Source: Lacipirellula parvula
GTDB lineage: Bacteria; Planctomycetota; Planctomycetia; Pirellulales; Lacipirellulaceae
Direction: 5' to 3'
DNA length: 64,000 nt
NCBI RefSeq assembly: GCF_009177095.1
Contig: NZ_AP021861.1
Location: 5,500,501 to 5,564,500 of the forward strand
Position 1 is the first letter of the stretch; each line of letters starts with the position of its first letter. Positions 1 to 64,000 of this stretch are shown here, piece after piece. The notes beneath the pieces are model-generated. The model saw only the letters and a program-made list of their open reading frames with translations, searched no databases and had not been told where the DNA came from. A program made the translations under genes and the position numbers.

Positions 1-2150
1 AGTTGCGGGATGAGCGTCTGCTGCTCGACCATCAGGTCGGTGACCCCGGGAACGCCGGTGATCGCTTGCTTCATTTGGGCTGCGGTGCGACGGAGGACTG
101 TGAGATCGTCGCCGTAGAGTTTGATCGCCACCTGGGCCTGCACGCCGGAAAGCATGTGCGAAATCAGATGCTGGAGCGGCTGTTCGGCGGCGATGACTGT
201 GCCAGGGACGTCGGCGAGTTGATGGCGGATGTCGTCGAGAATCTGCTCGCGCGTGCGGCCTGAACCTGGATCAATCGTCACGATGATCTCCGAGACGTTG
301 ACGCCCATCGCATGTTCGTCGAGTTCGGCACGGCCAGTGCGGCGGGCGATCGTCACCACGCCGGGGACTTGCAGCAGCCGTTCGTCGACGATGGCGCCAA
401 TGCGGTTCGAGGCTTCGAGCGAGGTGCCGGGCTGCACGAGGACGTTGACCTGCACCGTCCCCTCGTCGAACGGCGGCAGGAAGTCGCGGCCCATTTGCGT
501 CACGGCGACGCCGCTGGCGCCGACGGCAACGAGGACGGCGATAAGAATCGGCCACGGATGCAGCACGCTGAAGCGGATGACGACGCCGCCGATCGACTTG
601 AGCCAACGGAGCAAGAGGCCGTCCTTTTCCTCGGCCATGAACTTGGCGTTCGGCAGCAGCCAGTACGACAGCACGGGCGTTACCGTGAGCGACACGACGA
701 GCGAGGCGATGATCGAGACGATGTAGGCGACGCCGAGCGGCACGAAGAGCCGCCCTTCCATGCCGCCGAGGGCGAACAGCGGGACGAACACGAGCACCAC
801 CAAGATCGTGCTGAAGACGATCGAGTTGCGAACTTCGCTGCTCGCCTCGTAGATCACCTGCAGTGCAGGCTTCTGGACGGCGGCATGGCGGTTCTCTCGC
901 AAACGGCGGAAGATGTTTTCGACGTCGACGATCGCGTCGTCGACCAGTTCGCCGACCGCGACGGCGAGGCCGCCAAGCGTCATCGTGTTGATCGACATGC
1001 CGAACCACTTGAAGACGAGGCCGGCGGAGACGATCGAGAGCGGGATCGCGGTGAGCGTGATAAACGTCGTGCGGAAGTTGAGTAGGAAGATGAACAGGAT
1101 GATGACGACGAGGATGCCGCCGTCACGCAGGGCTTCGATAACGTTGTGAATGCTGAGATCGATGAAGACCCGCTGCTGGTAGATGTTCGGATCGATGCGG
1201 ACGTCTTTCGGCAGCGAGCTTTGCAGATCGTTCACCGCACGGACGACGCGGTCGGTAAGGTCGCGGGTGTCGGCGCCAGGTTGCTTGGTGACGATCAGCA
1301 ACACCGCAGGCGAACCGTCGACGGCGGCTTCGCCCCGTTTGATTTGGTCGCCTTCGACGACCTTCGCGACCTGGCCGAGCAGGACGGGTCGCTCGCGGTC
1401 GGCCTTCACGACGACCGATTCAAGATCGGCGAGGCTCTCGACGCGGCCGATCGCGCGGACGAGGAGTTCGTTTTCGCCGACGTTGAGATAGCCGCCGGTG
1501 GCGTTGTTGTTCGACTTGGCGAGGGCCTCTTCGACGTTCTGCAGCGAGACGTCGTACTTCACCAGCGATTCAGGGTTCACGAGGACCTGGAACTGCAGCC
1601 GGCCGCCGCCCATCGTCACGATTTGCGCGACGCCGGGAATGGTGAGCAGCCGCTGACGGACGACCCAATCGGCGAGCGTGCGGACCTCGGTCGGCGACGT
1701 GGCGCCTGTTTCGCTCACCATGCCGATCATCATGATCTGGCCCATGATCGATGACACGGGGGCGAGTTGCGGGTGAACGCCGCTCGGCATGCGATCGGCG
1801 GCGAGCGCGATCTTCTCGGTGACGATTTGCCGCGCGAGGTAGATGTCGGTCCCCCATTTGAATTCGACGTAGATCACCGACAGGCCGACGTCGGAAGTGC
1901 TGCGGACCGCCTCGACGCCGGTGGCGCCGTTGAGGACCGACTCGAGCGGGAACGAGACAAGCGTTTCGACTTCTTCCGGCGCGAGGCCGTGGGCCTCGGT
2001 GATGATCGTCACGCGGGGACGATTGAGGTCGGGGAAGACGTCGATCGGCAGGTTGAAGAGCGCGTAACCGCCGTAAACGAGCGTGACGAGCGCGAGCGTG
2101 ATCGTCACGAAGCGGTACTGGAGCGAGAGGCGGATGATGGCGTTGAGCAT
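1..2150 (-). CDS. Heavy-metal efflux RND pump, CusA/CzcA type (3' end beyond the window)
   Basis: Inner-membrane proton-driven RND transporter that would export metal ions or other cations through a tripartite complex. About 716 of the usual 1,040 or so residues are visible; the C-terminus lies left of base 1. The translation starts MLNAIIRLSLQYRF, has the first transmembrane helix, then the conserved PIDVFPDLNRP stretch and a periplasmic porter domain. TM4 reads GELVDDAIVDVENIFRRL, with the Asp and Glu expected of the proton-relay helix of HME-type RND pumps. The start is ATG at 2150-2148; no good Shine-Dalgarno is visible. It is the last visible gene of a minus-strand set behind the adaptor at 2329-3753, separated by a hairpin repeat. 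Substrate is not determined; the His-rich partners suggest Cu, Zn, Co or Ni. Confidence 0.93.
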   Translation of the reverse strand, partial: MLNAIIRLSLQYRFVTITLALVTLVYGGYALFNLPIDVFPDLNRPRVTIITEAHGLAPEEVETLVSFPLESVLNGATGVEAVRSTSDVGLSVIYVEFKWGTDIYLARQIVTEKIALAADRMPSGVHPQLAPVSSIMGQIMMIGMVSETGATSPTEVRTLADWVVRQRLLTIPGVAQIVTMGGGRLQFQVLVNPESLVKYDVSLQNVEEALAKSNNNATGGYLNVGENELLVRAIGRVESLADLESVVVKADRERPVLLGQVAKVVEGDQIKRGEAAVDGSPAVLLIVTKQPGADTRDLTDRVVRAVNDLQSSLPKDVRIDPNIYQQRVFIDLSIHNVIEALRDGGILVVIILFIFLLNFRTTFITLTAIPLSIVSAGLVFKWFGMSINTMTLGGLAVAVGELVDDAIVDVENIFRRLRENRHAAVQKPALQVIYEASSEVRNSIVFSTILVVLVFVPLFALGGMEGRLFVPLGVAYIVSIIASLVVSLTVTPVLSYWLLPNAKFMAEEKDGLLLRWLKSIGGVVIRFSVLHPWPILIAVLVAVGASGVAVTQMGRDFLPPFDEGTVQVNVLVQPGTSLEASNRIGAIVDERLLQVPGVVTIARRTGRAELDEHAMGVNVSEIIVTIDPGSGRTREQILDDIRHQLADVPGTVIAAEQPLQHLISHMLSGVQAQVAIKLYGDDLTVLRRTAAQMKQAITGVPGVTDLMVEQQTLIPQ

Positions 2151-2211
2151 GGAACTCAGTCGCTGTTTAGCGCTCTACCCTTATTCTTCGTTTGAGAAAT
2201 CAATACTTTTC

Positions 2212-2304
2212 AACACAGAGGACACCGAGAGCACAGAGTCAATGCGAAACTGATTGCAATTAACGATCAGATGCTTTCTCTGTGTCCTCTGTGCTCTCTG
2301 TGTT
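2212..2304. repeat. Inverted repeat between efflux adaptor and pump genes
   Basis: Two arms of about 26 bases, CACAGAGGACACCGAGAGCA and its near-complement ending CTCTGTGCTCTCTGTG, face each other across about 40 bases of AT-richer DNA. The arms could form a long hairpin in the transcript between the adaptor stop and the pump start. It may attenuate or process the message, or be a mobile palindromic element. Confidence 0.8.
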
Positions 2305-2328
2305 AGATGTATTTCATTTCGAAATGAC

Positions 2329-3753
2329 TTAGTGGCTATGCCCCGCGTGGGCGTCGACGCCGCCGCCGGCTTTGTTTTTCAGGTCAAGGTTCATCTGGAA
2401 CGCCCCGCGGGCGGCGATGACGGCTTTCGGCTTGAGGGCGCCGTCGGCGGCGATGACCGCCGATTGCTGGTCGCGATATTCAACATGCACGGGGACGCGA
2501 TCAAAGTGCGAGCCGTTCTGCTGGAAGACGTACGCCTCGGCGCCTTCGCTGACGACCGCCTCGGCGGGGACGACAAGGCGGCTCTCCCACTGTTCGACGG
2601 GGACGCGAAGTTCGACGCGTTGGCCCGGCTTGAACTTCCACTGCATGAAGCGATGCTCGCCCTCCTTGCGATCGAGGGCGATTTCGTTCGGCAGTGTCAG
2701 GTAAAAATGGAACGCTCGCGAGTCGCGGTCGACCTGGTCGGAGAGGTAGAGAATCTTCAAGCCTTCGAGCATCGGCTCGCGACTGTCTCGTACAAGCAGG
2801 TCAGCGGAGACGGCGGCCCCGCGCGAGGCCGCGTCGCGGATTTGCGTCGCGTCTTCCTCGAACGCGGTCCCTTCGATGTAGAGTTTGCAATGATCGGCGA
2901 GCACGCAGAGCGTTGCTCCCGCTTCGACTTGCTGGCCACGCTCGACCGGCAAGCTTTGCACGTGCAGGAGTTGCTCGTCGCCACAGTCGCACTGCTCGTC
3001 GTGCGGCGGGGCTTTGATGGTGAGGGACTGCAACAGGAGTCGCGTCTTCACAATTTCGTCGACTTCCGCGTCGCTGAGGCCGTGGAGGAGGAGTGATTGC
3101 CGTTGGGCGCGGAGCAGCGCTTCGAGCTTCTGCCGCTCGTACTTCTGGTCGCGGAGGCGGCTACCAGGAATGACCCCTTCGGTGAGCGCTTCGAGCCGCT
3201 CAATTTCGCGATTGACGACGTCGAGTTCTTCGAGCGTCTTCAGGTACTCGCCCTGGGCGGAAACGAGTTCTTCGTGGGTGAGCCGGACGTCGAACAGCGG
3301 CTGGCCGACGGCGACGGTTTCGCCTTCGATGACGTGGACCTTCGTGACGACGCCGCCGAGCGGTGCCGACACGCGGTACTGCGTTTTGCCGGGGCGTTCG
3401 ACGATCATGCCGGGGAGTGAGATCTTGCGTTCGAAATCGCGGGCCGCGACGGTGAAGGGCTCGTAGCCGATGTTTTTGAGGGCTTGAGGGCTGAGTTCAA
3501 GCGAGTTGCCTTCGTCGTGGCCAGCGTGGTCATGCCCCTCGCCTTCGGCGTGATCATGGCCGTCGCCGGGGGCGTGGTCGTGATCGTCCTCGACTGGTTT
3601 GCCGCCGAGCGCCGCGGCGAAGTCGGCGGCGGTCGGTTCGCCGGACGAACCGTTGCGCGAAGCGATGAGCCATGCACCGCCCGCGAGGCCGACGACGATG
3701 GAGACGATGATGATCGTCCAGCCGATGAGGGTGGATGTTGTGCGAGCGGGCAT
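2329..3753 (-). CDS. RND efflux periplasmic adaptor (HlyD/CusB family) with His-rich segments
   Basis: Membrane-fusion protein that would link the RND pump to an outer-membrane channel and possibly hand over metal. The frame is open to 3834, but the start at 3753 (MPARTTSTLIGW) puts the single N-terminal membrane anchor (about residues 8-32) at the terminus. Residues 50-80 carry a DDHDHAPGDGHDHAEGEGHDH segment, here given only in part, and the C-terminus ends DAHAGHSH; both are likely metal-binding. The biotinyl-lipoyl-like half-motifs (PLGGVVTKVHVIEGETV and ERGQQVEAGATLCVLAD) flank a coiled-coil hairpin. A CDCGD element near residue 260 is an unusual extra thiol site. It lies upstream of the pump gene on the same strand and downstream of the small His-rich gene. 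Confidence 0.9.
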   Translation of the reverse strand: MPARTTSTLIGWTIIIVSIVVGLAGGAWLIASRNGSSGEPTAADFAAALGGKPVEDDHDHAPGDGHDHAEGEGHDHAGHDEGNSLELSPQALKNIGYEPFTVAARDFERKISLPGMIVERPGKTQYRVSAPLGGVVTKVHVIEGETVAVGQPLFDVRLTHEELVSAQGEYLKTLEELDVVNREIERLEALTEGVIPGSRLRDQKYERQKLEALLRAQRQSLLLHGLSDAEVDEIVKTRLLLQSLTIKAPPHDEQCDCGDEQLLHVQSLPVERGQQVEAGATLCVLADHCKLYIEGTAFEEDATQIRDAASRGAAVSADLLVRDSREPMLEGLKILYLSDQVDRDSRAFHFYLTLPNEIALDRKEGEHRFMQWKFKPGQRVELRVPVEQWESRLVVPAEAVVSEGAEAYVFQQNGSHFDRVPVHVEYRDQQSAVIAADGALKPKAVIAARGAFQMNLDLKNKAGGGVDAHAGHSH

Positions 3754-3812
3754 ATGCGTACCTGCGGCGAGGCTTGCGAAGGATAGCGGCGAAACGATGG
3801 GCGACGTTTGTA

Positions 3813-4010
3813 TTAGCCCCGGAAGGGGCGGCATCGTGTAGCCAGGGGCGCGAGCCCCTGGTTGGCGTCGCAGATTTCTGCGTTGAGCCCTGGAAGGGCG
3901 ACACGAGTCGTTGAATCAGTATCGCCCCTCCGGGGCTTTCGATTCTTAACCCGGCGGACACCAGGGGCTTGCGCCCCTGGCTACAACATGTCGCTCCTCC
4001 GGAGCTAAGA
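3813..4010. repeat. Cluster of GC-rich palindromes (CCAGGGGC...GCCCCTGG type)
   Basis: The 307-base gap between the adaptor start and the His-rich gene is filled with short palindromes: GCCCCGGAAGGGGC, then AGCCAGGGGCGCGAGCCCCT, then a copy near 3966-3990 (CCAGGGGCTTGCGCCCCTGG) and CGCTCCTCCGGAGC at the right edge. The outer parts are inverted copies of each other. No convincing gene is seen in this stretch. Confidence 0.75.
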
Positions 4011-4060
4011 ACAGCGGAGGCAACGCGTCGATCCAGGCGATCGAAGCGCAGCGGCATGCG

Positions 4061-4486
4061 TCAGATCACCAAGACTTGGTGACATAGATAGAGGGGCACG
4101 CCCTCGAGAATGTGGCTGCTGCGACGATCGCGATTGGCGAAGCGGCCTTCGGTCGCGAGCGACGCGTCGATCGCCGGCGCCGTGGCAAGCATGGCGCCGT
4201 TGAGCAGCGACAGACTGGCGGTTGCTTCGGCTTTCACGAACTGGCAAGCCCCTTCGCCGCAGCCGTCGTCGGAGTGACGATGCTCGGACTCGGTCGGCGC
4301 CGAGTCGTGATCATGGTCGTGACGATGCCCGTCATGCGAGTGGGCATGCCCGCCGCAAACGACGGGCAAGAACTGCGATTTGTTCGCCTCGGCTGGCACG
4401 GCGACGTGCTGATGGTGCCAGCAGCAGCCGATCGCTGCGTGGAGCAGCAACATGCAAGCGGCGAAGCTGGCGAGAATTCGGTTCAT
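4061..4486 (-). CDS. Small His-rich exported protein, first gene of the metal-efflux set
   Basis: A 141-residue protein starting MNRILASFAACMLLLHAAIG, a signal peptide with a Cys pair (GCCWHH) at its end that could be a lipobox or a metal site. Residues 45-75 are dense in His and Asp (GGHAHSHDGHRHDHDHD), followed by a CGEGAC motif. The frame is open for 66 codons upstream, but that leader is low quality and the signal peptide begins at 4486. No named family is recognised. Its composition and its position upstream of the adaptor and pump suggest a periplasmic metal-binding partner, chaperone or sensor. That role is inference. Confidence 0.7.
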   Translation of the reverse strand: MNRILASFAACMLLLHAAIGCCWHHQHVAVPAEANKSQFLPVVCGGHAHSHDGHRHDHDHDSAPTESEHRHSDDGCGEGACQFVKAEATASLSLLNGAMLATAPAIDASLATEGRFANRDRRSSHILEGVPLYLCHQVLVI

Positions 4487-4874
4487 CGCACGAAAGAAGC
4501 GGACGGTTGAGACTCTGTGGCTAACATCGGGCCGAGGGCGCCCAGCCCTCCAGCCTACCTTTTTCCTAACCGGCAAAGTCGGCCCAGTTTGGATTTTCTC
4601 CGCGGAATACGGCTCGCCGCGAGTTCGCACGGCCAAGCGTTCTGAAGGGCAAATCGCCCAGGCTACGGGAATTGTAGCCACCACGGGCCGGCAGGGTTAG
4701 TCGGGCCATTTTGACCCCGGAAGCTTGGCAAGCTCTGCGGGCTGCGAAGGCAAGTCTCAATCTTCCTTCCGCACCGGTTCGATCAATCAAACCGTATCCG
4801 TAGACCTTGAGACGACTGCTAGCGGCGGCGCCCGTGGCCGCTTCCTTTTCCGCCGAGTCAGGAATGCTCTGTTG
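4487..4874. promoter_or_regulatory. Divergent intergenic region between metal-efflux and cytochrome genes
   Basis: 388 bases separate the minus-strand His-rich gene from the plus-strand cytochrome and should hold promoters for both directions. I cannot pick convincing -35/-10 pairs. Short imperfect palindromes occur around 4530-4560 (GAGGGCGCCCAGCCCTC) and 4645-4685. ORFs crossing here are not supported by codon pattern or homology. Confidence 0.4.
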
Positions 4875-7796
4875 ATGCGGCCCACCGAATCGCCAACTCG
4901 TCGTCTCACGCCGCTGATCGCCCGGACGGTTTGCCTGTTCGTGGCGTGCGCGGCGTGCGGCATGTTGCTCGCACCGCAGAGTTCGCACGAACAGCGTGGC
5001 GCCGTTGGGACGCTGACGGCGGCCGACCATCGCGGGCCGTACGACGCCGCGAATGGCGTGCAGGCAGTCTCCGTCAATCAACCGACGCATTACGCTTCGA
5101 AGCTCAAGGAAGAAGTGCAGCAGATGCTCGCCCAAGGGGGCTGCCCCGGGTGGATCGCGCTGGCGAGCGAACCCGACATCGAGACGGCCGGGCAGCGGCA
5201 GTCGGATCTGATGCAGGACAATGCGATCGTGCCCGCGGCGAACGGCGAACCAGTGCCGCCGGTGGTGAAGTACCCGCGGCCAGTTCGCGTTGGCCAACTA
5301 AACGGTTCGCCGGTGATGCGGCTCGTGCAGTTGCCGCCGGTTGATGATGAGCTCATTAGCGAGCAGTATGATTTGCTGCATTCTTCGCCGGAGTTTCAAA
5401 AGCAAGCGCCGGCGGTGGAGGCTCCGGCGGCGGTAGAAACTGCGCCTGCGCAGCAGCCGGCGGTTGTGACGCCTCCGTCTGTTGCGCCTCAGCCGGAGGC
5501 GGGGACGCCCCGGCTCGCGCCCTCGGCGTCGCCGCCTGCTGCGGAAGCGCCGGCTGTTCAGGCGCCTGCGGCAACGCCAGCGCCACCAGCCGCCGCGCCA
5601 GCGCCGCCGGCGACTACAAAATTGCGGCCGGATGATGATCTGCTCAACGGCGTCGACGATTTGCTTGCGCCGGAACATTCGCCGGCGCCGCGAGCCAATG
5701 TGGCTCCGCAACCGGCTGTACCTCAGCCGACTGTGCCGCGCGCAACGCCGAATCCTGCGCAGGACATGCTGAACGACCGCGGCGACTTGCTTGGTCCCGA
5801 AGCGACGCCGCGCGTGGCGCCTCCTGTCATTGCACCAGCGCCAGTTGCATCACCAGCCGTGCCGCCGGTCGCGCCGAACGGCATCGTGCCGGGAGTTGGA
5901 CAACCGCCGACGACCACGCTGCCGTTGGCTACGCCGCCTGTTGCTGCACCGCCGGCTGGTGCAGCGCCGTCGCCGTTTGTGCCGCCGCCGGCGGGGATGC
6001 CGCCGATGCATGGCGGGGCCCATGGCGCTGCTCCCGGACCGCATGGCGGTCCGGCTACTGGGCAACCGAGCGCAGCGGCGGCTGGGGATGCGGCGAACGC
6101 TGCGGCGGGAGCGAAGACAGCAGACAAACGGCCGCCGGGTGAACAGTCGCGCTGCACGTTTGCGGCGGAATCGCTCTACCCCTCAGCGAAAACCTGCCGC
6201 GTCTGTCACGAAAAAATCTACGAAGAGTGGAGCGTCTCGAGCCACGCCTACGCGGCCGTGTCGCCGATGTTCCACCGCTTCGAGCAGAAGATCAACGACC
6301 TGACGCAAGGGACGATCGGCTACTTCTGCTACCGCTGCCACTCGCCGGCGGGAACGACGCTCGGCATCTCGCGCGCGGCGCCGATGTACGATTTGCCGCC
6401 GGTCGCTCGCGAAGGCGTCACGTGCATTGCCTGCCATCGCATTCGCGAATGGTACGGCAAGACGAACGGCGAACGCCGCATCGAGCCGGGCGACGTCTAC
6501 GCGCCGATGTATGGCCCCTTTGGCGGCGACGGTGTTGCGCAGGTGATCGACGAAAAAGAAAAATTCAAAGTCAAAACGTCGCCCGACGAAACGGGACCAG
6601 GCCAGCCGATGCACGCGGCGGCGTTCTCGTTCCCGCAGCTGTCCCACGCCTCGTTCTGCACGTCGTGCCATCAGGTGGCGGTGTACCCCGGCATCAAGCT
6701 AGAAGTGGTGTGGGAGCAATACCGCGCCTCGCCGGCCTGCAAGAAGGGCATCTCGTGCCAAGACTGCCACATGGGCCGCATTCCCGGCGTGCCAAGCGGA
6801 TACGAGTATGGCGCTGCGGCAGAGATCAACAAGAAGACAGTCAACACCGACCGCAAACATGCAAACCATGTCTTCTACGGCCCCGGCTACTCAATCGCGC
6901 ACCCCGGCGTGTTCCCGTTCAATCCGAAGGCTGATCGCTGGTCGATGAAAGACTGGCTGCAGTTCGATTGGCGGGCGGGCTGGGGCACCGACGCCTTTGA
7001 GGACGCCGTGGAAGATGGCGCCATCCGCGTCACCTTCCCCGAAGCGTGGAAGGAATCGGACGATCGCTACGACGCCCGCGACATCATCGATGAGAACCTC
7101 AAGAAGAAGCAGGTGAAGAACCAGCTGCGGGCGCAGGTGATGGAGAATGGATCGCACGTTGATGGGCCGTTCTTCACGAAACCGCGCGTGCGCGGGCAAG
7201 ACCTTGAGTTCAACTACATCGTCACCAACACGAACGACGGGCACAACTTGCCGACCGCGTCGCTTGGCGCCCAGCCGCAGCTGTGGGCCAACGTGGCGCT
7301 GATCAACCCGCGCGGCCAGCGCGTCTGGGAGAGCGGCTACCTCGATCGCTTCGGCGACTTGGCCGACATCCATTCGGAAGACGTCCGCCACAAACGGATT
7401 CCGTACGATTGGCAGTTGTTCAACCTGCAGACGATGTTCCTCATCACCGGCGCTAAGGGGACTGATCGCGAGTTCTTCCTGCCGGTAAACATCGACATCG
7501 ATCCCCTGCCCTTTATCCGCCCTGCTGCGCAGCCGATCTCGGTGCTCAACCATCCGCCGTTCATTCGGATGGAAGCGCGATCGCTCGCGCCGCTCGGGTC
7601 TCGGACCGTGCCATACAAGATCCCGGGCGAACTGCTGTGCGAACCGGGGCGATACCGGCTGAGCTTCCGGATGCGGAATCGGACGGAACCGATGTACTTC
7701 ATGCGGTTCTGCGATTCAACGGCCGAGATGCAACGCGCGATGATGGAGGGGACGCTTGATTTTCATACGTCGAGCGTGGAGTTCGATGTGGAGTGA
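4875..7796 (+). CDS. Five-haem c-type cytochrome with long Pro/Ala-rich N-terminal linker
   Basis: A 973-residue exported redox protein. Start ATG at 4875 gives a basic N-terminus and one hydrophobic segment (TVCLFVACAACGMLLA, about 16-35), a signal or anchor; the ORF is open further upstream without support. Residues 150-420 are low-complexity Pro/Ala/Gln, a flexible spacer. The conserved part has five CxxCH haem sites at about residues 441 (CRVCH), 485 (CYRCH), 517 (CIACH), 595 (CTSCH) and 628 (CQDCH), and the start of the domain resembles cytochrome c554. The last 300 residues carry no haem motif and look beta-rich. It is followed by an outer-membrane barrel gene, so it may be cell-surface or periplasmic. 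A palindrome is translated near residue 210. The exact electron partner is unknown. Confidence 0.85.
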   Translation: MRPTESPTRRLTPLIARTVCLFVACAACGMLLAPQSSHEQRGAVGTLTAADHRGPYDAANGVQAVSVNQPTHYASKLKEEVQQMLAQGGCPGWIALASEPDIETAGQRQSDLMQDNAIVPAANGEPVPPVVKYPRPVRVGQLNGSPVMRLVQLPPVDDELISEQYDLLHSSPEFQKQAPAVEAPAAVETAPAQQPAVVTPPSVAPQPEAGTPRLAPSASPPAAEAPAVQAPAATPAPPAAAPAPPATTKLRPDDDLLNGVDDLLAPEHSPAPRANVAPQPAVPQPTVPRATPNPAQDMLNDRGDLLGPEATPRVAPPVIAPAPVASPAVPPVAPNGIVPGVGQPPTTTLPLATPPVAAPPAGAAPSPFVPPPAGMPPMHGGAHGAAPGPHGGPATGQPSAAAAGDAANAAAGAKTADKRPPGEQSRCTFAAESLYPSAKTCRVCHEKIYEEWSVSSHAYAAVSPMFHRFEQKINDLTQGTIGYFCYRCHSPAGTTLGISRAAPMYDLPPVAREGVTCIACHRIREWYGKTNGERRIEPGDVYAPMYGPFGGDGVAQVIDEKEKFKVKTSPDETGPGQPMHAAAFSFPQLSHASFCTSCHQVAVYPGIKLEVVWEQYRASPACKKGISCQDCHMGRIPGVPSGYEYGAAAEINKKTVNTDRKHANHVFYGPGYSIAHPGVFPFNPKADRWSMKDWLQFDWRAGWGTDAFEDAVEDGAIRVTFPEAWKESDDRYDARDIIDENLKKKQVKNQLRAQVMENGSHVDGPFFTKPRVRGQDLEFNYIVTNTNDGHNLPTASLGAQPQLWANVALINPRGQRVWESGYLDRFGDLADIHSEDVRHKRIPYDWQLFNLQTMFLITGAKGTDREFFLPVNIDIDPLPFIRPAAQPISVLNHPPFIRMEARSLAPLGSRTVPYKIPGELLCEPGRYRLSFRMRNRTEPMYFMRFCDSTAEMQRAMMEGTLDFHTSSVEFDVE

Positions 7797-7843
7797 GTGA
7801 GGAAGCGAGTGCTTAAGTGAGTACGCGTTTAGGTGAGTAAGTA
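7797..7843. repeat. GTGAGTAAGT-type short tandem repeat
   Basis: Just after the cytochrome stop the sequence repeats degenerate units such as AGTGCTTAAGTGAGTACGCG and TTTAGGTGAGTAAGTAG. A related run occurs at 45262-45298, which makes it a dispersed repeat and not a local accident. Confidence 0.55.
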
Positions 7844-7852
7844 GATGGAGGG

Positions 7853-8013
7853 GTGCCACTGGCGTGTCGCCAGTGCTCTTCTTCGCCTGAAGGGCCATCT
7901 ATCCACCCTTGTAAGAGTTCGAAAATATAGCCCCAGGCCAGCCGAGCCCGGTTCATGATCGATCAGTCTTCGAACCTATCGAGCACTTCACACTGGCGAC
8001 ACGCCAGTGGCAC
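7853..8013. repeat. Palindrome family A, convergent pair (copy 1)
   Basis: GTGCCACTGGCGTGTCGCCA at 7853 and its reverse complement ending at 8013 bracket about 115 bases of non-coding DNA. Each arm is itself a palindrome (ACTGGCG-TGT-CGCCAGT). The pair lies between the cytochrome and barrel genes. Confidence 0.85.
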
Positions 8014-8069
8014 CCGTTGAGTGATCCCGCACCGACAGCCTGCAAGTAGTACGAAACGCGCCTGGCCGA

Positions 8070-10094
8070 ATGACTTTGCCGCAACGAATTGATCGAACGA
8101 TAACGACGCCGTGGCGCCGGTGCGCGCTCGCGGTTGCGGTGTCGCTGTGTGCAGTCGGTTTGGCCGCTGACGTCGAGCCCGTGCACGCGCAATCGGCGTT
8201 CGACGATTTGTTTGCGCCGCCGACTGCGGGGCCAGCGCTCGAGCTGTTGCCGCCGACTAACGACCAACCGATTGCTCTCTTTGCCGCGAATCCGAACCCG
8301 GGCGCCGCGAGCGCGTTCGGCCCGCCAATCCCTCCGGGTGCCACTGGCGTGTCGCCAGTGAGTAGTGCCGAGCGAGTTCCCACATCTGCACTGGCGACAC
8401 GCCAGTGGCACCCCACGGCAATTCCTAACACAAACGCAAACAGTGCGTCGAGTTTCGCACCGCCGCCGGTTTGCGCACCGACCTATGCAGCCTCGACCGG
8501 CGTGCAAGCCGTGTTCGGTCCGCCGTTGACGGGGACAATGCTCGCCCCGCCTCCCGCCGTGCCTGGATTCATGCGTTCGCTCGGTCGCTATGGACCAGTC
8601 CCGGCCTCGACGCCGGGCGTCGATTCCTCGCACTCGATCATCTGGGACCAGATGCCGACGCCCCCGCAGCTCAACGGCGCGGTGATGCAGGCGGAACCGC
8701 CGGTCCACGACTCGTGCAGCAACGATGCACCGTTCACGTCGATCGACTTCGCGCCTGATCCGAAGCTCGACTCGTACTGTTGGGACGGGCAAGCGGAACT
8801 CGGCGTCTACGGCGGCAAGCATCTCAACCTGACGCAGTATCCGTGGATCGAAGGGTTCACGCCGCTGTACGGCAACGGCGCGTGGCCGCCGTCGTTCACG
8901 TTCATGGGGCCGACGAATCTCGTGCGGCCGAAGCTGTATCTCTACGGCGACTTCCGCACTGCGGTGGCGAGCAACAACAACGTCGGCAACTCGCAAGGGA
9001 TTTGGGCCAATCGGCTCAACCTCGACCTTGATTTCCCGATCACGGCGACCGAGCGGTTCCACATGTTCTTCGGCCCGCTCGACCAGGGGCAGAACTTCAC
9101 CAGCGTCGTCGTCGACGAGAGCCGGATGGAAGTCGAAGACAATTTCGACGGCTGGGATCAGAACACCGATACGATGTATTTTGAGGGCGACCTCGGCTAC
9201 CTCATCGGCGGCGCTCGCGGCACCGATGCGCCGTTTGATATGCCGTTCGCGGCGGGTCTCATCCCAATGGTGCTGCAGAACGGCGTTTGGTTGGAGGACG
9301 CCTTCCTCGGCGCCGCGGCGACGATTCCGGCGAAGAACTCGCCGGGGCTCGATATCTCGAACTTCGACACGACGTTCTTCGCTGGCTTCAAAGAGCTGAC
9401 GACCGATGCGTTTAGCGTCGACGCGGACGATGCTCAGTTCGTCGGCGTGACGACCTTCATGGAACGTCGCGGCGGCTACTTCGAAGTTGGCGCAGCGTAC
9501 GTCGACGACCCCGCCGACCTGGGGCTCGACTACTTTAACCTCGGCGCTTCGTACACGCGGCGATACGCGAACCTGCTCTCGAACTCGATGCGGGTGATCG
9601 TCAACGCCGGCCAAGACGTGCCGAAGGATCAGCGGACGGCCGACGGCTACCTGCTGCTGATGGAAAACAGCTTCCTGACGCCGCTGCCGTATAACATCAT
9701 TCCGTACGCGAACTTCTTCGCGGGCTTTGATCGCCCGCAACCGCTCGGCCGGTTGCAGGGGCCTCTGAAAAACACCGGCATCAACTTTGAAAGCGACTTG
9801 CTCACCGGGTACCCGTTCCTCGACGACTCGGGCAACGACACCTACGGCGGCGCTTTCGGCGTCGACCTGCTCGGCGGGCAGTTCGATCGGCAGTTCATCG
9901 TCGAAACGGCCGTGCTGCAAGCGTTCGGCGACCCGGTTGGCCGAATCGCGCCGGGCGATCAGTACGCCCTAGGCGTTCGCTACCAGGTGCGGCTCGGCAA
10001 TGCGTGGATCTTACGCGCCGACGCGATGCACGGGTGGCTGGAGAATTCGAACGACATCGATGGGGCACGGCTCGAGCTGCGGCACAAGTTCTAG
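8070..10094 (+). CDS. Outer-membrane beta-barrel protein downstream of the multihaem cytochrome
   Basis: A 674-residue exported protein. Residues 1-41 form a signal peptide ending AQSAFDDLF-like sequence. Residues 45-170 are Pro/Ala-rich, and about residues 90-114 are encoded by an inserted palindrome pair. From about residue 215 onward the sequence has alternating aromatic and polar residues typical of barrel strands (LYLYGDFRTAVASNNNV, LNLDLDFPITATERFHMFF) and it ends in LELRHKF, with the terminal Phe common in outer-membrane barrels. The gene is co-oriented with the five-haem cytochrome 273 bases upstream. A porin-cytochrome arrangement is possible but not shown. No specific family name is assigned. 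Confidence 0.75.
   Translation: MTLPQRIDRTITTPWRRCALAVAVSLCAVGLAADVEPVHAQSAFDDLFAPPTAGPALELLPPTNDQPIALFAANPNPGAASAFGPPIPPGATGVSPVSSAERVPTSALATRQWHPTAIPNTNANSASSFAPPPVCAPTYAASTGVQAVFGPPLTGTMLAPPPAVPGFMRSLGRYGPVPASTPGVDSSHSIIWDQMPTPPQLNGAVMQAEPPVHDSCSNDAPFTSIDFAPDPKLDSYCWDGQAELGVYGGKHLNLTQYPWIEGFTPLYGNGAWPPSFTFMGPTNLVRPKLYLYGDFRTAVASNNNVGNSQGIWANRLNLDLDFPITATERFHMFFGPLDQGQNFTSVVVDESRMEVEDNFDGWDQNTDTMYFEGDLGYLIGGARGTDAPFDMPFAAGLIPMVLQNGVWLEDAFLGAAATIPAKNSPGLDISNFDTTFFAGFKELTTDAFSVDADDAQFVGVTTFMERRGGYFEVGAAYVDDPADLGLDYFNLGASYTRRYANLLSNSMRVIVNAGQDVPKDQRTADGYLLLMENSFLTPLPYNIIPYANFFAGFDRPQPLGRLQGPLKNTGINFESDLLTGYPFLDDSGNDTYGGAFGVDLLGGQFDRQFIVETAVLQAFGDPVGRIAPGDQYALGVRYQVRLGNAWILRADAMHGWLENSNDIDGARLELRHKF
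8338..8411. repeat. Palindrome family A pair inside a coding sequence (copy 2)
   Basis: Both arms of family A, 8338-8360 and 8389-8411, lie wholly within the barrel-protein gene. They are read in frame as GATGVSPVSS and ALATRQWHP. The arms match intergenic copies at 7853, 13097 and 16228, so this is an inserted repeat, not conserved protein sequence. Confidence 0.9.
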
Positions 10095-10248
10095 CAGCCG
10101 CGGGTCAACGACCCGCCGGAGCAAGACACAAATGGGGAATGCTGAATGGGGAATGGGGAATGGGGAGGAGCGTTCCTCGCCCCATTCCTCATTCCCCATT
10201 CGACATTTCCTCCATCACCGCTCCGGCGCCTCGTTGAGCCGCGGCTAC
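10093..10248. repeat. Composite element family B (copy 1)
   Basis: Left end AGCAGCCGCGGGTCAACGAC and right end GCCTCGTTGAGCCGCGGCTA are inverted copies. Between them sit nested GAATGGGGAATG units facing CATTCCCCATTC units and a short GACATTT. It begins at the stop codon of the barrel gene and ends 10 bases before the stop of the convergent cytochrome gene, so it could serve as a bidirectional terminator. Confidence 0.85.
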
Positions 10249-10257
10249 TTGTTGCGG

Positions 10258-12249
10258 CTACTTGTGGTAGCGGTGGCATTGGGTACAGCTGTCGCCCGCG
10301 GCGGCGGGGGTGTGGCACGCGGCGCAGGCGGCTTTCGACATTGGTGCAAAGCCTGATGTGAAGTGGTGCGGATCGCGCTCGGCGTAGCTCGCCATGAAGT
10401 CGGCGCCGACGGCGAATTGGTGGCAGCTCGCGCAGTCGCCCGCTTTCGGCAATACGATATGCGGGGCATGGTTGAACCGCGTGAAGCTACGCGGCTCGCG
10501 CGTCGGATCGTGCAGCTCCCACTGAATCGCCAGCCGCCCATCGACGCGGTCGACGCTGTGGCAACTGCCGCAGAGGCCGGCGGCCGTTGGCTTCATTGCT
10601 TGCGCGAGAAACGGCTCGAAGAGTTTGGCCTGCTTTCCACTCGCCCCTTCGGCAAGCACGTCGAGCCACGCCCGCAGCCAGGGGTCGGCATGGCCGGTCG
10701 GTTGATAGCGAAGCGTGAGCGTCGTCGGATCGTGCGTCCAGTCGTCTGGCGTCGGCGGTTGCGCTGGACGAGAGCCAGCGCTTGCTTCAGGCGTCGGCGA
10801 CAGTTTGCCGAGCAACGACTGATCGCGGAACTCGCCAATCCGCTCCGCCGACAGTCGGCCGGCGAGTGCGGAGAGTTCTTCCGCCGTCAGTTCGCGACCG
10901 AGCACTGTCTTCAATCGCGCGGCGAGCGCCGGTTGGCCCTGATCGGCGAGTTCGTTGACAATCGCGCGAATCGACTCGGCCGTTTGTGCGGCGGCCCGGA
11001 GTTGCGTCGGGTCGTCGATGTCGACGTCGTACAAATCGAAGTCCGGGCCTAACACTCCAAGTGCGGCGGCCCCGGCAGCGTCGGCTTGCATTAGCACCTT
11101 CGCCACCGTCGGCGGGGCGCCTTCAAAATCGCCGGTGGCAGCCGCCGGCCAGGAGCCGAGATCGATGTTATGATCGGCGAGCGTGTCGGCGTCGACCGTC
11201 GGCAGCGAGAGGAACGTCACGCCATCGGCGAAGCTCGCGGCGATCGACTTGTCGTGGCAGTTCGCGCAGCTTTCGGCGAAGCTCGCGGTAAGTTGCCGCT
11301 GTCCGCTCGCGTCGGTCTTGTGGCAGGCAGCGCAGGAGAACTCCTGCTTCTCTTCGGGGTAATGCTTGAGTTGGTGCGCGGCGTGATCGAACGCGATGCC
11401 CGTTCGCCGCAGGTGGGGCCACTGACCGAACTCGGGATGGCCGTGGGCAAAGCTGTCGAACTCCGCACGATGGCACGACTGGCAGGCGACGCTGCTCACC
11501 GCGGCGAGGTCGTGCATCCGGCCCTGATGTTCGCGATGGCATGCCGAGCAGGCGATGGGTTCGTTCGGGTTACGCGGCCGCTGGTCCCACGGCACGTCGG
11601 CCGGGGCGGCGTTGCCTTGGCGTTCTTGTCGCAAGTCGGTCATCCGCTCAAGCGAAGCGAGCTGCACGCCGTGCGACGCGAGGGCAAACTCTTCGCCGAT
11701 CTTGTCGCGATGGCATTCGAGGCAGAGCATCGATTGCGTCGGCGAAAGTTCGCCGCCGCCGAACGAGTGCTCCCACCACGAACTGATCGACGCCATGCCG
11801 GCCGCGTGGCATTGCGCGCAGCGGAGCGTCGCGTTCTCGCCTTCGAGCAATTGCGCGTGATGCATCGACAGCGGACCGGGGGCGAGAAACTCGTTTCGCC
11901 ACGAACCGCTGAGCGCCATGCAGAGGGCGCCGAGCGCGGCGATGGCGATCGCCGCGACGAAGCGGCCGCGCCGCTGACGTAGCGATAACACTGGCGTGCA
12001 ACGATAGGTGATGCAGCAGGCGCCGTCGGGCGTCGGGCCTTCCTCGCATGGTCCGCCGCGAAGTGCTGAGCGATTGCAGTGCCAACGATCGCCGTCGCGC
12101 ACCGGATGGCACGCCGCCACGGCCGGGCAGGCGCCGTGCGCCGTTGGCCCCGCGGGGCACGCAGTGCCATCGCCCGCCATGCCGCAAATCCAATGCTGCT
12201 GCGGGCGTTCGTACTGGTCTGTCGTCGCGGGGTTGCGCGGCTCTCTCAC
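10258..12249 (-). CDS. Membrane-anchored ten-haem c-type cytochrome
   Basis: A 663-residue protein with ten CxxCH sites, in two groups: six at about residues 144, 176, 234, 256, 306 and 328, and four at 560, 606, 642 and 655. Between them lies a haem-free, mainly helical region. The start is GTG at 12249-12247, overlapping the TGA of the upstream gene (GTGA) with GGAGG seven bases upstream; the longer frame to 12357 is not needed. Residues 22-84 are Cys-rich without haem motifs (CGMAGDGTACPAG, GACC), then one transmembrane helix at about 97-114. So a Cys-rich domain would be on the cytoplasmic side and the haems outside. Translational coupling to the b-type membrane gene implies one complex. 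Confidence 0.87.
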   Translation of the reverse strand: MREPRNPATTDQYERPQQHWICGMAGDGTACPAGPTAHGACPAVAACHPVRDGDRWHCNRSALRGGPCEEGPTPDGACCITYRCTPVLSLRQRRGRFVAAIAIAALGALCMALSGSWRNEFLAPGPLSMHHAQLLEGENATLRCAQCHAAGMASISSWWEHSFGGGELSPTQSMLCLECHRDKIGEEFALASHGVQLASLERMTDLRQERQGNAAPADVPWDQRPRNPNEPIACSACHREHQGRMHDLAAVSSVACQSCHRAEFDSFAHGHPEFGQWPHLRRTGIAFDHAAHQLKHYPEEKQEFSCAACHKTDASGQRQLTASFAESCANCHDKSIAASFADGVTFLSLPTVDADTLADHNIDLGSWPAAATGDFEGAPPTVAKVLMQADAAGAAALGVLGPDFDLYDVDIDDPTQLRAAAQTAESIRAIVNELADQGQPALAARLKTVLGRELTAEELSALAGRLSAERIGEFRDQSLLGKLSPTPEASAGSRPAQPPTPDDWTHDPTTLTLRYQPTGHADPWLRAWLDVLAEGASGKQAKLFEPFLAQAMKPTAAGLCGSCHSVDRVDGRLAIQWELHDPTREPRSFTRFNHAPHIVLPKAGDCASCHQFAVGADFMASYAERDPHHFTSGFAPMSKAACAACHTPAAAGDSCTQCHRYHK

Positions 12250-13070
12250 GGCAGGCCTCCGTAAAAGAGGTGCGCCGTCCAAGCATGCAATCCCGCGACC
12301 AGCAGCAACGGATAAGTGAGCGCAATGTGCACGAACAGCCACGCCCGCAGCCGCCATTGCAGCGACTCAGAGTAGTCGAGATCGTCGCGTTGGCGGAGGA
12401 GCGCGAACAGTTGCTCGGCCGTTTTGCGTTCTTCATCGGAGAGGTAGCGCGTCGCGTCGGTCAGCTCGGCGAGCAGCGACTTGCGCAGCTCGCTGCTCGG
12501 CCAGATGCGGAACCGCCAACCGCGGCGAGTGGAGAAATAATCATGCAGCCGCGCGTTGTAGAAATCGCCGAGCGTCGTGGCGCCGGCGGTACGCACAGCG
12601 GCGAGGATGGCGTTTTGAGCGCGCTCTTGAATGCGATGTCGCTCGGCGCCGATCCGTTCGTAAATCACTTCCTGGCCTAGCCGGCTCAAGCGTCGCGGCA
12701 GCGAGCGGGTCCAGTAGAGGCCGATCACGCCGCTGAGGAACGTCGCGATGTAGAGCAGCGAAAGGATAGTTTCGAGCACGCCGTTCGGCCACCGCCAGGG
12801 GGCATGGATCGCGTATAGCCCCGCCGAGCCGAGGCCGATGTAGATGTGAGCCTGCAGCCACACGGCCGACGTACCGAGCGGCGCGGCGGGAAGCTTTTTG
12901 CGAACTTGAAACGCGGCGAGCGCGATGATCGCTGTGAGGAGCATCCAACCGGTGAAGTAGCTCGAGGATTCGAGCCGGTTCTCGAGTCGCTCGGCCCACA
13001 GCCATACGCCGGCGAGCGCCGTCAGCGTGACGGCGGCGCCAATCCATCGGCGGCGAGCGAAGGTGGTCAT
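12246..13070 (-). CDS. Membrane protein with two HX13H pairs, probable bis-haem b-type electron carrier
   Basis: A 275-residue integral membrane protein with about five helices. Start ATG at 13070 (MTTFARRRWIG) removes a leader that would be translated from a palindromic repeat. His75 and His89 lie in one helix (HIYIGLGSAGLYAIH) and His248 and His262 in the last helix (HIALTYPLLLVAGLH). Each pair is separated by 13 residues, the spacing used by ferric-reductase and cytochrome b proteins to hold two stacked haems. A soluble loop lies between. Its stop overlaps the GTG start of the ten-haem cytochrome, so it is likely the transmembrane electron conduit to that protein. Haem binding is inferred from spacing only. 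Confidence 0.72.
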   Translation of the reverse strand: MTTFARRRWIGAAVTLTALAGVWLWAERLENRLESSSYFTGWMLLTAIIALAAFQVRKKLPAAPLGTSAVWLQAHIYIGLGSAGLYAIHAPWRWPNGVLETILSLLYIATFLSGVIGLYWTRSLPRRLSRLGQEVIYERIGAERHRIQERAQNAILAAVRTAGATTLGDFYNARLHDYFSTRRGWRFRIWPSSELRKSLLAELTDATRYLSDEERKTAEQLFALLRQRDDLDYSESLQWRLRAWLFVHIALTYPLLLVAGLHAWTAHLFYGGLP

Positions 13071-13096
13071 GCGACTCGTTGAGGAGTTTCTGAAGT

Positions 13097-13244
13097 GTGC
13101 CACTGGCGTGTCGCCAGTGCGGAAGCGGGTGCTAAGCATCCACAAACTGTAGACAGCAAGTAGCCTGATCGATCAGGCTACTTGCGAGTCAAACGGTTGC
13201 CATGCCCTTGCGGCGCCTCTGCACTGGCGACACGCCAGTGGCAC
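13097..13244. repeat. Composite element family A (copy 3, 148 bases)
   Basis: Family A arms at 13097-13119 and 13222-13244 enclose an internal palindrome, GTAGCCTGATCGATCAGGCT, at about 13159-13178. About 70 bases of the right half match, in reverse orientation, the left half of the element at 16228-16373, so the two are copies of one defined element. Confidence 0.88.
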
Positions 13245-13327
13245 CCATCTCACAGCGGATCATAGCCCCGCTAGCGTAGCGATTTCACCGCCGACGGCGA
13301 AGGCGAATGCGGGCTCGAATCGCCCCG

Positions 13328-15073
13328 TTAGCGCGCCAAGAAGGCGGAGAGTTCGCCTAAGTTACCCAAGTCCAAACGAACGAGCGCATCTTGCGGGCAA
13401 GCGCGTTGGCAGGCCGGCCCGCCCGGCAGGCCGGTGCAGAGATCGCACTTCGTCGCCTTTGCGATCGGCTGCTGCGTCGCGGCGTCGATGAGCGTCGCGC
13501 CGCTCTGGTCGCGGACCTCGACCATCTGAATGTTGTCGTATGGGCAACTGTTCGCGCAGGTACTGCAGCCGATGCAGGTGCGATCGTTGATTTGCACGAC
13601 GCCGCTCACGCCGTCGCGGCCGATAGCGCCGGTGGGGCAGCCGATCATGCAGACGGGGTCGACGCAGTGCATGCAAGCTTGGGCAATCATCAACGGCCCA
13701 TGCCGATGGCCCTGTCGCACGAACCGTGGGTTGTTGTCGTGAGTCGCCGCACAGGCGCGGACGCAATCGTCGCAACGGGTGCAGCGATTGAGGTCGATCG
13801 CCATCGCTTCCTGGCCGTTGAGGAGGCGATGGTCGACGAGAAACTCAAGCAGGCTTTGATCGATGCCTTCGGCAGTGGCGTCGGGCTTTGCTTCGGTAGG
13901 CGAGAACGTCGCTTGTGCCTGCACTGCGCTCGCAAGCGATTCGGGCGAGACGAACGGGAAGACCGCCTGCTCCAGCACCTGCTGCGGAATGCGAAGGACG
14001 TCGACATAGCCGACCGCTCGCAGTGAGTCGTTCCACTTGGCGGCCACGCCGTTGCCCGCCGCCTCGACCGCTTCCGCCAGGCCGAACGTTTGCCCGCGTC
14101 CTAAGTAGGCGGCCGTGCGATGGCCGCTGCCGTAACGTCGGCTCAACCGAGCGAAGCCGGAGCGAATCAAAATCAGTCCGTCGGCCGGCGTCTCCTCTTC
14201 AGAGATGAGCGGTTCGTCGACGATCGCATCGCCAGGTCGGCGCTTCACGGCCGTCGCGAACGAGTCGTTCCAATCGAAGGCGCCATGATTCTCGAACAGC
14301 GTCGCATCGGCGACGAGCGCCAGTTGCTCGGCCGGCAGGTCGCGGAGCAGCGGCGTTTCGCGTAGGTGCACCAGCAAACTGTTCTGGCGATACAAACGTT
14401 CGACATGCAGCCGCAGCGCATCGGTTCGGCGCATGAGATCGCGGAGGCCTTGCCAGCGGATTTCGAGCAGCGTCGTTTCGTTCTCGGCGAAAACTGTGGC
14501 CGTGCGCGGGCTGCGGGTGAGGGCCGCGAGTTCGCCGAACATTTCGCCGGGCGAGAGGACGACGGTATCGGTCGCTTCGAGGACGCGCGGGACGTCCTGC
14601 AGGAAGATGTGCGGGTGGTCGGGATCGCCGCGCTCTGCGGTGGTGATGGCGGGATTACCCCCCGCACGAAGCGGGGGGCTCGCCTGCGGATCATTGGCGT
14701 AGTTGCGGACTTCGGCGAGCTTGGGGCGCGTCAGCGATTGCACCATCGCGGCGAGCCAGCCGATGCGTTTCGGTTCTTTGCGGCCGAGGACTTCGGGCGA
14801 GAGCCCCGCCAGCACGACTCGCGCGCGCCCGGTGAGAATCAGAAACGCACTATTGCCGTAGTCGCCCTCGCGGACGATGATGTCGCCCGCCGCGTAATGC
14901 TGCAGCCGCGTGTCGTTCCGCAAGATCTCTCGCAGCGGCAGCGAGGCCGGAAAGCTCGCCGCGTCGATGCCGGCGAACGGCTCGATCGACAGCAGCCGAT
15001 CGATCGCGTCGTCGCGCATCGATTCGCCGAACGGCACGTCCCAACGCTGCGGTCTGCTGACGGCGACTTCCAT
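13328..15073 (-). CDS. Cyclic-nucleotide-binding protein fused to four 4Fe-4S sites
   Basis: A 581-residue cytoplasmic protein joining two cyclic-nucleotide-binding (CNB) domains to a ferredoxin-like electron-transfer domain. In CNB1 the phosphate-binding cassette reads GEMFGELAALTRSPRTATV (about 176-194), retaining the Gly-Glu-Leu and the Arg expected to bind a cyclic nucleotide. CNB2 (about 240-370) has a degenerate cassette. Residues 431-559 hold 16 Cys in four groups: CTRCDDCVRAC, CMHCVDPVCMIGC, CIGCSTCANSC and CDLCTGLPGGPACQRAC, the layout of NrfC/FdhB-type subunits. The start at 15073 follows the upstream stop by seven bases; an upstream extension is unsupported. A palindrome at 14658-14680 is translated within CNB1. 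Neighbours are cytochromes, an FAD reductase and a nucleotide cyclase. Confidence 0.88.
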   Translation of the reverse strand: MEVAVSRPQRWDVPFGESMRDDAIDRLLSIEPFAGIDAASFPASLPLREILRNDTRLQHYAAGDIIVREGDYGNSAFLILTGRARVVLAGLSPEVLGRKEPKRIGWLAAMVQSLTRPKLAEVRNYANDPQASPPLRAGGNPAITTAERGDPDHPHIFLQDVPRVLEATDTVVLSPGEMFGELAALTRSPRTATVFAENETTLLEIRWQGLRDLMRRTDALRLHVERLYRQNSLLVHLRETPLLRDLPAEQLALVADATLFENHGAFDWNDSFATAVKRRPGDAIVDEPLISEEETPADGLILIRSGFARLSRRYGSGHRTAAYLGRGQTFGLAEAVEAAGNGVAAKWNDSLRAVGYVDVLRIPQQVLEQAVFPFVSPESLASAVQAQATFSPTEAKPDATAEGIDQSLLEFLVDHRLLNGQEAMAIDLNRCTRCDDCVRACAATHDNNPRFVRQGHRHGPLMIAQACMHCVDPVCMIGCPTGAIGRDGVSGVVQINDRTCIGCSTCANSCPYDNIQMVEVRDQSGATLIDAATQQPIAKATKCDLCTGLPGGPACQRACPQDALVRLDLGNLGELSAFLAR

Positions 15074-15080
15074 GGCGAGC

Positions 15081-16127
15081 CTACTTATATTGAGCCGGCG
15101 TCGGCAACAGCGGATCGATCGCGGAGAGCTGAGCGCCGTCGGCCGTGGCGGCGAACTCATATGCCTGCTTACCGATCTCGTTCGCCGCGGCGATGATCGC
15201 CTCGCGGTTGTGGAGTTTCAGCCGCGCGCCGAGGGCCGCGTCGAGCGCCGCCGTGACGTGCGGATTCTGGACCGATTGCGAAATTTCGTACAGGCGTCTT
15301 TTCTGCCGCGCGGCTCGTTGGGCAGCGGCGATGCCGAACGTTGATTTCTGGCTCGCTGCGGCGGTCGCTCGCAAGCTGGCTTCGAGGTCGGCTAATACGC
15401 CGACGATGTACATGACGCGCAGCCGCTCGGGGCTCGACGGGGCGTTCACCGTGCCGCCGCTGCGGAGGAAGTTGTGCCGCACCTTGCCTAGCGACCAGGC
15501 GACGAGTTCGAAGTCGGGCGTCCCCGCCGCGTGACCGCCGACGTTCACCAGCCGTTCGTTCGGCGAGGTGTGGCAAGCGAGGCACTGACGGGCTACGAGG
15601 TACAAGTTCGCCGGATTGTTCATCCCGGCGGCGATGCTCTTTTCGATCCGCTCGGCGCGATGCTCGGACGATTCCATCGCACGAGTGACGGTCGGCCCGC
15701 CGTAGTCGGCGTGCAGCTCGATCCAATCGCGACCGGCGCCGTGGCATGACTCGCACGAGACGCCGGCAATCACCCGCTCGCGGCCATGCTCTTCTTGGAC
15801 GGTGAAATGGCACTTGGTGCATTCGTCGTTGCGTTTCACGCTGCGGAGGCCAAGCCGATCAGCAATCGCCTTCGCTTCGGGCATGCGGTGGAGCGTTTCA
15901 AACGTCGCGAAGTGGGGCGTCTCGCGCCACGAGAGCATTTCGTTCTCATGGCACTTGGTGCATGAGTCGGGGCCAAGCACCTTGGCAGGATCATACTGGA
16001 CGAACCCCGCCGCGGCGGCGGAGAGAGGTTGATCGGCGGCCGGAGCCGGAGTAGGCGCAGCGGCACGGGCTTCCTGGGCGAACCACAGGAGCGCGAGCAC
16101 TGCGAGCGTCGGTGCCGAACGATTCAT
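15081..16127 (-). CDS. Four-haem cytochrome c554-like protein
   Basis: A 348-residue exported protein starting MNRSAPTLAVLALLWFAQEA, a signal peptide cleaved near ARA-AAP. The CxxCH sites are at about residues 56 (CTKCH), 103 (CTKCH), 125 (CESCH) and 182 (CLACH). The spacing and the GVSCESCHGAG motif are like the cytochrome c554 family (tetrahaem). The final 160 residues are helical and haem-free. The frame is open back to 16289 but that part reads through a palindromic repeat. It ends seven bases before the CNB/Fe-S gene, so both are probably in one transcript. Substrate or partner is unknown; c554 family membership alone does not imply ammonia oxidation. Confidence 0.85.
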   Translation of the reverse strand: MNRSAPTLAVLALLWFAQEARAAAPTPAPAADQPLSAAAAGFVQYDPAKVLGPDSCTKCHENEMLSWRETPHFATFETLHRMPEAKAIADRLGLRSVKRNDECTKCHFTVQEEHGRERVIAGVSCESCHGAGRDWIELHADYGGPTVTRAMESSEHRAERIEKSIAAGMNNPANLYLVARQCLACHTSPNERLVNVGGHAAGTPDFELVAWSLGKVRHNFLRSGGTVNAPSSPERLRVMYIVGVLADLEASLRATAAASQKSTFGIAAAQRAARQKRRLYEISQSVQNPHVTAALDAALGARLKLHNREAIIAAANEIGKQAYEFAATADGAQLSAIDPLLPTPAQYK

Positions 16128-16227
16128 TGATCCTAAGCGTGCGGTTGGATGGAATTCCAAGCTCCGCAAGTTTAGGTCACAAATCGCCGCAATTTTGGGC
16201 GGGAAATCAGGCCGGTAGGCGAATCGG

Positions 16228-16373
16228 GTGCCACTGGCGTGTCGCCAGTGGGAGGCGCCGCGAGGGCACGGCAACCGTTTGACTCGCATGTAGCCTGATT
16301 AATCAGGCTGCCTGCGACCTGCAATCGGTGGCTGCCCTGTACTCACTTCCCACTGGCGACACGCCAGTGGCAC
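16228..16373. repeat. Composite element family A (copy 4, 146 bases)
   Basis: Arms at 16228-16250 and 16351-16373 enclose GTAGCCTGATTAATCAGGCT. The element is in the opposite orientation to the copy at 13097-13244. The two copies therefore bracket the CNB/Fe-S and c554 genes as long inverted repeats. Confidence 0.88.
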
Positions 16374-16411
16374 ACTGCTCGCACTTCAACGCTTACCGAA
16401 GTGGTGTGCGA

Positions 16412-16440
16412 CCCCCCGGGCGGAGCCCGGGGCTAGGGGA
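16412..16440. repeat. GC palindrome CCCCCCGGGCGGAGCCCGGGG type
   Basis: A perfect short hairpin followed by CTAGGGG, three bases from the end of the reductase gene. A close relative lies inside the yceH coding sequence at 54528-54558. On the minus strand it could act as a terminator or simply be a mobile palindrome. Confidence 0.75.
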
Positions 16441-16442
16441 AC

Positions 16443-17705
16443 TCACGCTTCGACGACCACGTCGCCAACGGGTCGCGCGATGCAGGCTAGGCATTCGCCG
16501 TCGACGAGTTCCACGCCAGGACGCTTGGCGTGGGCGACGCGGCCGGCGGCGATCATCACGCGGCATTGGCCGCAGTTGCCGGCGCGGCAGCCCCATTCGA
16601 GTCGCACGCCCCCCTGCTCCGCCAGGTCAAGCAGCGACTCTTCATTCCCCTGCCAGCGGAGCGATTTTTCCGAGCGAACGAAGTCGACGTTGCACGGCTC
16701 GCTCACGGCGGCGTCGCTCAAGCCGCGGATGCTCGCGGGGCCGAAGGCTTCGTAGTTGATATGCTCGACCGGGACGCCCCACTCGAGGAGCGCCGGGACG
16801 AGCGACTCCATCATCCCCGGCGGACCGCAGAGGTAGTAGCGGAAGTTATTTGACGGCAGCACTTGTCGCAAGCGGTCGACGTTCACGTGCCCCCAGTGCG
16901 AGTAGTCGACATCGGGCCGATCGCTGTCGTAAGGCCGCGAGTAGGCTACGTCGAGCGTCAGGTTGCTCGTCGCGGCGGCGAGTTCTTCGAAGCTCGCTTT
17001 GAAGGGATGTTCGCCACTGTTGCGGAAGCCGGTGAAGGCGTAAATATGCCGGCGATCGCGACGATGAACGAGCGCCGCCGCCATGCTAAGGATCGGCGTC
17101 ACGCCGATGCCGCCGCCGATAAGCACCACCGGCAGGTCGTCGGTTGGATCGAGAAAGAACGAGCCTTGCGGCGCTTCGATCGCAAGCGTGGAGCCGACGT
17201 TCATGTCGCGATGGAAATAGTGGCTGCCGCTCAAACCGCGGCGGCCGTCGCCCCCCTCCTCTTCACCTCGCGGCACGCACTTCACCGTGATGCGGTAGTA
17301 GTCGTCACGCGGACGATCGGAGAGGGAGTAGCACCGTACGAGCGGCCGCATCTCATCGGCCGTCGGCAAATGGAAGGTGAGGTACTGGCCTGGCTCGAAG
17401 CGCGGCAGCGGGCGGCCATCTTCGGGCACTAGGTAAAACGAGCGGCAGCCTGCCGCTTCGTCGGCTACGGCCGAAACGCGGAAGTTCCGCACGCCAATCC
17501 ACGCCTTTAGCCGCGGCTGGCTGGCACGCGCCCAATGCAGGGCGGCGTCGAGTTGATTGGCAAACGAGGCTCGTTCGCGTTCGGTCTTTTCGACCCGCTC
17601 TTGCTCGCGGCGCAGCAGCCCGCGGACGCCGCGAACGGCGCGAACTCCCGCGGTCCCCAGGAGGGCGGCTCCGGAGATTAGGCCCAGCGAAGCAGGTTCG
17701 AGCAT
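16443..17705 (-). CDS. NAD(P)H:acceptor reductase with FAD domain and C-terminal 2Fe-2S ferredoxin
   Basis: A 420-residue flavoprotein of the ferredoxin-NADP reductase superfamily. It begins with a short hydrophobic segment (LGLISGAALLGTAGVRAV), so it may be membrane-attached. FAD binding is shown by RCYSLSD (about 125-131) and NAD(P) binding by GGGIGVTPI and YLCGPPGMM. The C-terminal ferredoxin has CRAGNCGQC (Cys373, 378, 381) and GECLAC (405/408), the plant-type 2Fe-2S pattern, in the order seen in phthalate-dioxygenase-reductase-like enzymes. It is the first gene of the minus-strand redox set and divergent from the cyclase at 17879. It is the obvious entry point for electrons from NAD(P)H; the acceptor is inferred, not known. 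Confidence 0.9.
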   Translation of the reverse strand: MLEPASLGLISGAALLGTAGVRAVRGVRGLLRREQERVEKTERERASFANQLDAALHWARASQPRLKAWIGVRNFRVSAVADEAAGCRSFYLVPEDGRPLPRFEPGQYLTFHLPTADEMRPLVRCYSLSDRPRDDYYRITVKCVPRGEEEGGDGRRGLSGSHYFHRDMNVGSTLAIEAPQGSFFLDPTDDLPVVLIGGGIGVTPILSMAAALVHRRDRRHIYAFTGFRNSGEHPFKASFEELAAATSNLTLDVAYSRPYDSDRPDVDYSHWGHVNVDRLRQVLPSNNFRYYLCGPPGMMESLVPALLEWGVPVEHINYEAFGPASIRGLSDAAVSEPCNVDFVRSEKSLRWQGNEESLLDLAEQGGVRLEWGCRAGNCGQCRVMIAAGRVAHAKRPGVELVDGECLACIARPVGDVVVEA

Positions 17706-17878
17706 GTACTGCGCATCGGGACAATCGCCGCGAAACTCATGCTGGCGGCCGCGAGGTTCCGGTTGTGCGGGTTGGGAAAGTTTTTCGGCAAACGGTTCCG
17801 ACGTATGCCGGAGGAGCGACCTACTCTTGCGCAGATCGCCGCCCTCCCGCCAGTGCCCTCCCCTTGAGTACTCCCGCC

Positions 17879-19678
17879 ATGTGGCAAGTCGCCGTCTTCA
17901 ACCGACGACAGCACGAACAGTTTCGCGTCGTCGGCTCCGAAATCACGCTCGCGCAGCAAGGCCTCGACGAACGCTGGGCGCCGAGCAACATTGCAGCTGG
18001 CTCGGGCTACGAACAAACGCCGGCCGGCGATCGGATTACGATCCGCCTCCGTCCCAGCGGCGAAGCGACGGTGATCGACTGCCGCGGCATCGACGACAAC
18101 GTCCTGCTGGCCGACGGCGGCGCCCTGGCCTGCCATGTGCCGATGGAATTGTCGCTGCCGGCGACCTTCCAACTCGGCGAAACTTGGTTTGAAATCAAAC
18201 TCCGCACCGTGCGGCCGGAAACGCTCGCCCTCGAAGCGCTCCATGCCACCGATGCCGAGCGTCCCGCCCACGCTGGTAAGCAAGGCCCCGACTCGGCGAC
18301 GGTGTCGAAGTGGCTCGCCGCGGTGAGCGACCTGCACCGCACGGCCGCGAGCAGCGACGAGTTCTTCACGCGAGCCGCTGAAATCGCCGTCCGCAGCACG
18401 GGCCTCGACGCGGCGATGATCTTGCTGCGCGAAGGTTCGACCTGGCAGATCGCGGGCAGTTCGCTTGCCGATCCTCGCTATGGGTTCTCGTTCGATGATG
18501 CGGCGCTCAACTTGATGGTCGCTCGCCCCGACGTGTGGCGGCAGCCGGCGTCGAGCGTGCGGTCGACGACGCTCGTGCCGGGGCTGCCCGATCCGCAACC
18601 GCAAGATTCACTGGTGCTCGCGCCGGTGCGGGGCGAGTATGGCGAAGTGATTGCCGCGGTGTACGGCGTGCGGCATGGCCGCGGCGACAACCGTCGCGTC
18701 GGCGTGCGGACGTTGGAAGCTCGCGTCATCGAAGTCCTCGCCGACGGCGTGGCAGCGGGGCTCGCACGGCGGCAGCAAGAAGTCGACGCGGCACGTCGGC
18801 AGGTGCTGTTGGAACAAGCCTTCTCGCCGGAGGTCGCTCAGCACCTGCTGCGGCAGCCGAACGCGCTCGCCAGCCAAACGCGCGAGACGACGATGCTGCT
18901 CGCCGACTTGCGCGGGTTTACCAAGCTGGCCGAAATGCTCACCCCGACCGAGAGTTGCGATCTGCTCTCCGCGGTGATGGAAGCGCTCACCGACGCGATC
19001 ACCGAGCAGGGCGGCATGGTGATCGACTACTACGGCGACGGCGTCTCGGCGATGTGGAACGCGCCATTCGATCAGCCCGATCACGCCGACCGGGCGTGCT
19101 TGGCGGCGCTCGAGATGCTCGAGTCGATCGCCCAGGTGAGCGAAGCCTGGCGGCAGTTGTTGCCGTTCCCGCTGGAGCTTGGCATCGGCATTCATACCGG
19201 CCTCGTGCAGGTCGGCAACGCCGGCACGCGGCAACGGATGAAATACGGCCCGCGCGGGAGGGCGATGAACCTCGCGAGCCGCGTGCAGACGGCGGCCAAA
19301 CATCTCGACGTACCGCTGTTGGTGACTGACGCCGTGCGGCGCCGTGCGTCGAGCCGGCTCACCGCGCTGAAGGTGTGCACGGCGCGACTGCCGGGGATTG
19401 AGGACCCGCAAGAGTTGTTTACATTGTTCCCCGCGGCTGATGCGGAGCGGTTGCAGGGCGACCTTGATCGGTACGCCATTGCGTTAGCCGCTTTTGAGGA
19501 AGGCGATCTTGATCTCGCGGAGCGAGAGCTTGAATCATTGCTATCCGACGGTCCCTCGACGCCGGCGGCGTTTCTGGCTCAACAAACGGCGGCGCTGCGG
19601 CGCGGCGGGTTGGGCCGGCGGGCGGATGATTTGTTCGCGAGCGGGAACGATGCGGTGATTGAGATTCTTTCGAAGTGA
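17879..19678 (+). CDS. Class III adenylate/guanylate cyclase with N-terminal FHA-like and GAF-like domains
   Basis: A 599-residue signalling enzyme predicted to make a cyclic nucleotide. Start ATG at 17879 (MWQVAVFNRRQHEQF) gives an FHA-like beta domain (about 1-110); the longer frame to 17765 overlaps the divergent promoter. A GAF-like sensor spans about 130-310. The cyclase domain has the first metal-binding Asp at about 343 (LLADLRGFTKLAE), the second at about 387 (DYYGDGVSAMW), then GIGIHTGLVQVGNAG and GRAMNLASR. A helical C-terminal region of about 70 residues follows. No membrane segment is seen. It sits 173 bases from the divergent reductase gene, and a CNB-domain Fe-S protein is two genes further, which suggests a local cyclic-nucleotide circuit. 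Substrate (ATP or GTP) is not assigned. Confidence 0.88.
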   Translation: MWQVAVFNRRQHEQFRVVGSEITLAQQGLDERWAPSNIAAGSGYEQTPAGDRITIRLRPSGEATVIDCRGIDDNVLLADGGALACHVPMELSLPATFQLGETWFEIKLRTVRPETLALEALHATDAERPAHAGKQGPDSATVSKWLAAVSDLHRTAASSDEFFTRAAEIAVRSTGLDAAMILLREGSTWQIAGSSLADPRYGFSFDDAALNLMVARPDVWRQPASSVRSTTLVPGLPDPQPQDSLVLAPVRGEYGEVIAAVYGVRHGRGDNRRVGVRTLEARVIEVLADGVAAGLARRQQEVDAARRQVLLEQAFSPEVAQHLLRQPNALASQTRETTMLLADLRGFTKLAEMLTPTESCDLLSAVMEALTDAITEQGGMVIDYYGDGVSAMWNAPFDQPDHADRACLAALEMLESIAQVSEAWRQLLPFPLELGIGIHTGLVQVGNAGTRQRMKYGPRGRAMNLASRVQTAAKHLDVPLLVTDAVRRRASSRLTALKVCTARLPGIEDPQELFTLFPAADAERLQGDLDRYAIALAAFEEGDLDLAERELESLLSDGPSTPAAFLAQQTAALRRGGLGRRADDLFASGNDAVIEILSK

Positions 19679-19716
19679 GTGTTGCGCGGTTCTACTTCAG
19701 ACGGCGCGAGGGTTCA

Positions 19717-19740
19717 GACTGGTCGCTGAAGCGACCAGTC
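19717..19740. repeat. Palindrome family C (GACTGGTCGCTGAAGCGACCAGTC)
   Basis: A near-perfect hairpin with a short loop between the convergent cyclase and ELWxxDGT genes; a bidirectional terminator role is plausible. A second copy is at 41823-41848. Confidence 0.8.
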
Positions 19741-19754
19741 CGAGGGGCGACTCG

Positions 19755-22673
19755 TTAGTGCGGAACGCGCAGGCGGCGTTGCGGGCGTAGGGAGCGCGCC
19801 TCGGCGAAGAGGCTCGTGAAATCGCCGGCGGCGTAAAGGGCGTCGACCGCGGCGACGTCGGCTGCAGCCTGCGCCTCGAAGGCCGAGGCCGTCGCCGGAG
19901 CGGCGGCCCTCTCGGCAGTTGCCGTCATCGCGGCTGCCGTCGCGGTCGCCGTTGCAGCGGAGTCGCCGAAGTGATCTTGCCACACGGTCAGATCGTCGGC
20001 GTCGACGCTGCCGTTCGCATCGCCGTCGGCGCCGCTGCCGGCAGGAGTCGCCGACGTGCCCAACTGACGCTGCCAGAACAAGAAATCGGCGCCGTCGACG
20101 ACGCCGTTGAGATCGTAGTCGCCCGCGAGCGGGGACGTGAGATCGGCAACCCAGAGCTCTTGGCCGTACGCTTCCGTGGTGACGGTCACGAACAGGCGGC
20201 CATTCATCTTTCTCATGACGAATGGACTTCTGGCGGCATTGGGGGCGCCGAAGGAGTCGATGAACTGCGTCCCAGCTGCGGTGCCGTCGCTTGTCCAGAG
20301 TTGGAAGCCGTTCACGCCGTCATTGGCTTTAAAGTAGAGCGTCCCTTCCACATTTCTGAGGTAAGAGAGGTTGGCACTGAACGCTCCGGGATTGAGGTCT
20401 TTGACGAGCACGGCCCCTGTCGCGGTCCCGTCAGTTTTCCAGAGATCGTTTGGCCCGAAGTAGAGCGTTCCATTCACGTTTGTCAGATATTTGGGAGCGA
20501 GAATATTATTTCCCGTGCCAGTCTCCTTCATCTGAACGGTCCCTGCCTCGGTGCCGTCGCTTTTCCAGAGCGTGAAGCCACTGGAGCCGTCGTTGGCACT
20601 GAAGTAGAGAGTTCCGCCGGCCTCCGCCAAGTATCTAGGATCGGAACTCACCCCTCCGGGGCGGATGTTCTTCACGCGAACGGTGCCGGCATCGCTGCCA
20701 TCGGTTTTCCAAAGCTCTCTGCCAGTCGAGCCGTCGTCGGCGCTGAAGTAGAGCGTCTCGCCCACCCACGCGAAGTTTGCAGGCGAGGAACCGGCGGCCC
20801 CGGGGGCAATATCTTTGACGCGGAAGGTGCCGACTTCGGTGCCGTCGCTTCTCCAAAGTTCAACGCCGCTTGTACCGTCGTTCGCGCTAAAATAAAGCAA
20901 TTCGTTCGTGCGCGTCAGAATCGTGGGATTCGAGCCATCTGGTCCGGGCTTGATATCCTTGACCTGCACGGTCCCCGCCTCGGTTCCGTCGCTCGTCCAG
21001 AGTTCGCCGTTGGCAATGAAGCAGAGTTTCCCGCCCAAGTTCACCAAGGAGCTGGGACTGGAACCGAGGGATCCAGCAATGAGATCCTTAACCTGCACGG
21101 TGCCTGCTGCGGTGCCGTCGCTTTTCCACAGCTCGACGCCGCTCACGCCGTCGTCGGCGGTAAAGTAAAGCGTCCCGTCGACGTTCGTCAGCGAATTGAG
21201 ATTGGAACTGGACGAACCGGGCCGAACGTCTTTCACGCGGACGGTTCCCGCCGCAGTGCCGTCGCTCTTCCAGAGTTCCATGCCGCCCGTACCGTCGTTG
21301 GCACGGAAATACAGGATCCCGCCGACGTTCGTCAGGGCGGTGGGGCTGGAAGAATTCACGCCAGCGCGAATATCTTTCACGCGCTGCGTCCCCGCGGAAG
21401 TCCCATCAGTCTTCCAGAGCTCGACGCCGCTCACGCCGTCGCTGGCGGTGAAGTAAAAGATTCCCCCGACTTCCGTCAGATTCTCGGGCGAGGAATCGGG
21501 AGTTCCGCTGTTGATATCTTTAACGCGAATCGTCCCGGCCGTGGTCCCGTCGCTCTTCCAAAACTCGAAGCCGGTCGAGCCGTCGTTGGCGCCGAAGTAC
21601 AGCACCCCGCCAACGTTCACCATGATCGAACCTGGGCCGGGACTGTAGGAGGGAGAAGAGGAACCTGCCGTACCGGGATTGATATCCCGAACCAGAACGG
21701 TGCCTGCTACGGTTCCGTCGCTCTTCCAGAGTTCGAAGCCAGTGGCGCTGTCTGTGGAATGGAAATAGAGCGTCCCGCCTACGTTCGTCAGGTCGGTAAT
21801 GAGCCCGGCTTCGCTCAAGGGAACAGTTCCCGCCTCGGTTCCATCGCTCTTCCAGAGTCTGCTGCCGCTACCGGAGTTAGCGGAGAAATAAACCTCCTCG
21901 CCCACGACCGTGAGCCGACTGGGAGAGGAACCGCTCGCCCCGGCGTTGACGTCCTTCACGCGGACAGTGCCCGCTTCGGTCCCGTCGCTCTTCCAGAGCT
22001 CGACGCCGCTCGCGCCATCGGTAGCGGCGAAGAAGAGCGTCCCGCCCGCGTTGACCATGAGCTGCGTTAGGGGGAACTCGCCCAAGGAATAGCCAGCCCC
22101 GACGTTGACGTCCTTCACGAGAACGGTACCTGCCGTGGTCCCGTCGCTCTTCCAGAGTTCCGTGCCATGGACGCCGTCGGTAGCGGCGAAAAAGAGCGTC
22201 CCGCCTACGTTGACCATGAGCTGCGTAAGGGGGAACGCGCCCAAGGAATTGCCAGCCCCGGCGTTGACGTCCTTCACAAGGACGGTCCCCGCCGCGGTTC
22301 CGTCGCTCTTCCAGAGTTCCATGCCATGGACGCCGTCGTCGCCGCGGAAGTAGAGCGTCCCGCCCACGTCGGCCATCACAGGGTCCGTGCCGAGATTGAC
22401 GGGACTAACCTCAACAGTTCCCGCTGTCGTTCCGTCGCTTTTCCAAAGGCTTCCCGAGGGATCGACCAGATAGAGCGTTCCGCCGACGTTCGTCAGGTGG
22501 TGATCTAAATAAGGACTGTTAGGGACATAGCTCAGATTCTCGAAGACGCGCAGCGTTCCCGCTGCGGTGCCGTCGCTCTTCCAAAGCGAGTGGTAGGAAG
22601 AACCTGATTCGGCCGTCGTGAAATACAGCGTTCCATTGACGTTCGTCAGATCATTGACGTAAGTGCTGCCCAC
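19755..22673 (-). CDS. ELWxxDGT-repeat surface protein with dockerin-like EF-hands (paralog 1, main frame)
   Basis: The main frame gives 972 residues starting from GTG at 22673, but the true N-terminus is in another frame at 22651-22959 (see that entry). It contains about 17 copies of an ELWKSDGTAAGT-type motif every 45-65 residues, the ELWxxDGT repeat (TIGR04534-like), which likely builds beta-propeller-like blades. Near the C-terminus two calcium-loop EF-hands of a type I dockerin appear: GDYDLNGVVDGADFLFWQRQ and DGDANGSVDADDLTVWQDHF. An Ala/Thr-rich tail follows. Probably secreted or attached to the envelope. It is divergent from paralog 2 and about as long. Function is unknown; the fold suggests adhesion or a structural role. 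Confidence 0.8.
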   Translation of the reverse strand: MGSTYVNDLTNVNGTLYFTTAESGSSYHSLWKSDGTAAGTLRVFENLSYVPNSPYLDHHLTNVGGTLYLVDPSGSLWKSDGTTAGTVEVSPVNLGTDPVMADVGGTLYFRGDDGVHGMELWKSDGTAAGTVLVKDVNAGAGNSLGAFPLTQLMVNVGGTLFFAATDGVHGTELWKSDGTTAGTVLVKDVNVGAGYSLGEFPLTQLMVNAGGTLFFAATDGASGVELWKSDGTEAGTVRVKDVNAGASGSSPSRLTVVGEEVYFSANSGSGSRLWKSDGTEAGTVPLSEAGLITDLTNVGGTLYFHSTDSATGFELWKSDGTVAGTVLVRDINPGTAGSSSPSYSPGPGSIMVNVGGVLYFGANDGSTGFEFWKSDGTTAGTIRVKDINSGTPDSSPENLTEVGGIFYFTASDGVSGVELWKTDGTSAGTQRVKDIRAGVNSSSPTALTNVGGILYFRANDGTGGMELWKSDGTAAGTVRVKDVRPGSSSSNLNSLTNVDGTLYFTADDGVSGVELWKSDGTAAGTVQVKDLIAGSLGSSPSSLVNLGGKLCFIANGELWTSDGTEAGTVQVKDIKPGPDGSNPTILTRTNELLYFSANDGTSGVELWRSDGTEVGTFRVKDIAPGAAGSSPANFAWVGETLYFSADDGSTGRELWKTDGSDAGTVRVKNIRPGGVSSDPRYLAEAGGTLYFSANDGSSGFTLWKSDGTEAGTVQMKETGTGNNILAPKYLTNVNGTLYFGPNDLWKTDGTATGAVLVKDLNPGAFSANLSYLRNVEGTLYFKANDGVNGFQLWTSDGTAAGTQFIDSFGAPNAARSPFVMRKMNGRLFVTVTTEAYGQELWVADLTSPLAGDYDLNGVVDGADFLFWQRQLGTSATPAGSGADGDANGSVDADDLTVWQDHFGDSAATATATAAAMTATAERAAAPATASAFEAQAAADVAAVDALYAAGDFTSLFAEARSLRPQRRLRVPH

Positions 22674-22959
22674 CCCGGCGATGATGTCCCTGACGAGATA
22701 GGTGCCAGCCTCCGTCCCGTCGGTCGCCCAGAGTTCGTTGCCGTACGACGACGTGCGCCGAGAAGAATGTCTTCGCCCCGGCCTGGACGAACTCGTGGGG
22801 AAAGGACGAGCCTGCGTTCGGAGTCGCGTTGACGTCCTTCAGCAGATTGAAATCGGCGGCCAGCAGCTGCCGCGACTCGAGCGACTCGAGCGCCAGCCTG
22901 CGGCCTACGGACGACTTGACGAGTGAATGCCGATTGCGGACAGACTTCGATCTGGACAT
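22651..22959 (-). pseudogene. N-terminal fragment of paralog 1, out of frame with the main body
   Basis: This frame begins MSRSKSVRNRHSLV and has the LALESLESRQLLAADFNLL signal-like motif shared with both paralogs. Homology runs to FFSAH near 22752, then turns to nonsense, while the main frame picks up SSYGNELWATDGTEAGT. Moving between frames needs a one-base insertion or a two-base deletion at about 22745-22756. Alignment with paralog 2 (YFTKDSTTFGQEVW) fits a two-base loss best. Either a real mutation, a sequencing error, or recoding; the rest of the gene is intact, which favours a recent or artefactual shift. Confidence 0.8.
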
Positions 22960-23740
22960 AAGATGCGTCTCAGAAAAGAGGGCGTCTTCGATTGCGGTTC
23001 GAATCGATGCTGATTTTCGATTCGCCGGCAGTGTTCCGTTGAGCGTTTAGAATACCCATTTGGATGAAGGCGTGCAAATATCGAAAAAAACGCCCGAAAT
23101 AGCTCCAAGTCGATTGCATTAACCGCTAACGTCGCCGTGGCGCCGCTGGCCAGGAGCAAAATCGCGTCGGAGCTGAACCTGACATTCAAACGCGGAGTTC
23201 GCGGCGAACCAGCTATCCCGCTACTGTGGCGTCGCGGCTTTTTGTCGCGTCATCTCGTTTTTGGCGACACAAAGCCTAAGTGGTTGCGAGCGTTGGGTTT
23301 GGCGTGACGTTTTGCTTGCTACTGGCGACGCTGTCGTCACATCTGGGCGACTCGCTCGCACTTTCCTGCTTCGGTGGAACTCAAACCTACCTTCCGCCAG
23401 GTCTCTTCGCGGTCACTGGAGCGGTGCTCTTGTTCGCGACGCAGAGCGTCGGGGAGCGCGTTCCCACGCGGAGCGTGAGAACGAGAGCACACGCCTCACC
23501 CTAGCGGATCGGGTGGCCTAGTTTCAACACAAAACTCGCAAACTTAATGCGGCATTATTGGGGGGGGGATTTTATCGGGCAGCCCGCTGCTTTCAGCGGC
23601 GACAGCGGGCAAATTTGCCGCAACGAAGCTCTTCGTTCGAGACGCCGATTGTTTGAGCCGGAGGTCGGTTCTTGGTGCGCTAATCAAGCAGCGAAAACAT
23701 CCGGCTGCGTCGTCTTTGAATAACATTCCGGGTACGTTCG
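22960..23740. promoter_or_regulatory. Divergent 781-base intergenic region between ELWxxDGT paralogs 1 and 2
   Basis: This region should hold promoters for both surface-protein genes. It is more AT-rich than the surrounding DNA near 22990-23110. It contains a family D palindrome at 23459-23483 (CGTTCCCACGCGGAGCGTGA) and a run of nine or more G at about 23560, a possible phase-variable tract. ORFs read here lack homology and are not called. Confidence 0.5.
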
Positions 23741-26700
23741 ATGGCAACGCGTTCTCAGCGATTCTCTCGTTCTCCCATTGCAAAGCGGCTTGGTTCAGGG
23801 CAGTTGGAAATTCAGCGTCTGCAATTTGAGACGCTGGAACCACGTCGCGTGTTGGCAGTCGACTTCGATTTTCTCGGAGATCTGAACGGCTCGCCGAATT
23901 CGGGTAATCAGTCGCCTACAAATTTCGTCGAGGTCAACTCGATCGTTTACTTTACGAAGGACTCGACGACTTTTGGTCAGGAAGTTTGGCGCACCGACGG
24001 GACCGTGGCAGGAACCTCTCTTCTCAAGGACATTCGCCCCGGAGCGAGCGACTCATTTCCAAGCAATCTCATTAACGTCGCCGGCACTCTCTTCTTCACC
24101 GCCAACGACGGCCTTAACGGCCACGAACTATGGAAGAGCGACGGAACTGCGGCCGGCACTGTGCTGGTCGCGAATATTCGAGCGGGGGCGGAAGGCTCTT
24201 CTCCCGCCTCGTTAGCGAACATCGGAGGGACGCTTTACTTTGCCGCCAACGATGGCAGCAATGGGGTCGAACTCTGGAAGAGCAATGGCACGGCGGCGAG
24301 CACCACGTTAGTCAGGGACATTAACCCCGGCTCGGCTAGTTCCGCCCCCGGCTTCTTCAAGGCGCTTGGCGGGGTCGTCTATTTCGCAGCCAACGACGGC
24401 GTCGCAGGCGTTGAACTATGGAAAAGCGACGGCACGACCGGCGGAACGTCACTTTTTAAAGACATTCGCGCGGGCAGCGCCAGTTCCAATGTCGCTTACT
24501 TGGAGGAACTTTCCGGCAGTCTATTTTTCCGCGCGAACGATGGCGCGACGGGATACGAGCTTTGGAAAAGCAACGGCACAGCGGCTGGCACGACGCTTTT
24601 GGTGGATTCATGGGCTGGGTTGCCAAGCTCCAATCCAACATCGTTGACTAACGTTAGCGGTCAGCTTTACTTTGCCGCTAAGAATGGTTCTAGCGGCAAC
24701 GAATTGTGGAAGAGCAACGGCACTCCCGCCGGCACGACGCAGGTTGACGACATCGCAACGGGAACTGCCGGCTCCACCCCCAGAGATTTTTTCAACGGCA
24801 ACGGCGTGCTTTATTTCGTCGCCGATGAAGTCGTGAACGGCATTTTAACCGAATATTTTTATCGGAGCGCCGGCACGGCGCAAACGACGTTCCCTGTCCT
24901 GCAGATCAATGAGGTCGTCGGGAGTTTTCATCAAAGCGTCAACGTCGGCTCGACGATCTATTTCAGCGATGGCGAAGACATTCGTCGACTGCAGTCCCCA
25001 TCCTCAACCACAACGAAAGCCGTCGACTTCACGCCGACGAACGCGAGTTCATCTCCTACAAGTTTGACGGACGTCTCCGGGACGCTCTTTTTCGCCGCAG
25101 CAGCCACTGGATCCCCCACCAGGAGACTACTATGGAAGAGCGATGGAACAGCAGGCGGAACCTCGCTGATTACAAGTTCGCAAACAGGCTCTGTGGTGAC
25201 GCCTTTGTCGAAACTTGCAGCGTTTGGCGGAGCCGTTCTGTTCACAGCCAACATGGGCGGCTTGGGAGCGGAATTGTGGCGCAGCGACGGCACAGCAGCC
25301 GGGACGTATCTGCTGAAAGACATCAGCCCCGGTGCGGCTTCGAGTCGCCCCGAATTCTACGTCCAGTCGGGTGAAAACCTTCTCTTCGTGGCGGAAGATG
25401 CGATCTGGAAAACAGACGGCACCGCGGCCGGCACCGTCTTGGTGAAAGACCCACGCGCCACAGGCTTGGCTTATCCTTGGTATCTGACCGACGTCGGCGG
25501 GACGCTGTTCTTCATGGCGAACGACGGCGCCACGGGCATGGAGTTGTGGAAGAGCGACGGGACGGCCGCAGGCACCGTGCTCGTCAAAGACATTCGTGCG
25601 GGTGCGGCCGGCTCCATCGAACCGACCTCTCAATTTCGCGAGTCGGGACAGGGAATGGTCAACGTCGCGGGAACGCTGTACTTCTTCGCGAATGACGGGA
25701 CGAGCGGCTTCGAGCTTTGGAAAAGCGACGGCTCGAGCGCCGGAACGATTAGAGTCAAGGATATTCGCACTGGCTCTGCTAGCTCGGACCCCAGCTACCT
25801 GACGCCAGTCGGCGGTAAACTCTTCTTCCTGGCTTTTAGTAACTCTGCCGATGGGCTGTGGGTCAGCGACGGCACGGCCAACGGCACTCAGTTGTTAAAG
25901 AGCTTCACCGGCGAATGGGGGAGCCGTGAGTACACGCTTCTGACGGCTGTGGGCGACACTCTGTTCTTCGCCCTCAACGACGGAACCTCTGGTCGCGAAC
26001 TCTGGAAGAGCGACGGGACGCCGGCTGGCACGGTGCGCGTGAAAGACATCCGACCTGGGCCGGGAAGTTCGGATCTATACAGTCTCGCGAGCATCGGCGG
26101 TCTGCTCTACTTCCGCGCAAACGATGGCGTCGCCGGCGAAGAGCTGTGGGTGACCGACGGCACGGAACAGGGCACAAAACTGCTCTATGACTTTACTGGC
26201 GACGGCGGAGGAAGTCAGCCGGAGGAAATGGCTCGCGTCGGCGACCGGCTGTACGTTGTCGCAACGACGGAATCGACGAATTCCGAGCTGTGGGTCGCCG
26301 ACCTGACTCCTCCGTTGTCCGGCGATTACGACGGCAACGGCCGCGTCGACGGCGGCGACTTCCTGGCGTGGCAGCGCGGATTCGGCGGGAGCGCGACGCC
26401 GGCGGGGTCGGGGGCCGATGGGGATGTGAATGGGACCGTGGGCGCTGGAGACTTGGCGGTTTGGAAGGAGCACTTCGGGGCGGGCGTAGCTCAGACGGCC
26501 AGTGTGGCGTTAGCAGTCGTTGCCCCTAGCGACGCGATGGGCAGCGATGCCATTCAGGCCGCGGCGACCACTGCGCTTGGCTTACGATCAGAACGAGTGG
26601 AGTCGACTCTCGCCGCGATAGACTCGCTGAGCGCGCGCGGGCTCGTTGCGCTCGCTCAGGCGGCGGATGATCAGACGCAAGACTTGCCGTCGTTCTTCAA

Positions 26701-26968
26701 GAACGACGAGGTTGAAGTTCTCGTGCGCGACATTCACGCCGAACGAGCCCAGCAGCGACTAAACGCTGTCGTGCTGGACGCGGCGTTCACCAATTTGGGA
26801 AACGCCGCGCACGGTCAGCGTCGGCAACGCGACGCTAGCGGCGTACACCCGCGACAAGGCTCCGCAGAGCTGCCGGAATGGTTCGCCGGCGCGGAGTTGG
26901 CGGAGAGCACAGTACAAACTCCGCTGGCGACCGACATGCGGCGCCCCTCTGCGGGCCGGAAAATTTGA
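23741..26968 (+). CDS. ELWxxDGT-repeat surface protein with dockerin-like EF-hands (paralog 2)
   Basis: A 1,075-residue intact paralog. The N-terminus MATRSQRFSRSPIAK leads to LQFETLEPRRVLAVDFDFL, the LExLExRxLLA-type motif that begins many large secreted planctomycete proteins. About 15 ELWxxDGT-type motifs follow, some degenerate (YFYRSAGTAQTT, LLWKSDGTAGGT). Two dockerin-like calcium loops are near the end: SGDYDGNGRVDGGDFLAWQR and GDVNGTVGAGDLAVWKEHFG; the second has Gly at an Asp position. A roughly 150-residue tail follows with no recognised domain. Co-oriented with paralog 3, so the pair looks like a tandem duplication. Start agrees with paralog 3 by alignment. Confidence 0.87.
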   Translation: MATRSQRFSRSPIAKRLGSGQLEIQRLQFETLEPRRVLAVDFDFLGDLNGSPNSGNQSPTNFVEVNSIVYFTKDSTTFGQEVWRTDGTVAGTSLLKDIRPGASDSFPSNLINVAGTLFFTANDGLNGHELWKSDGTAAGTVLVANIRAGAEGSSPASLANIGGTLYFAANDGSNGVELWKSNGTAASTTLVRDINPGSASSAPGFFKALGGVVYFAANDGVAGVELWKSDGTTGGTSLFKDIRAGSASSNVAYLEELSGSLFFRANDGATGYELWKSNGTAAGTTLLVDSWAGLPSSNPTSLTNVSGQLYFAAKNGSSGNELWKSNGTPAGTTQVDDIATGTAGSTPRDFFNGNGVLYFVADEVVNGILTEYFYRSAGTAQTTFPVLQINEVVGSFHQSVNVGSTIYFSDGEDIRRLQSPSSTTTKAVDFTPTNASSSPTSLTDVSGTLFFAAAATGSPTRRLLWKSDGTAGGTSLITSSQTGSVVTPLSKLAAFGGAVLFTANMGGLGAELWRSDGTAAGTYLLKDISPGAASSRPEFYVQSGENLLFVAEDAIWKTDGTAAGTVLVKDPRATGLAYPWYLTDVGGTLFFMANDGATGMELWKSDGTAAGTVLVKDIRAGAAGSIEPTSQFRESGQGMVNVAGTLYFFANDGTSGFELWKSDGSSAGTIRVKDIRTGSASSDPSYLTPVGGKLFFLAFSNSADGLWVSDGTANGTQLLKSFTGEWGSREYTLLTAVGDTLFFALNDGTSGRELWKSDGTPAGTVRVKDIRPGPGSSDLYSLASIGGLLYFRANDGVAGEELWVTDGTEQGTKLLYDFTGDGGGSQPEEMARVGDRLYVVATTESTNSELWVADLTPPLSGDYDGNGRVDGGDFLAWQRGFGGSATPAGSGADGDVNGTVGAGDLAVWKEHFGAGVAQTASVALAVVAPSDAMGSDAIQAAATTALGLRSERVESTLAAIDSLSARGLVALAQAADDQTQDLPSFFKNDEVEVLVRDIHAERAQQRLNAVVLDAAFTNLGNAAHGQRRQRDASGVHPRQGSAELPEWFAGAELAESTVQTPLATDMRRPSAGRKI

Positions 26969-27178
26969 GAGTGCGCAGGCGCGTTGAACGCAGCAACGAG
27001 CAGCCGACGTTTCTAGTCGAATTGACCTGCCGCCGAGGTTGGTCGAGAATCACAGCACAGTCGATATTTTAATTTCGGATATCGATTATTTGAGAGTGCC
27101 GTCGATTCTTGGTAGGCTGGGCGAGTCGAGCAACTGCTCGGCGGCACTCCTTTTGACGAACACCCTCGCATGCGTTGG

Positions 27179-30100
27179 ATGGCAATGCGCTCTCAACAAT
27201 CCTCTTCTTCCCTCCTCGCGCGGCGACTTGGTTTAGAGCAGTTGGAAACTCGGCGCCTGCTGGCCGTCGATCTCCAGCTGCTAAAAGACGTCAACGCCAA
27301 CCCGATCCAAGTTGAGTCCAACCCCGCCAATTTGGTGAACGTGGGCGGGATTCTTTTCTTTCAGGCGAACGACGGAGTCTCGGGCACGGAGTTGTGGCGG
27401 AGCGACGGCACGACCGCAGGAACGACGCTGGTCAAGGACATCGTCGCCGGCGCGAGCGGTTCGTCGCCGCAGTTGCTCACCAATGTGGGAGGAGTGCTTT
27501 ATTTCACCGCCAACGTTGGGGAGACCGGTCGAGAACTCTGGAAGAGCGACGGCACCGCCGCGGGCACGGTGCTGGTGAAGGACATTACGCTGGGCTCAGG
27601 CAGTTCGGTGCTGAGCAACTTCGTCGCGGGCGACAACGCGCTGTGGTTCACCGTGTCGAGAAATGGGCTGGCGGAGCTCTGGCGCAGCGATGGAACAGAA
27701 GCGGGAACGCAATCGTTAAAAGCATTCCCCGAGATTTCTTCGGAGATACGACGGGCGCTCGATATCGACGGCACGCTCTACTTCGTCGCTTCCACGGCGG
27801 AATTGGGTTCTGAGTTGTGGAAGTCTGACGGAACTGCCGGCGGCACGACGCTGGTCACGGACCTGCAGTTCGGCGTCTCTGGATCTCATCCGAGCGATTT
27901 GACGAACCTGGGAGGGACGCTCTACTTTGCGGCGGAAGAAGCGGGGTCGGAGCGACAGCTGTGGCGAAGCGACGGCACGGCCGCGGGTACGGAGCTTGTG
28001 AAAGCCGTGGAGGGAGACGGCGCCGCCTTCAACCCGCAGGGAATCATCAACGTCAACGGGACGCTGTTCTTTAGCGCCGCCACTCCAGCGGATGGCGCCG
28101 AGTTGTGGAAGAGCGACGGCACCACGGCAGGGACCGCCATGGTCGCGAATCTTGCTGCCGGTGCGGTCGCCTCGAATCCAACTCAGCTCACGGAGGCGGG
28201 CGGCGTTCTTTATTTCACCCCGCTGTTCCCCGGGAACACGGGCGAATTGTGGCGGAGCGACGGCACGGCGGCAGGCACCTATGCGCTGAAGGACATCAAC
28301 GGCGCGACGCTCGCTTCGCTCCGCTCGTTGACGAACGTCGCCGGCACGCTCTACTTCGTTGCCAACGATGGCGCGACAGGCTACGAGTTGTGGAAGAGCA
28401 ACGGCACGGCGGCAGGCACCGTGCTGACGGCCGACATTCGACCCGGCGCGGCGGGCTTCAGCTCCGATCCTCAGTTTTTGACCGAGTTGAACGGCAAGCT
28501 GCTGTTCCGCGCGAATGACGGCGTGCGCGGCGCCGAGCTGTGGAGCAGCGCTCCCGCCACCGTCGGGGCGACGCTGGTCAAAGATCTGCGCGATTGGACG
28601 AATTCTTCCGCGCCGTCGAACGTCACCGAAGTTGACGGACTGATCTACTTTTCCGCCAACGACGGGGTGAACGGCCTCTCGTTGTGGAAAAGCAACGGAA
28701 CCGCGGCGGGAACGAGCCGAGTCTGGTCTGTGTCGGAAAACTCGGCGGCGCTATCGCTCACGCTGTTCACCAATGCCGGAGGGCTGCTCTATTTCGCAGC
28801 GATCGGCACGGCCACGAAAGAGCTGTGGGTAAGCGACGGTACAAACGCCGGAACGAAACGATTGCACAGCGGCCTGGCGAGTTCGTCGGCGCCGACCGCC
28901 AGTTCGATGATCGACGTCGGCGGCGTCCTTTACTTCGTCGCGAACAGCAGCGAGGCAGGAGCGGAGCTCTGGAAAAGCGACGGCACGCAAGTCGGCACGG
29001 TGCTGGTCAAGGACATCTGGCCCGGCACGTTCACGTCGGCTCCGGAGCATATGACCAACGTGGGAGGAACGCTATTTTTCTCCGCGCGGACTCCGAGTAG
29101 CGGGCTTGAGCTGTGGAAGAGCGATGGAACGGCCGCTGGGACAGTGATGGTGAAAGAGATCGCCGCCGGCTCCGCACCGGCGATTGAATCGGCCGTCGAG
29201 TCGGCGGAGCGTTTCGTCAACGTCAACGGCACGCTCTTCTTTATCGCAAACGACCTCGTCAATGGCCAGGAATTGTGGAAGAGCGACGGAACCGCCGCCG
29301 GGACGACGCTGGTCAAAGACATCTTCGCAGGCGCCAGCGGCTCCGCTCCCTTTCACTTGACGAAGGTCGGGGACGAGCTCTTCTTTTTCGCCAATAGCAT
29401 GCTGGGCTCGAACAACCTCTGGAAAAGCGACGGCACCGCGGCGGGAACCGTGCGGGTGAAAGATCTCATCGGCTACAAAGGCAGCCCCACCAACACGCAA
29501 TTTGATCCGGTGGAGGTCGGCGGTCTGTTCTACTTCGCTGCGCAAAGTACGGCCGGAACCGAATTGTGGATGAGCAACGGCACTGAAGCGGGCACTGTCC
29601 AGCTGAAAGACATCCGCCCGGGAACGGGCCCGTCGTTCCCGCAGCGATTGACCAACGTCGCGGGCAGGCTCTACTTCTACGCCAACGACGGCACCCACGG
29701 CTATGAACTGTGGACCAGCAATGGAACCGCGATTGGGACGAAGCTGGTCGCCGACCTCGCGCCGGGAATCCCCAGCAGCGGCGGCGTGCAAGATCGTCGG
29801 CCGATTGCGACCGCCAGCGGACGGCTGTTCGTCGTCGCGACGACCGATCTCTACGGGGCTGAACTCTGGACAGGCGCCGCGAATCCGCCGTTGCCGGGCG
29901 ACTATGACGGCGACGACGTCGTCGACGGGGCCGACTTCTTGGCGTGGCAGCGTGGGTTTGGTCAAGCTGCGATTCCTGCAGGGTCGGGCGTCGACTGGGA
30001 TGCGAGCGGGGCTGGCGATGCTGGCGACCTGGTCGTTTGGAAGGAGCAGTTTGGGGCGGAGAGCGGGCCGGAACCTACCTCGCTACTCTCGGCGGAAGAG

Positions 30101-30541
30101 GCCGCTTCCGAGGGGCTCTGGGAAAATGCAATGGCGCTAGGCGCTGTCGTGCCCATTGAGCTTAACGATGCGTCGCCCGCCGACTTACGCGGTTTCAGCG
30201 ATTTCACGGCGATTGCTCAGGCGGCTGAAGCCGCTGAGAGTTCGGAAGTCGAGACGCTGGATCGCAAACGTGAGAGTTTGCTTGCCAAGAAGACCGCAGC
30301 GGCGGTTTCTGCCGCAGGATTGCGTGAAGCGACGCAGGATACGGCGTTGGGCCTGTTGACCGACTACTCAAAAACGGCCGGCGATTACCTAGCGGAGGAT
30401 CTGAACGACGAACTGCCGGAAGCATGGCCCTCGTTGCAGCGAGCGGAAGGTTCTGCCCACGAACATCGACGCGGCGGCGCGTTGAGGTCGCCATACGACG
30501 GGGTCAATGTGCGAGCGCTATCGCGGGTTTATCTCGGCTAG
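27179..30541 (+). CDS. ELWxxDGT-repeat surface protein with degenerate dockerin (paralog 3)
   Basis: A 1,120-residue paralog. Start ATG at 27179 (MAMRSQQSSSSLLAR) is chosen because it aligns with the paralog 2 start, including flanking bases; an in-frame ATG nine bases upstream is the alternative. LGLEQLETRRLLAVDLQLL is the shared N-terminal motif. About 17 ELWxxDGT-type motifs follow, one badly degenerate (ELWSSAPATVGA). The first EF loop is GDYDGDDVVDGADFLAWQRG; the second (WDASGAGDAGDLVVWKEQFG) has lost several calcium ligands. The tail of about 150 residues is acidic and helical and differs from the other paralogs. Its stop codon shares the CTAG with the stop of the convergent PEP-CTERM gene. 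Confidence 0.87.
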   Translation: MAMRSQQSSSSLLARRLGLEQLETRRLLAVDLQLLKDVNANPIQVESNPANLVNVGGILFFQANDGVSGTELWRSDGTTAGTTLVKDIVAGASGSSPQLLTNVGGVLYFTANVGETGRELWKSDGTAAGTVLVKDITLGSGSSVLSNFVAGDNALWFTVSRNGLAELWRSDGTEAGTQSLKAFPEISSEIRRALDIDGTLYFVASTAELGSELWKSDGTAGGTTLVTDLQFGVSGSHPSDLTNLGGTLYFAAEEAGSERQLWRSDGTAAGTELVKAVEGDGAAFNPQGIINVNGTLFFSAATPADGAELWKSDGTTAGTAMVANLAAGAVASNPTQLTEAGGVLYFTPLFPGNTGELWRSDGTAAGTYALKDINGATLASLRSLTNVAGTLYFVANDGATGYELWKSNGTAAGTVLTADIRPGAAGFSSDPQFLTELNGKLLFRANDGVRGAELWSSAPATVGATLVKDLRDWTNSSAPSNVTEVDGLIYFSANDGVNGLSLWKSNGTAAGTSRVWSVSENSAALSLTLFTNAGGLLYFAAIGTATKELWVSDGTNAGTKRLHSGLASSSAPTASSMIDVGGVLYFVANSSEAGAELWKSDGTQVGTVLVKDIWPGTFTSAPEHMTNVGGTLFFSARTPSSGLELWKSDGTAAGTVMVKEIAAGSAPAIESAVESAERFVNVNGTLFFIANDLVNGQELWKSDGTAAGTTLVKDIFAGASGSAPFHLTKVGDELFFFANSMLGSNNLWKSDGTAAGTVRVKDLIGYKGSPTNTQFDPVEVGGLFYFAAQSTAGTELWMSNGTEAGTVQLKDIRPGTGPSFPQRLTNVAGRLYFYANDGTHGYELWTSNGTAIGTKLVADLAPGIPSSGGVQDRRPIATASGRLFVVATTDLYGAELWTGAANPPLPGDYDGDDVVDGADFLAWQRGFGQAAIPAGSGVDWDASGAGDAGDLVVWKEQFGAESGPEPTSLLSAEEAASEGLWENAMALGAVVPIELNDASPADLRGFSDFTAIAQAAEAAESSEVETLDRKRESLLAKKTAAAVSAAGLREATQDTALGLLTDYSKTAGDYLAEDLNDELPEAWPSLQRAEGSAHEHRRGGALRSPYDGVNVRALSRVYLG

Positions 30542-31386
30542 CGCCGTCTGGCGAGAAAGCCAAGTCCCGCCACGGCAGCCAGAGTAGCGGCAGCCGGCTC
30601 CGGAACGGCAGCGCCGGCTGGCGGCGCTGTCGCAACGGCGCGCTGCCAAGCCAGAAAGTCGGCGCCATCGACGCGGCCATCGCGGTTTTCGTCGGCGGAA
30701 AGGTACCCGGCGTAACTGCCGCCATTGGCCGTCGTGCGTCCGTACATCTTGAGATACTCAGTAAGATCGCGACTGTCGACGACGCCCTCGCGGTTGAAGT
30801 CGCCTGCGAGCGGCGGACCGGCGGTCGACACCGAGCGGAGGGAAAAACCTCCCGTCATCCGAACAACATCGATGGCGATCGTGTCGACGTCGCTCATGTC
30901 AGCGGAGAACGCGCTGAACGGGATTTCCAAGATGCCGCCGCCGCGGAAATCGACAACCCTTGGGCCAGGTGCGTTGCCGCGCGGGGGGAGCGTCTTGTTA
31001 ATCGAGATCCACATGGATGCTTCCGCGTTCTCGGAGCCTGCGGCGTCGATGACGAACCGAAAACGATCGTGCCCGTTCGCCGTGAAGTTGGCGTTCAGCG
31101 GCGCGTTATAGCCGTACATGAGGGTGAAGTAGCCGGAGCCGCTCGGCTGCGAAACCAGCAACCCGCTGGCCGGTGCAATCGTTAGCTGCGTCGAGGCGCC
31201 GGTAACGCTCACATGCCGCGCACCGCCGACGACGAACGAAGAATTCAGACCAGTCTGCGCGACAATCTCAGTCGACGCACCAAGAGTGGCGGCCCCTTCG
31301 ACAAAGTTGTCGATCACCAGGGCGTGAACCGCTGATGCCGATAGCATAGCAGCGGCGACTGTAAAGAGTGTCAGCAATCGTCTCAT
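30538..31386 (-). CDS. Secreted dockerin-like protein with PEP-CTERM sorting signal
   Basis: A 282-residue exported protein. Start ATG at 31386 (MRRLLTLFTVAAAMLSASAV) gives a clear signal peptide; the frame extends to 31509 without support. The middle is a beta-rich domain of unknown family. Residues about 190-255 hold two dockerin-type calcium loops (AGDFNREGVVDSRDLTEYLK and DENRDGRVDGADFLAWQR). The C-terminus has the PEP-CTERM layout: VPEPAAATLA, a hydrophobic helix, then ARRR. PEP-CTERM proteins are processed by an exosortase, which is not in this window. It is convergent with paralog 3, with stop codons overlapping by four bases. Confidence 0.85.
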   Translation of the reverse strand: MRRLLTLFTVAAAMLSASAVHALVIDNFVEGAATLGASTEIVAQTGLNSSFVVGGARHVSVTGASTQLTIAPASGLLVSQPSGSGYFTLMYGYNAPLNANFTANGHDRFRFVIDAAGSENAEASMWISINKTLPPRGNAPGPRVVDFRGGGILEIPFSAFSADMSDVDTIAIDVVRMTGGFSLRSVSTAGPPLAGDFNREGVVDSRDLTEYLKMYGRTTANGGSYAGYLSADENRDGRVDGADFLAWQRAVATAPPAGAAVPEPAAATLAAVAGLGFLARRR

Positions 31387-31540
31387 GCGGCGCCCTGGTT
31401 GAGAGATCCTTGATGTACTTCGTGCGTTGCGTAAACCCAATTCACACAGACGCGATATAGTTGGCGCACTATATCCCGAAAGGCGACTGATCGCAACTAA
31501 ACGCTGCAAACGACGAACGATTGGCGACTGAGGGTGATCG

Positions 31541-31571
31541 CCGCTCCGGCGGGTCGTTGACCCGCGGCTAC
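31541..31571. repeat. Family B half-element
   Basis: CCGGCGGGTCGTTGACCCGC lies in the 31541-31571 hairpin, which overlaps the stop of the AsmA-like gene by four bases. Only the right half of the composite element is present. Confidence 0.8.
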
Positions 31572-32962
31572 TCCGGGCGCGGGAGGCGGCGGGCGGTTTC
31601 GACGGCTTCGGGCGTGAAGGGGAGCCACAGGGAGGTGGAGTTCGCCATGAACTGTAGCCAGGAGGCGGCGGGGAGCCTTACGGGAGTGAATGATCCAGAT
31701 TCGGCGGCAGCCTTCGCGTCTGCTGCGGCGAGGAGCAGCGGATGGCCGTTGGCGACGGCGATGGCTTCGGTCGCGTCTGCAGTCGCAGCCTCTTCCGATG
31801 GCGGCGCGATAATGAGACCGGTCGCGTCGAGTTTAAACTGACATGCCAAGCGGTCGAGCAGATGAAAGTCTTCAGCGAGTGCCGCGTCTGCTGCGGCATG
31901 CTGCTTCAGTTCTTCCGCTTGATGCAGATAGGGGTAGGCGTATCGCTCGGCGGCGGCCTGCAGCGTTGGCTGGGAGGACGAAATTCGGCAAACGAGGTAT
32001 TTGCGGGCCGCGAATAGGAACGCGCCGTTGAGCCGTGCGTTCGGTGCGGCGACGAGCGTGCCGGCGAGATGCGTGAACCTTGCGTCGCGCCAGCGGCAGT
32101 CGGCCAGTTCGAGCGTCGCGGTTCCTTGTAGCTTGTGCGACGAAGTTTGCGGGATCAGTCGCGCCAGGTCGACGCCAGTGAATTGCCCCTTAAGATCGCC
32201 TTCCCACGCGGGCGTCGTCGGACCGCCGAGCGGGTGCGAGCTCTTCCACTCGACGCTACCGGTGAACGTTGCCGTGTCGTTGAGGGCCGCGGCGCCGGGG
32301 ACGAGGGGCGCCAGGAGCGATGCGGGGAGCGCGTTCTGCTCGGTGTCGAGCGTCACGACGGCGTGTTCGGGAGCGCCATCCTCGGTTGCGGCGGGCGTCT
32401 CGAGCCACAGCTTGAGCGGCTTGGCGTCGGCGGCCGGCGTCGCGGTCGTGTGGGCGATCAAGCGGAATCCCAACTTGCCCGCGGCGTCGCGCTCGATGGT
32501 CGCTCGCAGTTGGTGAAGTTGCGTGATTACCGGAGCGGTGAGCGTCACTCGCTTCACGAGCAAATCGATGCGGCGAGCGGCAGTTCGCTGGAACCACCAT
32601 TCAAGTCGCTCAGCGAGCGCTGGCAGGTCGGCGACGCTTAGCGCAAGCTCGTCGATGGAGAGCGCGAGCGTATCGCCGCGATGTGTTTCGACGCCCGTGA
32701 GTTTGAGCAGCGGCGCGGCGACCTGGGGATCAGCGACCGTCGCCGAGGCGGTGCGGAGAAAATTGGGGCGCGGCTCGCGGTAGTCGGAGAGTTGGACTTG
32801 GAGATGGTAGCGATCGCTCAGCCGACGAGCGGCGGCTGCTTGGCGCCACGGGAGGTGATGGTCGACGATCCACGCAGCCGTCGCGCACGTCGGCGCCAAG
32901 CACAGGGCGAAGAAGCCCGTGCGGCAAATCCGTTTGCGCGTGGTTTCGTGGAAAGCGAACAT
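31568..32962 (-). CDS. Membrane-anchored protein of unknown function, AsmA-like character
   Basis: A 464-residue protein with one N-terminal helix (about 14-32, GFFALCLAPTCATAAWIV) and a long periplasmic part. It has beta-rich segments such as LKLTGVETHRGDTLALSIDE and DLKGQFTGVDLARLIP that recall AsmA/DUF748-like envelope proteins, but no diagnostic motif is seen. Residues about 250-320 describe a layer of alternating strands (GTATLELADCRWRDARFTHL). It is on the minus strand, 99 bases downstream of aroC, separated by an inverted repeat. Function unknown. Confidence 0.7.
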   Translation of the reverse strand: MFAFHETTRKRICRTGFFALCLAPTCATAAWIVDHHLPWRQAAAARRLSDRYHLQVQLSDYREPRPNFLRTASATVADPQVAAPLLKLTGVETHRGDTLALSIDELALSVADLPALAERLEWWFQRTAARRIDLLVKRVTLTAPVITQLHQLRATIERDAAGKLGFRLIAHTTATPAADAKPLKLWLETPAATEDGAPEHAVVTLDTEQNALPASLLAPLVPGAAALNDTATFTGSVEWKSSHPLGGPTTPAWEGDLKGQFTGVDLARLIPQTSSHKLQGTATLELADCRWRDARFTHLAGTLVAAPNARLNGAFLFAARKYLVCRISSSQPTLQAAAERYAYPYLHQAEELKQHAAADAALAEDFHLLDRLACQFKLDATGLIIAPPSEEAATADATEAIAVANGHPLLLAAADAKAAAESGSFTPVRLPAASWLQFMANSTSLWLPFTPEAVETARRLPRPE

Positions 32963-32974
32963 CCTGTTCGATCT

Positions 32975-33057
32975 TGTCAGTTGTCAGTGGTCCGTTGTCA
33001 GTTGCTGGCGAGTGGTTACCGTCTTCACCACTGACAACTGACGACGGACCACTGACA
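32975..33057. repeat. Inverted repeat family F (GTCAGTTGTCAGTGGTCCGT)
   Basis: Arms TTGTCAGTGGTCCGTTGTCA and its complement near 33033-33057 (ACTGACGACGGACCACTGAC, approximately) form a long hairpin right after the aroC stop. A partial copy lies at the right end of the window, 63955-64000. Confidence 0.8.
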
Positions 33058-33061
33058 TTTC

Positions 33062-34201
33062 CTACCGTTCAGCTGCCATTTCTTGGAAGAGCTTGTAGCG
33101 GGCCTGCATCTCCTGCAAACTGTCGCCGCCGAATTTGTCGACGAGGGCCGCGGCGATTTCGATCGCGACGACGTTTTCGACGATCACGCTGGCGGCGGAG
33201 ATCGCGCAGACGTCGCTCCGTTCGTAGCTGGCGCCTTCGGCTTCCTTGGTATCGAGATTGATCGACGCCAGCGGCTTGCGGAGCGTGCTGATTGGTTTCT
33301 TCGCGGCGCGGATGACGAGCGTTTGGCCGTTCGTCATGCCGGCTTCGAGACCGCCGGCGTTGTTCGTCGGGCGCTCGTAGCCGAGCGTGTGGGTGTGCTT
33401 CTTCGATTCGTCGTAGTGAATGGGATCGTGCACCTGCGAACCGCGGCGGCGGGCGGCTTCGAAGCCGAGGCCGATTTCGACCCCCTTGATCGCCTGCACG
33501 GCCATCACCGCCTGGGCGAGGCGGCCGTCGAGCTTGCGATCCCACTGGGCGTGCGTGCCGAGGCCGAACGGCAGGCCATGGACCTGCACCTCGACGATGC
33601 CGCCGAGGGTGTCGCCCTCTTTGCCGACGCGGTCGATCAGTTCCTTGATCGCGTCGTCGCGTTCGAGGTTGAGGCCGTAAAGTTCGCTCTCGTCGCGAAT
33701 CGCTTTCAACTCTTCAAGCGTGCCAGCGACCGGTTCAATTTTCTGATCGCCGACTTCCGCAACGAAGCCGAAGACGGTGATGCCGAACGGTGCGAGCAGC
33801 TGCTTGCAGAGCGCGCCGGCGGCGACGCGGACGGCGGTCTCGCGAGCGCTCGCGCGTTCGAGGATGCCGCGGATGGAGCCGAGGTACTTCACGGCGCCGG
33901 TGAGATCGCCGTGCCCGGGGCGCGGGCGGGGGAGATCTTCGAGGCGTTCGAGTTTGTAGTCGCGGTTGACGACTTCGAGCGCGATCGGGCTGCCGAGCGT
34001 GACGCCGTGCCAGACGCCGGTGCGGACGTCGACCGTGTCGGTTTCAATGCGTTGGCGGCCGCCGCGGCCGTAGCCGCCTTGGCGACGGCGGAGTTCGACG
34101 TTGATCGGTTCTTCGTCGATCGCGACGCCTGCGGGAAAGCCGTCGAGGAGCGCGATGAGCGCTTTGCCGTGAGATTCGCCAGCGGTCCAGTAGCGGAGCA
34201 T
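33062..34201 (-). CDS. aroC: Chorismate synthase
   Basis: Converts 5-enolpyruvylshikimate 3-phosphate to chorismate, the last step of the shikimate pathway, using reduced FMN. The protein is 379 residues, normal for the family. It starts MLRYWTAGESHGKALIALLD with the GESHG motif carrying the first catalytic His. RPRPGHGDLTGAVKYLG carries the second His, and ILERASARETAVRVAAGA is the third family signature. Start is ATG at 34201-34199. The gene appears to be transcribed alone, between palindrome clusters, as is common for housekeeping genes here. No anomalies. Confidence 0.97.
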   Translation of the reverse strand: MLRYWTAGESHGKALIALLDGFPAGVAIDEEPINVELRRRQGGYGRGGRQRIETDTVDVRTGVWHGVTLGSPIALEVVNRDYKLERLEDLPRPRPGHGDLTGAVKYLGSIRGILERASARETAVRVAAGALCKQLLAPFGITVFGFVAEVGDQKIEPVAGTLEELKAIRDESELYGLNLERDDAIKELIDRVGKEGDTLGGIVEVQVHGLPFGLGTHAQWDRKLDGRLAQAVMAVQAIKGVEIGLGFEAARRRGSQVHDPIHYDESKKHTHTLGYERPTNNAGGLEAGMTNGQTLVIRAAKKPISTLRKPLASINLDTKEAEGASYERSDVCAISAASVIVENVVAIEIAAALVDKFGGDSLQEMQARYKLFQEMAAER

Positions 34202-34245
34202 GAATGAAATGGGGAAGGCGGAATGTGGAATGTGGATGCGATACT

Positions 34246-34388
34246 CGTTCCCACGCTCCGCGTGGGAACGTGGGGATCGCCGCTCTGCGGCATGCGTTAG
34301 TTTCGTGCCTCACGCTGGCGGCAGCCTCGATCTCCTGGGCGCGACGCGGAGCGTCGGCGGGGGCGTTCCCACGCGGAGCGTGGGAACG
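34246..34388. repeat. Palindrome family D pair (CGTTCCCACGCTCCGCGTGGGAACG)
   Basis: Hairpins at 34246-34270 and 34364-34388 bracket about 90 bases. The right part, with GACGCGGAGCGTCGG before it, matches the copy at 23439-23483, so the repeated unit is longer than the hairpin alone. It occupies the 384-base gap between aroC and the small lipoprotein gene, in which no other gene is seen. Confidence 0.82.
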
Positions 34389-34585
34389 AGGAGCCTGGGG
34401 CGCGCAATGGGCCGAGGGGAGACTACGAATCTGCCGCTGGAGCCGCAAGGTCGGGCGGGGGCTCCATTGTACATTGGCGAAATGGGGGGAGATAGGCGGC
34501 GAAAAGTGCCTGTTCGTCGGCCAGTACGGCGCCCCGGCACGAAAGCAGCCTTGAGCTCAGCCGCGGCAATCTCTATTTCACCTCG

Positions 34586-34792
34586 ATGAGATGCAAGCGC
34601 TCGATGCTGTCCCTACTCGGCTCACTGGCCCTGGCCAGCATGGCAGGATGCGCGTGGATAGACGGCTTGTTCGGCCATAGTCTGCGCGAGTTGCAGATGG
34701 ATGCGACGTCCAGTGGCCTAAATAGCCCCAACGAGCAAGTCCAAGCCGATGCTGTCGAGAGACAGCGCGAGGTCAGCAGGATTTACGACTAG
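34586..34792 (+). CDS. Small predicted lipoprotein
   Basis: A 68-residue protein starting MRCKRSMLSLLGSLALASMA with a lipobox-like ASMAGC at about residues 17-22, so the mature part would be a 46-residue Cys-acylated peptide ending NEQVQADAVERQREVSRIYD. The mature part is polar and helical. No family is recognised. It is on the opposite strand to its neighbours, between aroC and purC, and ends 28 bases before the purC stop. The lipobox and coherent composition support it as a real gene, but it is short. Confidence 0.55.
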   Translation: MRCKRSMLSLLGSLALASMAGCAWIDGLFGHSLRELQMDATSSGLNSPNEQVQADAVERQREVSRIYD

Positions 34793-34819
34793 CTGATCTG
34801 CCGACGCCGAAACCTTCTG

Positions 34820-35710
34820 CTACGCCCAGAGGAACTTTTCGCCGGTGATGCGTTCGCAGGCTTCGATGTATTTCGCTCGCGTCTTCTCCACGATCTCGGT
34901 CGGCAGCTGCGGCGGCTGGCTGTTTTTGTCCCAGCCGCTTGCGGAGAGCCAGTCGCGGACGAATTGCTTGTCGAACGACGGTTGGCCGCGGCCGACCGCG
35001 TAGCCATCGGCGGGCCAGAAGCGGCTGCTGTCGGGGGTCATCACTTCGTCGATGAGGATCGGCTGGCCGTCGACGATGCCGAACTCGAACTTCGTGTCGG
35101 CGAGGATGATGCCGATCTCCGCAGCGCGGCGGGCGCCGTGGGCGTAGACGTCGAGGCTCAGTTGGCGGAGTTGCTCGGCCAGCTCGACGCCAATGATCGC
35201 CTGCATTTCGGCGAAGGTGATGTTTTCGTCGTGATCGCCTTGGGCCGCTTTCGTGGCGGGGGTGAACAGCGGCGCTGGCAGGCGTTCCGATTCGCGGAGG
35301 CCGCTTGGCATCGAGATGCCGGCGACGCCGCCATGCTGGCGGTACTCGGCCCAGGCCGAACCGCTGAGATACGCGCGGACGACGCACTCGATCGGCACGA
35401 CCTCAGTTTTGCGGACGAGGATCGTGCGGCCGGCGAGGGCGTCGAGGTCGGCGCCGGCGGGCAGATCCATTTGCCGCACGTCGGTTTCAATGAGATGGTG
35501 GTCGATCGGCAGCGAGCGGAACCAGAAGTTGCTCACCTGCGTGAGGACGCGGCCCTTGTCGGGAATCGGCGTCGGCAGGATCCAGTCGAACGCGCTGATG
35601 CGGTCGGTGCTCACCAGGAGCAGGCGGTCGCCGAGGTCGTAGACGTCGCGGACCTTACCGCGGGTGACGGGGAGGCCGGGAAGGTTGGTTTCGATGACGG
35701 GGGCGGACAT
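34820..35710 (-). CDS. purC: Phosphoribosylaminoimidazole-succinocarboxamide synthase (SAICAR synthase)
   Basis: Joins aspartate to CAIR using ATP, in purine biosynthesis. The protein has 296 residues, the long form also found in eukaryote-like branches. GKVRDVYDLGDRLLLVSTDR near the N-terminus is the ATP-binding start, followed by ISAFDWILPTPIPDKG. The middle PIECVVRAYLSGSAWAEY and KFEFGIVDGQPILIDEVMTP are family signatures with the substrate Asp/Glu residues, and the end has SGWDKNSQPPQLP. ATG at 35710-35708 is the natural start. It forms a stand-alone minus-strand unit. guaB at 46437 is also purine-related but not linked. Confidence 0.96.
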   Translation of the reverse strand: MSAPVIETNLPGLPVTRGKVRDVYDLGDRLLLVSTDRISAFDWILPTPIPDKGRVLTQVSNFWFRSLPIDHHLIETDVRQMDLPAGADLDALAGRTILVRKTEVVPIECVVRAYLSGSAWAEYRQHGGVAGISMPSGLRESERLPAPLFTPATKAAQGDHDENITFAEMQAIIGVELAEQLRQLSLDVYAHGARRAAEIGIILADTKFEFGIVDGQPILIDEVMTPDSSRFWPADGYAVGRGQPSFDKQFVRDWLSASGWDKNSQPPQLPTEIVEKTRAKYIEACERITGEKFLWA

Positions 35711-36346
35711 GGCGGCGAGTTCCGGGGAGCGAAGCAGTTATCGGAAGGCGAGTATATCGGAAGGCGGGGTGGGTGATGTAGTGAGTTGGCGTCCATGGCG
35801 GTGGGATGCCGGGGCGTTGATGGGTTTTCCATCCCGCCGGGTGCCACTGGCATCTTGCCAGTGTGAGGCGGTTAACGGCGTCAACGCCCGAATGATGCCG
35901 GCAGACTTTAGCCGCCTGGAGAGTCAGGTGTGGACTGGTGGTGGAACTTCTGGGTCCGGACAAGCCTGGGGCATTGTCTTTCAGGCGACTGGCGTGGGGT
36001 GGAGCGCCGGGTTGGGCGTGCTCTTTTGGCACTTCGCACTGGCAGGATGCCAGTGGCACCCGCGCGGGCTACCGCTACGCGGCTAAATGGGCGTTGTGGG
36101 GTGGGGGGATTTGCGACGGGGCATTTGTAGGCAGAGCGGACCCTTCGGAGTACCTCAGGGTGACAGGGCTCCACAGGGTTCTGCGGCGGATTTGCGGCCG
36201 GCCGCGTGGAGTTGTGACCCCCGCACGGCAGTTGTAAACTGAAGTGGACGAAGGGACTTCGTCGTTCTGGCAAGGGCACAACACCGGCCGCCAAGCCACC
36301 GCACTTTGACACCACGCTTTCGCCCTTTCCACGACAGGCCTCGACT
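35711..36346. other. 636-base gene-free gap with repeat content
   Basis: The gap between purC and the GH10-like gene holds a family A variant pair (35841-36059) and otherwise mixed-composition DNA. Long ORFs on both strands arise only by reading through the repeats. No RNA gene is recognised. Confidence 0.6.
35841..36059. repeat. Palindrome family A variant, convergent pair (copy 5)
   Basis: GTGCCACTGGCATCTTGCCA at 35841 and CACTGGCAGGATGCCAGTGG at 36037 are inverted copies 170 bases apart. The stem bases match family A but the loop is ATCTT/AGGAT instead of GTG, with compensating changes that keep the hairpin. Confidence 0.8.
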
Positions 36347-37831
36347 ATGGGACAGATGCGGTTCCATCTGCATCGCCGCGACCGAATTCCCCCGGGCGGC
36401 CTCCCCCGGATCTATGTCGCGGGCAACGAAGACATTCCCTGGCAAACCAGCTCGCGCTGGGACGGGGAAACGCTCGTCATTCAACGAGGCGTCGACGATT
36501 CGGGCTACACCTACGTCCCGTGGGTTGTCGACGGCCATGGCCAGTATCTGCTGGGCACCAGCACGCTGATCGAGCGTGAGCGGCCCTACCTGCTCGACGT
36601 CGAACTCGCCCGCGGGTTGATCCAGCGGATTCGTTCGCGGCTGTTCATTTGGGAATGGCTGGGGATGAAGACGCCCCCCGAGCTGACCGAGCGTCTGCAG
36701 GAAGCGACGCGGCTTTTCTCGCGCGCGGCGACGACGCAGAAAGACGTGGCCTCGTCAGCGGAAGCGGCGAACAAGGCGATCGCGTTGGCGCTCACCGTTT
36801 CAGAGCAACTAGTGCGGGCCTACTCCGAACAAACGATCAACTCGCGGCAACGGCAGACGCCGATCGCGTCCCTATTAGGCGTGAGCCTCGGCCCCGCGGC
36901 GCCGACGGTGCAGGTGAAGCGGCAACTGGTCGATGCTTGCAACATCGTGCAACTGCCCGTCGGGTGGCGGGCGATCGAATCGCGCGAAGGCAAACGCGAC
37001 TGGAAGCCGACCGACGAACAGCTCGGCTGGTGCCAAACGGCCGGCCTGAAGGTGGCGATGGGCCCCCTGCTCCGCCTTGACGATCGCGGCGTTCCCGACT
37101 GGATGTACCTGTGGGAAGGCGACGACGACAACCTCGTGCGGCTGCTGCTCGACCACGTGAAAGCGGTCGTGTCGCGCTATGCCGGCCGGGTTCACCTGTG
37201 GCATGTCGCGTCGCGGGTGAATAACGGGCAGCTGCTGTCGCTCGATGAAGAGAGCCGGCTGAACCTCGTCGCCCAGGCGGTGCAGGTGGTACGAAAGATC
37301 GATCCGCGGACGCCGGTCGTCGTGTCGTTCGATCAACCGTGGGGCGAGTACCTGGTCGACCAGGAACACGACTTGGCGCCACTCCACTACGCGGATGCGC
37401 TGGTGCGGGCTGATTTGGGGATCTCGGGCTTCGGGCTCGAAATCAACTCCGGCTATTGGCCGCGCGGCAGCAGCCATCGGCCGACGTTTGAATATGGCAA
37501 GTTGATCGACCAGTGGAGCCAGCTGGGGCTGCCGCTAATGGTGCTGCTCACCGCGCCGAGCGGCGATCTGCCCGACCCGCTGGCGGCGAAGACGATCGCG
37601 GCGGAATTGGTTCACTCGCCCGATGCGCCGCAGCAAGACTCGCAACTAGCGCTCGCCTCGAGCGTGGCGCCGCTGCTGTTGGGGCGGACCTCGGTGCAGG
37701 TAGTGCTATGGAACCAGCTAACCGATCACGAGCCGCACGAGTTCCCGCACGGGGGGTTGTTTGACGGCAAGGGGAACCCGAAGCCGACGCTCGGGATGCT
37801 GCGTGATTTGCGGAAGGCCTGCGGCGGGTAG
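36347..37831 (+). CDS. GH10 xylanase-like protein lacking the usual catalytic glutamates
   Basis: A 494-residue protein without an obvious signal peptide. The N-terminal 150 residues are a small beta domain and a coiled-coil-like region (AATTQKDVASSAEAANKAIA). From about residue 175 the sequence follows a GH10-like TIM barrel: FQPWR-type strands, then KPTDEQLGWCQTAGLKVAMG and RVHLWHVASRVN. In active GH10 enzymes the last motif is WDVVNE, with the acid/base Glu; here it is WHVASR. The strand 7 position of the nucleophile (TELDV in active enzymes) reads MVLLTAPSG. So both Glu appear to be lost. It may be a carbohydrate-binding pseudoenzyme or have a different catalytic set. Alignment by eye is uncertain. 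Confidence 0.72.
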   Translation: MGQMRFHLHRRDRIPPGGLPRIYVAGNEDIPWQTSSRWDGETLVIQRGVDDSGYTYVPWVVDGHGQYLLGTSTLIERERPYLLDVELARGLIQRIRSRLFIWEWLGMKTPPELTERLQEATRLFSRAATTQKDVASSAEAANKAIALALTVSEQLVRAYSEQTINSRQRQTPIASLLGVSLGPAAPTVQVKRQLVDACNIVQLPVGWRAIESREGKRDWKPTDEQLGWCQTAGLKVAMGPLLRLDDRGVPDWMYLWEGDDDNLVRLLLDHVKAVVSRYAGRVHLWHVASRVNNGQLLSLDEESRLNLVAQAVQVVRKIDPRTPVVVSFDQPWGEYLVDQEHDLAPLHYADALVRADLGISGFGLEINSGYWPRGSSHRPTFEYGKLIDQWSQLGLPLMVLLTAPSGDLPDPLAAKTIAAELVHSPDAPQQDSQLALASSVAPLLLGRTSVQVVLWNQLTDHEPHEFPHGGLFDGKGNPKPTLGMLRDLRKACGG

Positions 37832-37846
37832 CGCGCAGCAAGTACT

Positions 37847-37937
37847 GTAGCCGCGGCTCAACGAGCCGCCGGAGCGGTACTCGTAATGCCTAGCCCAAAC
37901 GATCAACGCTCCGGCGGGTCGTTGACCCGCGGCTACT
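37847..37937. repeat. Family B pair without the central GAATGGGG units (copy 3)
   Basis: GTAGCCGCGGCTCAACGAGC at 37847 faces GGCGGGTCGTTGACCCGCGG ending at 37937, only about 30 bases apart. It lies between convergent genes and could terminate both. Confidence 0.83.
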
Positions 37938-37954
37938 TGCGATCACGCTGCGAC

Positions 37955-38335
37955 TTATGCGTTCGCGAAGTGCGGCGCGTGGCGGCGTTGGCCTTTCACG
38001 GCGTCTTCAAGCGAGGCGAAGTTCGGCAGCGCTTGGTCGAGGCGGCAGAAGCGAAGCGCTTCGGCACATTCCTTCGACAGGCCGCAGAGCCGCAGGGCGC
38101 CTTCGCGCTGCAGGACGCGCTTTTGGAGCATCACGAGTTGCCCCATCAGGTGGCTCGGGATCATCGACACATCGTTCATCTCCAGCACGAGCCGGTAGAC
38201 GAAGTGACGATCGGCGAGCGACCAAATTTTGTCGGCCATGCCGGCCGGCTCAGTCTTGCCGGGGCGTAGGCGCAGGAACAACCAATCGGGGCCGCGTGAA
38301 ACGTCGACGCCCCACTCTTCACAAACGTCAGCCAT
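37955..38335 (-). CDS. STAS-domain protein (anti-sigma-factor-antagonist-like)
   Basis: A 126-residue soluble protein. Start ATG at 38335 (MADVCEEWGVDVSRG); a TTG two codons upstream is possible. The core reads FVYRLVLEMNDVSMIPSHLM, in which the Ser of IPSHLM aligns with the phosphorylated Ser of SpoIIAA-like STAS proteins, followed by GALRLCGLSKECAEALRFC (typical strand-helix of STAS). The family acts by binding anti-sigma factors or as part of stressosomes. No kinase or sigma partner is adjacent. The 396-base region upstream contains only the family B element at 38554-38723. Confidence 0.78.
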   Translation of the reverse strand: MADVCEEWGVDVSRGPDWLFLRLRPGKTEPAGMADKIWSLADRHFVYRLVLEMNDVSMIPSHLMGQLVMLQKRVLQREGALRLCGLSKECAEALRFCRLDQALPNFASLEDAVKGQRRHAPHFANA

Positions 38336-38553
38336 GACCAAACTCCGCCTGCGAGGAGATTCCCTCCCAGGAAACGTTGCCGCCTCGCCAAATAGTGAGC
38401 TAAACGCATCCAGACGTTCAGCTTGAGAAGTCTCCGAGAGTTGCCTCTCCCAGAGCAGTTGGCCTTCATCTTAAGAGAGTTTGCCGGCAGGGACAATCTC
38501 GATTGGAAAGTCCGGAAAAATGGCGAGATGAATCAGTCGCGGAAGATGGAGAA

Positions 38554-38723
38554 GTAGCCGCGGCTCAACGAGTCGCTGGAGCGGATACAAATGGGGAGTG
38601 CTGAATGGGGAATGGGGTGAAGACTCTAATGCTGCGGTTTAGCAGCATGGCGTTCCCCATTCAGCATTCCACATTCGACATTGATTTGTACTCGCTCCGG
38701 CGGGGTCGTTGACCCGCGGCTAC
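38554..38723. repeat. Composite element family B (copy 4)
   Basis: GTAGCCGCGGCTCAACGAGT at the left and GGTCGTTGACCCGCGGCTAC at the right enclose GAATGGGGAATGGGG and facing CATTCCACATTCGACATT. The right end is nine bases before the alaS stop. Confidence 0.85.
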
Positions 38724-38731
38724 TGCTAGCA

Positions 38732-41584
38732 CTACGCCTTGAGCATCTCGGCGATCGTTTTGTTGGCGACGTCGAGGGCGGCGGGGAGCTTCGCCGGATC
38801 CTTGCCGCCGGCTTGGGCGAGGTCGGGGCGTCCGCCGCCGCCGCCGCCCACCGCGGCCGCGACGGGGCCGATCCACTTGCCGGCGCTGAGGCCACGTTCT
38901 TGCAACTGCTTCGAGATGCCGGCGACCAGCGTTACCTTGTCTTCGCCCTGCGTCGTGGCGAGCAGCACCGCCGACAGCGGTTGCTTCTGGCGAATCTGGT
39001 CGATCAGCTGCCGCATTAGGTTCGGCTCGACGCCTGGCACGTCGGCGACGACGACGGTCACGCCGTCGGCGGTAGTCGCCTTTTCGAGCAACGAGTCTGC
39101 CGACAGCGGGCCGGCGGCTTCGCGTTGGGCAAGCCGTTGGCCGAGCGATTCGACTTCCGTGGCCATCAATTCAATCCGCTCGGCGACGCCGAGCAGGCCG
39201 ACCGACATGCGGCGGGCGGCTTCGCCGAGGATCGACTTCATCGACTCGGCCGTGTCGCCGGCGACCTTCTTCACCGTGGCTTGCGCGGCGGCGAGGTTCG
39301 GCTTCACGCCCGCTTCGAGGGCTCGCTTCAGTTCGCGACGCTTTTCGATGAGGGCTTCGACGGCGTGCGGCAGATCGTAGCCGGCGACGCCGAGCTTCTC
39401 GGAGGCCTTCTTTACTTCCGCTTCGAGCCGTGCGCGGTAGTCGGTCGCCTTCTTGCCGGTGAGGGCGATGATCCGCCGCGTGCCGGCCGAGACCCCCTCT
39501 TCGCTGAGGATTTCAAACGCGCCGACGTCGCTCGTGCTGTTGAGGTGGACGCCGCCGCAGAGTTCGCGGCTGAAGTCGCCCATCGAGACCATGCGGACTG
39601 GGTCGGGATACTTCTCGCCGAAGAGCATCATCGCGCCTTGCTTGCGGGCGTCGGCGAGCGGGAGCGTTTCCCACTTCACCGGAGCGCCGGCGGCGACGCG
39701 TTCGACGACGTCTTTCGCGATCGCGGCGAGTTGCGTGCTTTCGACCGGGCTGAGGTTCGTGAAGTCGAACCGCAGTTCGTCGTCGGTCACCTTCGAGCCT
39801 TGCTGCTGAGCGTGCGAGCCGAGGTTCTTCTGCAGGGCATAGTGCAAGATGTGCGTCGCCGAGTGGGCGCGACGAATCGCGTCGCGGCGGGCGTCGTCGA
39901 CGGTGGCGCGAACCTTAGCGCCTTCGCGGATCGTTCCCTTGCGGAGGTGGCCGATGTGGACGATCAGCGCGCCGTCCTTCTGAGTGTCGATGACTTCGAA
40001 CTCGAAGCCATCGCCGACGAGCTTGCCGACGTCGCCGACCTGGCCGCCGCTTTCGCCGTAGAAGGGGGTGCGGTCGAGGATAACGCGGACCGTGTCGGTA
40101 ACCGGGGCGCCGGGGGCGGGGACGCCCCGGCTCGCTGATGGGGATTCATCGAGCTTGTCGACTAGGTGGTCGTTTGGCGCTTTGCCGGTGATGATCCCCT
40201 TCACGACGGCGTCGGCGACGGTGGTGTCGTAGCCGAGGAATTCGGTCGAGTGGAGGGCGTGCTTCAGCGAATCGATCGGGCCCTTGGCGCCCATGACCGT
40301 GTGCTGCACCTTGCCCGAGGCTTCGCCATGCTGCTCCATCGAGTGGGCGTAGCCTTCCCAGTCGAAGGCGAGGTTATGCTCGGCGGCGAGCGACTCGAAC
40401 AGCTCCGGCGGCACGCCGTACGTCTGGTAGAGCTCGGCGGCGACGGCGCCTTCGACCCGCGTGCGGTTCTCTTTGCGCATGTCGTCGAACGCCCGCTCGA
40501 TGCGGTTGAGACCGGCGTCGATCGTGCCGAAGAAGTTGGCTTCTTCCTTCTCGATGACGCTGGCGACGCGCTGGGCCGTTTCGACCAAGTCGGGGTACGG
40601 GCCCTTCATCGCCGCAACGACGGCGGGGACGAGCTTGTGGAGGAACGGCTCGTGCAGGCCCATTTGGTGGCCGTCGAGCACCGCGCGGCGGAGGAGCCGC
40701 TTCACGACGTACTTTTCCTTTTGCGGGCCGGGGTAAACATTCTCGTGGATCGCGAACGTGCAGGCCCGCACGTGATCGGTGATGCGGCGGCAGCGACGGC
40801 CGGCATCGCTATCGAGTTCGTACTTCACGCCGCAGATTTCCGCGGCGGCTTGCACGATCGGGAAGAGCGTGTCGATATGGTAGTTCGTCGGCACGCCTTG
40901 CAGCGTCGCGGCGGTGCGCTCGAGGCCCATACCAGTGTCGATGTTCTTCGACGGCAACGGACGGAGGTTGTTCGGCGGATCGCCGACGCGGTTGAACTGC
41001 GTGAAGACGAGGTTCCAAATCTCGACGCTCTTGCCTTGGTCGGGATGGAAGTAGATTTCGCTGCACGGGCCGCAGACGCCATCGGGACCTTGGCTGGGGG
41101 CGCTCGCCGGCCAGAAGTTTTCATCCTCGTCGCAGCGCTCGATGCGGTCGACCTTCAGGCCGATGTCTTTCTGCCAGATGCCGGCGGCTTCGTCGTCGTC
41201 CTTGTAGACGGTGACCGTGAGCCGCGACGGGTCGAGGGCGAGCCACTTCTTGTCGGTGAGGAATTCCCAGGCCCAGTTGATCGCTTCGCGCTTGAAGTAA
41301 TCGCCGAAGCTGAAGTTGCCCAGCATCTCGAAGAAGGTGTGATGGTAGGCGGTGCGACCGACGTTCTCGATGTCGCCGGTGCGGAGGCACTTCTGGCAGC
41401 TGGTGGCGCGGGTGAACTCGAGCTTCACCTTGCCGAGGAAGTGATCCTTGAACTGGTTCATGCCCGCCGGGGTGAACAGCACGCTCGGATCCCAAGTGGG
41501 GACGAGCACGTCGCTGGCGACGCGGCGGTGTCCCTTGGACTCGAAGAAGCTGAGATACTTGTCGCGAAGTTCGTCGGTTTTCAT
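38732..41584 (-). CDS. alaS: Alanyl-tRNA synthetase
   Basis: Charges tRNA-Ala and edits mischarged Ser/Gly. The 950-residue length is slightly above the usual 870-880. Start ATG at 41584 (MKTDELRDKYLSFFESKGH) matches the family N-terminus; the longer frame is not homologous. Class II motifs are seen (SDVLVPTWDPSVLFTPAGMN, GMGLERTAA). The editing domain has HSATH and CGGVHLNSTSDVGAF, which together hold the Zn-binding His/Cys set. The C-terminal GGGRPDLAQAGG is in the DHHA1 domain. Residues about 480-495 (SASRGVPAPGAPV) are an extra loop translated from a GC palindrome just before DRTPFYGESGGQVGD, a conserved site in other AlaS. The gene is otherwise typical. Confidence 0.97.
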   Translation of the reverse strand: MKTDELRDKYLSFFESKGHRRVASDVLVPTWDPSVLFTPAGMNQFKDHFLGKVKLEFTRATSCQKCLRTGDIENVGRTAYHHTFFEMLGNFSFGDYFKREAINWAWEFLTDKKWLALDPSRLTVTVYKDDDEAAGIWQKDIGLKVDRIERCDEDENFWPASAPSQGPDGVCGPCSEIYFHPDQGKSVEIWNLVFTQFNRVGDPPNNLRPLPSKNIDTGMGLERTAATLQGVPTNYHIDTLFPIVQAAAEICGVKYELDSDAGRRCRRITDHVRACTFAIHENVYPGPQKEKYVVKRLLRRAVLDGHQMGLHEPFLHKLVPAVVAAMKGPYPDLVETAQRVASVIEKEEANFFGTIDAGLNRIERAFDDMRKENRTRVEGAVAAELYQTYGVPPELFESLAAEHNLAFDWEGYAHSMEQHGEASGKVQHTVMGAKGPIDSLKHALHSTEFLGYDTTVADAVVKGIITGKAPNDHLVDKLDESPSASRGVPAPGAPVTDTVRVILDRTPFYGESGGQVGDVGKLVGDGFEFEVIDTQKDGALIVHIGHLRKGTIREGAKVRATVDDARRDAIRRAHSATHILHYALQKNLGSHAQQQGSKVTDDELRFDFTNLSPVESTQLAAIAKDVVERVAAGAPVKWETLPLADARKQGAMMLFGEKYPDPVRMVSMGDFSRELCGGVHLNSTSDVGAFEILSEEGVSAGTRRIIALTGKKATDYRARLEAEVKKASEKLGVAGYDLPHAVEALIEKRRELKRALEAGVKPNLAAAQATVKKVAGDTAESMKSILGEAARRMSVGLLGVAERIELMATEVESLGQRLAQREAAGPLSADSLLEKATTADGVTVVVADVPGVEPNLMRQLIDQIRQKQPLSAVLLATTQGEDKVTLVAGISKQLQERGLSAGKWIGPVAAAVGGGGGGRPDLAQAGGKDPAKLPAALDVANKTIAEMLKA

Positions 41585-41890
41585 GAGAGGAAGCGAGCAG
41601 TAGGCAGTGAGCAGTGGGCGGTCGGCAGCGTCGAAATCGCCTGCAGGCAACTTCCGCCGCGAGCCGGGGCGTCCTCGCCCCCGGCAATAACCAACAGCCG
41701 GCGTAAACGCGCTATGATATCGGCGCGGGGGGAGTTTGACACTACCGGTTGGGAGGGGTCTGCGGGAAGCGGGGTTCGCGGCCGCACGGCGCAGCTGATA
41801 GGCGCAATCCAGCGTTGGGGCTGGACTGGTCGCTTAAGCGACCAGTCCGAAGTGCTGAGGGGCGCCGGGAATGAGTGGGCGGAGCCCGTG
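41585..41890. other. 306-base gap upstream of alaS with palindromes
   Basis: It contains the family E hairpin at about 41657-41682 (GAGCCGGGGCGTCCTCGCCC) and the family C hairpin at 41823-41848 (GGACTGGTCGCTTAAGCGAC). The alaS promoter must lie here on the minus strand. No gene is seen. Confidence 0.6.
41823..41848. repeat. Palindrome family C (copy 2)
   Basis: GGACTGGTCGCTTAAGCGAC forms a stable hairpin and matches 19717-19740 apart from the loop (TTAA here, TGAA there). Confidence 0.8.
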
Positions 41891-42163
41891 TTAGATGCCG
41901 AGGTTCGCTAGCGCGGCGGCGACCTGGTTCACGGCGGCGGTCACCTGCGGGTGCTCGGCTTCGAACTCAAGGATCGAGTCCTGCAGTTTGCCGCCGAGCG
42001 ATTCGCCCTCTTCCGACGGCACGTCGTCGTCCGCTTCGAGCTTGCGGTGGATGTCGGCGGTGATCGCCAGCAGCGATTGCCGCGAGGCGTCATCGAGGGT
42101 GTTGGCGCCGGAGAGTTCGGACTGCAGCGTGTGGAGGGCGTCGAGTACTCGGTTCTTGTCCAT
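41891..42163 (-). CDS. DUF4404 family small helical protein
   Basis: A 90-residue acidic helical protein starting MDKNRVLDALHTLQSELSGA. The pattern of two helices, then PSEEGESLGGKLQDSILEFE and HPQVTAAVNQVAAALANLGI at the end, matches the DUF4404 family as I know it. Function is unknown. It lies on the minus strand downstream of the cyclase-kinase gene (138 bases), so it may be co-transcribed with it. Confidence 0.75.
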   Translation of the reverse strand: MDKNRVLDALHTLQSELSGANTLDDASRQSLLAITADIHRKLEADDDVPSEEGESLGGKLQDSILEFEAEHPQVTAAVNQVAAALANLGI

Positions 42164-42301
42164 CGCGCGGGATCCGGATTGCGGCTCATTCGAAGTGACG
42201 GGGCGACGAACGCCGCCCGCTGCTTCCAGTATACGCCATCACGCGATCGGCATGTAGCCGTCCGCCGCCGGCGTGCGGCGGGGCCCATGCGAACGCCGGC
42301 C

Positions 42302-45181
42302 TTACTGGGCGGTTGCAGGAGCGGGGGCGGCGGGCGCCGCGGGAGGCAGCACGCTGACGGGCGACGCATCATCCGGCATCGGTTTCTGGACGAGCACCAC
42401 CCAACCGAACCGTTCTGTGTCGGCGTCGTCGCTTTCGCTGGTCCGCATTTCGTAGCGGATCGGCTCAAAGGCGCCCCAATACTTTTGGTCGGAGTTCTTA
42501 TCTCTCTTGAGCGGATCGGCGTATCCAATCAGGAAGTGCTTGGCGCCGTCGAACTCAGGCGACTTCAGCGGGTCGGCGGCGTCGATCGTCTTCATCAGAT
42601 CGCCTTCGACGCGAGCGAGCTCGCCCTTGTCGAGCCGCGGGTGATGCAGAATGAGGCCGTGATTCTCGCCGTTGACCCAATCGTTACGCAGGTCGATGAG
42701 CACGACGTCGCTGCCGGCGGCTTGCTCGGGGTCGATCACGTCGAAGTCGTTGAGATTGATCGACAGCGCCAAGACGCCGATCACCTTCCCCGCCTCGCCC
42801 GCAGGCTGCCCCGTTTCGTCGACGCCGTCGTCGCGGATGGGCACCGAAAACGCCACCTTAAGACGTTTCGTGGCCGTGCTGTAGTAGACCGAGGAGAGGT
42901 GCTCGTTCTCGATCGGCTTGGTTGCAAGGCGTTCGTCTTCGCTAGTCTTATCGCGATCCTTCAGATTGCCGTGAAAGTAGTCGCGATACCAGTACGGTTT
43001 CAGAAAGCTGGAATCATCTTCGGGCGTGCGGGCGATTTGAGTGCCGTAGATATCTTGCACAAACCAACTTTCGACGATCTTCAACTTGGCGCCATGCTTG
43101 TGAGGCAGCTTGGTGATCCACACCTGAAGTTCATCGAGCAGTAGCTTCCGCTGCTCGACTTTGGCCGGATCGGCGCGAAGTTTCTCGTCGTCGGGGAGCG
43201 AGTTAAGCGAGCGAACCATACGAATGAGTTCGGGATCCTTCACCTCAGCGTTGAGCACCGCAAACCGCTTGTCGAGTTCCGCCGCCACCGTCTTGGCCGC
43301 CGTTTTGGCGTAGCTCGACACCGCATCGCGGGCGCTTTGCTCCATCTGTCGCTGGCGGGCAACGCGACTCGCTTCGGCCGCTCGCGCGGCCTCGCGTTGC
43401 GAGTGCTGGATCAGTAGCACGGCCCCGAGGGCGACGCCGGCCAGGAGCAGCAGCGGCAGCAGCTTCGTGAAAATAATCCTGCGATCCGGCCGGAACCGAT
43501 CCGAGTTGAACCACGGTCGCGAACGCCAAGTCTCGGCCTTCGAGTGGCCGTTCGGCTTCGTCGGCGTCAGGGCGTTCGAGACAGTTTGATCCCCTTCAAG
43601 CCCGCGAACGAGCGACGCCAACTGGTGGCCCTCGGCGAACGGCGCCAGCGCAGCGGCGACTTCAGCCGGCGTCGCGTAGCGGTCTTCGGGGCGCTTGGCG
43701 AGCATCTTTTGCAGCACGTCCCACAGCTTGCGCGGCAGCGGCTGCATCGCGTTGCGAATCGGCGGGACGGCCGACTTTTCGTGGGCCTTCTCCGGGCGAA
43801 GATCGGAATCGAAGAACGGCGGGTTGCCGGCGAGCAGGTGGTAGAGCGTGCAGCCCAGGCTGTAGACGTCGGCGCGAATGTCGACGCTGGTCGTCCGCCA
43901 CTGCTCTGGGGGCATGTACATGCCGGTCCCCATCGCCTTATGGTCGAGGCGCGTGAGGCGGTCGTGGTTGTCGTCCGCCAAGAGTGCGAGGCCGAGGTCG
44001 AGAATCTTCACGACGGCCCGTTCGCCGTCGTCGGCGTCGGCGACGGTTGAGTCGCCGGAGATTTGATCGGCGTCGACCAGCGTCACCATCAGGTTCGACG
44101 GCTTGATGTCGCGGTGGACCATCTCGTGCTTGTGGATGTACTGCAGGCCGCGGGCCGCCTGGCGGATGATCTCGCTCGCCTCGGGAACCGGCAGCGGCCC
44201 ATGGCGAGTGACCATTTCATCGAGGCTGACGCCTTCGATGAATTCCATCACGAGATAGTGAACCTTGTCGGCAGGCGCCGAGGAGTCGATCGCGACGACG
44301 ATGTTCTTGTGTTCGAGCCGGCCGACCGCTTTGATTTCGTTGTAAAAGCGGCGGACGACGTCTTCGTGCCCGGCGCCGACATACTGCGACTTGATCACCT
44401 TCACCGCGCGGACGCGGCCGAACTGGGTGTGGTGGGCTTTGTAAACGTCGCCCATGCCGCCGGAGCCGATGACCTGTTCGAGTTCGTAGTTGCCGACTCG
44501 CTTGAGAGCCGTTTGGCCGGCGACGCCGACGCTGCCGCCGGACGTGGAACGCTCGAAGCCTTGCGTCGGCACGACCGTCCACTGCCGTTCGGCATTCGTC
44601 TTCGGCTGGTTCCGCATCGGCCGGGGGCCGTGGTCGTCGTAGAGGAGCTCATGGATCTCGACGCTGCCGATCCCCTTCAGCCCCTTGCGGCCGTGCAAAT
44701 GGAGCCGCACATCTTCGAGGCCGACGTCGTCGAGGATCGCCATCACGCTGCGGCTGACCAAGATTTGGCCGCCAGTGGCGTAGTCGTTGAGCCGCGCGGC
44801 GTAGTCGACCGTTTTGCCGACGAAGTTGTCGCGATCGCCGGGGTCAATCTGCGGCACGCCGACGTGCATGCTCATGCGGACTTCGACATGCTCGCCCTTG
44901 GGCGTGTCGATGGGATTGTCTTGGTGGCTCTTTTGCACCGCGACGGCCCACTGCGCGGCGCCGACGGTGTGTTCGAAGACGAGGAAGTGACCGTCACCGG
45001 CGGTGGAGACGACGCGGCCGCCATATGATTCGAGGTCGGCCTCGATCCGCTGTCGGTGGGGCGTGAGGATCGAGTTGATGAACGCCATGTCGCGTTCGGT
45101 GACGCTCCGACCCGACATTTCATCCTTCAGCCGGACGGACCCGCTGATGTCGGTGAACACGAATGTTTTGAGTTCAGCCAT
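42302..45181 (-). CDS. Class III cyclase, Ser/Thr kinase and Cache sensor fusion
   Basis: A 959-residue multidomain signalling protein. Residues 1-185 are a class III nucleotide cyclase domain with metal Asp11 (FVFTDISGSVRLKDE) and Asp63 (AGDGHFLVFEH). Residues 232-515 are a Hanks-type Ser/Thr kinase: GSGGMGDVY (P-loop), AVKVIK (Lys261), HRDIKPSN (Asp358), DLGLA in place of DFG, and MPPEQW. A single transmembrane helix is at about 569-592. The rest is an extracytoplasmic Cache-like sensor, with WYRDYFHGNLKDRD and SSVYYSTATKRLKVAFSVPI as its core. The C-terminus is Pro/Ala-rich. A ligand binding outside could control kinase and cyclase activity inside. Targets are unknown. Confidence 0.88.
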   Translation of the reverse strand: MAELKTFVFTDISGSVRLKDEMSGRSVTERDMAFINSILTPHRQRIEADLESYGGRVVSTAGDGHFLVFEHTVGAAQWAVAVQKSHQDNPIDTPKGEHVEVRMSMHVGVPQIDPGDRDNFVGKTVDYAARLNDYATGGQILVSRSVMAILDDVGLEDVRLHLHGRKGLKGIGSVEIHELLYDDHGPRPMRNQPKTNAERQWTVVPTQGFERSTSGGSVGVAGQTALKRVGNYELEQVIGSGGMGDVYKAHHTQFGRVRAVKVIKSQYVGAGHEDVVRRFYNEIKAVGRLEHKNIVVAIDSSAPADKVHYLVMEFIEGVSLDEMVTRHGPLPVPEASEIIRQAARGLQYIHKHEMVHRDIKPSNLMVTLVDADQISGDSTVADADDGERAVVKILDLGLALLADDNHDRLTRLDHKAMGTGMYMPPEQWRTTSVDIRADVYSLGCTLYHLLAGNPPFFDSDLRPEKAHEKSAVPPIRNAMQPLPRKLWDVLQKMLAKRPEDRYATPAEVAAALAPFAEGHQLASLVRGLEGDQTVSNALTPTKPNGHSKAETWRSRPWFNSDRFRPDRRIIFTKLLPLLLLAGVALGAVLLIQHSQREAARAAEASRVARQRQMEQSARDAVSSYAKTAAKTVAAELDKRFAVLNAEVKDPELIRMVRSLNSLPDDEKLRADPAKVEQRKLLLDELQVWITKLPHKHGAKLKIVESWFVQDIYGTQIARTPEDDSSFLKPYWYRDYFHGNLKDRDKTSEDERLATKPIENEHLSSVYYSTATKRLKVAFSVPIRDDGVDETGQPAGEAGKVIGVLALSINLNDFDVIDPEQAAGSDVVLIDLRNDWVNGENHGLILHHPRLDKGELARVEGDLMKTIDAADPLKSPEFDGAKHFLIGYADPLKRDKNSDQKYWGAFEPIRYEMRTSESDDADTERFGWVVLVQKPMPDDASPVSVLPPAAPAAPAPATAQ

Positions 45182-45185
45182 CAGG

Positions 45186-45412
45186 AGGGAGAGGTCGGGG
45201 TTCAGAGGTCGGGGTTCAGAGGTCGGAGGTCAGGAGATGCAGTCGGCGGTTGCGGCGTGGATTAATGCTTGAGTGAGTAAGTGTTTAAGTGAGTAGGTGT
45301 GTGTTGGGTGCGTTCGCGTGGCAGCCGGACCGCCACGCGGTCCGGGGAGGCGGTGACGGTTTTCTATCTCGTTTGGCACTTCAGACCGGAGGGCGTGGCC
45401 CTCCGGCTAGTG
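45186..45412. repeat. Mixed repeat block upstream of the kinase
   Basis: It starts with three tandem units of AGAGGTCGGGGTTC (45189-45232), then the GAGTGAGTAAGTGTTTAAGT repeat at 45262-45298 (like 7797-7843), then two GC palindromes: CCGGACCGCCACGCGGTCCG at about 45328 and CCGGAGGGCGTGGCCCTCCG at about 45390. No gene is seen in this 417-base gap other than the terminator at its right end. Confidence 0.7.
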
Positions 45413-45512
45413 GGAAATTGGAATGAACAGGCCCACGCTCTGGCCTCTCTCCAGGATTCTCGCATGCCGGGTCACCCCGTCAATTAGCGGGAAAGGTCAC
45501 GTGTTGCAACAT

Positions 45513-45571
45513 AAAAAAGCCTCGACGCTGCCGGCGCCCCCCTCTGGGTCAGCCATACAACGTCGAGGCTT
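45513..45571 (-). terminator. Rho-independent terminator of the small secreted protein gene
   Basis: On the minus strand AAGCCTCGACG pairs with CGTCGAGGCTT across a loop of about 31 bases, followed by TTTTT. It lies 28 bases past the stop of the gene at 45599-45901. Confidence 0.85.
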
Positions 45572-45598
45572 ATGCGAATGTTCGTTTAAAAACTGCTC

Positions 45599-45901
45599 CT
45601 AGAACGCGACCGGCGCCCAGCCGTAGCGGACGCGCGACACCGAGCCGCCGAGGATCGGGCGGTAGCGAGTGACGACCTGCGGCACGGGGGCCATCGTCAC
45701 GACCGGGGCGCGGTAGAACGTCGTCACCGGCATCGGGGCGAAGACGGGCGCCGATTGGACGACCATCGGCTGCATGACCGGGGCCGGCATCACAACGGGG
45801 CTCCACACGGTCGTCGGCTGGACGACCCATTGGGCCTGGGCCGATTGGCTGGCAACGCCGAGAACGGCCACAGCCAACAGCGAAAAGAGCATGCGTTTCA
45901 T
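45599..45901 (-). CDS. Small secreted Pro/Val-rich protein
   Basis: A 100-residue exported protein. Start ATG at 45901 (MKRMLFSLLAVAVLGVASQS) has a signal peptide cleaved near SAQA-QW; upstream ACACCTCC-type sequence and AGGACA support it over the longer frame to 46003. The mature part is repetitive in V, P, M and Q (TTVWSPVVMPAPVMQPMVV) and ends SVSRVRYGWAPVAF. Such short Pro-rich exported proteins are frequent in planctomycetes but have no known role. It has its own strong terminator, so it is probably well expressed as a single gene. The 300 bases upstream carry no other gene. Confidence 0.68.
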   Translation of the reverse strand: MKRMLFSLLAVAVLGVASQSAQAQWVVQPTTVWSPVVMPAPVMQPMVVQSAPVFAPMPVTTFYRAPVVTMAPVPQVVTRYRPILGGSVSRVRYGWAPVAF

Positions 45902-46208
45902 CGGAGGTGTCCTTTCAAATTGAATCGCGAAACAAGCGGTTGTCGCTTCAACGGAATGAAGCGCCGTCAGCTTGCAGATGCAACGCGCCGCACGGTGCGG
46001 CATCTGACGGGCGATTGCAGGAGGTGCGATTCAATCCTGAGCCGCCCAGCTGCCCGCCAGACGAGTTCAGTATGGAGCGCAACGCCCGCTGCGACAACTA
46101 GTTAAAGATAGCACTACTGTCTGAGCGACGGCCGGCGCCGCGGGGGATGAATCGGCGGCGATCATCGTCCCGAACGCCGCTTCAGATTCGCTGGCGCCGG
46201 TTGTGGCG

Positions 46209-46363
46209 ATTAGCCGCCGGTCAACGACCGGCCGGAGCGGGGCTCGAATGAGGAATGCTGAATGGGGAATGGGGAATGGGGAGAGGGCGCTCGTTCCCCA
46301 TTCCGCATTCCACATTCGACATTTCTCTGCCACCGCTCCGGCGGGTCGTTGACCCGCGGCTAC
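46209..46363. repeat. Composite element family B (copy 5), upstream of guaB
   Basis: TTAGCCGCCGGTCAACGACC at the left and GGGTCGTTGACCCGCGGCTA at the right enclose GAATGGGGAATGGGGAATGG and facing CATTCCGCATTCCACATTCG. It ends about 75 bases before the guaB start, so the guaB promoter is either in the last 75 bases or upstream of the element. Confidence 0.85.
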
Positions 46364-46436
46364 TGCTTGTCCTCAGGGCCGAAAACCGCCATAATCCGGG
46401 ATTCTTTCGACTGCCGCGGAGACCACTGGGGGCGAC

Positions 46437-47921
46437 ATGCAGGACAAGCTCATTGGCACGGGACTCACGTTTGACGACGTACTCATTGAACCTCGCTACA
46501 GCGAGGTTGTCCCGGCGGAGGTGAGCGTGGCCACCCGGCTGACCCGCCGCATAGAAATGCGGGCGCCGATTCTCAGCTCGCCGATGGACACGGTCACCGA
46601 GCACCGGATGGCGATCGGCCTCGCCCAAGAGGGGGGCCTGAGCGTCATCCACAAGAACATGTCGATCGAAGACCAGACCAAAGAGGTCGACAAGGTCAAG
46701 CGGAGCGCCAACGGCATCATCGTCGACCCGGTGACGATGCCCACCACTGCTAGCGTCGCCTCGGCGCGGACGCTCATGCTCCATTCGAACGTCTCGGGCG
46801 TCCCCATTGTCGACGCCGCCGGGAAGCTAGCGGGCATCATCACCCGCCGCGATCTTCGCTTCTTGGAAGACAGCAATCAGCCGGTCTCCGACGTGATGAC
46901 CCGCCGCGAGCAACTGGTTACGGCCACGGGGACTGTAACGCTTGCGGAAGCTGAGAAGATTTTGATGGCAAAAAAGGTCGAGAAACTTCTCCTGGTTGAC
47001 GAAAACTACAAACTGACGGGCCTTATCACCATCAAAGACATCGACATGATGCGTCGGTTCCCGCAGGCGTCGAAAGACAGCCACGGTCGCCTTCGCGTCG
47101 GCGCCGCGATTGGCGTCTTCGATTTCGATCGGGCGGGCAGCCTGATCGAAAAGGGGGTCGATTTCCTGACGGTCGATAGCGCTCACGGTCACTCGTCGAA
47201 CGTCATCGAAACGGTCAAACAACTCAAACAACGCTGGGACATCGACGTCATCGCCGGCAACGTGGCGACGTTCGAGGGAGCCCGCGACCTGATCAAAGCG
47301 GGCGCCGACGCCGTGAAAGTCGGCATTGGTCCAGGTTCGATCTGCACGACGCGCGTGATCTCGGGGATCGGCGTGCCGCAGATCACCGCGATCTACAACG
47401 CAGCACAAGCGGCGAAGGATTCGGCCACGCCGATCATCGCCGACGGTGGAATTCGTTACTCGGGAGACATCACCAAGGCGATCGCCGCCGGCGCCAGCGT
47501 CGTCATGCTGGGCGGGTTGTTGGCGGGCCTCGATGAGAGTCCGGGGGAACGGGTCCTCTACCAAGGAAGAACGTACAAGGCATACCGGGGGATGGGCTCG
47601 CTAGGCGCCATGGTCAAAGGCTCCAGCGAACGGTATCGCCAGAGTGGTGAGGAAGCGGGGAACGGCAAGCTGGTCCCCGAAGGAGTCGAAGGGCGCGTCC
47701 CCTACAAGGGACCGCTGAGTCCATTTCTGTATCAGCTGATCGGCGGCCTTCGGGCCGGCATGGGTTACGCTGGTACGAGAACCATCGAAGAGCTGCGCAC
47801 GGAAGCCCGGTTCGTCCAGGTCTCGCCGGCCAGCGTGCGGGAAAGCCATCCCCATGACATTGCCATTACGCAGGAAGCGCCGAACTACACGGCGGAATAC
47901 AAATCCGCGGAATCTAACTAG
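46437..47921 (+). CDS. guaB: Inosine-5'-monophosphate dehydrogenase
   Basis: Oxidises IMP to XMP with NAD+, the committed step of GTP synthesis. The protein has 494 residues, normal length. It starts [20 protein letters not shown], a family hallmark. Two CBS domains (about 95-210) interrupt the barrel. The catalytic loop [18 protein letters not shown] has Cys at about residue 303. The flap is [20 protein letters not shown], ending with [18 protein letters not shown]. Start ATG at 46437 is preceded by a GGGGG-like SD. Its last 68 bases overlap the start of the next gene in another frame. Confidence 0.97.
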
Positions 47922-49251
47922 CGCTGCCGCGGCGGCCCTAGGATTCTGGGTCGCATGGGCCGGCGGCGTCGCCCCGGCTGGCGAACTGCAATGGCTATCT
48001 GCCAAGGCCACGGCCGCTGCCTCGGCGCCCGCCGTGCAACCGGCGAACGTCACGGCCTCCTGGGATGGAGCCAATCAATCTGGCGGCGTGAGCCACGCCG
48101 TCGCCGAGGCGCCGGTCGAAAGCGGACCGCGCAGCGTCGTCGTGCGTCGCAACGACGAGCGCGTTGCGCAAGCGGGTGATCCGTTTGATCCGTTCGACGC
48201 GGAAATGCCGGCGACCGATCCCGAGCCCTCCCCTGCCCCGGCCACGACGCCGGCGTACGATCCGTTCGACGATCCGGCGACTGAAACGCCGGCGGAACCG
48301 GCCATCAATCCGAACTCTTATCCGCAACCGAGCCTCGAAGAAGCGTTCGAGGAACCGGCCGTTGAAGAGCCGGCAGTCGAACAACCGCCAATCGACCAAC
48401 CGGTCGAAGAGGAAGAAGAGACTGCCGAGGAGTTGGAGAACGCGCGTCAAGCAATCGACCGCGAGATGCAGCGGCGTGAAGCGGAACCGAGCCGCGAGGC
48501 GGAGCCGCTGCGAATCCAAGATCAACCCGCGCCGCGCAACGAGATCGAAATCGCTCCTCAGACCATCGAAGAGCAAGAGGAGATGACGGAGGAACTCGTC
48601 GCGCCGACGGAACCCGAGACGAGCGGCGATGAGTCGATGCGTGAAGAGGAAGCTGACGATTACCAACTTCCTAGTGCCGAGGAATACGATTCACTCCGCT
48701 ATCGCGGCGATCTCGAGCCGCTGCCGCCGACGCCCGAGGAGCTCGAAACGCGCCGGCAGCAAATCGAAGAAGAGCGGAAGAAGTCGCTCGCGGAGTGCGA
48801 GAAGCTGTACGACAACGTGCGCAGCGACACCCTCAAATCAATCAGCCTCGACATCCGCCTGCAAGGCGAAGCGGGACTCGACTTCCCCTTCGAATGCGAA
48901 GGCCGCCGCCCCGCGTTCCAGCCGCGCAACTGGACGCCGGTCACCTACATGTGGAAGGCCTCGGGCCTCTGCCACAAGCCGCTCTACTTCGAGCAAGTGC
49001 AAGTGGAACGCTACGGCCACAGCTGGGGTCCGGTACTCGAGCCGATCATGTCTGGCGCCCACTTCTTCGGAACGGTGCCGATCCTGCCCTACAAAATGGG
49101 CCTCGAAGCGCCGAACGAGTGCATCTACTCGCTGGGCTACTATCGCCCAGGCAGCTGTGCACCGTACATGATCGAGCCGCTCGGGTTCACATGGCGTGCC
49201 GCGGCGTTCCAAGCAGGCGCCGTGACGGGTGCAGCGTTCGCGCTTCCGTAG
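47854..49251 (+). CDS. Exported acidic protein of unknown function overlapping guaB
   Basis: A 465-residue protein beginning inside guaB: the ATG at 47854 is 68 bases before the guaB stop. The first 43 residues ([20 protein letters not shown]..., then [17 protein letters not shown]) look like a signal peptide. Residues 100-290 are acidic and repetitive ([20 protein letters not shown]), then a coiled-coil-like basic/acidic stretch ([20 protein letters not shown]). A conserved-looking end of about 150 residues contains four Cys ([31 protein letters not shown]). No start later in frame gives a better N-terminus. No family recognised. Operonic with guaB by position. Confidence 0.72.
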
Positions 49252-49259
49252 CGATAGCC

Positions 49260-49430
49260 GTAGCCGCCGGTCAACGGCCGGCCGGAGCGGAGTACGAGTG
49301 GGGAATGCTGACTGGGGAATGGGGGGCTTCGCCGCTGCGATGCGTGACGGCGGAATTGATCTACCACATTCCGCATTCCCCATTCGACATTTCTCTACCA
49401 CCGCTCCGGCGGCTCGTTGAGCCGCGGCTG
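49260..49430. repeat. Composite element family B (copy 6)
   Basis: GTAGCCGCCGGTCAACGGCC at the left and GGCGGCTCGTTGAGCCGCGG at the right, with GAATGCTGACTGGGGAATGG and facing CATTCCGCATTCCCCATTCG inside. It starts eight bases after the stop of the previous gene and ends about 22 bases before nnrE. Confidence 0.85.
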
Positions 49431-49452
49431 CCTCGCCTGATAGACTGGCGGC

Positions 49453-50199
49453 ATGGTGCCGCTGGTGCTGACTCGTGAGCAGGTTCGTCGCGTGGATGCG
49501 ATCGCGATCGAGCGGTATGGCATCAGCGGGCTGGTGCTGATGGAGAATGCCGGGCGCGGGGCGGTGGAGGCGGTGCTGGGGTTTGATGCGGCGCTGGGTG
49601 AGGGGGCAGGACCGGGGGGACGAGCCCCCCGGCTCGCTGGGGATGCTGCGACGCGAGCCGACTATCCTGTCGCGGTTCTTTGCGGCAAGGGGAACAATGC
49701 GGGCGATGGGTTTGTCATCGCGCGGCATTTGGAGATTCGCGGCGTTGCAGTTCGCGTAATGCTGCTCGCCGCGGCGAGTGAACTCGCTGGCGATGCGCTC
49801 GCGAACTACGCAATCTTGCAGCGGTGCGACGTCCCGATTTTCGACGTCTCGCATGGCGACGTCGCGGCGCAGCTCGATGAACATGCCGGCGGCGCCGTTT
49901 GGCTGGTCGACGCCCTCCTCGGCACCGGAGCGATGGGCGAGCCTCGAGAACCATTCGCAACGGCCATCCGGTGGATGAACGCCCAGCCGGCCCGGCGGCT
50001 GGCGATCGATGTGCCGAGCGGACTCGATTGCGACAGCGGCGTCGCTGCAGCGGCTGCGGTGCGGGCCGATCTGACGGTCACCTTCGCCGCCGCGAAGCCT
50101 GGATTGCTCGTGCCGCAAGCCGCGGCGTACGTCGGCGAGTTGAGCATCGCCGACATCGGCCTCCCGCCGCGACTGGTACGCGAGGCCGCGGGCGTTTAG
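49453..50199 (+). CDS. nnrE: NAD(P)H-hydrate epimerase (YjeF N-terminal domain)
   Basis: Repairs damaged hydrated NAD(P)H by interconverting the R and S epimers. The 248-residue protein begins MVPLVLTREQVRRVDAIAIE and GLVLMENAGRGAVEAV, family hallmarks. The nucleotide-binding loop is VLCGKGNNAGDGFVIARHL, where the usual GNNGGDG is GNNAGDG. LVDALLGTGAMGEPREPF and AIDVPSGLDCDSG complete the active site. Residues about 53-63 (GAGPGGRAPRLAG) are an extra loop translated from a GC palindrome at 49609-49639. The C-terminal dehydratase domain (NnrD) is absent, so this is the epimerase alone. It is in the gap between family B elements. Confidence 0.92.
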   Translation: MVPLVLTREQVRRVDAIAIERYGISGLVLMENAGRGAVEAVLGFDAALGEGAGPGGRAPRLAGDAATRADYPVAVLCGKGNNAGDGFVIARHLEIRGVAVRVMLLAAASELAGDALANYAILQRCDVPIFDVSHGDVAAQLDEHAGGAVWLVDALLGTGAMGEPREPFATAIRWMNAQPARRLAIDVPSGLDCDSGVAAAAAVRADLTVTFAAAKPGLLVPQAAAYVGELSIADIGLPPRLVREAAGV

Positions 50200-50210
50200 A
50201 GTTTGTTCTA

Positions 50211-50344
50211 TCCCCCTCCCTTGCAGGGAGGGGCTAGGGGAGGGATTCCCGACGCTTCCAGCGACCAGGGCGTTTAACCCAAATCTCATCCACCCTACTA
50301 ATTCAAAACCCCTCACCTAACCTCTCCCCTCAGGGGAGAGGGAC
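50211..50344. repeat. Palindrome family G pair (CCCTCTCCCC-type)
   Basis: Two inverted copies: CCCCCTCCCTTGCAGGGAGG at about 50212 followed by GGCTAGGGGAGGG, and CCCCTCACCTAACCTCTCCC at 50309. A third copy is inside the MFS transporter coding sequence at 53577-53617. The right copy ends about 18 bases before the DUF1080 start. Confidence 0.8.
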
Positions 50345-50362
50345 CTGAATGGGAACTCTCCT

Positions 50363-51169
50363 ATGAAGTACGCGCTCAATCTCGCACTCGCCGTTGTCAC
50401 GCTCTCGCTTGCCGCCTTGGCCCACGCCGCGGAGCCAGCCGGCAACGATTGGATCACGCTCTTCGACGGCAAGACGCTCAAGGGTTGGCATGCGAACCCC
50501 GACAAGATCGCCCACGGCACCGGCGCCAAGTGGACCGTCGAACCGGGCGGCGTGCTGGCGGGCGAGCAAGATCCGCCGGGCTCGGGCAACGGCGGCATCC
50601 TACTCACCGATCGCAAGTTCGAAAACTTCGAGCTCTCGCTCGAAATGAAGCCGTCTTGGGGCGTCGACTCGGGCGTCTTTCTGCGCGCGACCGACAAGGG
50701 CGAGTGCATCCAGATGACCGTCGACTACTACAACGGCGGCAACATCGGCCACTTCTATGGCGAAGCGACCGGCGCCTGGCTCGCCCGCGCGTTCAGCCTG
50801 CAAGGCGAGGAGACCGACGGCAAGCTGGTCGCGCTCAAGACGATCGATCCGCACGAACCGTCGGAAGTCGGTCTCATCGATTCGTGCTCGCCGGGCGAGT
50901 GGCTGGCGGCGTGGAAGATCAACGATTGGAATCACTTCCTCATCCGCGTCGAAGGGGGCAAGTATCCGAAGATCACCACGACGCTCAACGGCCAGAAGGT
51001 CGCGGTGTTCGACGCCAGTTCGGCCGAGATTCCGCAGTACGATCGCGACGCTGTGCTGAAGGCCCTCACCGAAAAGGGTTCGATCGCCGTGCAAGTCCAC
51101 GGCGGCGGCAGCTACCCCGAAGGCAAGAAGTGCCTGTGGCGGAACATCAAAGTGAGGCCGCTGGACTAG
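50363..51169 (+). CDS. DUF1080 (3-keto-disaccharide hydrolase-like) exported protein
   Basis: A 268-residue exported protein. Residues 1-22 are a signal peptide (MKYALNLALAVVTLSLAALA, then HA-AEP). The core motif DWITLFDGKTLKGWH near residues 30-45 is the DUF1080 start, and GGILLTDRKFENFELSLEMK and GVDSGVFLRATDKG form the concanavalin-like jelly roll. DUF1080 proteins are expanded in planctomycetes and some are 3-keto-glycoside hydrolases. The C-terminus is CLWRNIKVRPLD, the usual end. Start ATG at 50363 follows AACTCTCCT with no strong SD. It is alone between repeats; enzyme activity is inferred from the family. Confidence 0.92.
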   Translation: MKYALNLALAVVTLSLAALAHAAEPAGNDWITLFDGKTLKGWHANPDKIAHGTGAKWTVEPGGVLAGEQDPPGSGNGGILLTDRKFENFELSLEMKPSWGVDSGVFLRATDKGECIQMTVDYYNGGNIGHFYGEATGAWLARAFSLQGEETDGKLVALKTIDPHEPSEVGLIDSCSPGEWLAAWKINDWNHFLIRVEGGKYPKITTTLNGQKVAVFDASSAEIPQYDRDAVLKALTEKGSIAVQVHGGGSYPEGKKCLWRNIKVRPLD

Positions 51170-51170
51170 G

Positions 51171-51342
51171 GAGCCGTCGGTCAACGACCGGCCGGAGCGG
51201 GGCACGAATGGGGATTGCTGAATGGGGAATGGGGGCTAACGCGTGCGCGAAGCGTGACGGCGGAATTGATCTCCGCCATTCCGCATTCCCCATTCGACAT
51301 TTTTCCACCACCGCCCCGGCGGCTCGTTGAGCCGCGGCTACC
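51171..51342. repeat. Composite element family B (copy 7)
   Basis: GAGCCGTCGGTCAACGACCG at the left and GGCTCGTTGAGCCGCGGCTA at the right, with GATTGCTGAATGGGGAATGG and facing CATTCCGCATTCCCCATTCG. It starts two bases after the DUF1080 stop and lies between convergent genes. Confidence 0.85.
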
Positions 51343-51362
51343 GCTCGTTCGGGGCAAACGCG

Positions 51363-52424
51363 TTACTTGCGGGCGTGTTGGATGTAGAGGTCGATGGCGC
51401 CGGCGGCGATGTGCTGCGCGAGCGTGGTGAGCAGCACCACCAGGATCACGCGCGGTTGATCTTGCAGGAACGAGCCGGCCAGCACGAGCGCGAGGCCGGT
51501 GTGCTTCATGCTGAGGCTGAACGCTAGAGCGATCCAAGTCGAGCGCGTCAGGCCGAACACGCGGACTTGCAGCGCGGCGAGCGTGATGCCGACGATGCTT
51601 ACCGCGGCGGCCATGATCGCGGCGATGAGAATCACGACGAACCGCTCGCCGGTCCAAATCTGGGCAATCGCCAGCGACGCATTGGCGTAGTTCAGCACGA
51701 GGATCGTCACCAGCGTGATCAGCCGAAACCACGGCTTCGCGCGGGCGATGCGGCGATGCCCGGCAATCCACGCCGCCGCAGCGCCGGCGAGCGACGGCAA
51801 GATCACCCACAGAATGAACTTCCAGCCGGAGAACTGCGTCACGAGCGTTTCGATCCGCTCGACGTCGCTCCGCGAGAGGGCCCAGCCCATCAAGTTCAGC
51901 ACGTTCGGCGTCGCGATCGGGCTGAGCAGGATCGACAGTACGATCAGGCTAAGGCTGAGGGCGACGTTGCCGCCGGCGTTCTGCGTCCAGCCAGCCGAGG
52001 AGTTCGCCACCGGCATCGCGGCAACGAGGGCGAAGCCGACCATCATCCCCGCCGTCGCGTCGTGCATGTCGAGCCACGGCAGCAGCGGGCTGAACGCGAG
52101 CACCACCAGCGCCGGCCCCAGCCACGCCGTCAGCAACCCGACGACGACCACCCAGGGGCGTTCGAGCAGGTCGCGAATCTGCGACCACTGGATGACCGCG
52201 GCCGCGCAAAAGAGCAGCACGGCCAGCAGCAGCATCGAGACCCGCTCTTGATGCCCGCCCGGGAAGGTGACGGTGAATTCCCGGATCGCCGCCCCGGGAC
52301 TCGGCAGCAGCCCCGACAGGGCGTAGGTCGCTAGCAACGCGGCCAGGAAGTAGCGGTGGAGCCAGTGGGCCCAGACCGCGATTCCGGCAGGGGAAGCGTT
52401 GTGGCTGCTATCAGTCGACGCCAT
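51363..52424 (-). CDS. Bile acid:sodium symporter-like transporter (BASS family)
   Basis: A 353-residue membrane protein with nine or ten predicted helices. It begins HWLHRYFLAALLATYALSGL; the middle has GFALVAAMPVANSSAGWTQN and GNVALSLSLIVLSILLSPIA, which resemble the crossover region of BASS/SBF transporters (asymmetric GNxALS-type motif). The second half repeats with SMKHTGLALVLAGSFLQDQP, matching the inverted repeat of this fold. The substrate is unknown; bacterial BASS proteins move pantoate, organic anions or bile acids with Na+. Start is ATG at 52424. Divergent from the MFS gene at 52840, with a family B element between. Confidence 0.87.
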   Translation of the reverse strand: MASTDSSHNASPAGIAVWAHWLHRYFLAALLATYALSGLLPSPGAAIREFTVTFPGGHQERVSMLLLAVLLFCAAAVIQWSQIRDLLERPWVVVVGLLTAWLGPALVVLAFSPLLPWLDMHDATAGMMVGFALVAAMPVANSSAGWTQNAGGNVALSLSLIVLSILLSPIATPNVLNLMGWALSRSDVERIETLVTQFSGWKFILWVILPSLAGAAAAWIAGHRRIARAKPWFRLITLVTILVLNYANASLAIAQIWTGERFVVILIAAIMAAAVSIVGITLAALQVRVFGLTRSTWIALAFSLSMKHTGLALVLAGSFLQDQPRVILVVLLTTLAQHIAAGAIDLYIQHARK

Positions 52425-52506
52425 CGCTGCTCGAACGGGGCAAAAGGGAATCGCGGGTAGCTCCAGGATAGCAGATCGACGAGGCCATTTCAGCGGCGTT
52501 TTAGCC

Positions 52507-52677
52507 GTAGCCGCCGGTCAACGACCGGCCGGAGCGGATACCGAATGGGGCATGCTGAATGGGGAATGGGGGCTGCCGCCGCAGCGCGTGTCAGCAAACT
52601 TAGTTTCCCCCCATTCCACATTCCTCATTCGACATTTCTTTTATCACTGCTCCGGCGGCTCGTTGAGCCGCGGCTAC
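52507..52677. repeat. Composite element family B (copy 8), in a divergent promoter region
   Basis: GTAGCCGCCGGTCAACGACC and GGCGGCTCGTTGAGCCGCGG enclose GAATGGGGCATGCTGAATGG and facing CATTCCACATTCCTCATTCG. The 415-base gap between the divergent BASS and MFS genes holds this and nothing else recognisable. Confidence 0.85.
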
Positions 52678-52839
52678 TTGCGGGTCGCCGCCCCGCGAAT
52701 CTTTCCGATTCTTCACGAACTTGGGGCGATTTCTCTGTGTCCCTGAGGCGTCGAGTTTTCTACACTCCCGCCCCGCATTTGGAACTTCGACCCCGCCGAG
52801 CAATCCTGCCGCGTACCCGCCAACCCCCGCCTAACGAAG

Positions 52840-54288
52840 ATGTCTCGCGTCGCTGCATCGTCCGCTGCTCGGGCGATGGAATTTGAGTACCCTCCCCTCG
52901 CGACGCCCGCTCGCGGTCTCGACCGCCACCCTGAAACCCACCCTGGCAGCGCGCGAGCAAACGAGTCGACGGCTCGCGACAAGCTCTTCTACGGCTGGGT
53001 GATGGTCCCGCTGGCGACGCTGGTGATGATCAGCAGCGCACCGGGCCAAACGTACGGCTTCATGCGGTTCAACTCGTCGATCCGCGAATCGCTGTCGCTG
53101 TCGCAAACCGATCTTTCGGCCGCCTACTTGCTCGCCACGTTGTGCGCGGCCGTGCCGTTGTCGTTTCTTGGCGCCCTCTCCGATCGCTACGGACTCAAGC
53201 GTTCGCTACTGGCAGCGATCACGGCGATGGCCGCGGCCTGCTTCTACGCATCGACGGTCAGCAGCGGCACGACGCTGTTCATCGCCTGCCTGGGCTTGCG
53301 GATGGTCGGCGCTGGACTGTTGAGCCTGCTCGCCACGAACACGCTGGCCGCGTGGTTCGACAAGAAACTTCCCTCTGCCTGCGGCATGATGCAGTTCGGC
53401 ATGGCAGCGTCGATGGCGCTGGTGCCGGTGAGCATGATGATGCTGATCGACGGCGTCGGTTGGCGCTCGGCCTACGCGCTACTTGGCATCGCGCTGATGG
53501 CCGTGCTGTTGCCGCTCATTCTGTTCGTCTACCGCGAACGCCCCAGCGACATCGGCCAAAGAATGGACGGCGCCCCCATCCCTCTCCCCCGCGGGGAGAG
53601 GCTAGGCGAGGGGCTTTCTGCATCACACGCAGCCGCCACAAATCTCCGCCTCGTCGACGAAGACAACCCGCCGTCGATGAACCTCGGCGAAGCCCTCCGC
53701 ACGCGGATGTTCTGGCTGCTGCTGATTTCGACCGGCGTCTGGTCGCTGATCGGCACCGGCCTGCTGTTCCACCTCGAATCGCTGCTGAAGGTCCACCGCC
53801 TCAGCTTCACGCAAACCGCGTGGGCGACGCCGCTGATGGCGATCTCGATGGCGATTATGCAACTCGGCAGCAGCCGACTGATCGATGCCTTTCCGATTCG
53901 CTATCTCATCAGCGGCGCCCTCTGCTGCACGGCGCTCACCTGCACGATCCTCGCCACCGCCGGCGGCTCGATCGCCCTGGCCGCGTACGCCGTCTTCGGC
54001 GTAGGGCAGGGACTGATGACGGTCGTTTCGAGCGCGTCGTGGGCTCAATACTTTGGGCCTGCTCACCTCGGCCGAATCCGCGGCACGTCGATGACCGTCG
54101 GCATCAGCTGCAGCGCGCTTGGCCCGCTGGTGATGGGCGCCTCGGTCGACCTGCTCGGCGGGTTCAATCCGTCGCTCTGGTTCTTCACGACCGTGGCGGT
54201 GACCGTCGCCGTCGGTAGCCGGTTGTTGGGAGCGACCGACGCGGCGCCGGCGTTTCAAGCCGATGTGGCGGCGATTGATGCGGCGTAG
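52840..54288 (+). CDS. Major facilitator superfamily transporter
   Basis: A 482-residue membrane transporter with 12 predicted helices in two halves. After a 45-residue polar N-terminus, KLFYGWVMVPLATLVMISSA is TM1. The loop between TM2 and TM3 has the MFS signature GALSDRYGLKRSLLA. The central loop between the halves (about 236-280) includes IPLPRGERLGEGLSASHA, translated from a family G palindrome at 53577-53617. The second half has AYAVFGVGQGLMTVVSSASW. Most similar in layout to oxalate/formate or monocarboxylate-type MFS, but substrate is not assigned. The ATG at 52840 is the first reasonable start; an alternative is 52876. Confidence 0.87.
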   Translation: MSRVAASSAARAMEFEYPPLATPARGLDRHPETHPGSARANESTARDKLFYGWVMVPLATLVMISSAPGQTYGFMRFNSSIRESLSLSQTDLSAAYLLATLCAAVPLSFLGALSDRYGLKRSLLAAITAMAAACFYASTVSSGTTLFIACLGLRMVGAGLLSLLATNTLAAWFDKKLPSACGMMQFGMAASMALVPVSMMMLIDGVGWRSAYALLGIALMAVLLPLILFVYRERPSDIGQRMDGAPIPLPRGERLGEGLSASHAAATNLRLVDEDNPPSMNLGEALRTRMFWLLLISTGVWSLIGTGLLFHLESLLKVHRLSFTQTAWATPLMAISMAIMQLGSSRLIDAFPIRYLISGALCCTALTCTILATAGGSIALAAYAVFGVGQGLMTVVSSASWAQYFGPAHLGRIRGTSMTVGISCSALGPLVMGASVDLLGGFNPSLWFFTTVAVTVAVGSRLLGATDAAPAFQADVAAIDAA

Positions 54289-54300
54289 ACCGTCGACCTG

Positions 54301-55176
54301 CTAGACGCCCAGCTGCGATTTGAGGTCGTCGAGTTCGCGACGGAGTTCATCGGCGCGGGCGTCGGCCTGATCGCGGTAGTCGGCGAAGTCGCGTTTGAGC
54401 GTGGCGAGTTCGTCGGCGAGTTGCTTCAGCACGCCGTTGTCTACAGAAGGGGCGGGGCGAGGTTCGCTTGTCGCTGGTGCGGGAGCACTTGCTGGCGACG
54501 ACTGGGTCGCGTTCGGCGGCGTGGGGACCGGCCCCCCGGCGGAGCCGGGGGCTAGAGGGGGAGCGGCGTACGCGCTGTGCGCGGGTGCGGCCGACTCGTT
54601 GATCGGCCCTTCGTAGTTCGTATCGCCGGCGCCATGCTCAGCGCGCACCTTCGCCAACTCTTGCGGCTGATAAAGATTGTGCGTCACTACGCCGCCGCGG
54701 CCGGGCGAGGTGAGGAAGATGAGCAAGCCTTTGGCCCGCAACGATTCAACGATCGGCCCCAGCTCCGAGATTCCTTTGATCGGCTCCATGCGAGCCGCCC
54801 TGCCCCGCAGCTCGCCGAGCGTTTGGGCGCCGCGCAGCAGCAACTCGGCCATCACGGCCATTTCAAACTTGTCGACTCCGAGCCAGTCGTAGAGCAGGTG
54901 GCGATACTTTTCGACGCGGCCGTCCCCCTGGATCAACGCAACGGCGCCCGACTTCCGCAGCGAGTCGAGGGCATCGGTCACCTGATCTTCATCAAGCGTC
55001 ATCTGCGGGAAGCGGTTGTTCTTTTGGTTGCAACCGTTTACGAGCGCGTTCGTCGACAGCGGGTAGTTGTCGGGCGTGGTCTTCGCCTTTTCGACCAAGA
55101 CGCCGGCGACGCGACGCTCGATCCGTTCAAGTTGGCGCCACTTCGGGCCGGCGGGGGCTGCGGACTGTTCGCTCAT
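54301..55176 (-). CDS. yceH: YceH family (DUF480) winged-helix protein
   Basis: A 291-residue soluble protein. Start ATG at 55176 (MSEQSAAPAGPKWRQLER) is preceded by AGGA at good spacing; an ATG at 55185 is the alternative. The core has two winged helices: RIERRVAGVLVEKAKTTPDN, ALVNGCNQKNNRFPQMTLDE, and later MAVMAELLLRGAQTLGELRG, the DUF480/YceH signatures. The tail is a Pro/Ala-rich linker (about 190-240, with a palindrome-derived segment LAPGSAGGPVPT) and a C-terminal coiled coil (LKRDFADYRDQADARADEL). E. coli YceH itself lacks this long tail. Function is unknown; the fold suggests nucleic-acid binding. It is convergent with the MFS gene (12 bases). Confidence 0.87.
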   Translation of the reverse strand: MSEQSAAPAGPKWRQLERIERRVAGVLVEKAKTTPDNYPLSTNALVNGCNQKNNRFPQMTLDEDQVTDALDSLRKSGAVALIQGDGRVEKYRHLLYDWLGVDKFEMAVMAELLLRGAQTLGELRGRAARMEPIKGISELGPIVESLRAKGLLIFLTSPGRGGVVTHNLYQPQELAKVRAEHGAGDTNYEGPINESAAPAHSAYAAPPLAPGSAGGPVPTPPNATQSSPASAPAPATSEPRPAPSVDNGVLKQLADELATLKRDFADYRDQADARADELRRELDDLKSQLGV

Positions 55177-55399
55177 CGGTGCCATCCTGCGGAGATTCAG
55201 CGGTAACGCAAACCCACAGTTTAACGTGGATGTTGCCGGTCGTAACCCGCAGAATCGGCCGACCCCGCAGAGAGCGACTGTTGCAGGCGCCGCCGGAAAA
55301 TCGTCGCGGCGACCGCGACGGCTGTGAGGCTTCGCCGCGGACTAGAGTTATGAAGTACGTCTCGCAGGAGCGGGCGGCGAACAACCGCGAGGGCTGACA

Positions 55400-55723
55400 A
55401 TGGATGCAAAACGAAACACCAAGTGGCTGCTCGTGGCGGCGTCGCTGCTGTGGGGCGTGCTCGCCGTCACGTCGGCGCTGCCGGCGATGTTCGTGCCGAT
55501 GATGTTCGACTCGGCCGAGGCGTTCACCAACGTGCCGTGGGTGCTGATGGCGGTGTGCATCGGCAGCTTTCCGCTCGTCTGCATCGGGACGGTGATCGCC
55601 TCGTGGTGGGCTTTCGCCCGCGACAAGATTCGTACGGCGCGAACGCTCACGCTGCTGCCGGTCTTCAATCTCGTCGTCGGCGGCGCTGCGACGGTTTGGA
55701 CCGAGCTTGCGCGCGATTTCTGA
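55400..55723 (+). CDS. Small membrane protein, unknown
   Basis: A 107-residue protein with three hydrophobic helices: about 10-33 (LLVAASLLWGVLAVTSALPA), 45-68 (VPWVLMAVCIGSFPLVCIGT) and 82-100. The start ATG at 55400 is preceded by GAGGG nine bases upstream. No family recognised. Convergent with the pseudopilin gene and divergent from yceH. Composition and start signals support it as a real gene. Confidence 0.68.
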   Translation: MDAKRNTKWLLVAASLLWGVLAVTSALPAMFVPMMFDSAEAFTNVPWVLMAVCIGSFPLVCIGTVIASWWAFARDKIRTARTLTLLPVFNLVVGGAATVWTELARDF

Positions 55724-55780
55724 TGCGGCGACAGTTCGCAGGCATCGTCTCGCGCTTACAGTCTCGATCGAGGGAATACG

Positions 55781-56272
55781 CTACGGCCCTCCTCGCCCCG
55801 CGTACCCGTTGTCGACGTGCCCGTCTAAGAACAACGCCTGATAAGACGTGATCTCGCCGGCAGGGCCGTGAAACGGCTGGATGTCGTAGGCCGTCACGAT
55901 CTCAGATGATGGCTTTTGCTGAGTCTCCAAAAGTTGCATTCTTGTTTGCCCGCCGACAGCGTAGCCGTAACTCATTAAATAACCGGCAACGGGCTCACGA
56001 TCCACGTCGCTCGGGCAGCGGAAGATCGCGTCGTTCCCTTCGCGCTCTTCTTCGACGATAGCCAGCCCTTTGGGAAAGACGCCTTCTCCCCGCTGGCGAT
56101 CGACGTAGTGAAAGAGCGCGATGCCAATTTGGTGGAGATTGTTCTGGCACTGCGCCCGCCGCGCCGCCTCACGCGACGCTTGCACCGCGGGAAGCAGCAG
56201 CGAAATCAACAGCGTCATGACCGCGATGACGACGAGCAGTTCAAGCAACGTAAATGCGGAACGTTGTTGCAT
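55781..56272 (-). CDS. Type II secretion pseudopilin-like protein (DUF1559-type N-terminus)
   Basis: A 163-residue protein beginning [20 protein letters not shown], the prepilin-type signal with cleavage before Phe7 and a Glu at position 5 of the mature chain; helices follow ([20 protein letters not shown]). The C-terminus [13 protein letters not shown] matches the H-x9-DG-type end of planctomycete DUF1559 proteins, here in a short form. Start ATG at 56272; the frame to 56353 adds no signal. At 163 residues it is shorter than the usual 300-residue DUF1559 proteins. These are believed to be pseudopilins or extracellular filament proteins, but no secretion genes are in the window. Confidence 0.82.
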
Positions 56273-56467
56273 AAGGCAGTCTGAATAAGCGCCGGAGAGG
56301 GGAAACAGATACAGGATCGCTTCGATCTTACTTTCGAGGGCGATTGGCCTCAATTCGCCTCCAATTTTACTGGGATTTGAGCGCGCGAACTGTGTTACAG
56401 AGGCGTTACACGAACGGGCGGTTAATTCGCGTACGATCGAATAGCGGGGGCTGACGGTGTTTGAGTT

Positions 56468-56499
56468 TCGCTCCGGCGGGTCGTTGACCCGCGGCTACT
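56468..56499. repeat. Family B half-element immediately upstream of a gene
   Basis: CGCTCCGGCGGGTCGTTGAC and the rest of the hairpin end at 56499, 23 bases before the start codon at 56523. Only the right half is present; transcripts starting upstream must pass the hairpin. Confidence 0.8.
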
Positions 56500-56522
56500 G
56501 ATTTGCGTAGGAGATCGAACAA

Positions 56523-57857
56523 ATGATTCGCCTGGCTTGTCTGTTGGCGTTGCTTGGTTCCGCGGCCGTCGTTTGTGCCTGCGGCGGATATGGCGACGCG
56601 TGTCCCGCGGCGGGGACGCCGGAGTTTGCTCAGCATGTCGCGGCACTGCGTTTGGCTGGGCCGGCGGGGTTGGAAATCGCCTTACGGCGCCTCGCCGCCG
56701 CCAAAGGGGACGAAGAGCGTGCCGCGACCCAACGACTCGTCGACGAGGTCGCCGGGCAACGCGACGCCGAGGTCGCGCGGCTCTTCTGGTACACCGACCT
56801 GGAACAAGCCAAGCTAGCCGCCGCTGAGAGCGGGCGGCGGATCCTGAGCCTGCGGATGCTTGGCAAGCTGACCGATGAATACAGCTGCGCGAACAGCCGC
56901 TTCTTTCGGACGGCACTATACGCCAACGCCGAGATCAGCGGCTATTTGCGAGATCACTTCATCCTCCATTGGGAAAGCGTGCGGCCCGTGCCGCGCGTGA
57001 CGGTCGATTTTGGCGATGGCCGCACGCTCGAGCGGACGCTTACCGGAAACAGTGCGCACTACGTGCTCGACGCCGCGGGAACGCCGCTTGACGTGCTGCC
57101 TGGTTTGTACGGTCCGCAGGCCTTTCATGAATGGCTTGAGCGTTCGCACGACTTGGCGTCACGTTACGCCGAACTCAGCAGCGAGACGGGTCGCGAGCGC
57201 GTCTTGCAGGAATATCACACTCACCGCGAGCTTGTCATTGCTGAGCGACTTCGCGCGGATCTCGCAGCCGTCGCGCCGGAACTACTCAACCCTCCAACCC
57301 GTAGCTTGCAACCGCAGGCAACGTCCACGGAGTTGCCACGACGCCATCCGACCGCGATGCAAGCGGCGCGCGTGGCTGTGTCGAAGAGCCTTGTTGAAGT
57401 GAAGCTCGTGGCGCCGTTCGCTCCCGCCGGCGAAACGCTTGCGGAACAGGACGACCAGTTCTGGCAAGCGATTTCCGCACGACATGCCGATGAGGCGAAA
57501 CTCGATAAGCGGAGCGTCGCCCTGATGCGCGGCAAGGTTCCGCGAGAGATTGCCGAGGCCGCGATGCGCGCTACTTTCAGCAAACGTGCCGTCGAGAATC
57601 CGCTCCTGAAAATTGTAGGCGATTTCGAGCATTCGCTCGCGGTCGACGGCGTCCGCAACGAGTACACGCTCCACCGCGAGATTCACGACTGGTTCGTCAA
57701 CGGCACGGCGCCGCGAGAAGTCGGTCCGCTGAACGAACGCGTCTACGCGGAGTTGTTCCTGACGCCGTCGAGCGATCCATGGCTCGGACTGACGGCCGGC
57801 GATGCGTACGCCGCTCTCGACGGCGGTGGGCTGACCGAACCGCCAGCGGCGAAGTAA
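56523..57857 (+). CDS. Exported protein of unknown function, thioredoxin-fold character
   Basis: A 444-residue exported protein; residues 1-20 are a signal or lipoprotein peptide (MIRLACLLALLGSAAVVCAC, with Cys residues near the end). The start has AGGAG nine bases upstream. About residues 75-215 look thioredoxin-like: AKLAAAESGRRILSLRMLGK, then a possible single-Cys site SCANSRFFRTALYANAEISG, and YVLDAAGTPLDVLPGLYGPQ, which resembles the cis-Pro region. The C-terminal half is helical without motifs. The canonical CxxC is absent. No confident family name. It is followed by a family B element and a two-component system. Confidence 0.65.
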   Translation: MIRLACLLALLGSAAVVCACGGYGDACPAAGTPEFAQHVAALRLAGPAGLEIALRRLAAAKGDEERAATQRLVDEVAGQRDAEVARLFWYTDLEQAKLAAAESGRRILSLRMLGKLTDEYSCANSRFFRTALYANAEISGYLRDHFILHWESVRPVPRVTVDFGDGRTLERTLTGNSAHYVLDAAGTPLDVLPGLYGPQAFHEWLERSHDLASRYAELSSETGRERVLQEYHTHRELVIAERLRADLAAVAPELLNPPTRSLQPQATSTELPRRHPTAMQAARVAVSKSLVEVKLVAPFAPAGETLAEQDDQFWQAISARHADEAKLDKRSVALMRGKVPREIAEAAMRATFSKRAVENPLLKIVGDFEHSLAVDGVRNEYTLHREIHDWFVNGTAPREVGPLNERVYAELFLTPSSDPWLGLTAGDAYAALDGGGLTEPPAAK

Positions 57858-57862
57858 ACTAA

Positions 57863-58039
57863 GTAGCCGCGGCTCAACGAGCCGCCGGAGTAGGACTAAG
57901 AAATGCTGAAGGATGAATGCGGAATGCTGAATGGTCTGGTACGCAGCCTCACTCCGCATTTTTCTCTCTTCCGCATTCAGCCTTCGTCCTTCAACCTTTG
58001 TTTTTCCCCCGCTCCGGCGGCTTGTTGAGCCGCGGCTAC
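57863..58039. repeat. Composite element family B (copy 10), upstream of the response regulator
   Basis: GTAGCCGCGGCTCAACGAGC at the left, CCGGCGGCTTGTTGAGCCGC at the right. The inner units are GAATGCTGAATGG type and facing CCGCATTC. The right end is two bases before the response-regulator ATG, so the element supplies the whole 5' untranslated region and ribosome-binding site. Confidence 0.85.
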
Positions 58040-58041
58040 TT

Positions 58042-58743
58042 ATGCCACAGCAAACAATTCTCACTGTTGAAGACGACGCGGCGATTCGTCGCGGCGTCGT
58101 CGATGCGCTGACCTACGCCGGGTACACGGCGCTCGAGGCGGGACACGGCGAAGAAGGCTGCCAGATGGCGCTGCGGCGGGAGTTCGACCTGCTGCTGCTC
58201 GACATGGTGCTGCCAGGCAAAACCGGGCTCGAGATTTTGCGCGAAGTGCGAAATGTGAAGCCGACGCTGCCGGTGATCATCCTCAGTGCGCGGGGCGAGG
58301 AGAACGATCGCGTTAGCGGCTTGCGGCTCGGCGCCGACGATTACGTGGTGAAGCCCTTCAGCGTCAACGAGTTGCTGGCGCGGGTCGACGCCGTGCTGCG
58401 GCGTTCGCCGAGTCGGCCTAGCGACGTGGAAGAGGTGATGTTCGTCGGCGGGCGGGTCGATTTCGCACGCTGTGAGGTACAGTTTAGCGACGGCGAACGC
58501 GTCGAACTGTCGGAGCGCGAACAGCAACTGCTGCGGTACCTGGCGAGGCATGCGGGCCGAACGGTGCCGCGGCAAGAATTGCTTGAAAATGTTTGGCAGA
58601 TCGACGCCCGCGGCGTCTCGACGCGCACCGTCGACATGCACGTCGCGCGCTTGCGAGAGAAACTGCGCGACGATTCGGAGAATCCGGCGCTGCTGATGAC
58701 GGTGCGCGGTCGTGGGTACATGCTGGCTCAGAGTCTTTCATGA
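58042..58743 (+). CDS. OmpR-family response regulator
   Basis: A 233-residue DNA-binding response regulator. Start ATG at 58042 (MPQQTILTVEDDAAIRRGVV) immediately follows a family B repeat; the longer frame to 57931 reads through it. The receiver has Asp54 (LLLLDMVLPGKTG) as phosphoacceptor, acidic pocket EDD at the start, Ser/Thr switch (IILSARG) and Lys104 (DYVVKPFS). The C-terminal winged helix has SEREQQLLRYLARHAGRTVP and ends VRGRGYMLAQ, typical of OmpR/PhoB type. Its stop overlaps the ATG of the kinase gene (ATGA), so they are translationally coupled. Confidence 0.95.
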   Translation: MPQQTILTVEDDAAIRRGVVDALTYAGYTALEAGHGEEGCQMALRREFDLLLLDMVLPGKTGLEILREVRNVKPTLPVIILSARGEENDRVSGLRLGADDYVVKPFSVNELLARVDAVLRRSPSRPSDVEEVMFVGGRVDFARCEVQFSDGERVELSEREQQLLRYLARHAGRTVPRQELLENVWQIDARGVSTRTVDMHVARLREKLRDDSENPALLMTVRGRGYMLAQSLS

Positions 58744-60683
58744 AACGTCCTTGGCACGTCTGGCTGGCCTTTGCATTGTGCGGCGCCGTCGCGACGGCGG
58801 CGTTCGCGTGGCTGACGCTCCATGCGTTGCGGGTTGATCGCGAGCGTTCGGTCGCGCGGGCCGAAGCTCTGCTTGAACAGAACGTCAGCCAGGCTCTCTG
58901 GCAGATGGACACGAAGCTGGCGCCACTGATTGCGGAGGAAGTGACGCGTCCGCATGAGTTCTACGAGTCGTTCGTCAATTTGCCGGCGGCGAACAAGGAC
59001 GACTGGAATTTAAACTCCGTCGCTTCGCCAATCTTGGCGAAGACGCCTGACAACGTGCTGCTTAACTTCAATGCGTACGCCGACGGTCGCTGGGCGTCGC
59101 CACAAGCTCCTCCTCCTGAACAAACGGATCTCGCCGCGAGCAACGGCCTGCCGAGCACGGCCACGGAAGCGAATCGTCGCAAGCTCGAGACGCTCGCCGG
59201 CGCCGTCAACGTCGGGCAACTCTTGCAGATGCTGCCCGATGATCCAATTCCGACGCCCAATTCAGCAACCGTTGGCACGCCGCAGTCTGCGAGCGGCGAG
59301 CAAGTGGCCGCCAATGGCCCTCCGGTCGGCAATTATTACAGCGCGAATGCACCGGCCGTCGGCGAGGGCGACCGCCAGATACAACCCGCTGAGCAGCCGC
59401 AGACGGTGATCAGGGACGAAGAATCGAACCTGTTCGACGAACCTGATGCGTCCCTCCAGCAGCAAGTCGCCCAACAGTCGCGCGGCGCCGCCGATTATCG
59501 CGGCCGTGAAAGCCGGTATCAGCAAGCCGCCGTGCAAGAGCTCTCGAAGCAGCAGTTCGGCAACTACATCATGCGCAACGCTCCGAGCCAGCGCGACGCG
59601 AACGGAGCGCGCGCCGTCGAGTACGTTAGCCGCCCGGTGTGGGTAGGCGACGAATTGTTGCTGGCGCGCCGCGTTGATCGCGACGGCCAAACGTTCGTGC
59701 AAGGGAGCTGGCTCGATTGGCCGCGGCTGAAGCGCGAGTTGCTAGCCGAGACCGCGTCGCTCGTTCCCCACGCCGACTTGGTTCCCGTGCGCGGCGACGA
59801 TCCGATCGACGCGACGCGGATGCTCGCCGGGTTGCCGGTGAAATTGGTTGTCGGCGATTCCGCGACGGCACTCGCCAACGCTCCGGGCGACGGACCGCTG
59901 CAGTGGGCGCTGGGCGTCGGCTGGATCGCGCTCGCATGCGCTCTCGCGGCGGTCGGCCTGCTGCTGTGGGGGGTGATCGCCTTGAGCGAACGTCGCGCCG
60001 CGTTCGTCTCCTCGGTAACGCATGAGCTGCGCACGCCGCTCACCACGTTTCGGATGTACGCGGAAATGCTCGCCCGCGACATGGTGCCAACGCCCGAGCG
60101 GCGCCGTGAGTATTTGGAAACGCTTCGGACCGAAGCTGAGCGGTTAACGCACCTCGTCGAAAATGTGCTGTCGTACGCACGGCTCGAACGAGGCCGCAAG
60201 CCGCAGCGGAGCGAGCGGACGACGCCCGTAGCACTCGTCGATCGCTTCGAACCCCGACTCGCCGAGCGGGCAGCGCAGGCGGGGATGACGTTGCAATGCG
60301 ACGTCGACGAAGCCTCGGCCGACGCTCCGCTGCTCACCGACGTCGGCGTCATCGAGCAAATCTTATTCAACCTCGTCGACAACGCGGCGAAGTATGCGGG
60401 CCGCGCCGCTGATCGCCGGATCGTCATCGCAACAGGTCGCGACGGTCGTTGGACGACCTTCAGCGTGCGCGACTTTGGACCGGGGTTCGCGTCGACGAAG
60501 CAAGCGATGCAGGCGGCGCCGTTCAGCAAAAGCGCCGAAGCGGCGGCCGAGACGGCCCCAGGCGTCGGCCTCGGCCTTGCACTCTGCCGTCGATTGGCCA
60601 CTGAGTTGGGAGGGCGGCTCGATGCATTGGCCGCCGACAACGGACCGGGGGCCTTAGTCACGCTGCGATTGCCGGCAGAGTGA
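58740..60683 (+). CDS. Sensor histidine kinase, partner of the OmpR-family regulator
   Basis: A 647-residue membrane kinase. Start ATG at 58740 overlaps the regulator stop. TM1 is at about 6-27 (WLAFALCGAVATAAFAWLTL). A long periplasmic sensor (about 30-395) contains a Gln-rich low-complexity section. TM2 is at about 397-420 (WALGVGWIALACALAAVGLL). The H-box SSVTHELRTPLTTFRMYAEM has His at about 428. The ATPase has N-box NLVDNAAKYA (about 548), VRDFGPGF and GVGLGLALCRR. No HAMP domain is obvious. With the regulator it forms a two-component system. Its ligand and regulon are unknown. Confidence 0.95.
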   Translation: MKRPWHVWLAFALCGAVATAAFAWLTLHALRVDRERSVARAEALLEQNVSQALWQMDTKLAPLIAEEVTRPHEFYESFVNLPAANKDDWNLNSVASPILAKTPDNVLLNFNAYADGRWASPQAPPPEQTDLAASNGLPSTATEANRRKLETLAGAVNVGQLLQMLPDDPIPTPNSATVGTPQSASGEQVAANGPPVGNYYSANAPAVGEGDRQIQPAEQPQTVIRDEESNLFDEPDASLQQQVAQQSRGAADYRGRESRYQQAAVQELSKQQFGNYIMRNAPSQRDANGARAVEYVSRPVWVGDELLLARRVDRDGQTFVQGSWLDWPRLKRELLAETASLVPHADLVPVRGDDPIDATRMLAGLPVKLVVGDSATALANAPGDGPLQWALGVGWIALACALAAVGLLLWGVIALSERRAAFVSSVTHELRTPLTTFRMYAEMLARDMVPTPERRREYLETLRTEAERLTHLVENVLSYARLERGRKPQRSERTTPVALVDRFEPRLAERAAQAGMTLQCDVDEASADAPLLTDVGVIEQILFNLVDNAAKYAGRAADRRIVIATGRDGRWTTFSVRDFGPGFASTKQAMQAAPFSKSAEAAAETAPGVGLGLALCRRLATELGGRLDALAADNGPGALVTLRLPAE

Positions 60684-60710
60684 GCCGCGGCTACCGATTC
60701 GCGTCAGCGC

Positions 60711-60765
60711 AAAAAACCCGGCGACCGAACTTCGCGTTGAAGCTCGGCCGCCGGTCGAGGGGTTT
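60711..60765 (-). terminator. Probable Rho-independent terminator of the BBP2-like porin gene
   Basis: On the minus strand AACCC-CT-CGACCG pairs with CGGTCG-CC-GGGTT, followed by TTTT. It lies about 70 bases after the porin stop. A family B half-element at 60809-60839 overlaps the stop codon itself. Confidence 0.7.
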
Positions 60766-60834
60766 CGAGTTGTCGCTTTAGCTACGCGGGGCGGCGTCTG
60801 TTTGGCGCTGCTCCGGCGGGTCGTTGACCTGCGG

Positions 60835-62109
60835 CTAGTAGGTCAGGATGGCGTCGATCGCGACCGCGGTTTGGTCAAGGTCGGTGCCGGGCGACCAGTC
60901 GTGACGAACTTCCGGGCGGAAGACCAGGTTCGAGAGCGCCTGGATGTTCACGCCGCCGGTCACTTCGTTGAACGACGTGCCGTCCTTCTTCCACCATTCG
61001 CAACGACCACCGACCTTCAACGTGTCGGTGAGCGTGTAGAACATGTACTGGTTGAGGCCGATCGTGTCGATCTGGCTCACCCCAGGGTTGTCGGTGCGGA
61101 GCAAGTCGCTCTGGCCGACGTACTGGAGGTTGTCGGTCAGGTCAGCGACGAGCACCATGCTGTGCGAGTAGCTGTTCTTCGAACCGCCGTCGATCCAGCC
61201 GAAGTTGCCGTACGTGTTGAGGTACGTGAAGGTCACGTTCTCGCTGAGCTCGGTGGCGAAACCGCCGATCCAGTTGCTGCCCGAGTTGTTGTTCGTGAAG
61301 CCGGTGTCCCAGCCCGCCGTCCAACCGCCGTACAGCGTCAGGCCTTCAAAGCCTGAGTAGGTCGACAGGGCGCCGGTGTGGGTAAACGGCTCGCTGTTGA
61401 ACATCGTGTACGAGTGCGTGTGGAAGAAGTTGCCGGTGGCCGGAATCACTTCAAACCCAAGCGGGGTGAAGAAGTGACCAACCTTCGTCGACAGGTCGCC
61501 GTTGGCCACTTCCATGTAGGCTTGGGGGATAGCCCAGCCGTAATAGCCGTGGTCGAGCGAGGCGTCGTAGAAGCCGTTGTTGCGGATGCCGGCGCCGGGG
61601 TTACCGAACGCTTGCGACTTCTGCGCGTCCGTACCATAAAGGACGTCGATGCGACCGCCGAAGTCGCGGCCGGCCGAGCCGTCGGCGACCTTGCCGATGT
61701 AGAACCATTGCTGGGCAAGGTTCGCATGGTCCGGGATGTCGTCGAACGACAGCAAGTCGTCGAAGTTCTGCGACAGCGGGATGTTCTTGTTGTAGTAGGC
61801 GATGTTCGTCCAGCCGCCGATCTCGATCGACGAGCATTCAGGATCGATGCCCACCAGGTCCGCCAGCGAAAGCCCTTCAATCGGGCCGGCTAGCGCACAG
61901 CCGCTGAACAGGCCGCCAGCTTCGCAGCCCGAACCGCAGGCGACGTCGTCGCTGCAACAGGGGTCGTCGCAGGTCGGTTCGCAGCAATCGCTGGCGAAAG
62001 CGACGCCGCTCACGTTGTTGTCATACGACCAGCTGTTGGTCTCGGCGAACGCCGGGCTCGCGCCGAGCGCCAGGACAGCCAGTCCGACTCTCCATGTCCT
62101 AACTTTCAC
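60835..62109 (-). CDS. Outer-membrane beta-barrel protein, BBP2/OmpL-like
   Basis: A 424-residue exported barrel protein. Start GTG at 62109-62107 (read as Met, then KVRTWRVGLAVLALGA) has AAGGAG eight bases upstream, and residues 1-22 are a signal peptide cleaved at AFA-ETN. Residues 35-60 are a Cys-rich stretch (CCEPTCDDPCCSDDVACGSG), a typical planctomycete feature. From about residue 90 on, aromatic-alternating strands (IEIGGWTNIAYYNKN, GGRIDVLYGTDAQK, VGHFFTPLGFEVIP) match the putative beta-barrel porin 2 family. The C-terminus is AVAIDAILTY. A porin for small solutes is likely; the substrate is not known. It has its own terminator. Confidence 0.87.
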   Translation of the reverse strand: MKVRTWRVGLAVLALGASPAFAETNSWSYDNNVSGVAFASDCCEPTCDDPCCSDDVACGSGCEAGGLFSGCALAGPIEGLSLADLVGIDPECSSIEIGGWTNIAYYNKNIPLSQNFDDLLSFDDIPDHANLAQQWFYIGKVADGSAGRDFGGRIDVLYGTDAQKSQAFGNPGAGIRNNGFYDASLDHGYYGWAIPQAYMEVANGDLSTKVGHFFTPLGFEVIPATGNFFHTHSYTMFNSEPFTHTGALSTYSGFEGLTLYGGWTAGWDTGFTNNNSGSNWIGGFATELSENVTFTYLNTYGNFGWIDGGSKNSYSHSMVLVADLTDNLQYVGQSDLLRTDNPGVSQIDTIGLNQYMFYTLTDTLKVGGRCEWWKKDGTSFNEVTGGVNIQALSNLVFRPEVRHDWSPGTDLDQTAVAIDAILTY

Positions 62110-62593
62110 CTGATAGCTCCTTCTACTGGCGCTTTGCAGACAACTCGGCTCCTAACCAAGTCGCGACGCAGCACTCTGTTAGCGGTGACGGCAGCTCCGA
62201 CCGGAAGACCGGGATCCGCCTCGCGGGAATTTCCATCCGCCTTGCTCTCTTGTATCGACGGCGCCGAGAAGAGGCGGCGAGCCTGCTGGAGGCGTTTAGA
62301 AGCGTTTTGCCGGCAGGAACGGCAGAAAGTGAGAAACCGTATCGGTTATACGGGTGGTCGCGGCAGCTGAAGGCGTTGCCAGCAACGGCAGCCGTCGAGA
62401 GCGCCTCACGCACGATCTTTAATGGTCTCCGGCAGCGCGCCGTAAGAACCGGAACGACCCCGACAATCGGCAAAGTTTAACAACGCGCCGAACTTGGCGA
62501 GCGACGTTGTGTACGGAGAAACTTATCCCCTAGTTCGGAGCGCCGCGGCCTTCCGCCGGCTGTTGGGCCTGGGACGAGATCAATCTCTCGCGG
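62110..62593. other. 484-base region upstream of the BBP2-like porin
   Basis: This is the promoter-side region of the porin gene (minus strand) and the end of the next gene. Several short ORFs exist (62123-62473 minus, 62494-62787 plus) but show no domain, signal or start support. No palindrome family is recognised here, which makes it unusual among the gaps of this window. Confidence 0.5.
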
Positions 62594-63310
62594 CTAGTGG
62601 GCGCCGTGCGCTGCGTCGACGGCCCAAGGATCGATGCGCCAAGGCTCGCCCTGAGTTTCGTAGAAGCTATTGCGGACGAGTTGGAGATGGACGTGGCGGT
62701 GGCTGCCCGTCGCTGGATCTCCCATTACTGCTTCGACTCGGACAATGGTCCTGCCGGCATCACTCACCGGCTCTCCTGCGGCAGTAACCTTGATCAGCGG
62801 ATTTTTGACTCCGGCGAAGTCTTTCACCAGCGAATCGGCTTGCAGCCGCTCTCGAATCATTCGTTCAAGCTCTTCGACCGGCGGCTGCTGGCCGCCTGGC
62901 TCGCGATGCACCAGCGAACCAGCCGCATCGTTTGTCAGCAGTTCGCGCGCGGAGTCGACGTCGCCCGCAGTCATCATCTGCAGCCAGCGAAGCGAGGTCG
63001 CGCCCGCTTGATCTTTCAGCATCCGATCGCGGACGCCGCCGCGCACCAACGACGCCACGAGACAGACCGTCGCGACGGCAATGCCCAGTCGGGCGAGGCG
63101 CGCCCCGGAAAGCACTCCGTCCGAGCGCGAGATCTTGCCGAGAGCGATCAGCGCGACGCCGACGGCGGCAATCGGCACGAGATAAAACAGCGGCCCGATG
63201 AACGCCAACAGCGACGCAACGCCCAGCAGGAAGGCGATCACCGCCAACGGGGCGAGTTGGCTGTACTTCTCTTCGTCGACGGGATTGAGGGCGGGTTTCA
63301 CGTTGAGCAT
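62594..63310 (-). CDS. Membrane protein with DUF4190-like hydrophobic hairpin
   Basis: A 238-residue protein. Start ATG at 63310 (MLNVKPALNPVDEEKYSQLA); the longer frame has no support. Helices at about 22-40 (VIAFLLGVASLLAFIGPLFY) and 42-58 (VPIAAVGVALIALGKISRSD), then one at about 72-88, resemble the DUF4190 arrangement. The rest is a soluble domain (about 95-238) with an NTF2-like feel (MTAGDVDSARELLTNDAAGS, HRHVHLQLVRNSFYETQGEP). No catalytic motif. It ends at 62594 and starts 68 bases after the stop of the next upstream gene (63379-63897). Confidence 0.7.
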   Translation of the reverse strand: MLNVKPALNPVDEEKYSQLAPLAVIAFLLGVASLLAFIGPLFYLVPIAAVGVALIALGKISRSDGVLSGARLARLGIAVATVCLVASLVRGGVRDRMLKDQAGATSLRWLQMMTAGDVDSARELLTNDAAGSLVHREPGGQQPPVEELERMIRERLQADSLVKDFAGVKNPLIKVTAAGEPVSDAGRTIVRVEAVMGDPATGSHRHVHLQLVRNSFYETQGEPWRIDPWAVDAAHGAH

Positions 63311-63378
63311 CCTGCGGGATAGATACGCATGATTGCGACAAGCAAGCGACGCGGAGGACGTCGGTCGGAGGCTAGTCG

Positions 63379-63897
63379 TTATCGTTGAGTAATGCGATTT
63401 GAAACATCCTGGCCATAGAATGCGATAATCGTCGAGGTCATCGGCCCGGCGAACGATTGAATCGTTTGATTCTGCCAAGGCGCCGCCTCCGCAGTTTTCC
63501 AAACTCCGGAAGCAAACGGCACGTAAAGCATCATCGCACTGAAACTCGTCAGCATCAGCGAGACGACCAACCCGACGAGAATGCCGCCGGCGACGTCGAG
63601 CGGCTTGACGAACTTCATCCGCACGCGCGAGATGCGATCGGTGGCGATCCGCAGAATCATCACGGCGAAGAAGAAGATGCCCCAGATCGAGCTAAACTTG
63701 AACGCCCATTCGTTCTCGGCGGACGGCTGAGCCTGGGCAATGACATAGCTCGCGAGAGCCAATCCGCCTGGCACGGCGATCACGCCCGCCAACATCACGC
63801 AGAAAAGCGTGATCGCGTTGCTCCACAATCCTTCGTTCACGGTCATCGCGAACCCGGCGAAGAAAATCGCGAACATTAAAACTGCTAAGTATGGCAT
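63379..63897 (-). CDS. CvpA-like membrane protein
   Basis: A 172-residue membrane protein with four predicted helices. It begins MPYLAVLMFAIFFAGFAMTV, then SNAITLFCVMLAGVIAVPGG, WGIFFFAVMILRIATDRI and VKPLDVAGGILVGLVVSLML. The arrangement of helix, Gly-rich turn and Arg-rich loop before the final helix is like CvpA/colicin V production proteins, but the identity is weak. Upstream of the DUF4190-like gene on the same strand, 68 bases apart, likely an operon. Start ATG at 63897. Confidence 0.68.
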   Translation of the reverse strand: MPYLAVLMFAIFFAGFAMTVNEGLWSNAITLFCVMLAGVIAVPGGLALASYVIAQAQPSAENEWAFKFSSIWGIFFFAVMILRIATDRISRVRMKFVKPLDVAGGILVGLVVSLMLTSFSAMMLYVPFASGVWKTAEAAPWQNQTIQSFAGPMTSTIIAFYGQDVSNRITQR

Positions 63898-63954
63898 GGC
63901 AAAAACTTTTCTGGAATTGAACGCCGATGAGTCGGCGCGATTTACTCGTTGCTC

Positions 63955-64000
63955 TCTGTCAGTAGTCCGTTGTCAGTCGTCAGTTGCTCTCAGTGGAAAA
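63955..64000. repeat. Family F repeat, partial at the window edge
   Basis: GTCAGTAGTCCGTTGTCAGT followed by CGTCAGTTGCTCTCAGTGG resembles the left arm at 32975-33000. The partner arm would lie beyond base 64000. Confidence 0.6.

Follow-up and report, generated by a model that had tools for sequence, protein, structure and literature searches.

A conserved gene module of Lacipirellula parvula that may carry electrons from NAD(P)H to multihaem cytochromes under cyclic-nucleotide control

Our analyses of a 64,000-nucleotide stretch of the Lacipirellula parvula genome (contig NZ_AP021861.1, positions 5,500,501 to 5,564,500; hereafter the window) have identified a module of seven genes whose sequences indicate that it most likely functions in trans-envelope electron transfer. 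The module may constitute a path from NAD(P)H to multihaem cytochromes that includes a cyclic-nucleotide-sensing Fe-S subunit, a reading whose chances we judge to be evenly balanced. A more specific proposal, which we offer tentatively and rate somewhat short of even, is that of a second-messenger-gated conduit, in which a tandem cyclic-nucleotide-binding (CNB) head would switch NAD(P)H electrons across both membranes, bypassing the quinone pool, in about ten phyla, with an FHA domain perhaps reading phosphorylation in one family and, within part of the lineage of the window, a dedicated cyclase whose base specificity would be unusual. Electron transfer across the envelope is for the most part regarded as starting from the quinone pool and as being under transcriptional control; an intact CNB site borne by a conserved Fe-S component of the path would permit fast switching without new protein. 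The gene set is widespread and apparently undescribed, no description of the module having been found in the open-access literature, and it provides a partner set and a hypothesis for multihaem cytochromes in planctomycetes, verrucomicrobia and marine bacteria. Its presence in sequenced named isolates (viz. Lacipirellula limnantheis, Bythopirellula polymerisocia, and Adhaeretor mobilis) makes the idea directly testable.

Gene content and conservation of the locus

Five genes, all on the minus strand, form the core of the module, and domain and motif matches bear out the gene set given for them in a preliminary description of this locus. The NAD(P)H reductase (16443-17705) consists of a hydrophobic stretch at the N terminus (seen by eye), an FAD/NAD module (FAD_binding_6, NAD_binding_1) whose nearest relative is flavohaemoglobin reductase, and a plant-type [2Fe-2S] domain (Fer2) at the C terminus, and it contains the motifs RxYS, GGxGxTP and CX4CX2C...C. 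The tetrahaem c554-type cytochrome (15081-16289; PF13435, Cytochrome_C554, 1.2e-16) has four CXXCH motifs, as do 78 of its 83 homologues, and probably possesses a signal-peptide-like start near 16127. The CNB-FeS protein (13328-15073; the open frame begins at 15160, with a likely start at 15073) contains two CNB domains, CNB1 and CNB2 (PF00027, 6.3e-27), and a C-terminal part with matches to Fer4 families, and is probably cytosolic, no signal peptide being seen. The membrane protein (12246-13070, probable start ATG at 13070; open frame from TTG at 13145) shows a bis-haem-b pattern of four His residues with spacings of 14 and 14 (H100/H114, H273/H287), each retained in 85-86 of 86 sequences; no Pfam family matched the frame 12246-13145, and no PDB sequence relative was found at E 0.1. 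In the decahaem cytochrome (10258-12357, start uncertain), one hydrophobic stretch and an N-terminal segment with eight Cys precede ten CXXCH motifs; ten motifs are present in 75/89 homologues and each of the eight Cys in 71-75 of 83.

The core is flanked by two further members that were absent from the preliminary description, a pentahaem cytochrome (4725-7796, plus strand) and an outer-membrane beta-barrel (8070-10094, plus strand). On the other side, a class III nucleotide cyclase (17879-19678, plus strand; PF00211, 7.2e-16; open frame from GTG at 17765) is divergent from the reductase, and counting from its probable ATG at 17879 confirms the reported distance of 173 bp (17706-17878); a sigma-70-like promoter sought in 17500-18100 gave no match.

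The five-gene core is intact in 41 of the 46 loci that have 8 kb on both sides, and the CNB-FeS protein has a distribution over ten labelled phyla and SAR324, in each of which it has membrane and multihaem partners as neighbours; the carriers include Opitutaceae and a Mariprofundus MAG. The synteny is thus conserved over many genomes and phyla, which is more than would be expected by chance. The combination of CNB domains with a ferredoxin-type protein proved less rare than had been supposed, since a scan gave 459 places encoding relatives, the CNB part being checked in some of these only and 80 being kept, all matching nearly the whole query.

The tandem CNB head and the divergent cyclase

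An AF2 model of the CNB-FeS protein (pLDDT 84.8) exhibits a tandem CNB fold resembling PKG and the PKA regulatory subunit (PKA-R). In the phosphate-binding cassette of CNB1 (GEMFGELAALTRSPRTATV; 14492-14548, minus strand), the ribose-binding Glu is present in 87/87 and the phosphate-binding Arg in 84/87 sequences from ten labelled phyla, and the residue that follows the Arg is Thr or Ser in 81/87. The fold, the Glu and Arg of the cassette and the PF00027 match identify CNB1 as a cyclic-nucleotide-binding domain, and the retention of both residues claimed for this protein holds for CNB1, the ligand Arg being absent from CNB2. The four [4Fe-4S] motifs (13397-13783, minus strand) contain 16 Cys, the number needed for four such clusters, of which 14 are invariant and two are kept in at least 90% of 87 sequences; the nearest solved relative of this part is HycB3 (profile match 6.1e-23).

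The head could alternatively serve in assembly, membrane recruitment or stability, or be a relic, with no current gating and with the cyclase acting elsewhere. We regard this as unlikely but as deserving serious weight: it would agree with the lost Arg of CNB2, with the lack of a nearby cyclase at many loci, and with the occurrence in the genome of one further strong PF00027 protein (a 480-aa open frame) that could be the cyclase target, whereas the near-invariance of the CNB1 Glu and Arg across ten labelled phyla is unlike a relic, and in three homologues, all from one planctomycete family, an inserted FHA domain separates CNB1 from CNB2 within the head. The losses of the CNB1 Arg also bear on this question. 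Among 15 carriers related to the window, the Arg is replaced by His in two (G010 and G022), and in these two alone a strong class III cyclase is missing (27 and 23.5 bits, compared with at least 53 in the other 13), a coincidence that counts as one event in one genus but argues against a head without gating. In a Nitrospinota carrier the Arg has been lost (Gln) although the genome encodes 13 cyclases, which counts against the gated path.

In the cyclases of these loci, Asp 381 and Asp 425, which we take to be the metal-binding residues, are kept in 29/29, and the presumed transition-state residues Asn 502 and Arg 506 in 26/29 and 29/29, respectively, consistent with a class III cyclase. Adenylate cyclases contain an adenine-selecting Lys/Asp pair. 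At position 421, where these enzymes have Lys, Asp is present in 27/29 rows (Lys only in the unrelated L071 and L128), and the position of the adenine-selecting Asp is variable, with Arg in the window copy. Because this pair is missing, the base specificity of the window cyclase is not fixed as adenine, and assignment as an adenylate cyclase proper was rejected.

The preliminary description had proposed the local cyclase as the signal source, an idea that adjacency in this genome alone would have undermined. The cyclase is not so confined: among 39 related genomes an ortholog (E below 1e-95) occurs in 8/15 carriers and 0/24 non-carriers (p=1e-4, uncorrected for kinship, with a cut chosen after the scores were seen and a non-carrier, G032, scoring 1.1e-79), one of the copies (G011) having a stop inside the match. 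The proposal fails as a general one, 7/15 carriers being without the ortholog, and the local cyclase would be the source in part of the lineage at most; what survives is the broader view that a cyclic nucleotide may modulate the pathway. Of the 61 loci whose upstream flank measures 6.5 kb or more, 37 have no cyclase that reaches 150 bits against the profile, and placing the cyclase label on a tree requires 13 changes when contig ends are counted as absent. In 42 further carrier genomes (10 of them Planctomycetota), chosen because the stretch lacked an orthologous divergent cyclase, 5 stretches hold a class III cyclase of some kind where 1.7 would be expected (p=0.018; two of these hits are weak), so that among these genomes cyclase adjacency is barely above chance. 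Some class III cyclase is encoded in 41 of these 42 genomes, such enzymes being common in these groups anyway.

The pentahaem cytochrome, the barrel and the predicted path

The pentahaem cytochrome has a Pro-rich N terminus and a conserved C-terminal domain, with its five CXXCH motifs (a number shared by 34/37 homologues) in residues 491-682. Its profile matches 5ze8, named cytochrome c552 of T. tepidum (4.2e-15), and this relationship together with the five haems places it in the PHC/ExtKL pentahaem family, although the NF040886 (ExtKL) model matches over 27 residues only (5e-06). Excerpts of one study liken c552 to the ExtKL-family pentahaem proteins of a Geobacter EET cluster and to a nanowire cytochrome (PMC11976967). 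The adjacent barrel (barrel part 8721-10091) shows in its structure model a porin fold that is OprD/OccK-like with about 18 strands; no Pfam match was found for the window copy or three homologues, and its profile had no PDB relative at E 0.1. The pair, an outer-membrane barrel encoded with a multihaem cytochrome, has the gene content expected of a porin-cytochrome conduit in the broad sense. The barrel of MtrB has 26 strands, and the OprD-like character and narrower width of the window barrel weaken the case for an embedded cytochrome.

The full pentahaem cytochrome and the barrel are both present in 15/15 CNB-FeS carriers and 1/24 non-carriers among the 39 related genomes (Fisher 6e-10, uncorrected for kinship). 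The one non-carrier (G031) has both without the core, which counts against the gated path. The position of the pair relative to the core varies, with several gene orders and strand arrangements on one flank or the other, and in two carriers (G017 and G015) it is about 28 and 190 kb away. In 17 of 22 carrier genomes whose fetched stretch had no pair, the pentahaem cytochrome was found elsewhere, the search of the other 5 giving no match.

The module might instead be a dedicated reductase for a soluble compound, with the pentahaem cytochrome as catalytic subunit and the barrel as a substrate channel, without an electron conduit. The likeness of the barrel to substrate-specific OprD/OccK porins and the weak matches of the pentahaem profile to MccA and a multihaem selenoprotein (E 0.004-0.009) point this way, but the best pentahaem relative remains c552 with its reported likenesses, and a chain of decahaem and tetrahaem proteins would seem to exceed the usual need; on balance we find this arrangement rather improbable.

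In the gated path that we prefer, NAD(P)H would reduce the FAD/[2Fe-2S] reductase at the cytosolic face, and the CNB-FeS protein would then accept the electrons on its four [4Fe-4S] clusters and hand them to the b-haem pair of the membrane protein, from which they would reach the periplasmic decahaem cytochrome, the tetrahaem c554 perhaps acting as a shuttle. The next carrier would be the pentahaem cytochrome, acting with the outer-membrane porin in delivering the electrons to a periplasmic or extracellular acceptor; we infer both this carrier order and its outward direction. A cyclic mononucleotide bound to CNB1 would alter docking or electron flow, CNB2, which lacks the ligand Arg, would have a structural role of the kind that one domain can have in tandem-CNB regulators, and the signal might come from the dedicated divergent cyclase in part of the lineage and from other class III cyclases elsewhere. 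The parts are reversible in principle, and the flow could be inward, with the pentahaem cytochrome oxidising an extracellular or periplasmic low-potential donor and cytosolic NAD(P)+ being reduced. The Mariprofundus carrier, from a genus of iron oxidisers, would fit such a direction, but we think it quite doubtful, as the nearest relatives of the reductase are NAD(P)H-oxidising flavohaemoglobin reductases and the carriers include heterotrophs, viz. Lacipirellula, Opitutaceae, and Bythopirellula.

Relationship to known systems

The module shares with porin-cytochrome conduits (Mtr/Mto, Geobacter Ext, Oma/Omb, PCC3) an inner-membrane entry, periplasmic multihaem proteins and an outer-membrane barrel, as well as the ExtKL likeness of its pentahaem relative. 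Entry into those conduits is through a quinol dehydrogenase, whereas here it would be from NAD(P)H via Fe-S clusters and a bis-haem-b protein, and the module has a CNB head and an OprD-like barrel. In its predicted operation it resembles the NOX/FRE-type oxidoreductases, in which cytosolic NAD(P)H and FAD, two b-haems across the membrane, an outside acceptor and a signal-controlled regulatory part are combined; it differs in having separate subunits, added [2Fe-2S] and [4Fe-4S] clusters, multihaem c-type cytochromes, and CNB domains in place of calcium or small GTPases. PKG and PKA-R, the top PDB sequence and fold matches of the CNB part, share its tandem CNB domains and cAMP/cGMP-type cassette, but the output domain here is a carrier of four [4Fe-4S] clusters and the cassette Arg is in CNB1 only. 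The Fe-S part resembles polyferredoxins of the HydN/DmsB/FdhB type (NCBIfam HydN 2.7e-19, 69 bits where the cut-off is 260), from which the module differs in the CNB fusion and in the absence of any partner of the molybdopterin, hydrogenase or formate dehydrogenase kind.

Excerpts on PCC3 give its periplasmic cytochrome 21-27 haems (PMC10734462), unlike the pentahaem and decahaem proteins of the module. A putative porin-multihaem cluster of freshwater Verrucomicrobia, Opitutus included, has been proposed to transfer electrons to humics; as excerpted, it differs from the module in the number of its conserved haem sites, which is eight, and in its porin, which has at least 20 transmembrane motifs, and the term "cyclic nucleotide" has 0 occurrences in the main text of that article (PMC5615132). 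The DmsE-family model matches c554 and the pentahaem cytochrome weakly, far below its cut-off, and is not among the matches listed for the decahaem protein. Finally, a role of the cyclase and CNB protein in defence, as a Pycsar-like pair whose effector would be the Fe-S protein, is highly improbable: among the PADLOC models, those for PycC hit the cyclase (4.6e-22) and those for PycTIR/TIR-effector proteins hit the CNB region (8.4e-11), and the cyclase has no adenine-selecting Lys, but Pycsar pairs a pyrimidine cyclase with a CNB effector bearing a TIR or transmembrane domain, whereas Fe-S domains alone are matched beside the CNBs here, with no TIR or membrane domain, in a conserved electron-transfer neighbourhood, and the PycC match is generic, because the unrelated class III cyclases L071 and L128 score about equally or better.

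Composition of the core and the route it suggests

Our analyses recovered in the window all five of the genes on which the preliminary description had based an electron-transfer locus, and the divergent class III cyclase beside them. The first of these, the NAD(P)H reductase (16443-17705, minus strand), combines FAD-, NAD- and plant-type [2Fe-2S] modules and has the flavohaemoglobin reductases as its closest relatives. The c554-type protein carries 4 CXXCH motifs and the decahaem protein, the final gene of the run, carries ten (haem counts of homologues include duplicates). Between them are encoded the CNB-FeS protein (13328-15073, minus strand), in which tandem cyclic-nucleotide-binding domains (CNB1 and CNB2) precede a C-terminal part with 16 cysteines that matches the HydN/HycB polyferredoxins, and a membrane protein with no match to Pfam families. 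The His pairs H100/H114 and H273/H287 of this membrane protein are each spaced by 14 residues, which we take to be the classical two-b-haem pattern, and 85-86 of 86 sequences retain these histidines.

The decahaem protein (10258-12357, minus strand) begins with an eight-cysteine segment, followed by a hydrophobic stretch and then the haem domain. Each of the eight cysteines is conserved in 71-75 of 83 sequences, and the segment is kept over phyla and has no Pfam match. By its topology it should lie in the cytosol, where it may perhaps form a metal or cluster site. At lower coordinates of the window lie a pentahaem cytochrome (4725-7796, plus strand) and an outer-membrane barrel (8070-10094, plus strand), hereafter the pair. 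Our own label for the barrel, "BBP7", has no family match behind it, and searches of the PDB with the barrel and membrane-protein profiles found no sequence relatives.

Judged from their sequences, these parts would line up as a route from cytosolic NAD(P)H to the cell surface, with no evident quinone site at the entry. We give about even chances to a composite explanation in which seven genes form a trans-envelope path from NAD(P)H to multihaem cytochromes that includes a cyclic-nucleotide-sensing Fe-S subunit. Such a module would work like a split version of the NOX/ferric-reductase type joined to a porin-cytochrome exit, and by gene content it is not the same as Mtr. Identity with PCC3 (passages of PMC10734462) or with the verrucomicrobial porin-multihaem cluster (passages of PMC5615132) was ruled out, as the gene sets differ.

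Conservation of the core and its tie to the pair

Relatives of the CNB-FeS protein are encoded at 459 places in our genome scan, of which the best 80 were kept, so that the sample favours close homologues. These and additional fetched relatives, all chosen by similarity to this single protein, gave 89 loci after the removal from L035-L129 of five duplicates (L035, L036, L039, L040, and L041) and the distant L049. Among the 46 loci flanked on both sides by 8 kb or more, 44 have the reductase, 42 the c554-type protein, and 45 each the membrane and decahaem proteins, with all four partners together in 41. Of these loci, 19 contain the pair and 1 has only the barrel. A cyclase, scored from 150 bits, is present in 18, with L108, L116, and L119, whose hits are weak or cut, counted as absent. 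The placement of the pair relative to the core varies (viz. downstream convergent, upstream same-direction, upstream divergent, and downstream same-direction). Clustering of the leftover open reading frames yielded mostly apparent shadow frames opposite genes already recognized, along with ordinary neighbours on the chromosome.

The 87 CNB-FeS sequences placed in a tree come from ten labelled phyla (viz. Planctomycetota, Verrucomicrobiota, Pseudomonadota, Nitrospinota, Omnitrophota, Latescibacterota, Zixibacteria, Poribacteria, Armatimonadota, and Nitrospirota) and SAR324, several of them represented by a single MAG; the taxon names of MAGs are those of their submitters, and both the contigs and the labels of MAGs may be misleading. 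Even sampling of Planctomycetota gave a match at 1e-80 in 37 of 392 genomes, the window's own counted, and the protein is therefore widespread but patchy.

The full CNB-FeS protein occurs in 15 of 39 related genomes, the window's own among them. With a cut-off of 1e-60, the full pentahaem cytochrome was found in all 15 carriers and in one non-carrier (G031), a further non-carrier (G037) giving a partial match; with a cut-off of 1e-20, the barrel showed the same distribution, with weak matches in G028 and G037. The co-occurrence of the pentahaem cytochrome (15/15 vs. 1/24) has a Fisher p of 6e-10, uncorrected for kinship like all our Fisher values, two of whose three tables were drawn up post hoc from data already seen. 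The pair lies ~10 kb (G011), ~28 kb (G017) or ~190 kb (G015) from the core, or on another contig (G023). Where the fetched stretch lacks the pair, 22 carrier genomes were searched (L094 left out), and in 17 of these the pentahaem cytochrome is present elsewhere in full or nearly so, in one case as two contig-end pieces; no match was obtained in G475, G054, G074, G077, and G079. Since the co-occurrence holds even far from the core, the pentahaem cytochrome is tied to it independently of gene order. The pair can also exist without the core, as in G031, where contigs C45 and C48 encode both of its members and the CNB-FeS protein is absent.

Several variants were also observed. Three verrucomicrobial loci (L120, L122, and L126) have a divergent c554-like gene on the opposite strand and a lower-scoring multihaem protein; the pentahaem search was without a match in the genomes of L122 and L126. 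At L139 (6877-9753, minus strand) a CNB-FeS relative is fused to NuoG-like 2Fe-2S/4Fe-4S domains, and none of the other module genes matched within this 13.6-kb stretch. A second polyferredoxin of the window's own genome (L034; 6291090-6291512, minus strand; a 594-aa open frame) is related to the Fe-S part only, and the CNB-FeS query finds some match in 11 of the 24 non-carriers, in 10 of which it is limited to that part.

The CNB head as a candidate switch

AF2 models the CNB-FeS protein (pLDDT 84.8) with a tandem pair of CNB domains resembling those of PKG and the PKA regulatory subunits, and the CNB part fills the fold table of the model. All 87 sequences retain the cassette Glu of CNB1 and 84 retain its phosphate-binding Arg, the exceptions being His in L046 and L048 and Gln in L121; the corresponding Arg is absent from CNB2, by alignment and by eye. 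A strong class III cyclase is missing from only two of the 15 carriers (G010 and G022, best scores 27 and 23.5 bits; at least 53 in the other 13), and both have the Arg-to-His change. This is the pattern that would be expected if the site had lost its ligand, although it comes from one genus and represents one event, and L121, with Gln in CNB1 despite 13 cyclases in its genome, counts against a link between the Arg and the cyclase.

A Pfam scan of 7 of the ten long or distant homologues showed that three (L132:2352-5354, plus strand; L136:5807-9940, minus strand; L137:1-2820, plus strand) have an FHA domain inserted between their two CNB domains, and two further scanned homologues have an insert there with no Pfam match. 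All three belong to one planctomycete family (f37), and the insertion was therefore probably a single event. L132 has a barrel, c554, membrane protein and decahaem protein as neighbours. The addition of a signalling domain such as FHA to the head of an Fe-S relay is a hint of a control point. A bolder form of the composite explanation, in which the CNB head, in response to a second messenger, switches an electron flow through the conduit that bypasses the quinone pool, is a tentative proposal to which we give somewhat less than an even chance. Our search of the open-access literature found no paper joining cyclic nucleotides with multihaem proteins, 4Fe-4S, planctomycetes or EET; "cyclic nucleotide-binding" had 0 occurrences among the matches listed in broader checks, and "cyclic nucleotide" has 0 in PMC6295460. 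Identity with Pycsar was rejected after comparison with the defence model (PycC).

The class III cyclases near the core

The divergent cyclase (17879-19678, plus strand) starts 173 bp from the reductase. The metal Asp residues and the transition-state Arg, roles that we assign presumptively, are kept in 29 of 29 aligned rows. Asp occupies what is presumably the base-selecting Lys position of adenylate cyclases in 27 of the 29, so the product is uncertain; the two rows with Lys belong to the L071 and L128 cyclases, which are unrelated. An FHA or GAF domain was suspected at the N terminus, where Pfam gave no match.

An orthologous cyclase (threshold E < 1e-95, chosen after the scores were seen; best non-carrier 1.1e-79, in G032) is present in 8 of 15 carriers and 0 of 24 non-carriers. 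It adjoins the core in 7 carriers; in G023, a broken assembly, it lies on a contig apart from the core. In G011 the match is interrupted by a stop. The cyclase on which the earlier suggestion of a local signal source rests is not confined to this genome, but seven carriers lack the orthologue, and with a cyclase in only 18 of 46 well-flanked loci adjacency was rejected as a universal trait.

In 42 carrier genomes picked for stretches without the orthologue (10 from Planctomycetota), of which 41 encode at least one class III cyclase, other cyclases occur in 5 stretches, L108, L116, and L119 here included, whereas genome-wide counts would predict 1.7 (p = 0.018). These are a 7TMR-DISM cyclase in SAR324 (L071), a CHASE2 cyclase in Omnitrophica (L128), a cut copy (L119) and weak hits (L108 and L116). 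In the genomes of L119 and L128 no class III cyclase other than that of the locus was found; among genomes with at most 8 cyclases (n = 30), the probability of two or more such cases is 0.067. The adjacency signal beyond the orthologous cyclase is thus only marginal.

A 959-aa protein elsewhere in the window (42302-45181, minus strand) has a weak N-terminal class III cyclase domain, which is probably degenerate, a Ser/Thr kinase and a Cache-like region. Seven of the 15 family carriers (G000, G003, G009, G010, G016, G021, and G022) have a weak cyclase match in an open frame of ~900-975 aa at a distance of 12-30 kb from the gene for the CNB-FeS protein. Beside the divergent cyclase, two large proteins (19755-22673, minus strand, and 23741-26968, plus strand) contain repeated ELWKSDGTxAGTxxVKDI-like units.
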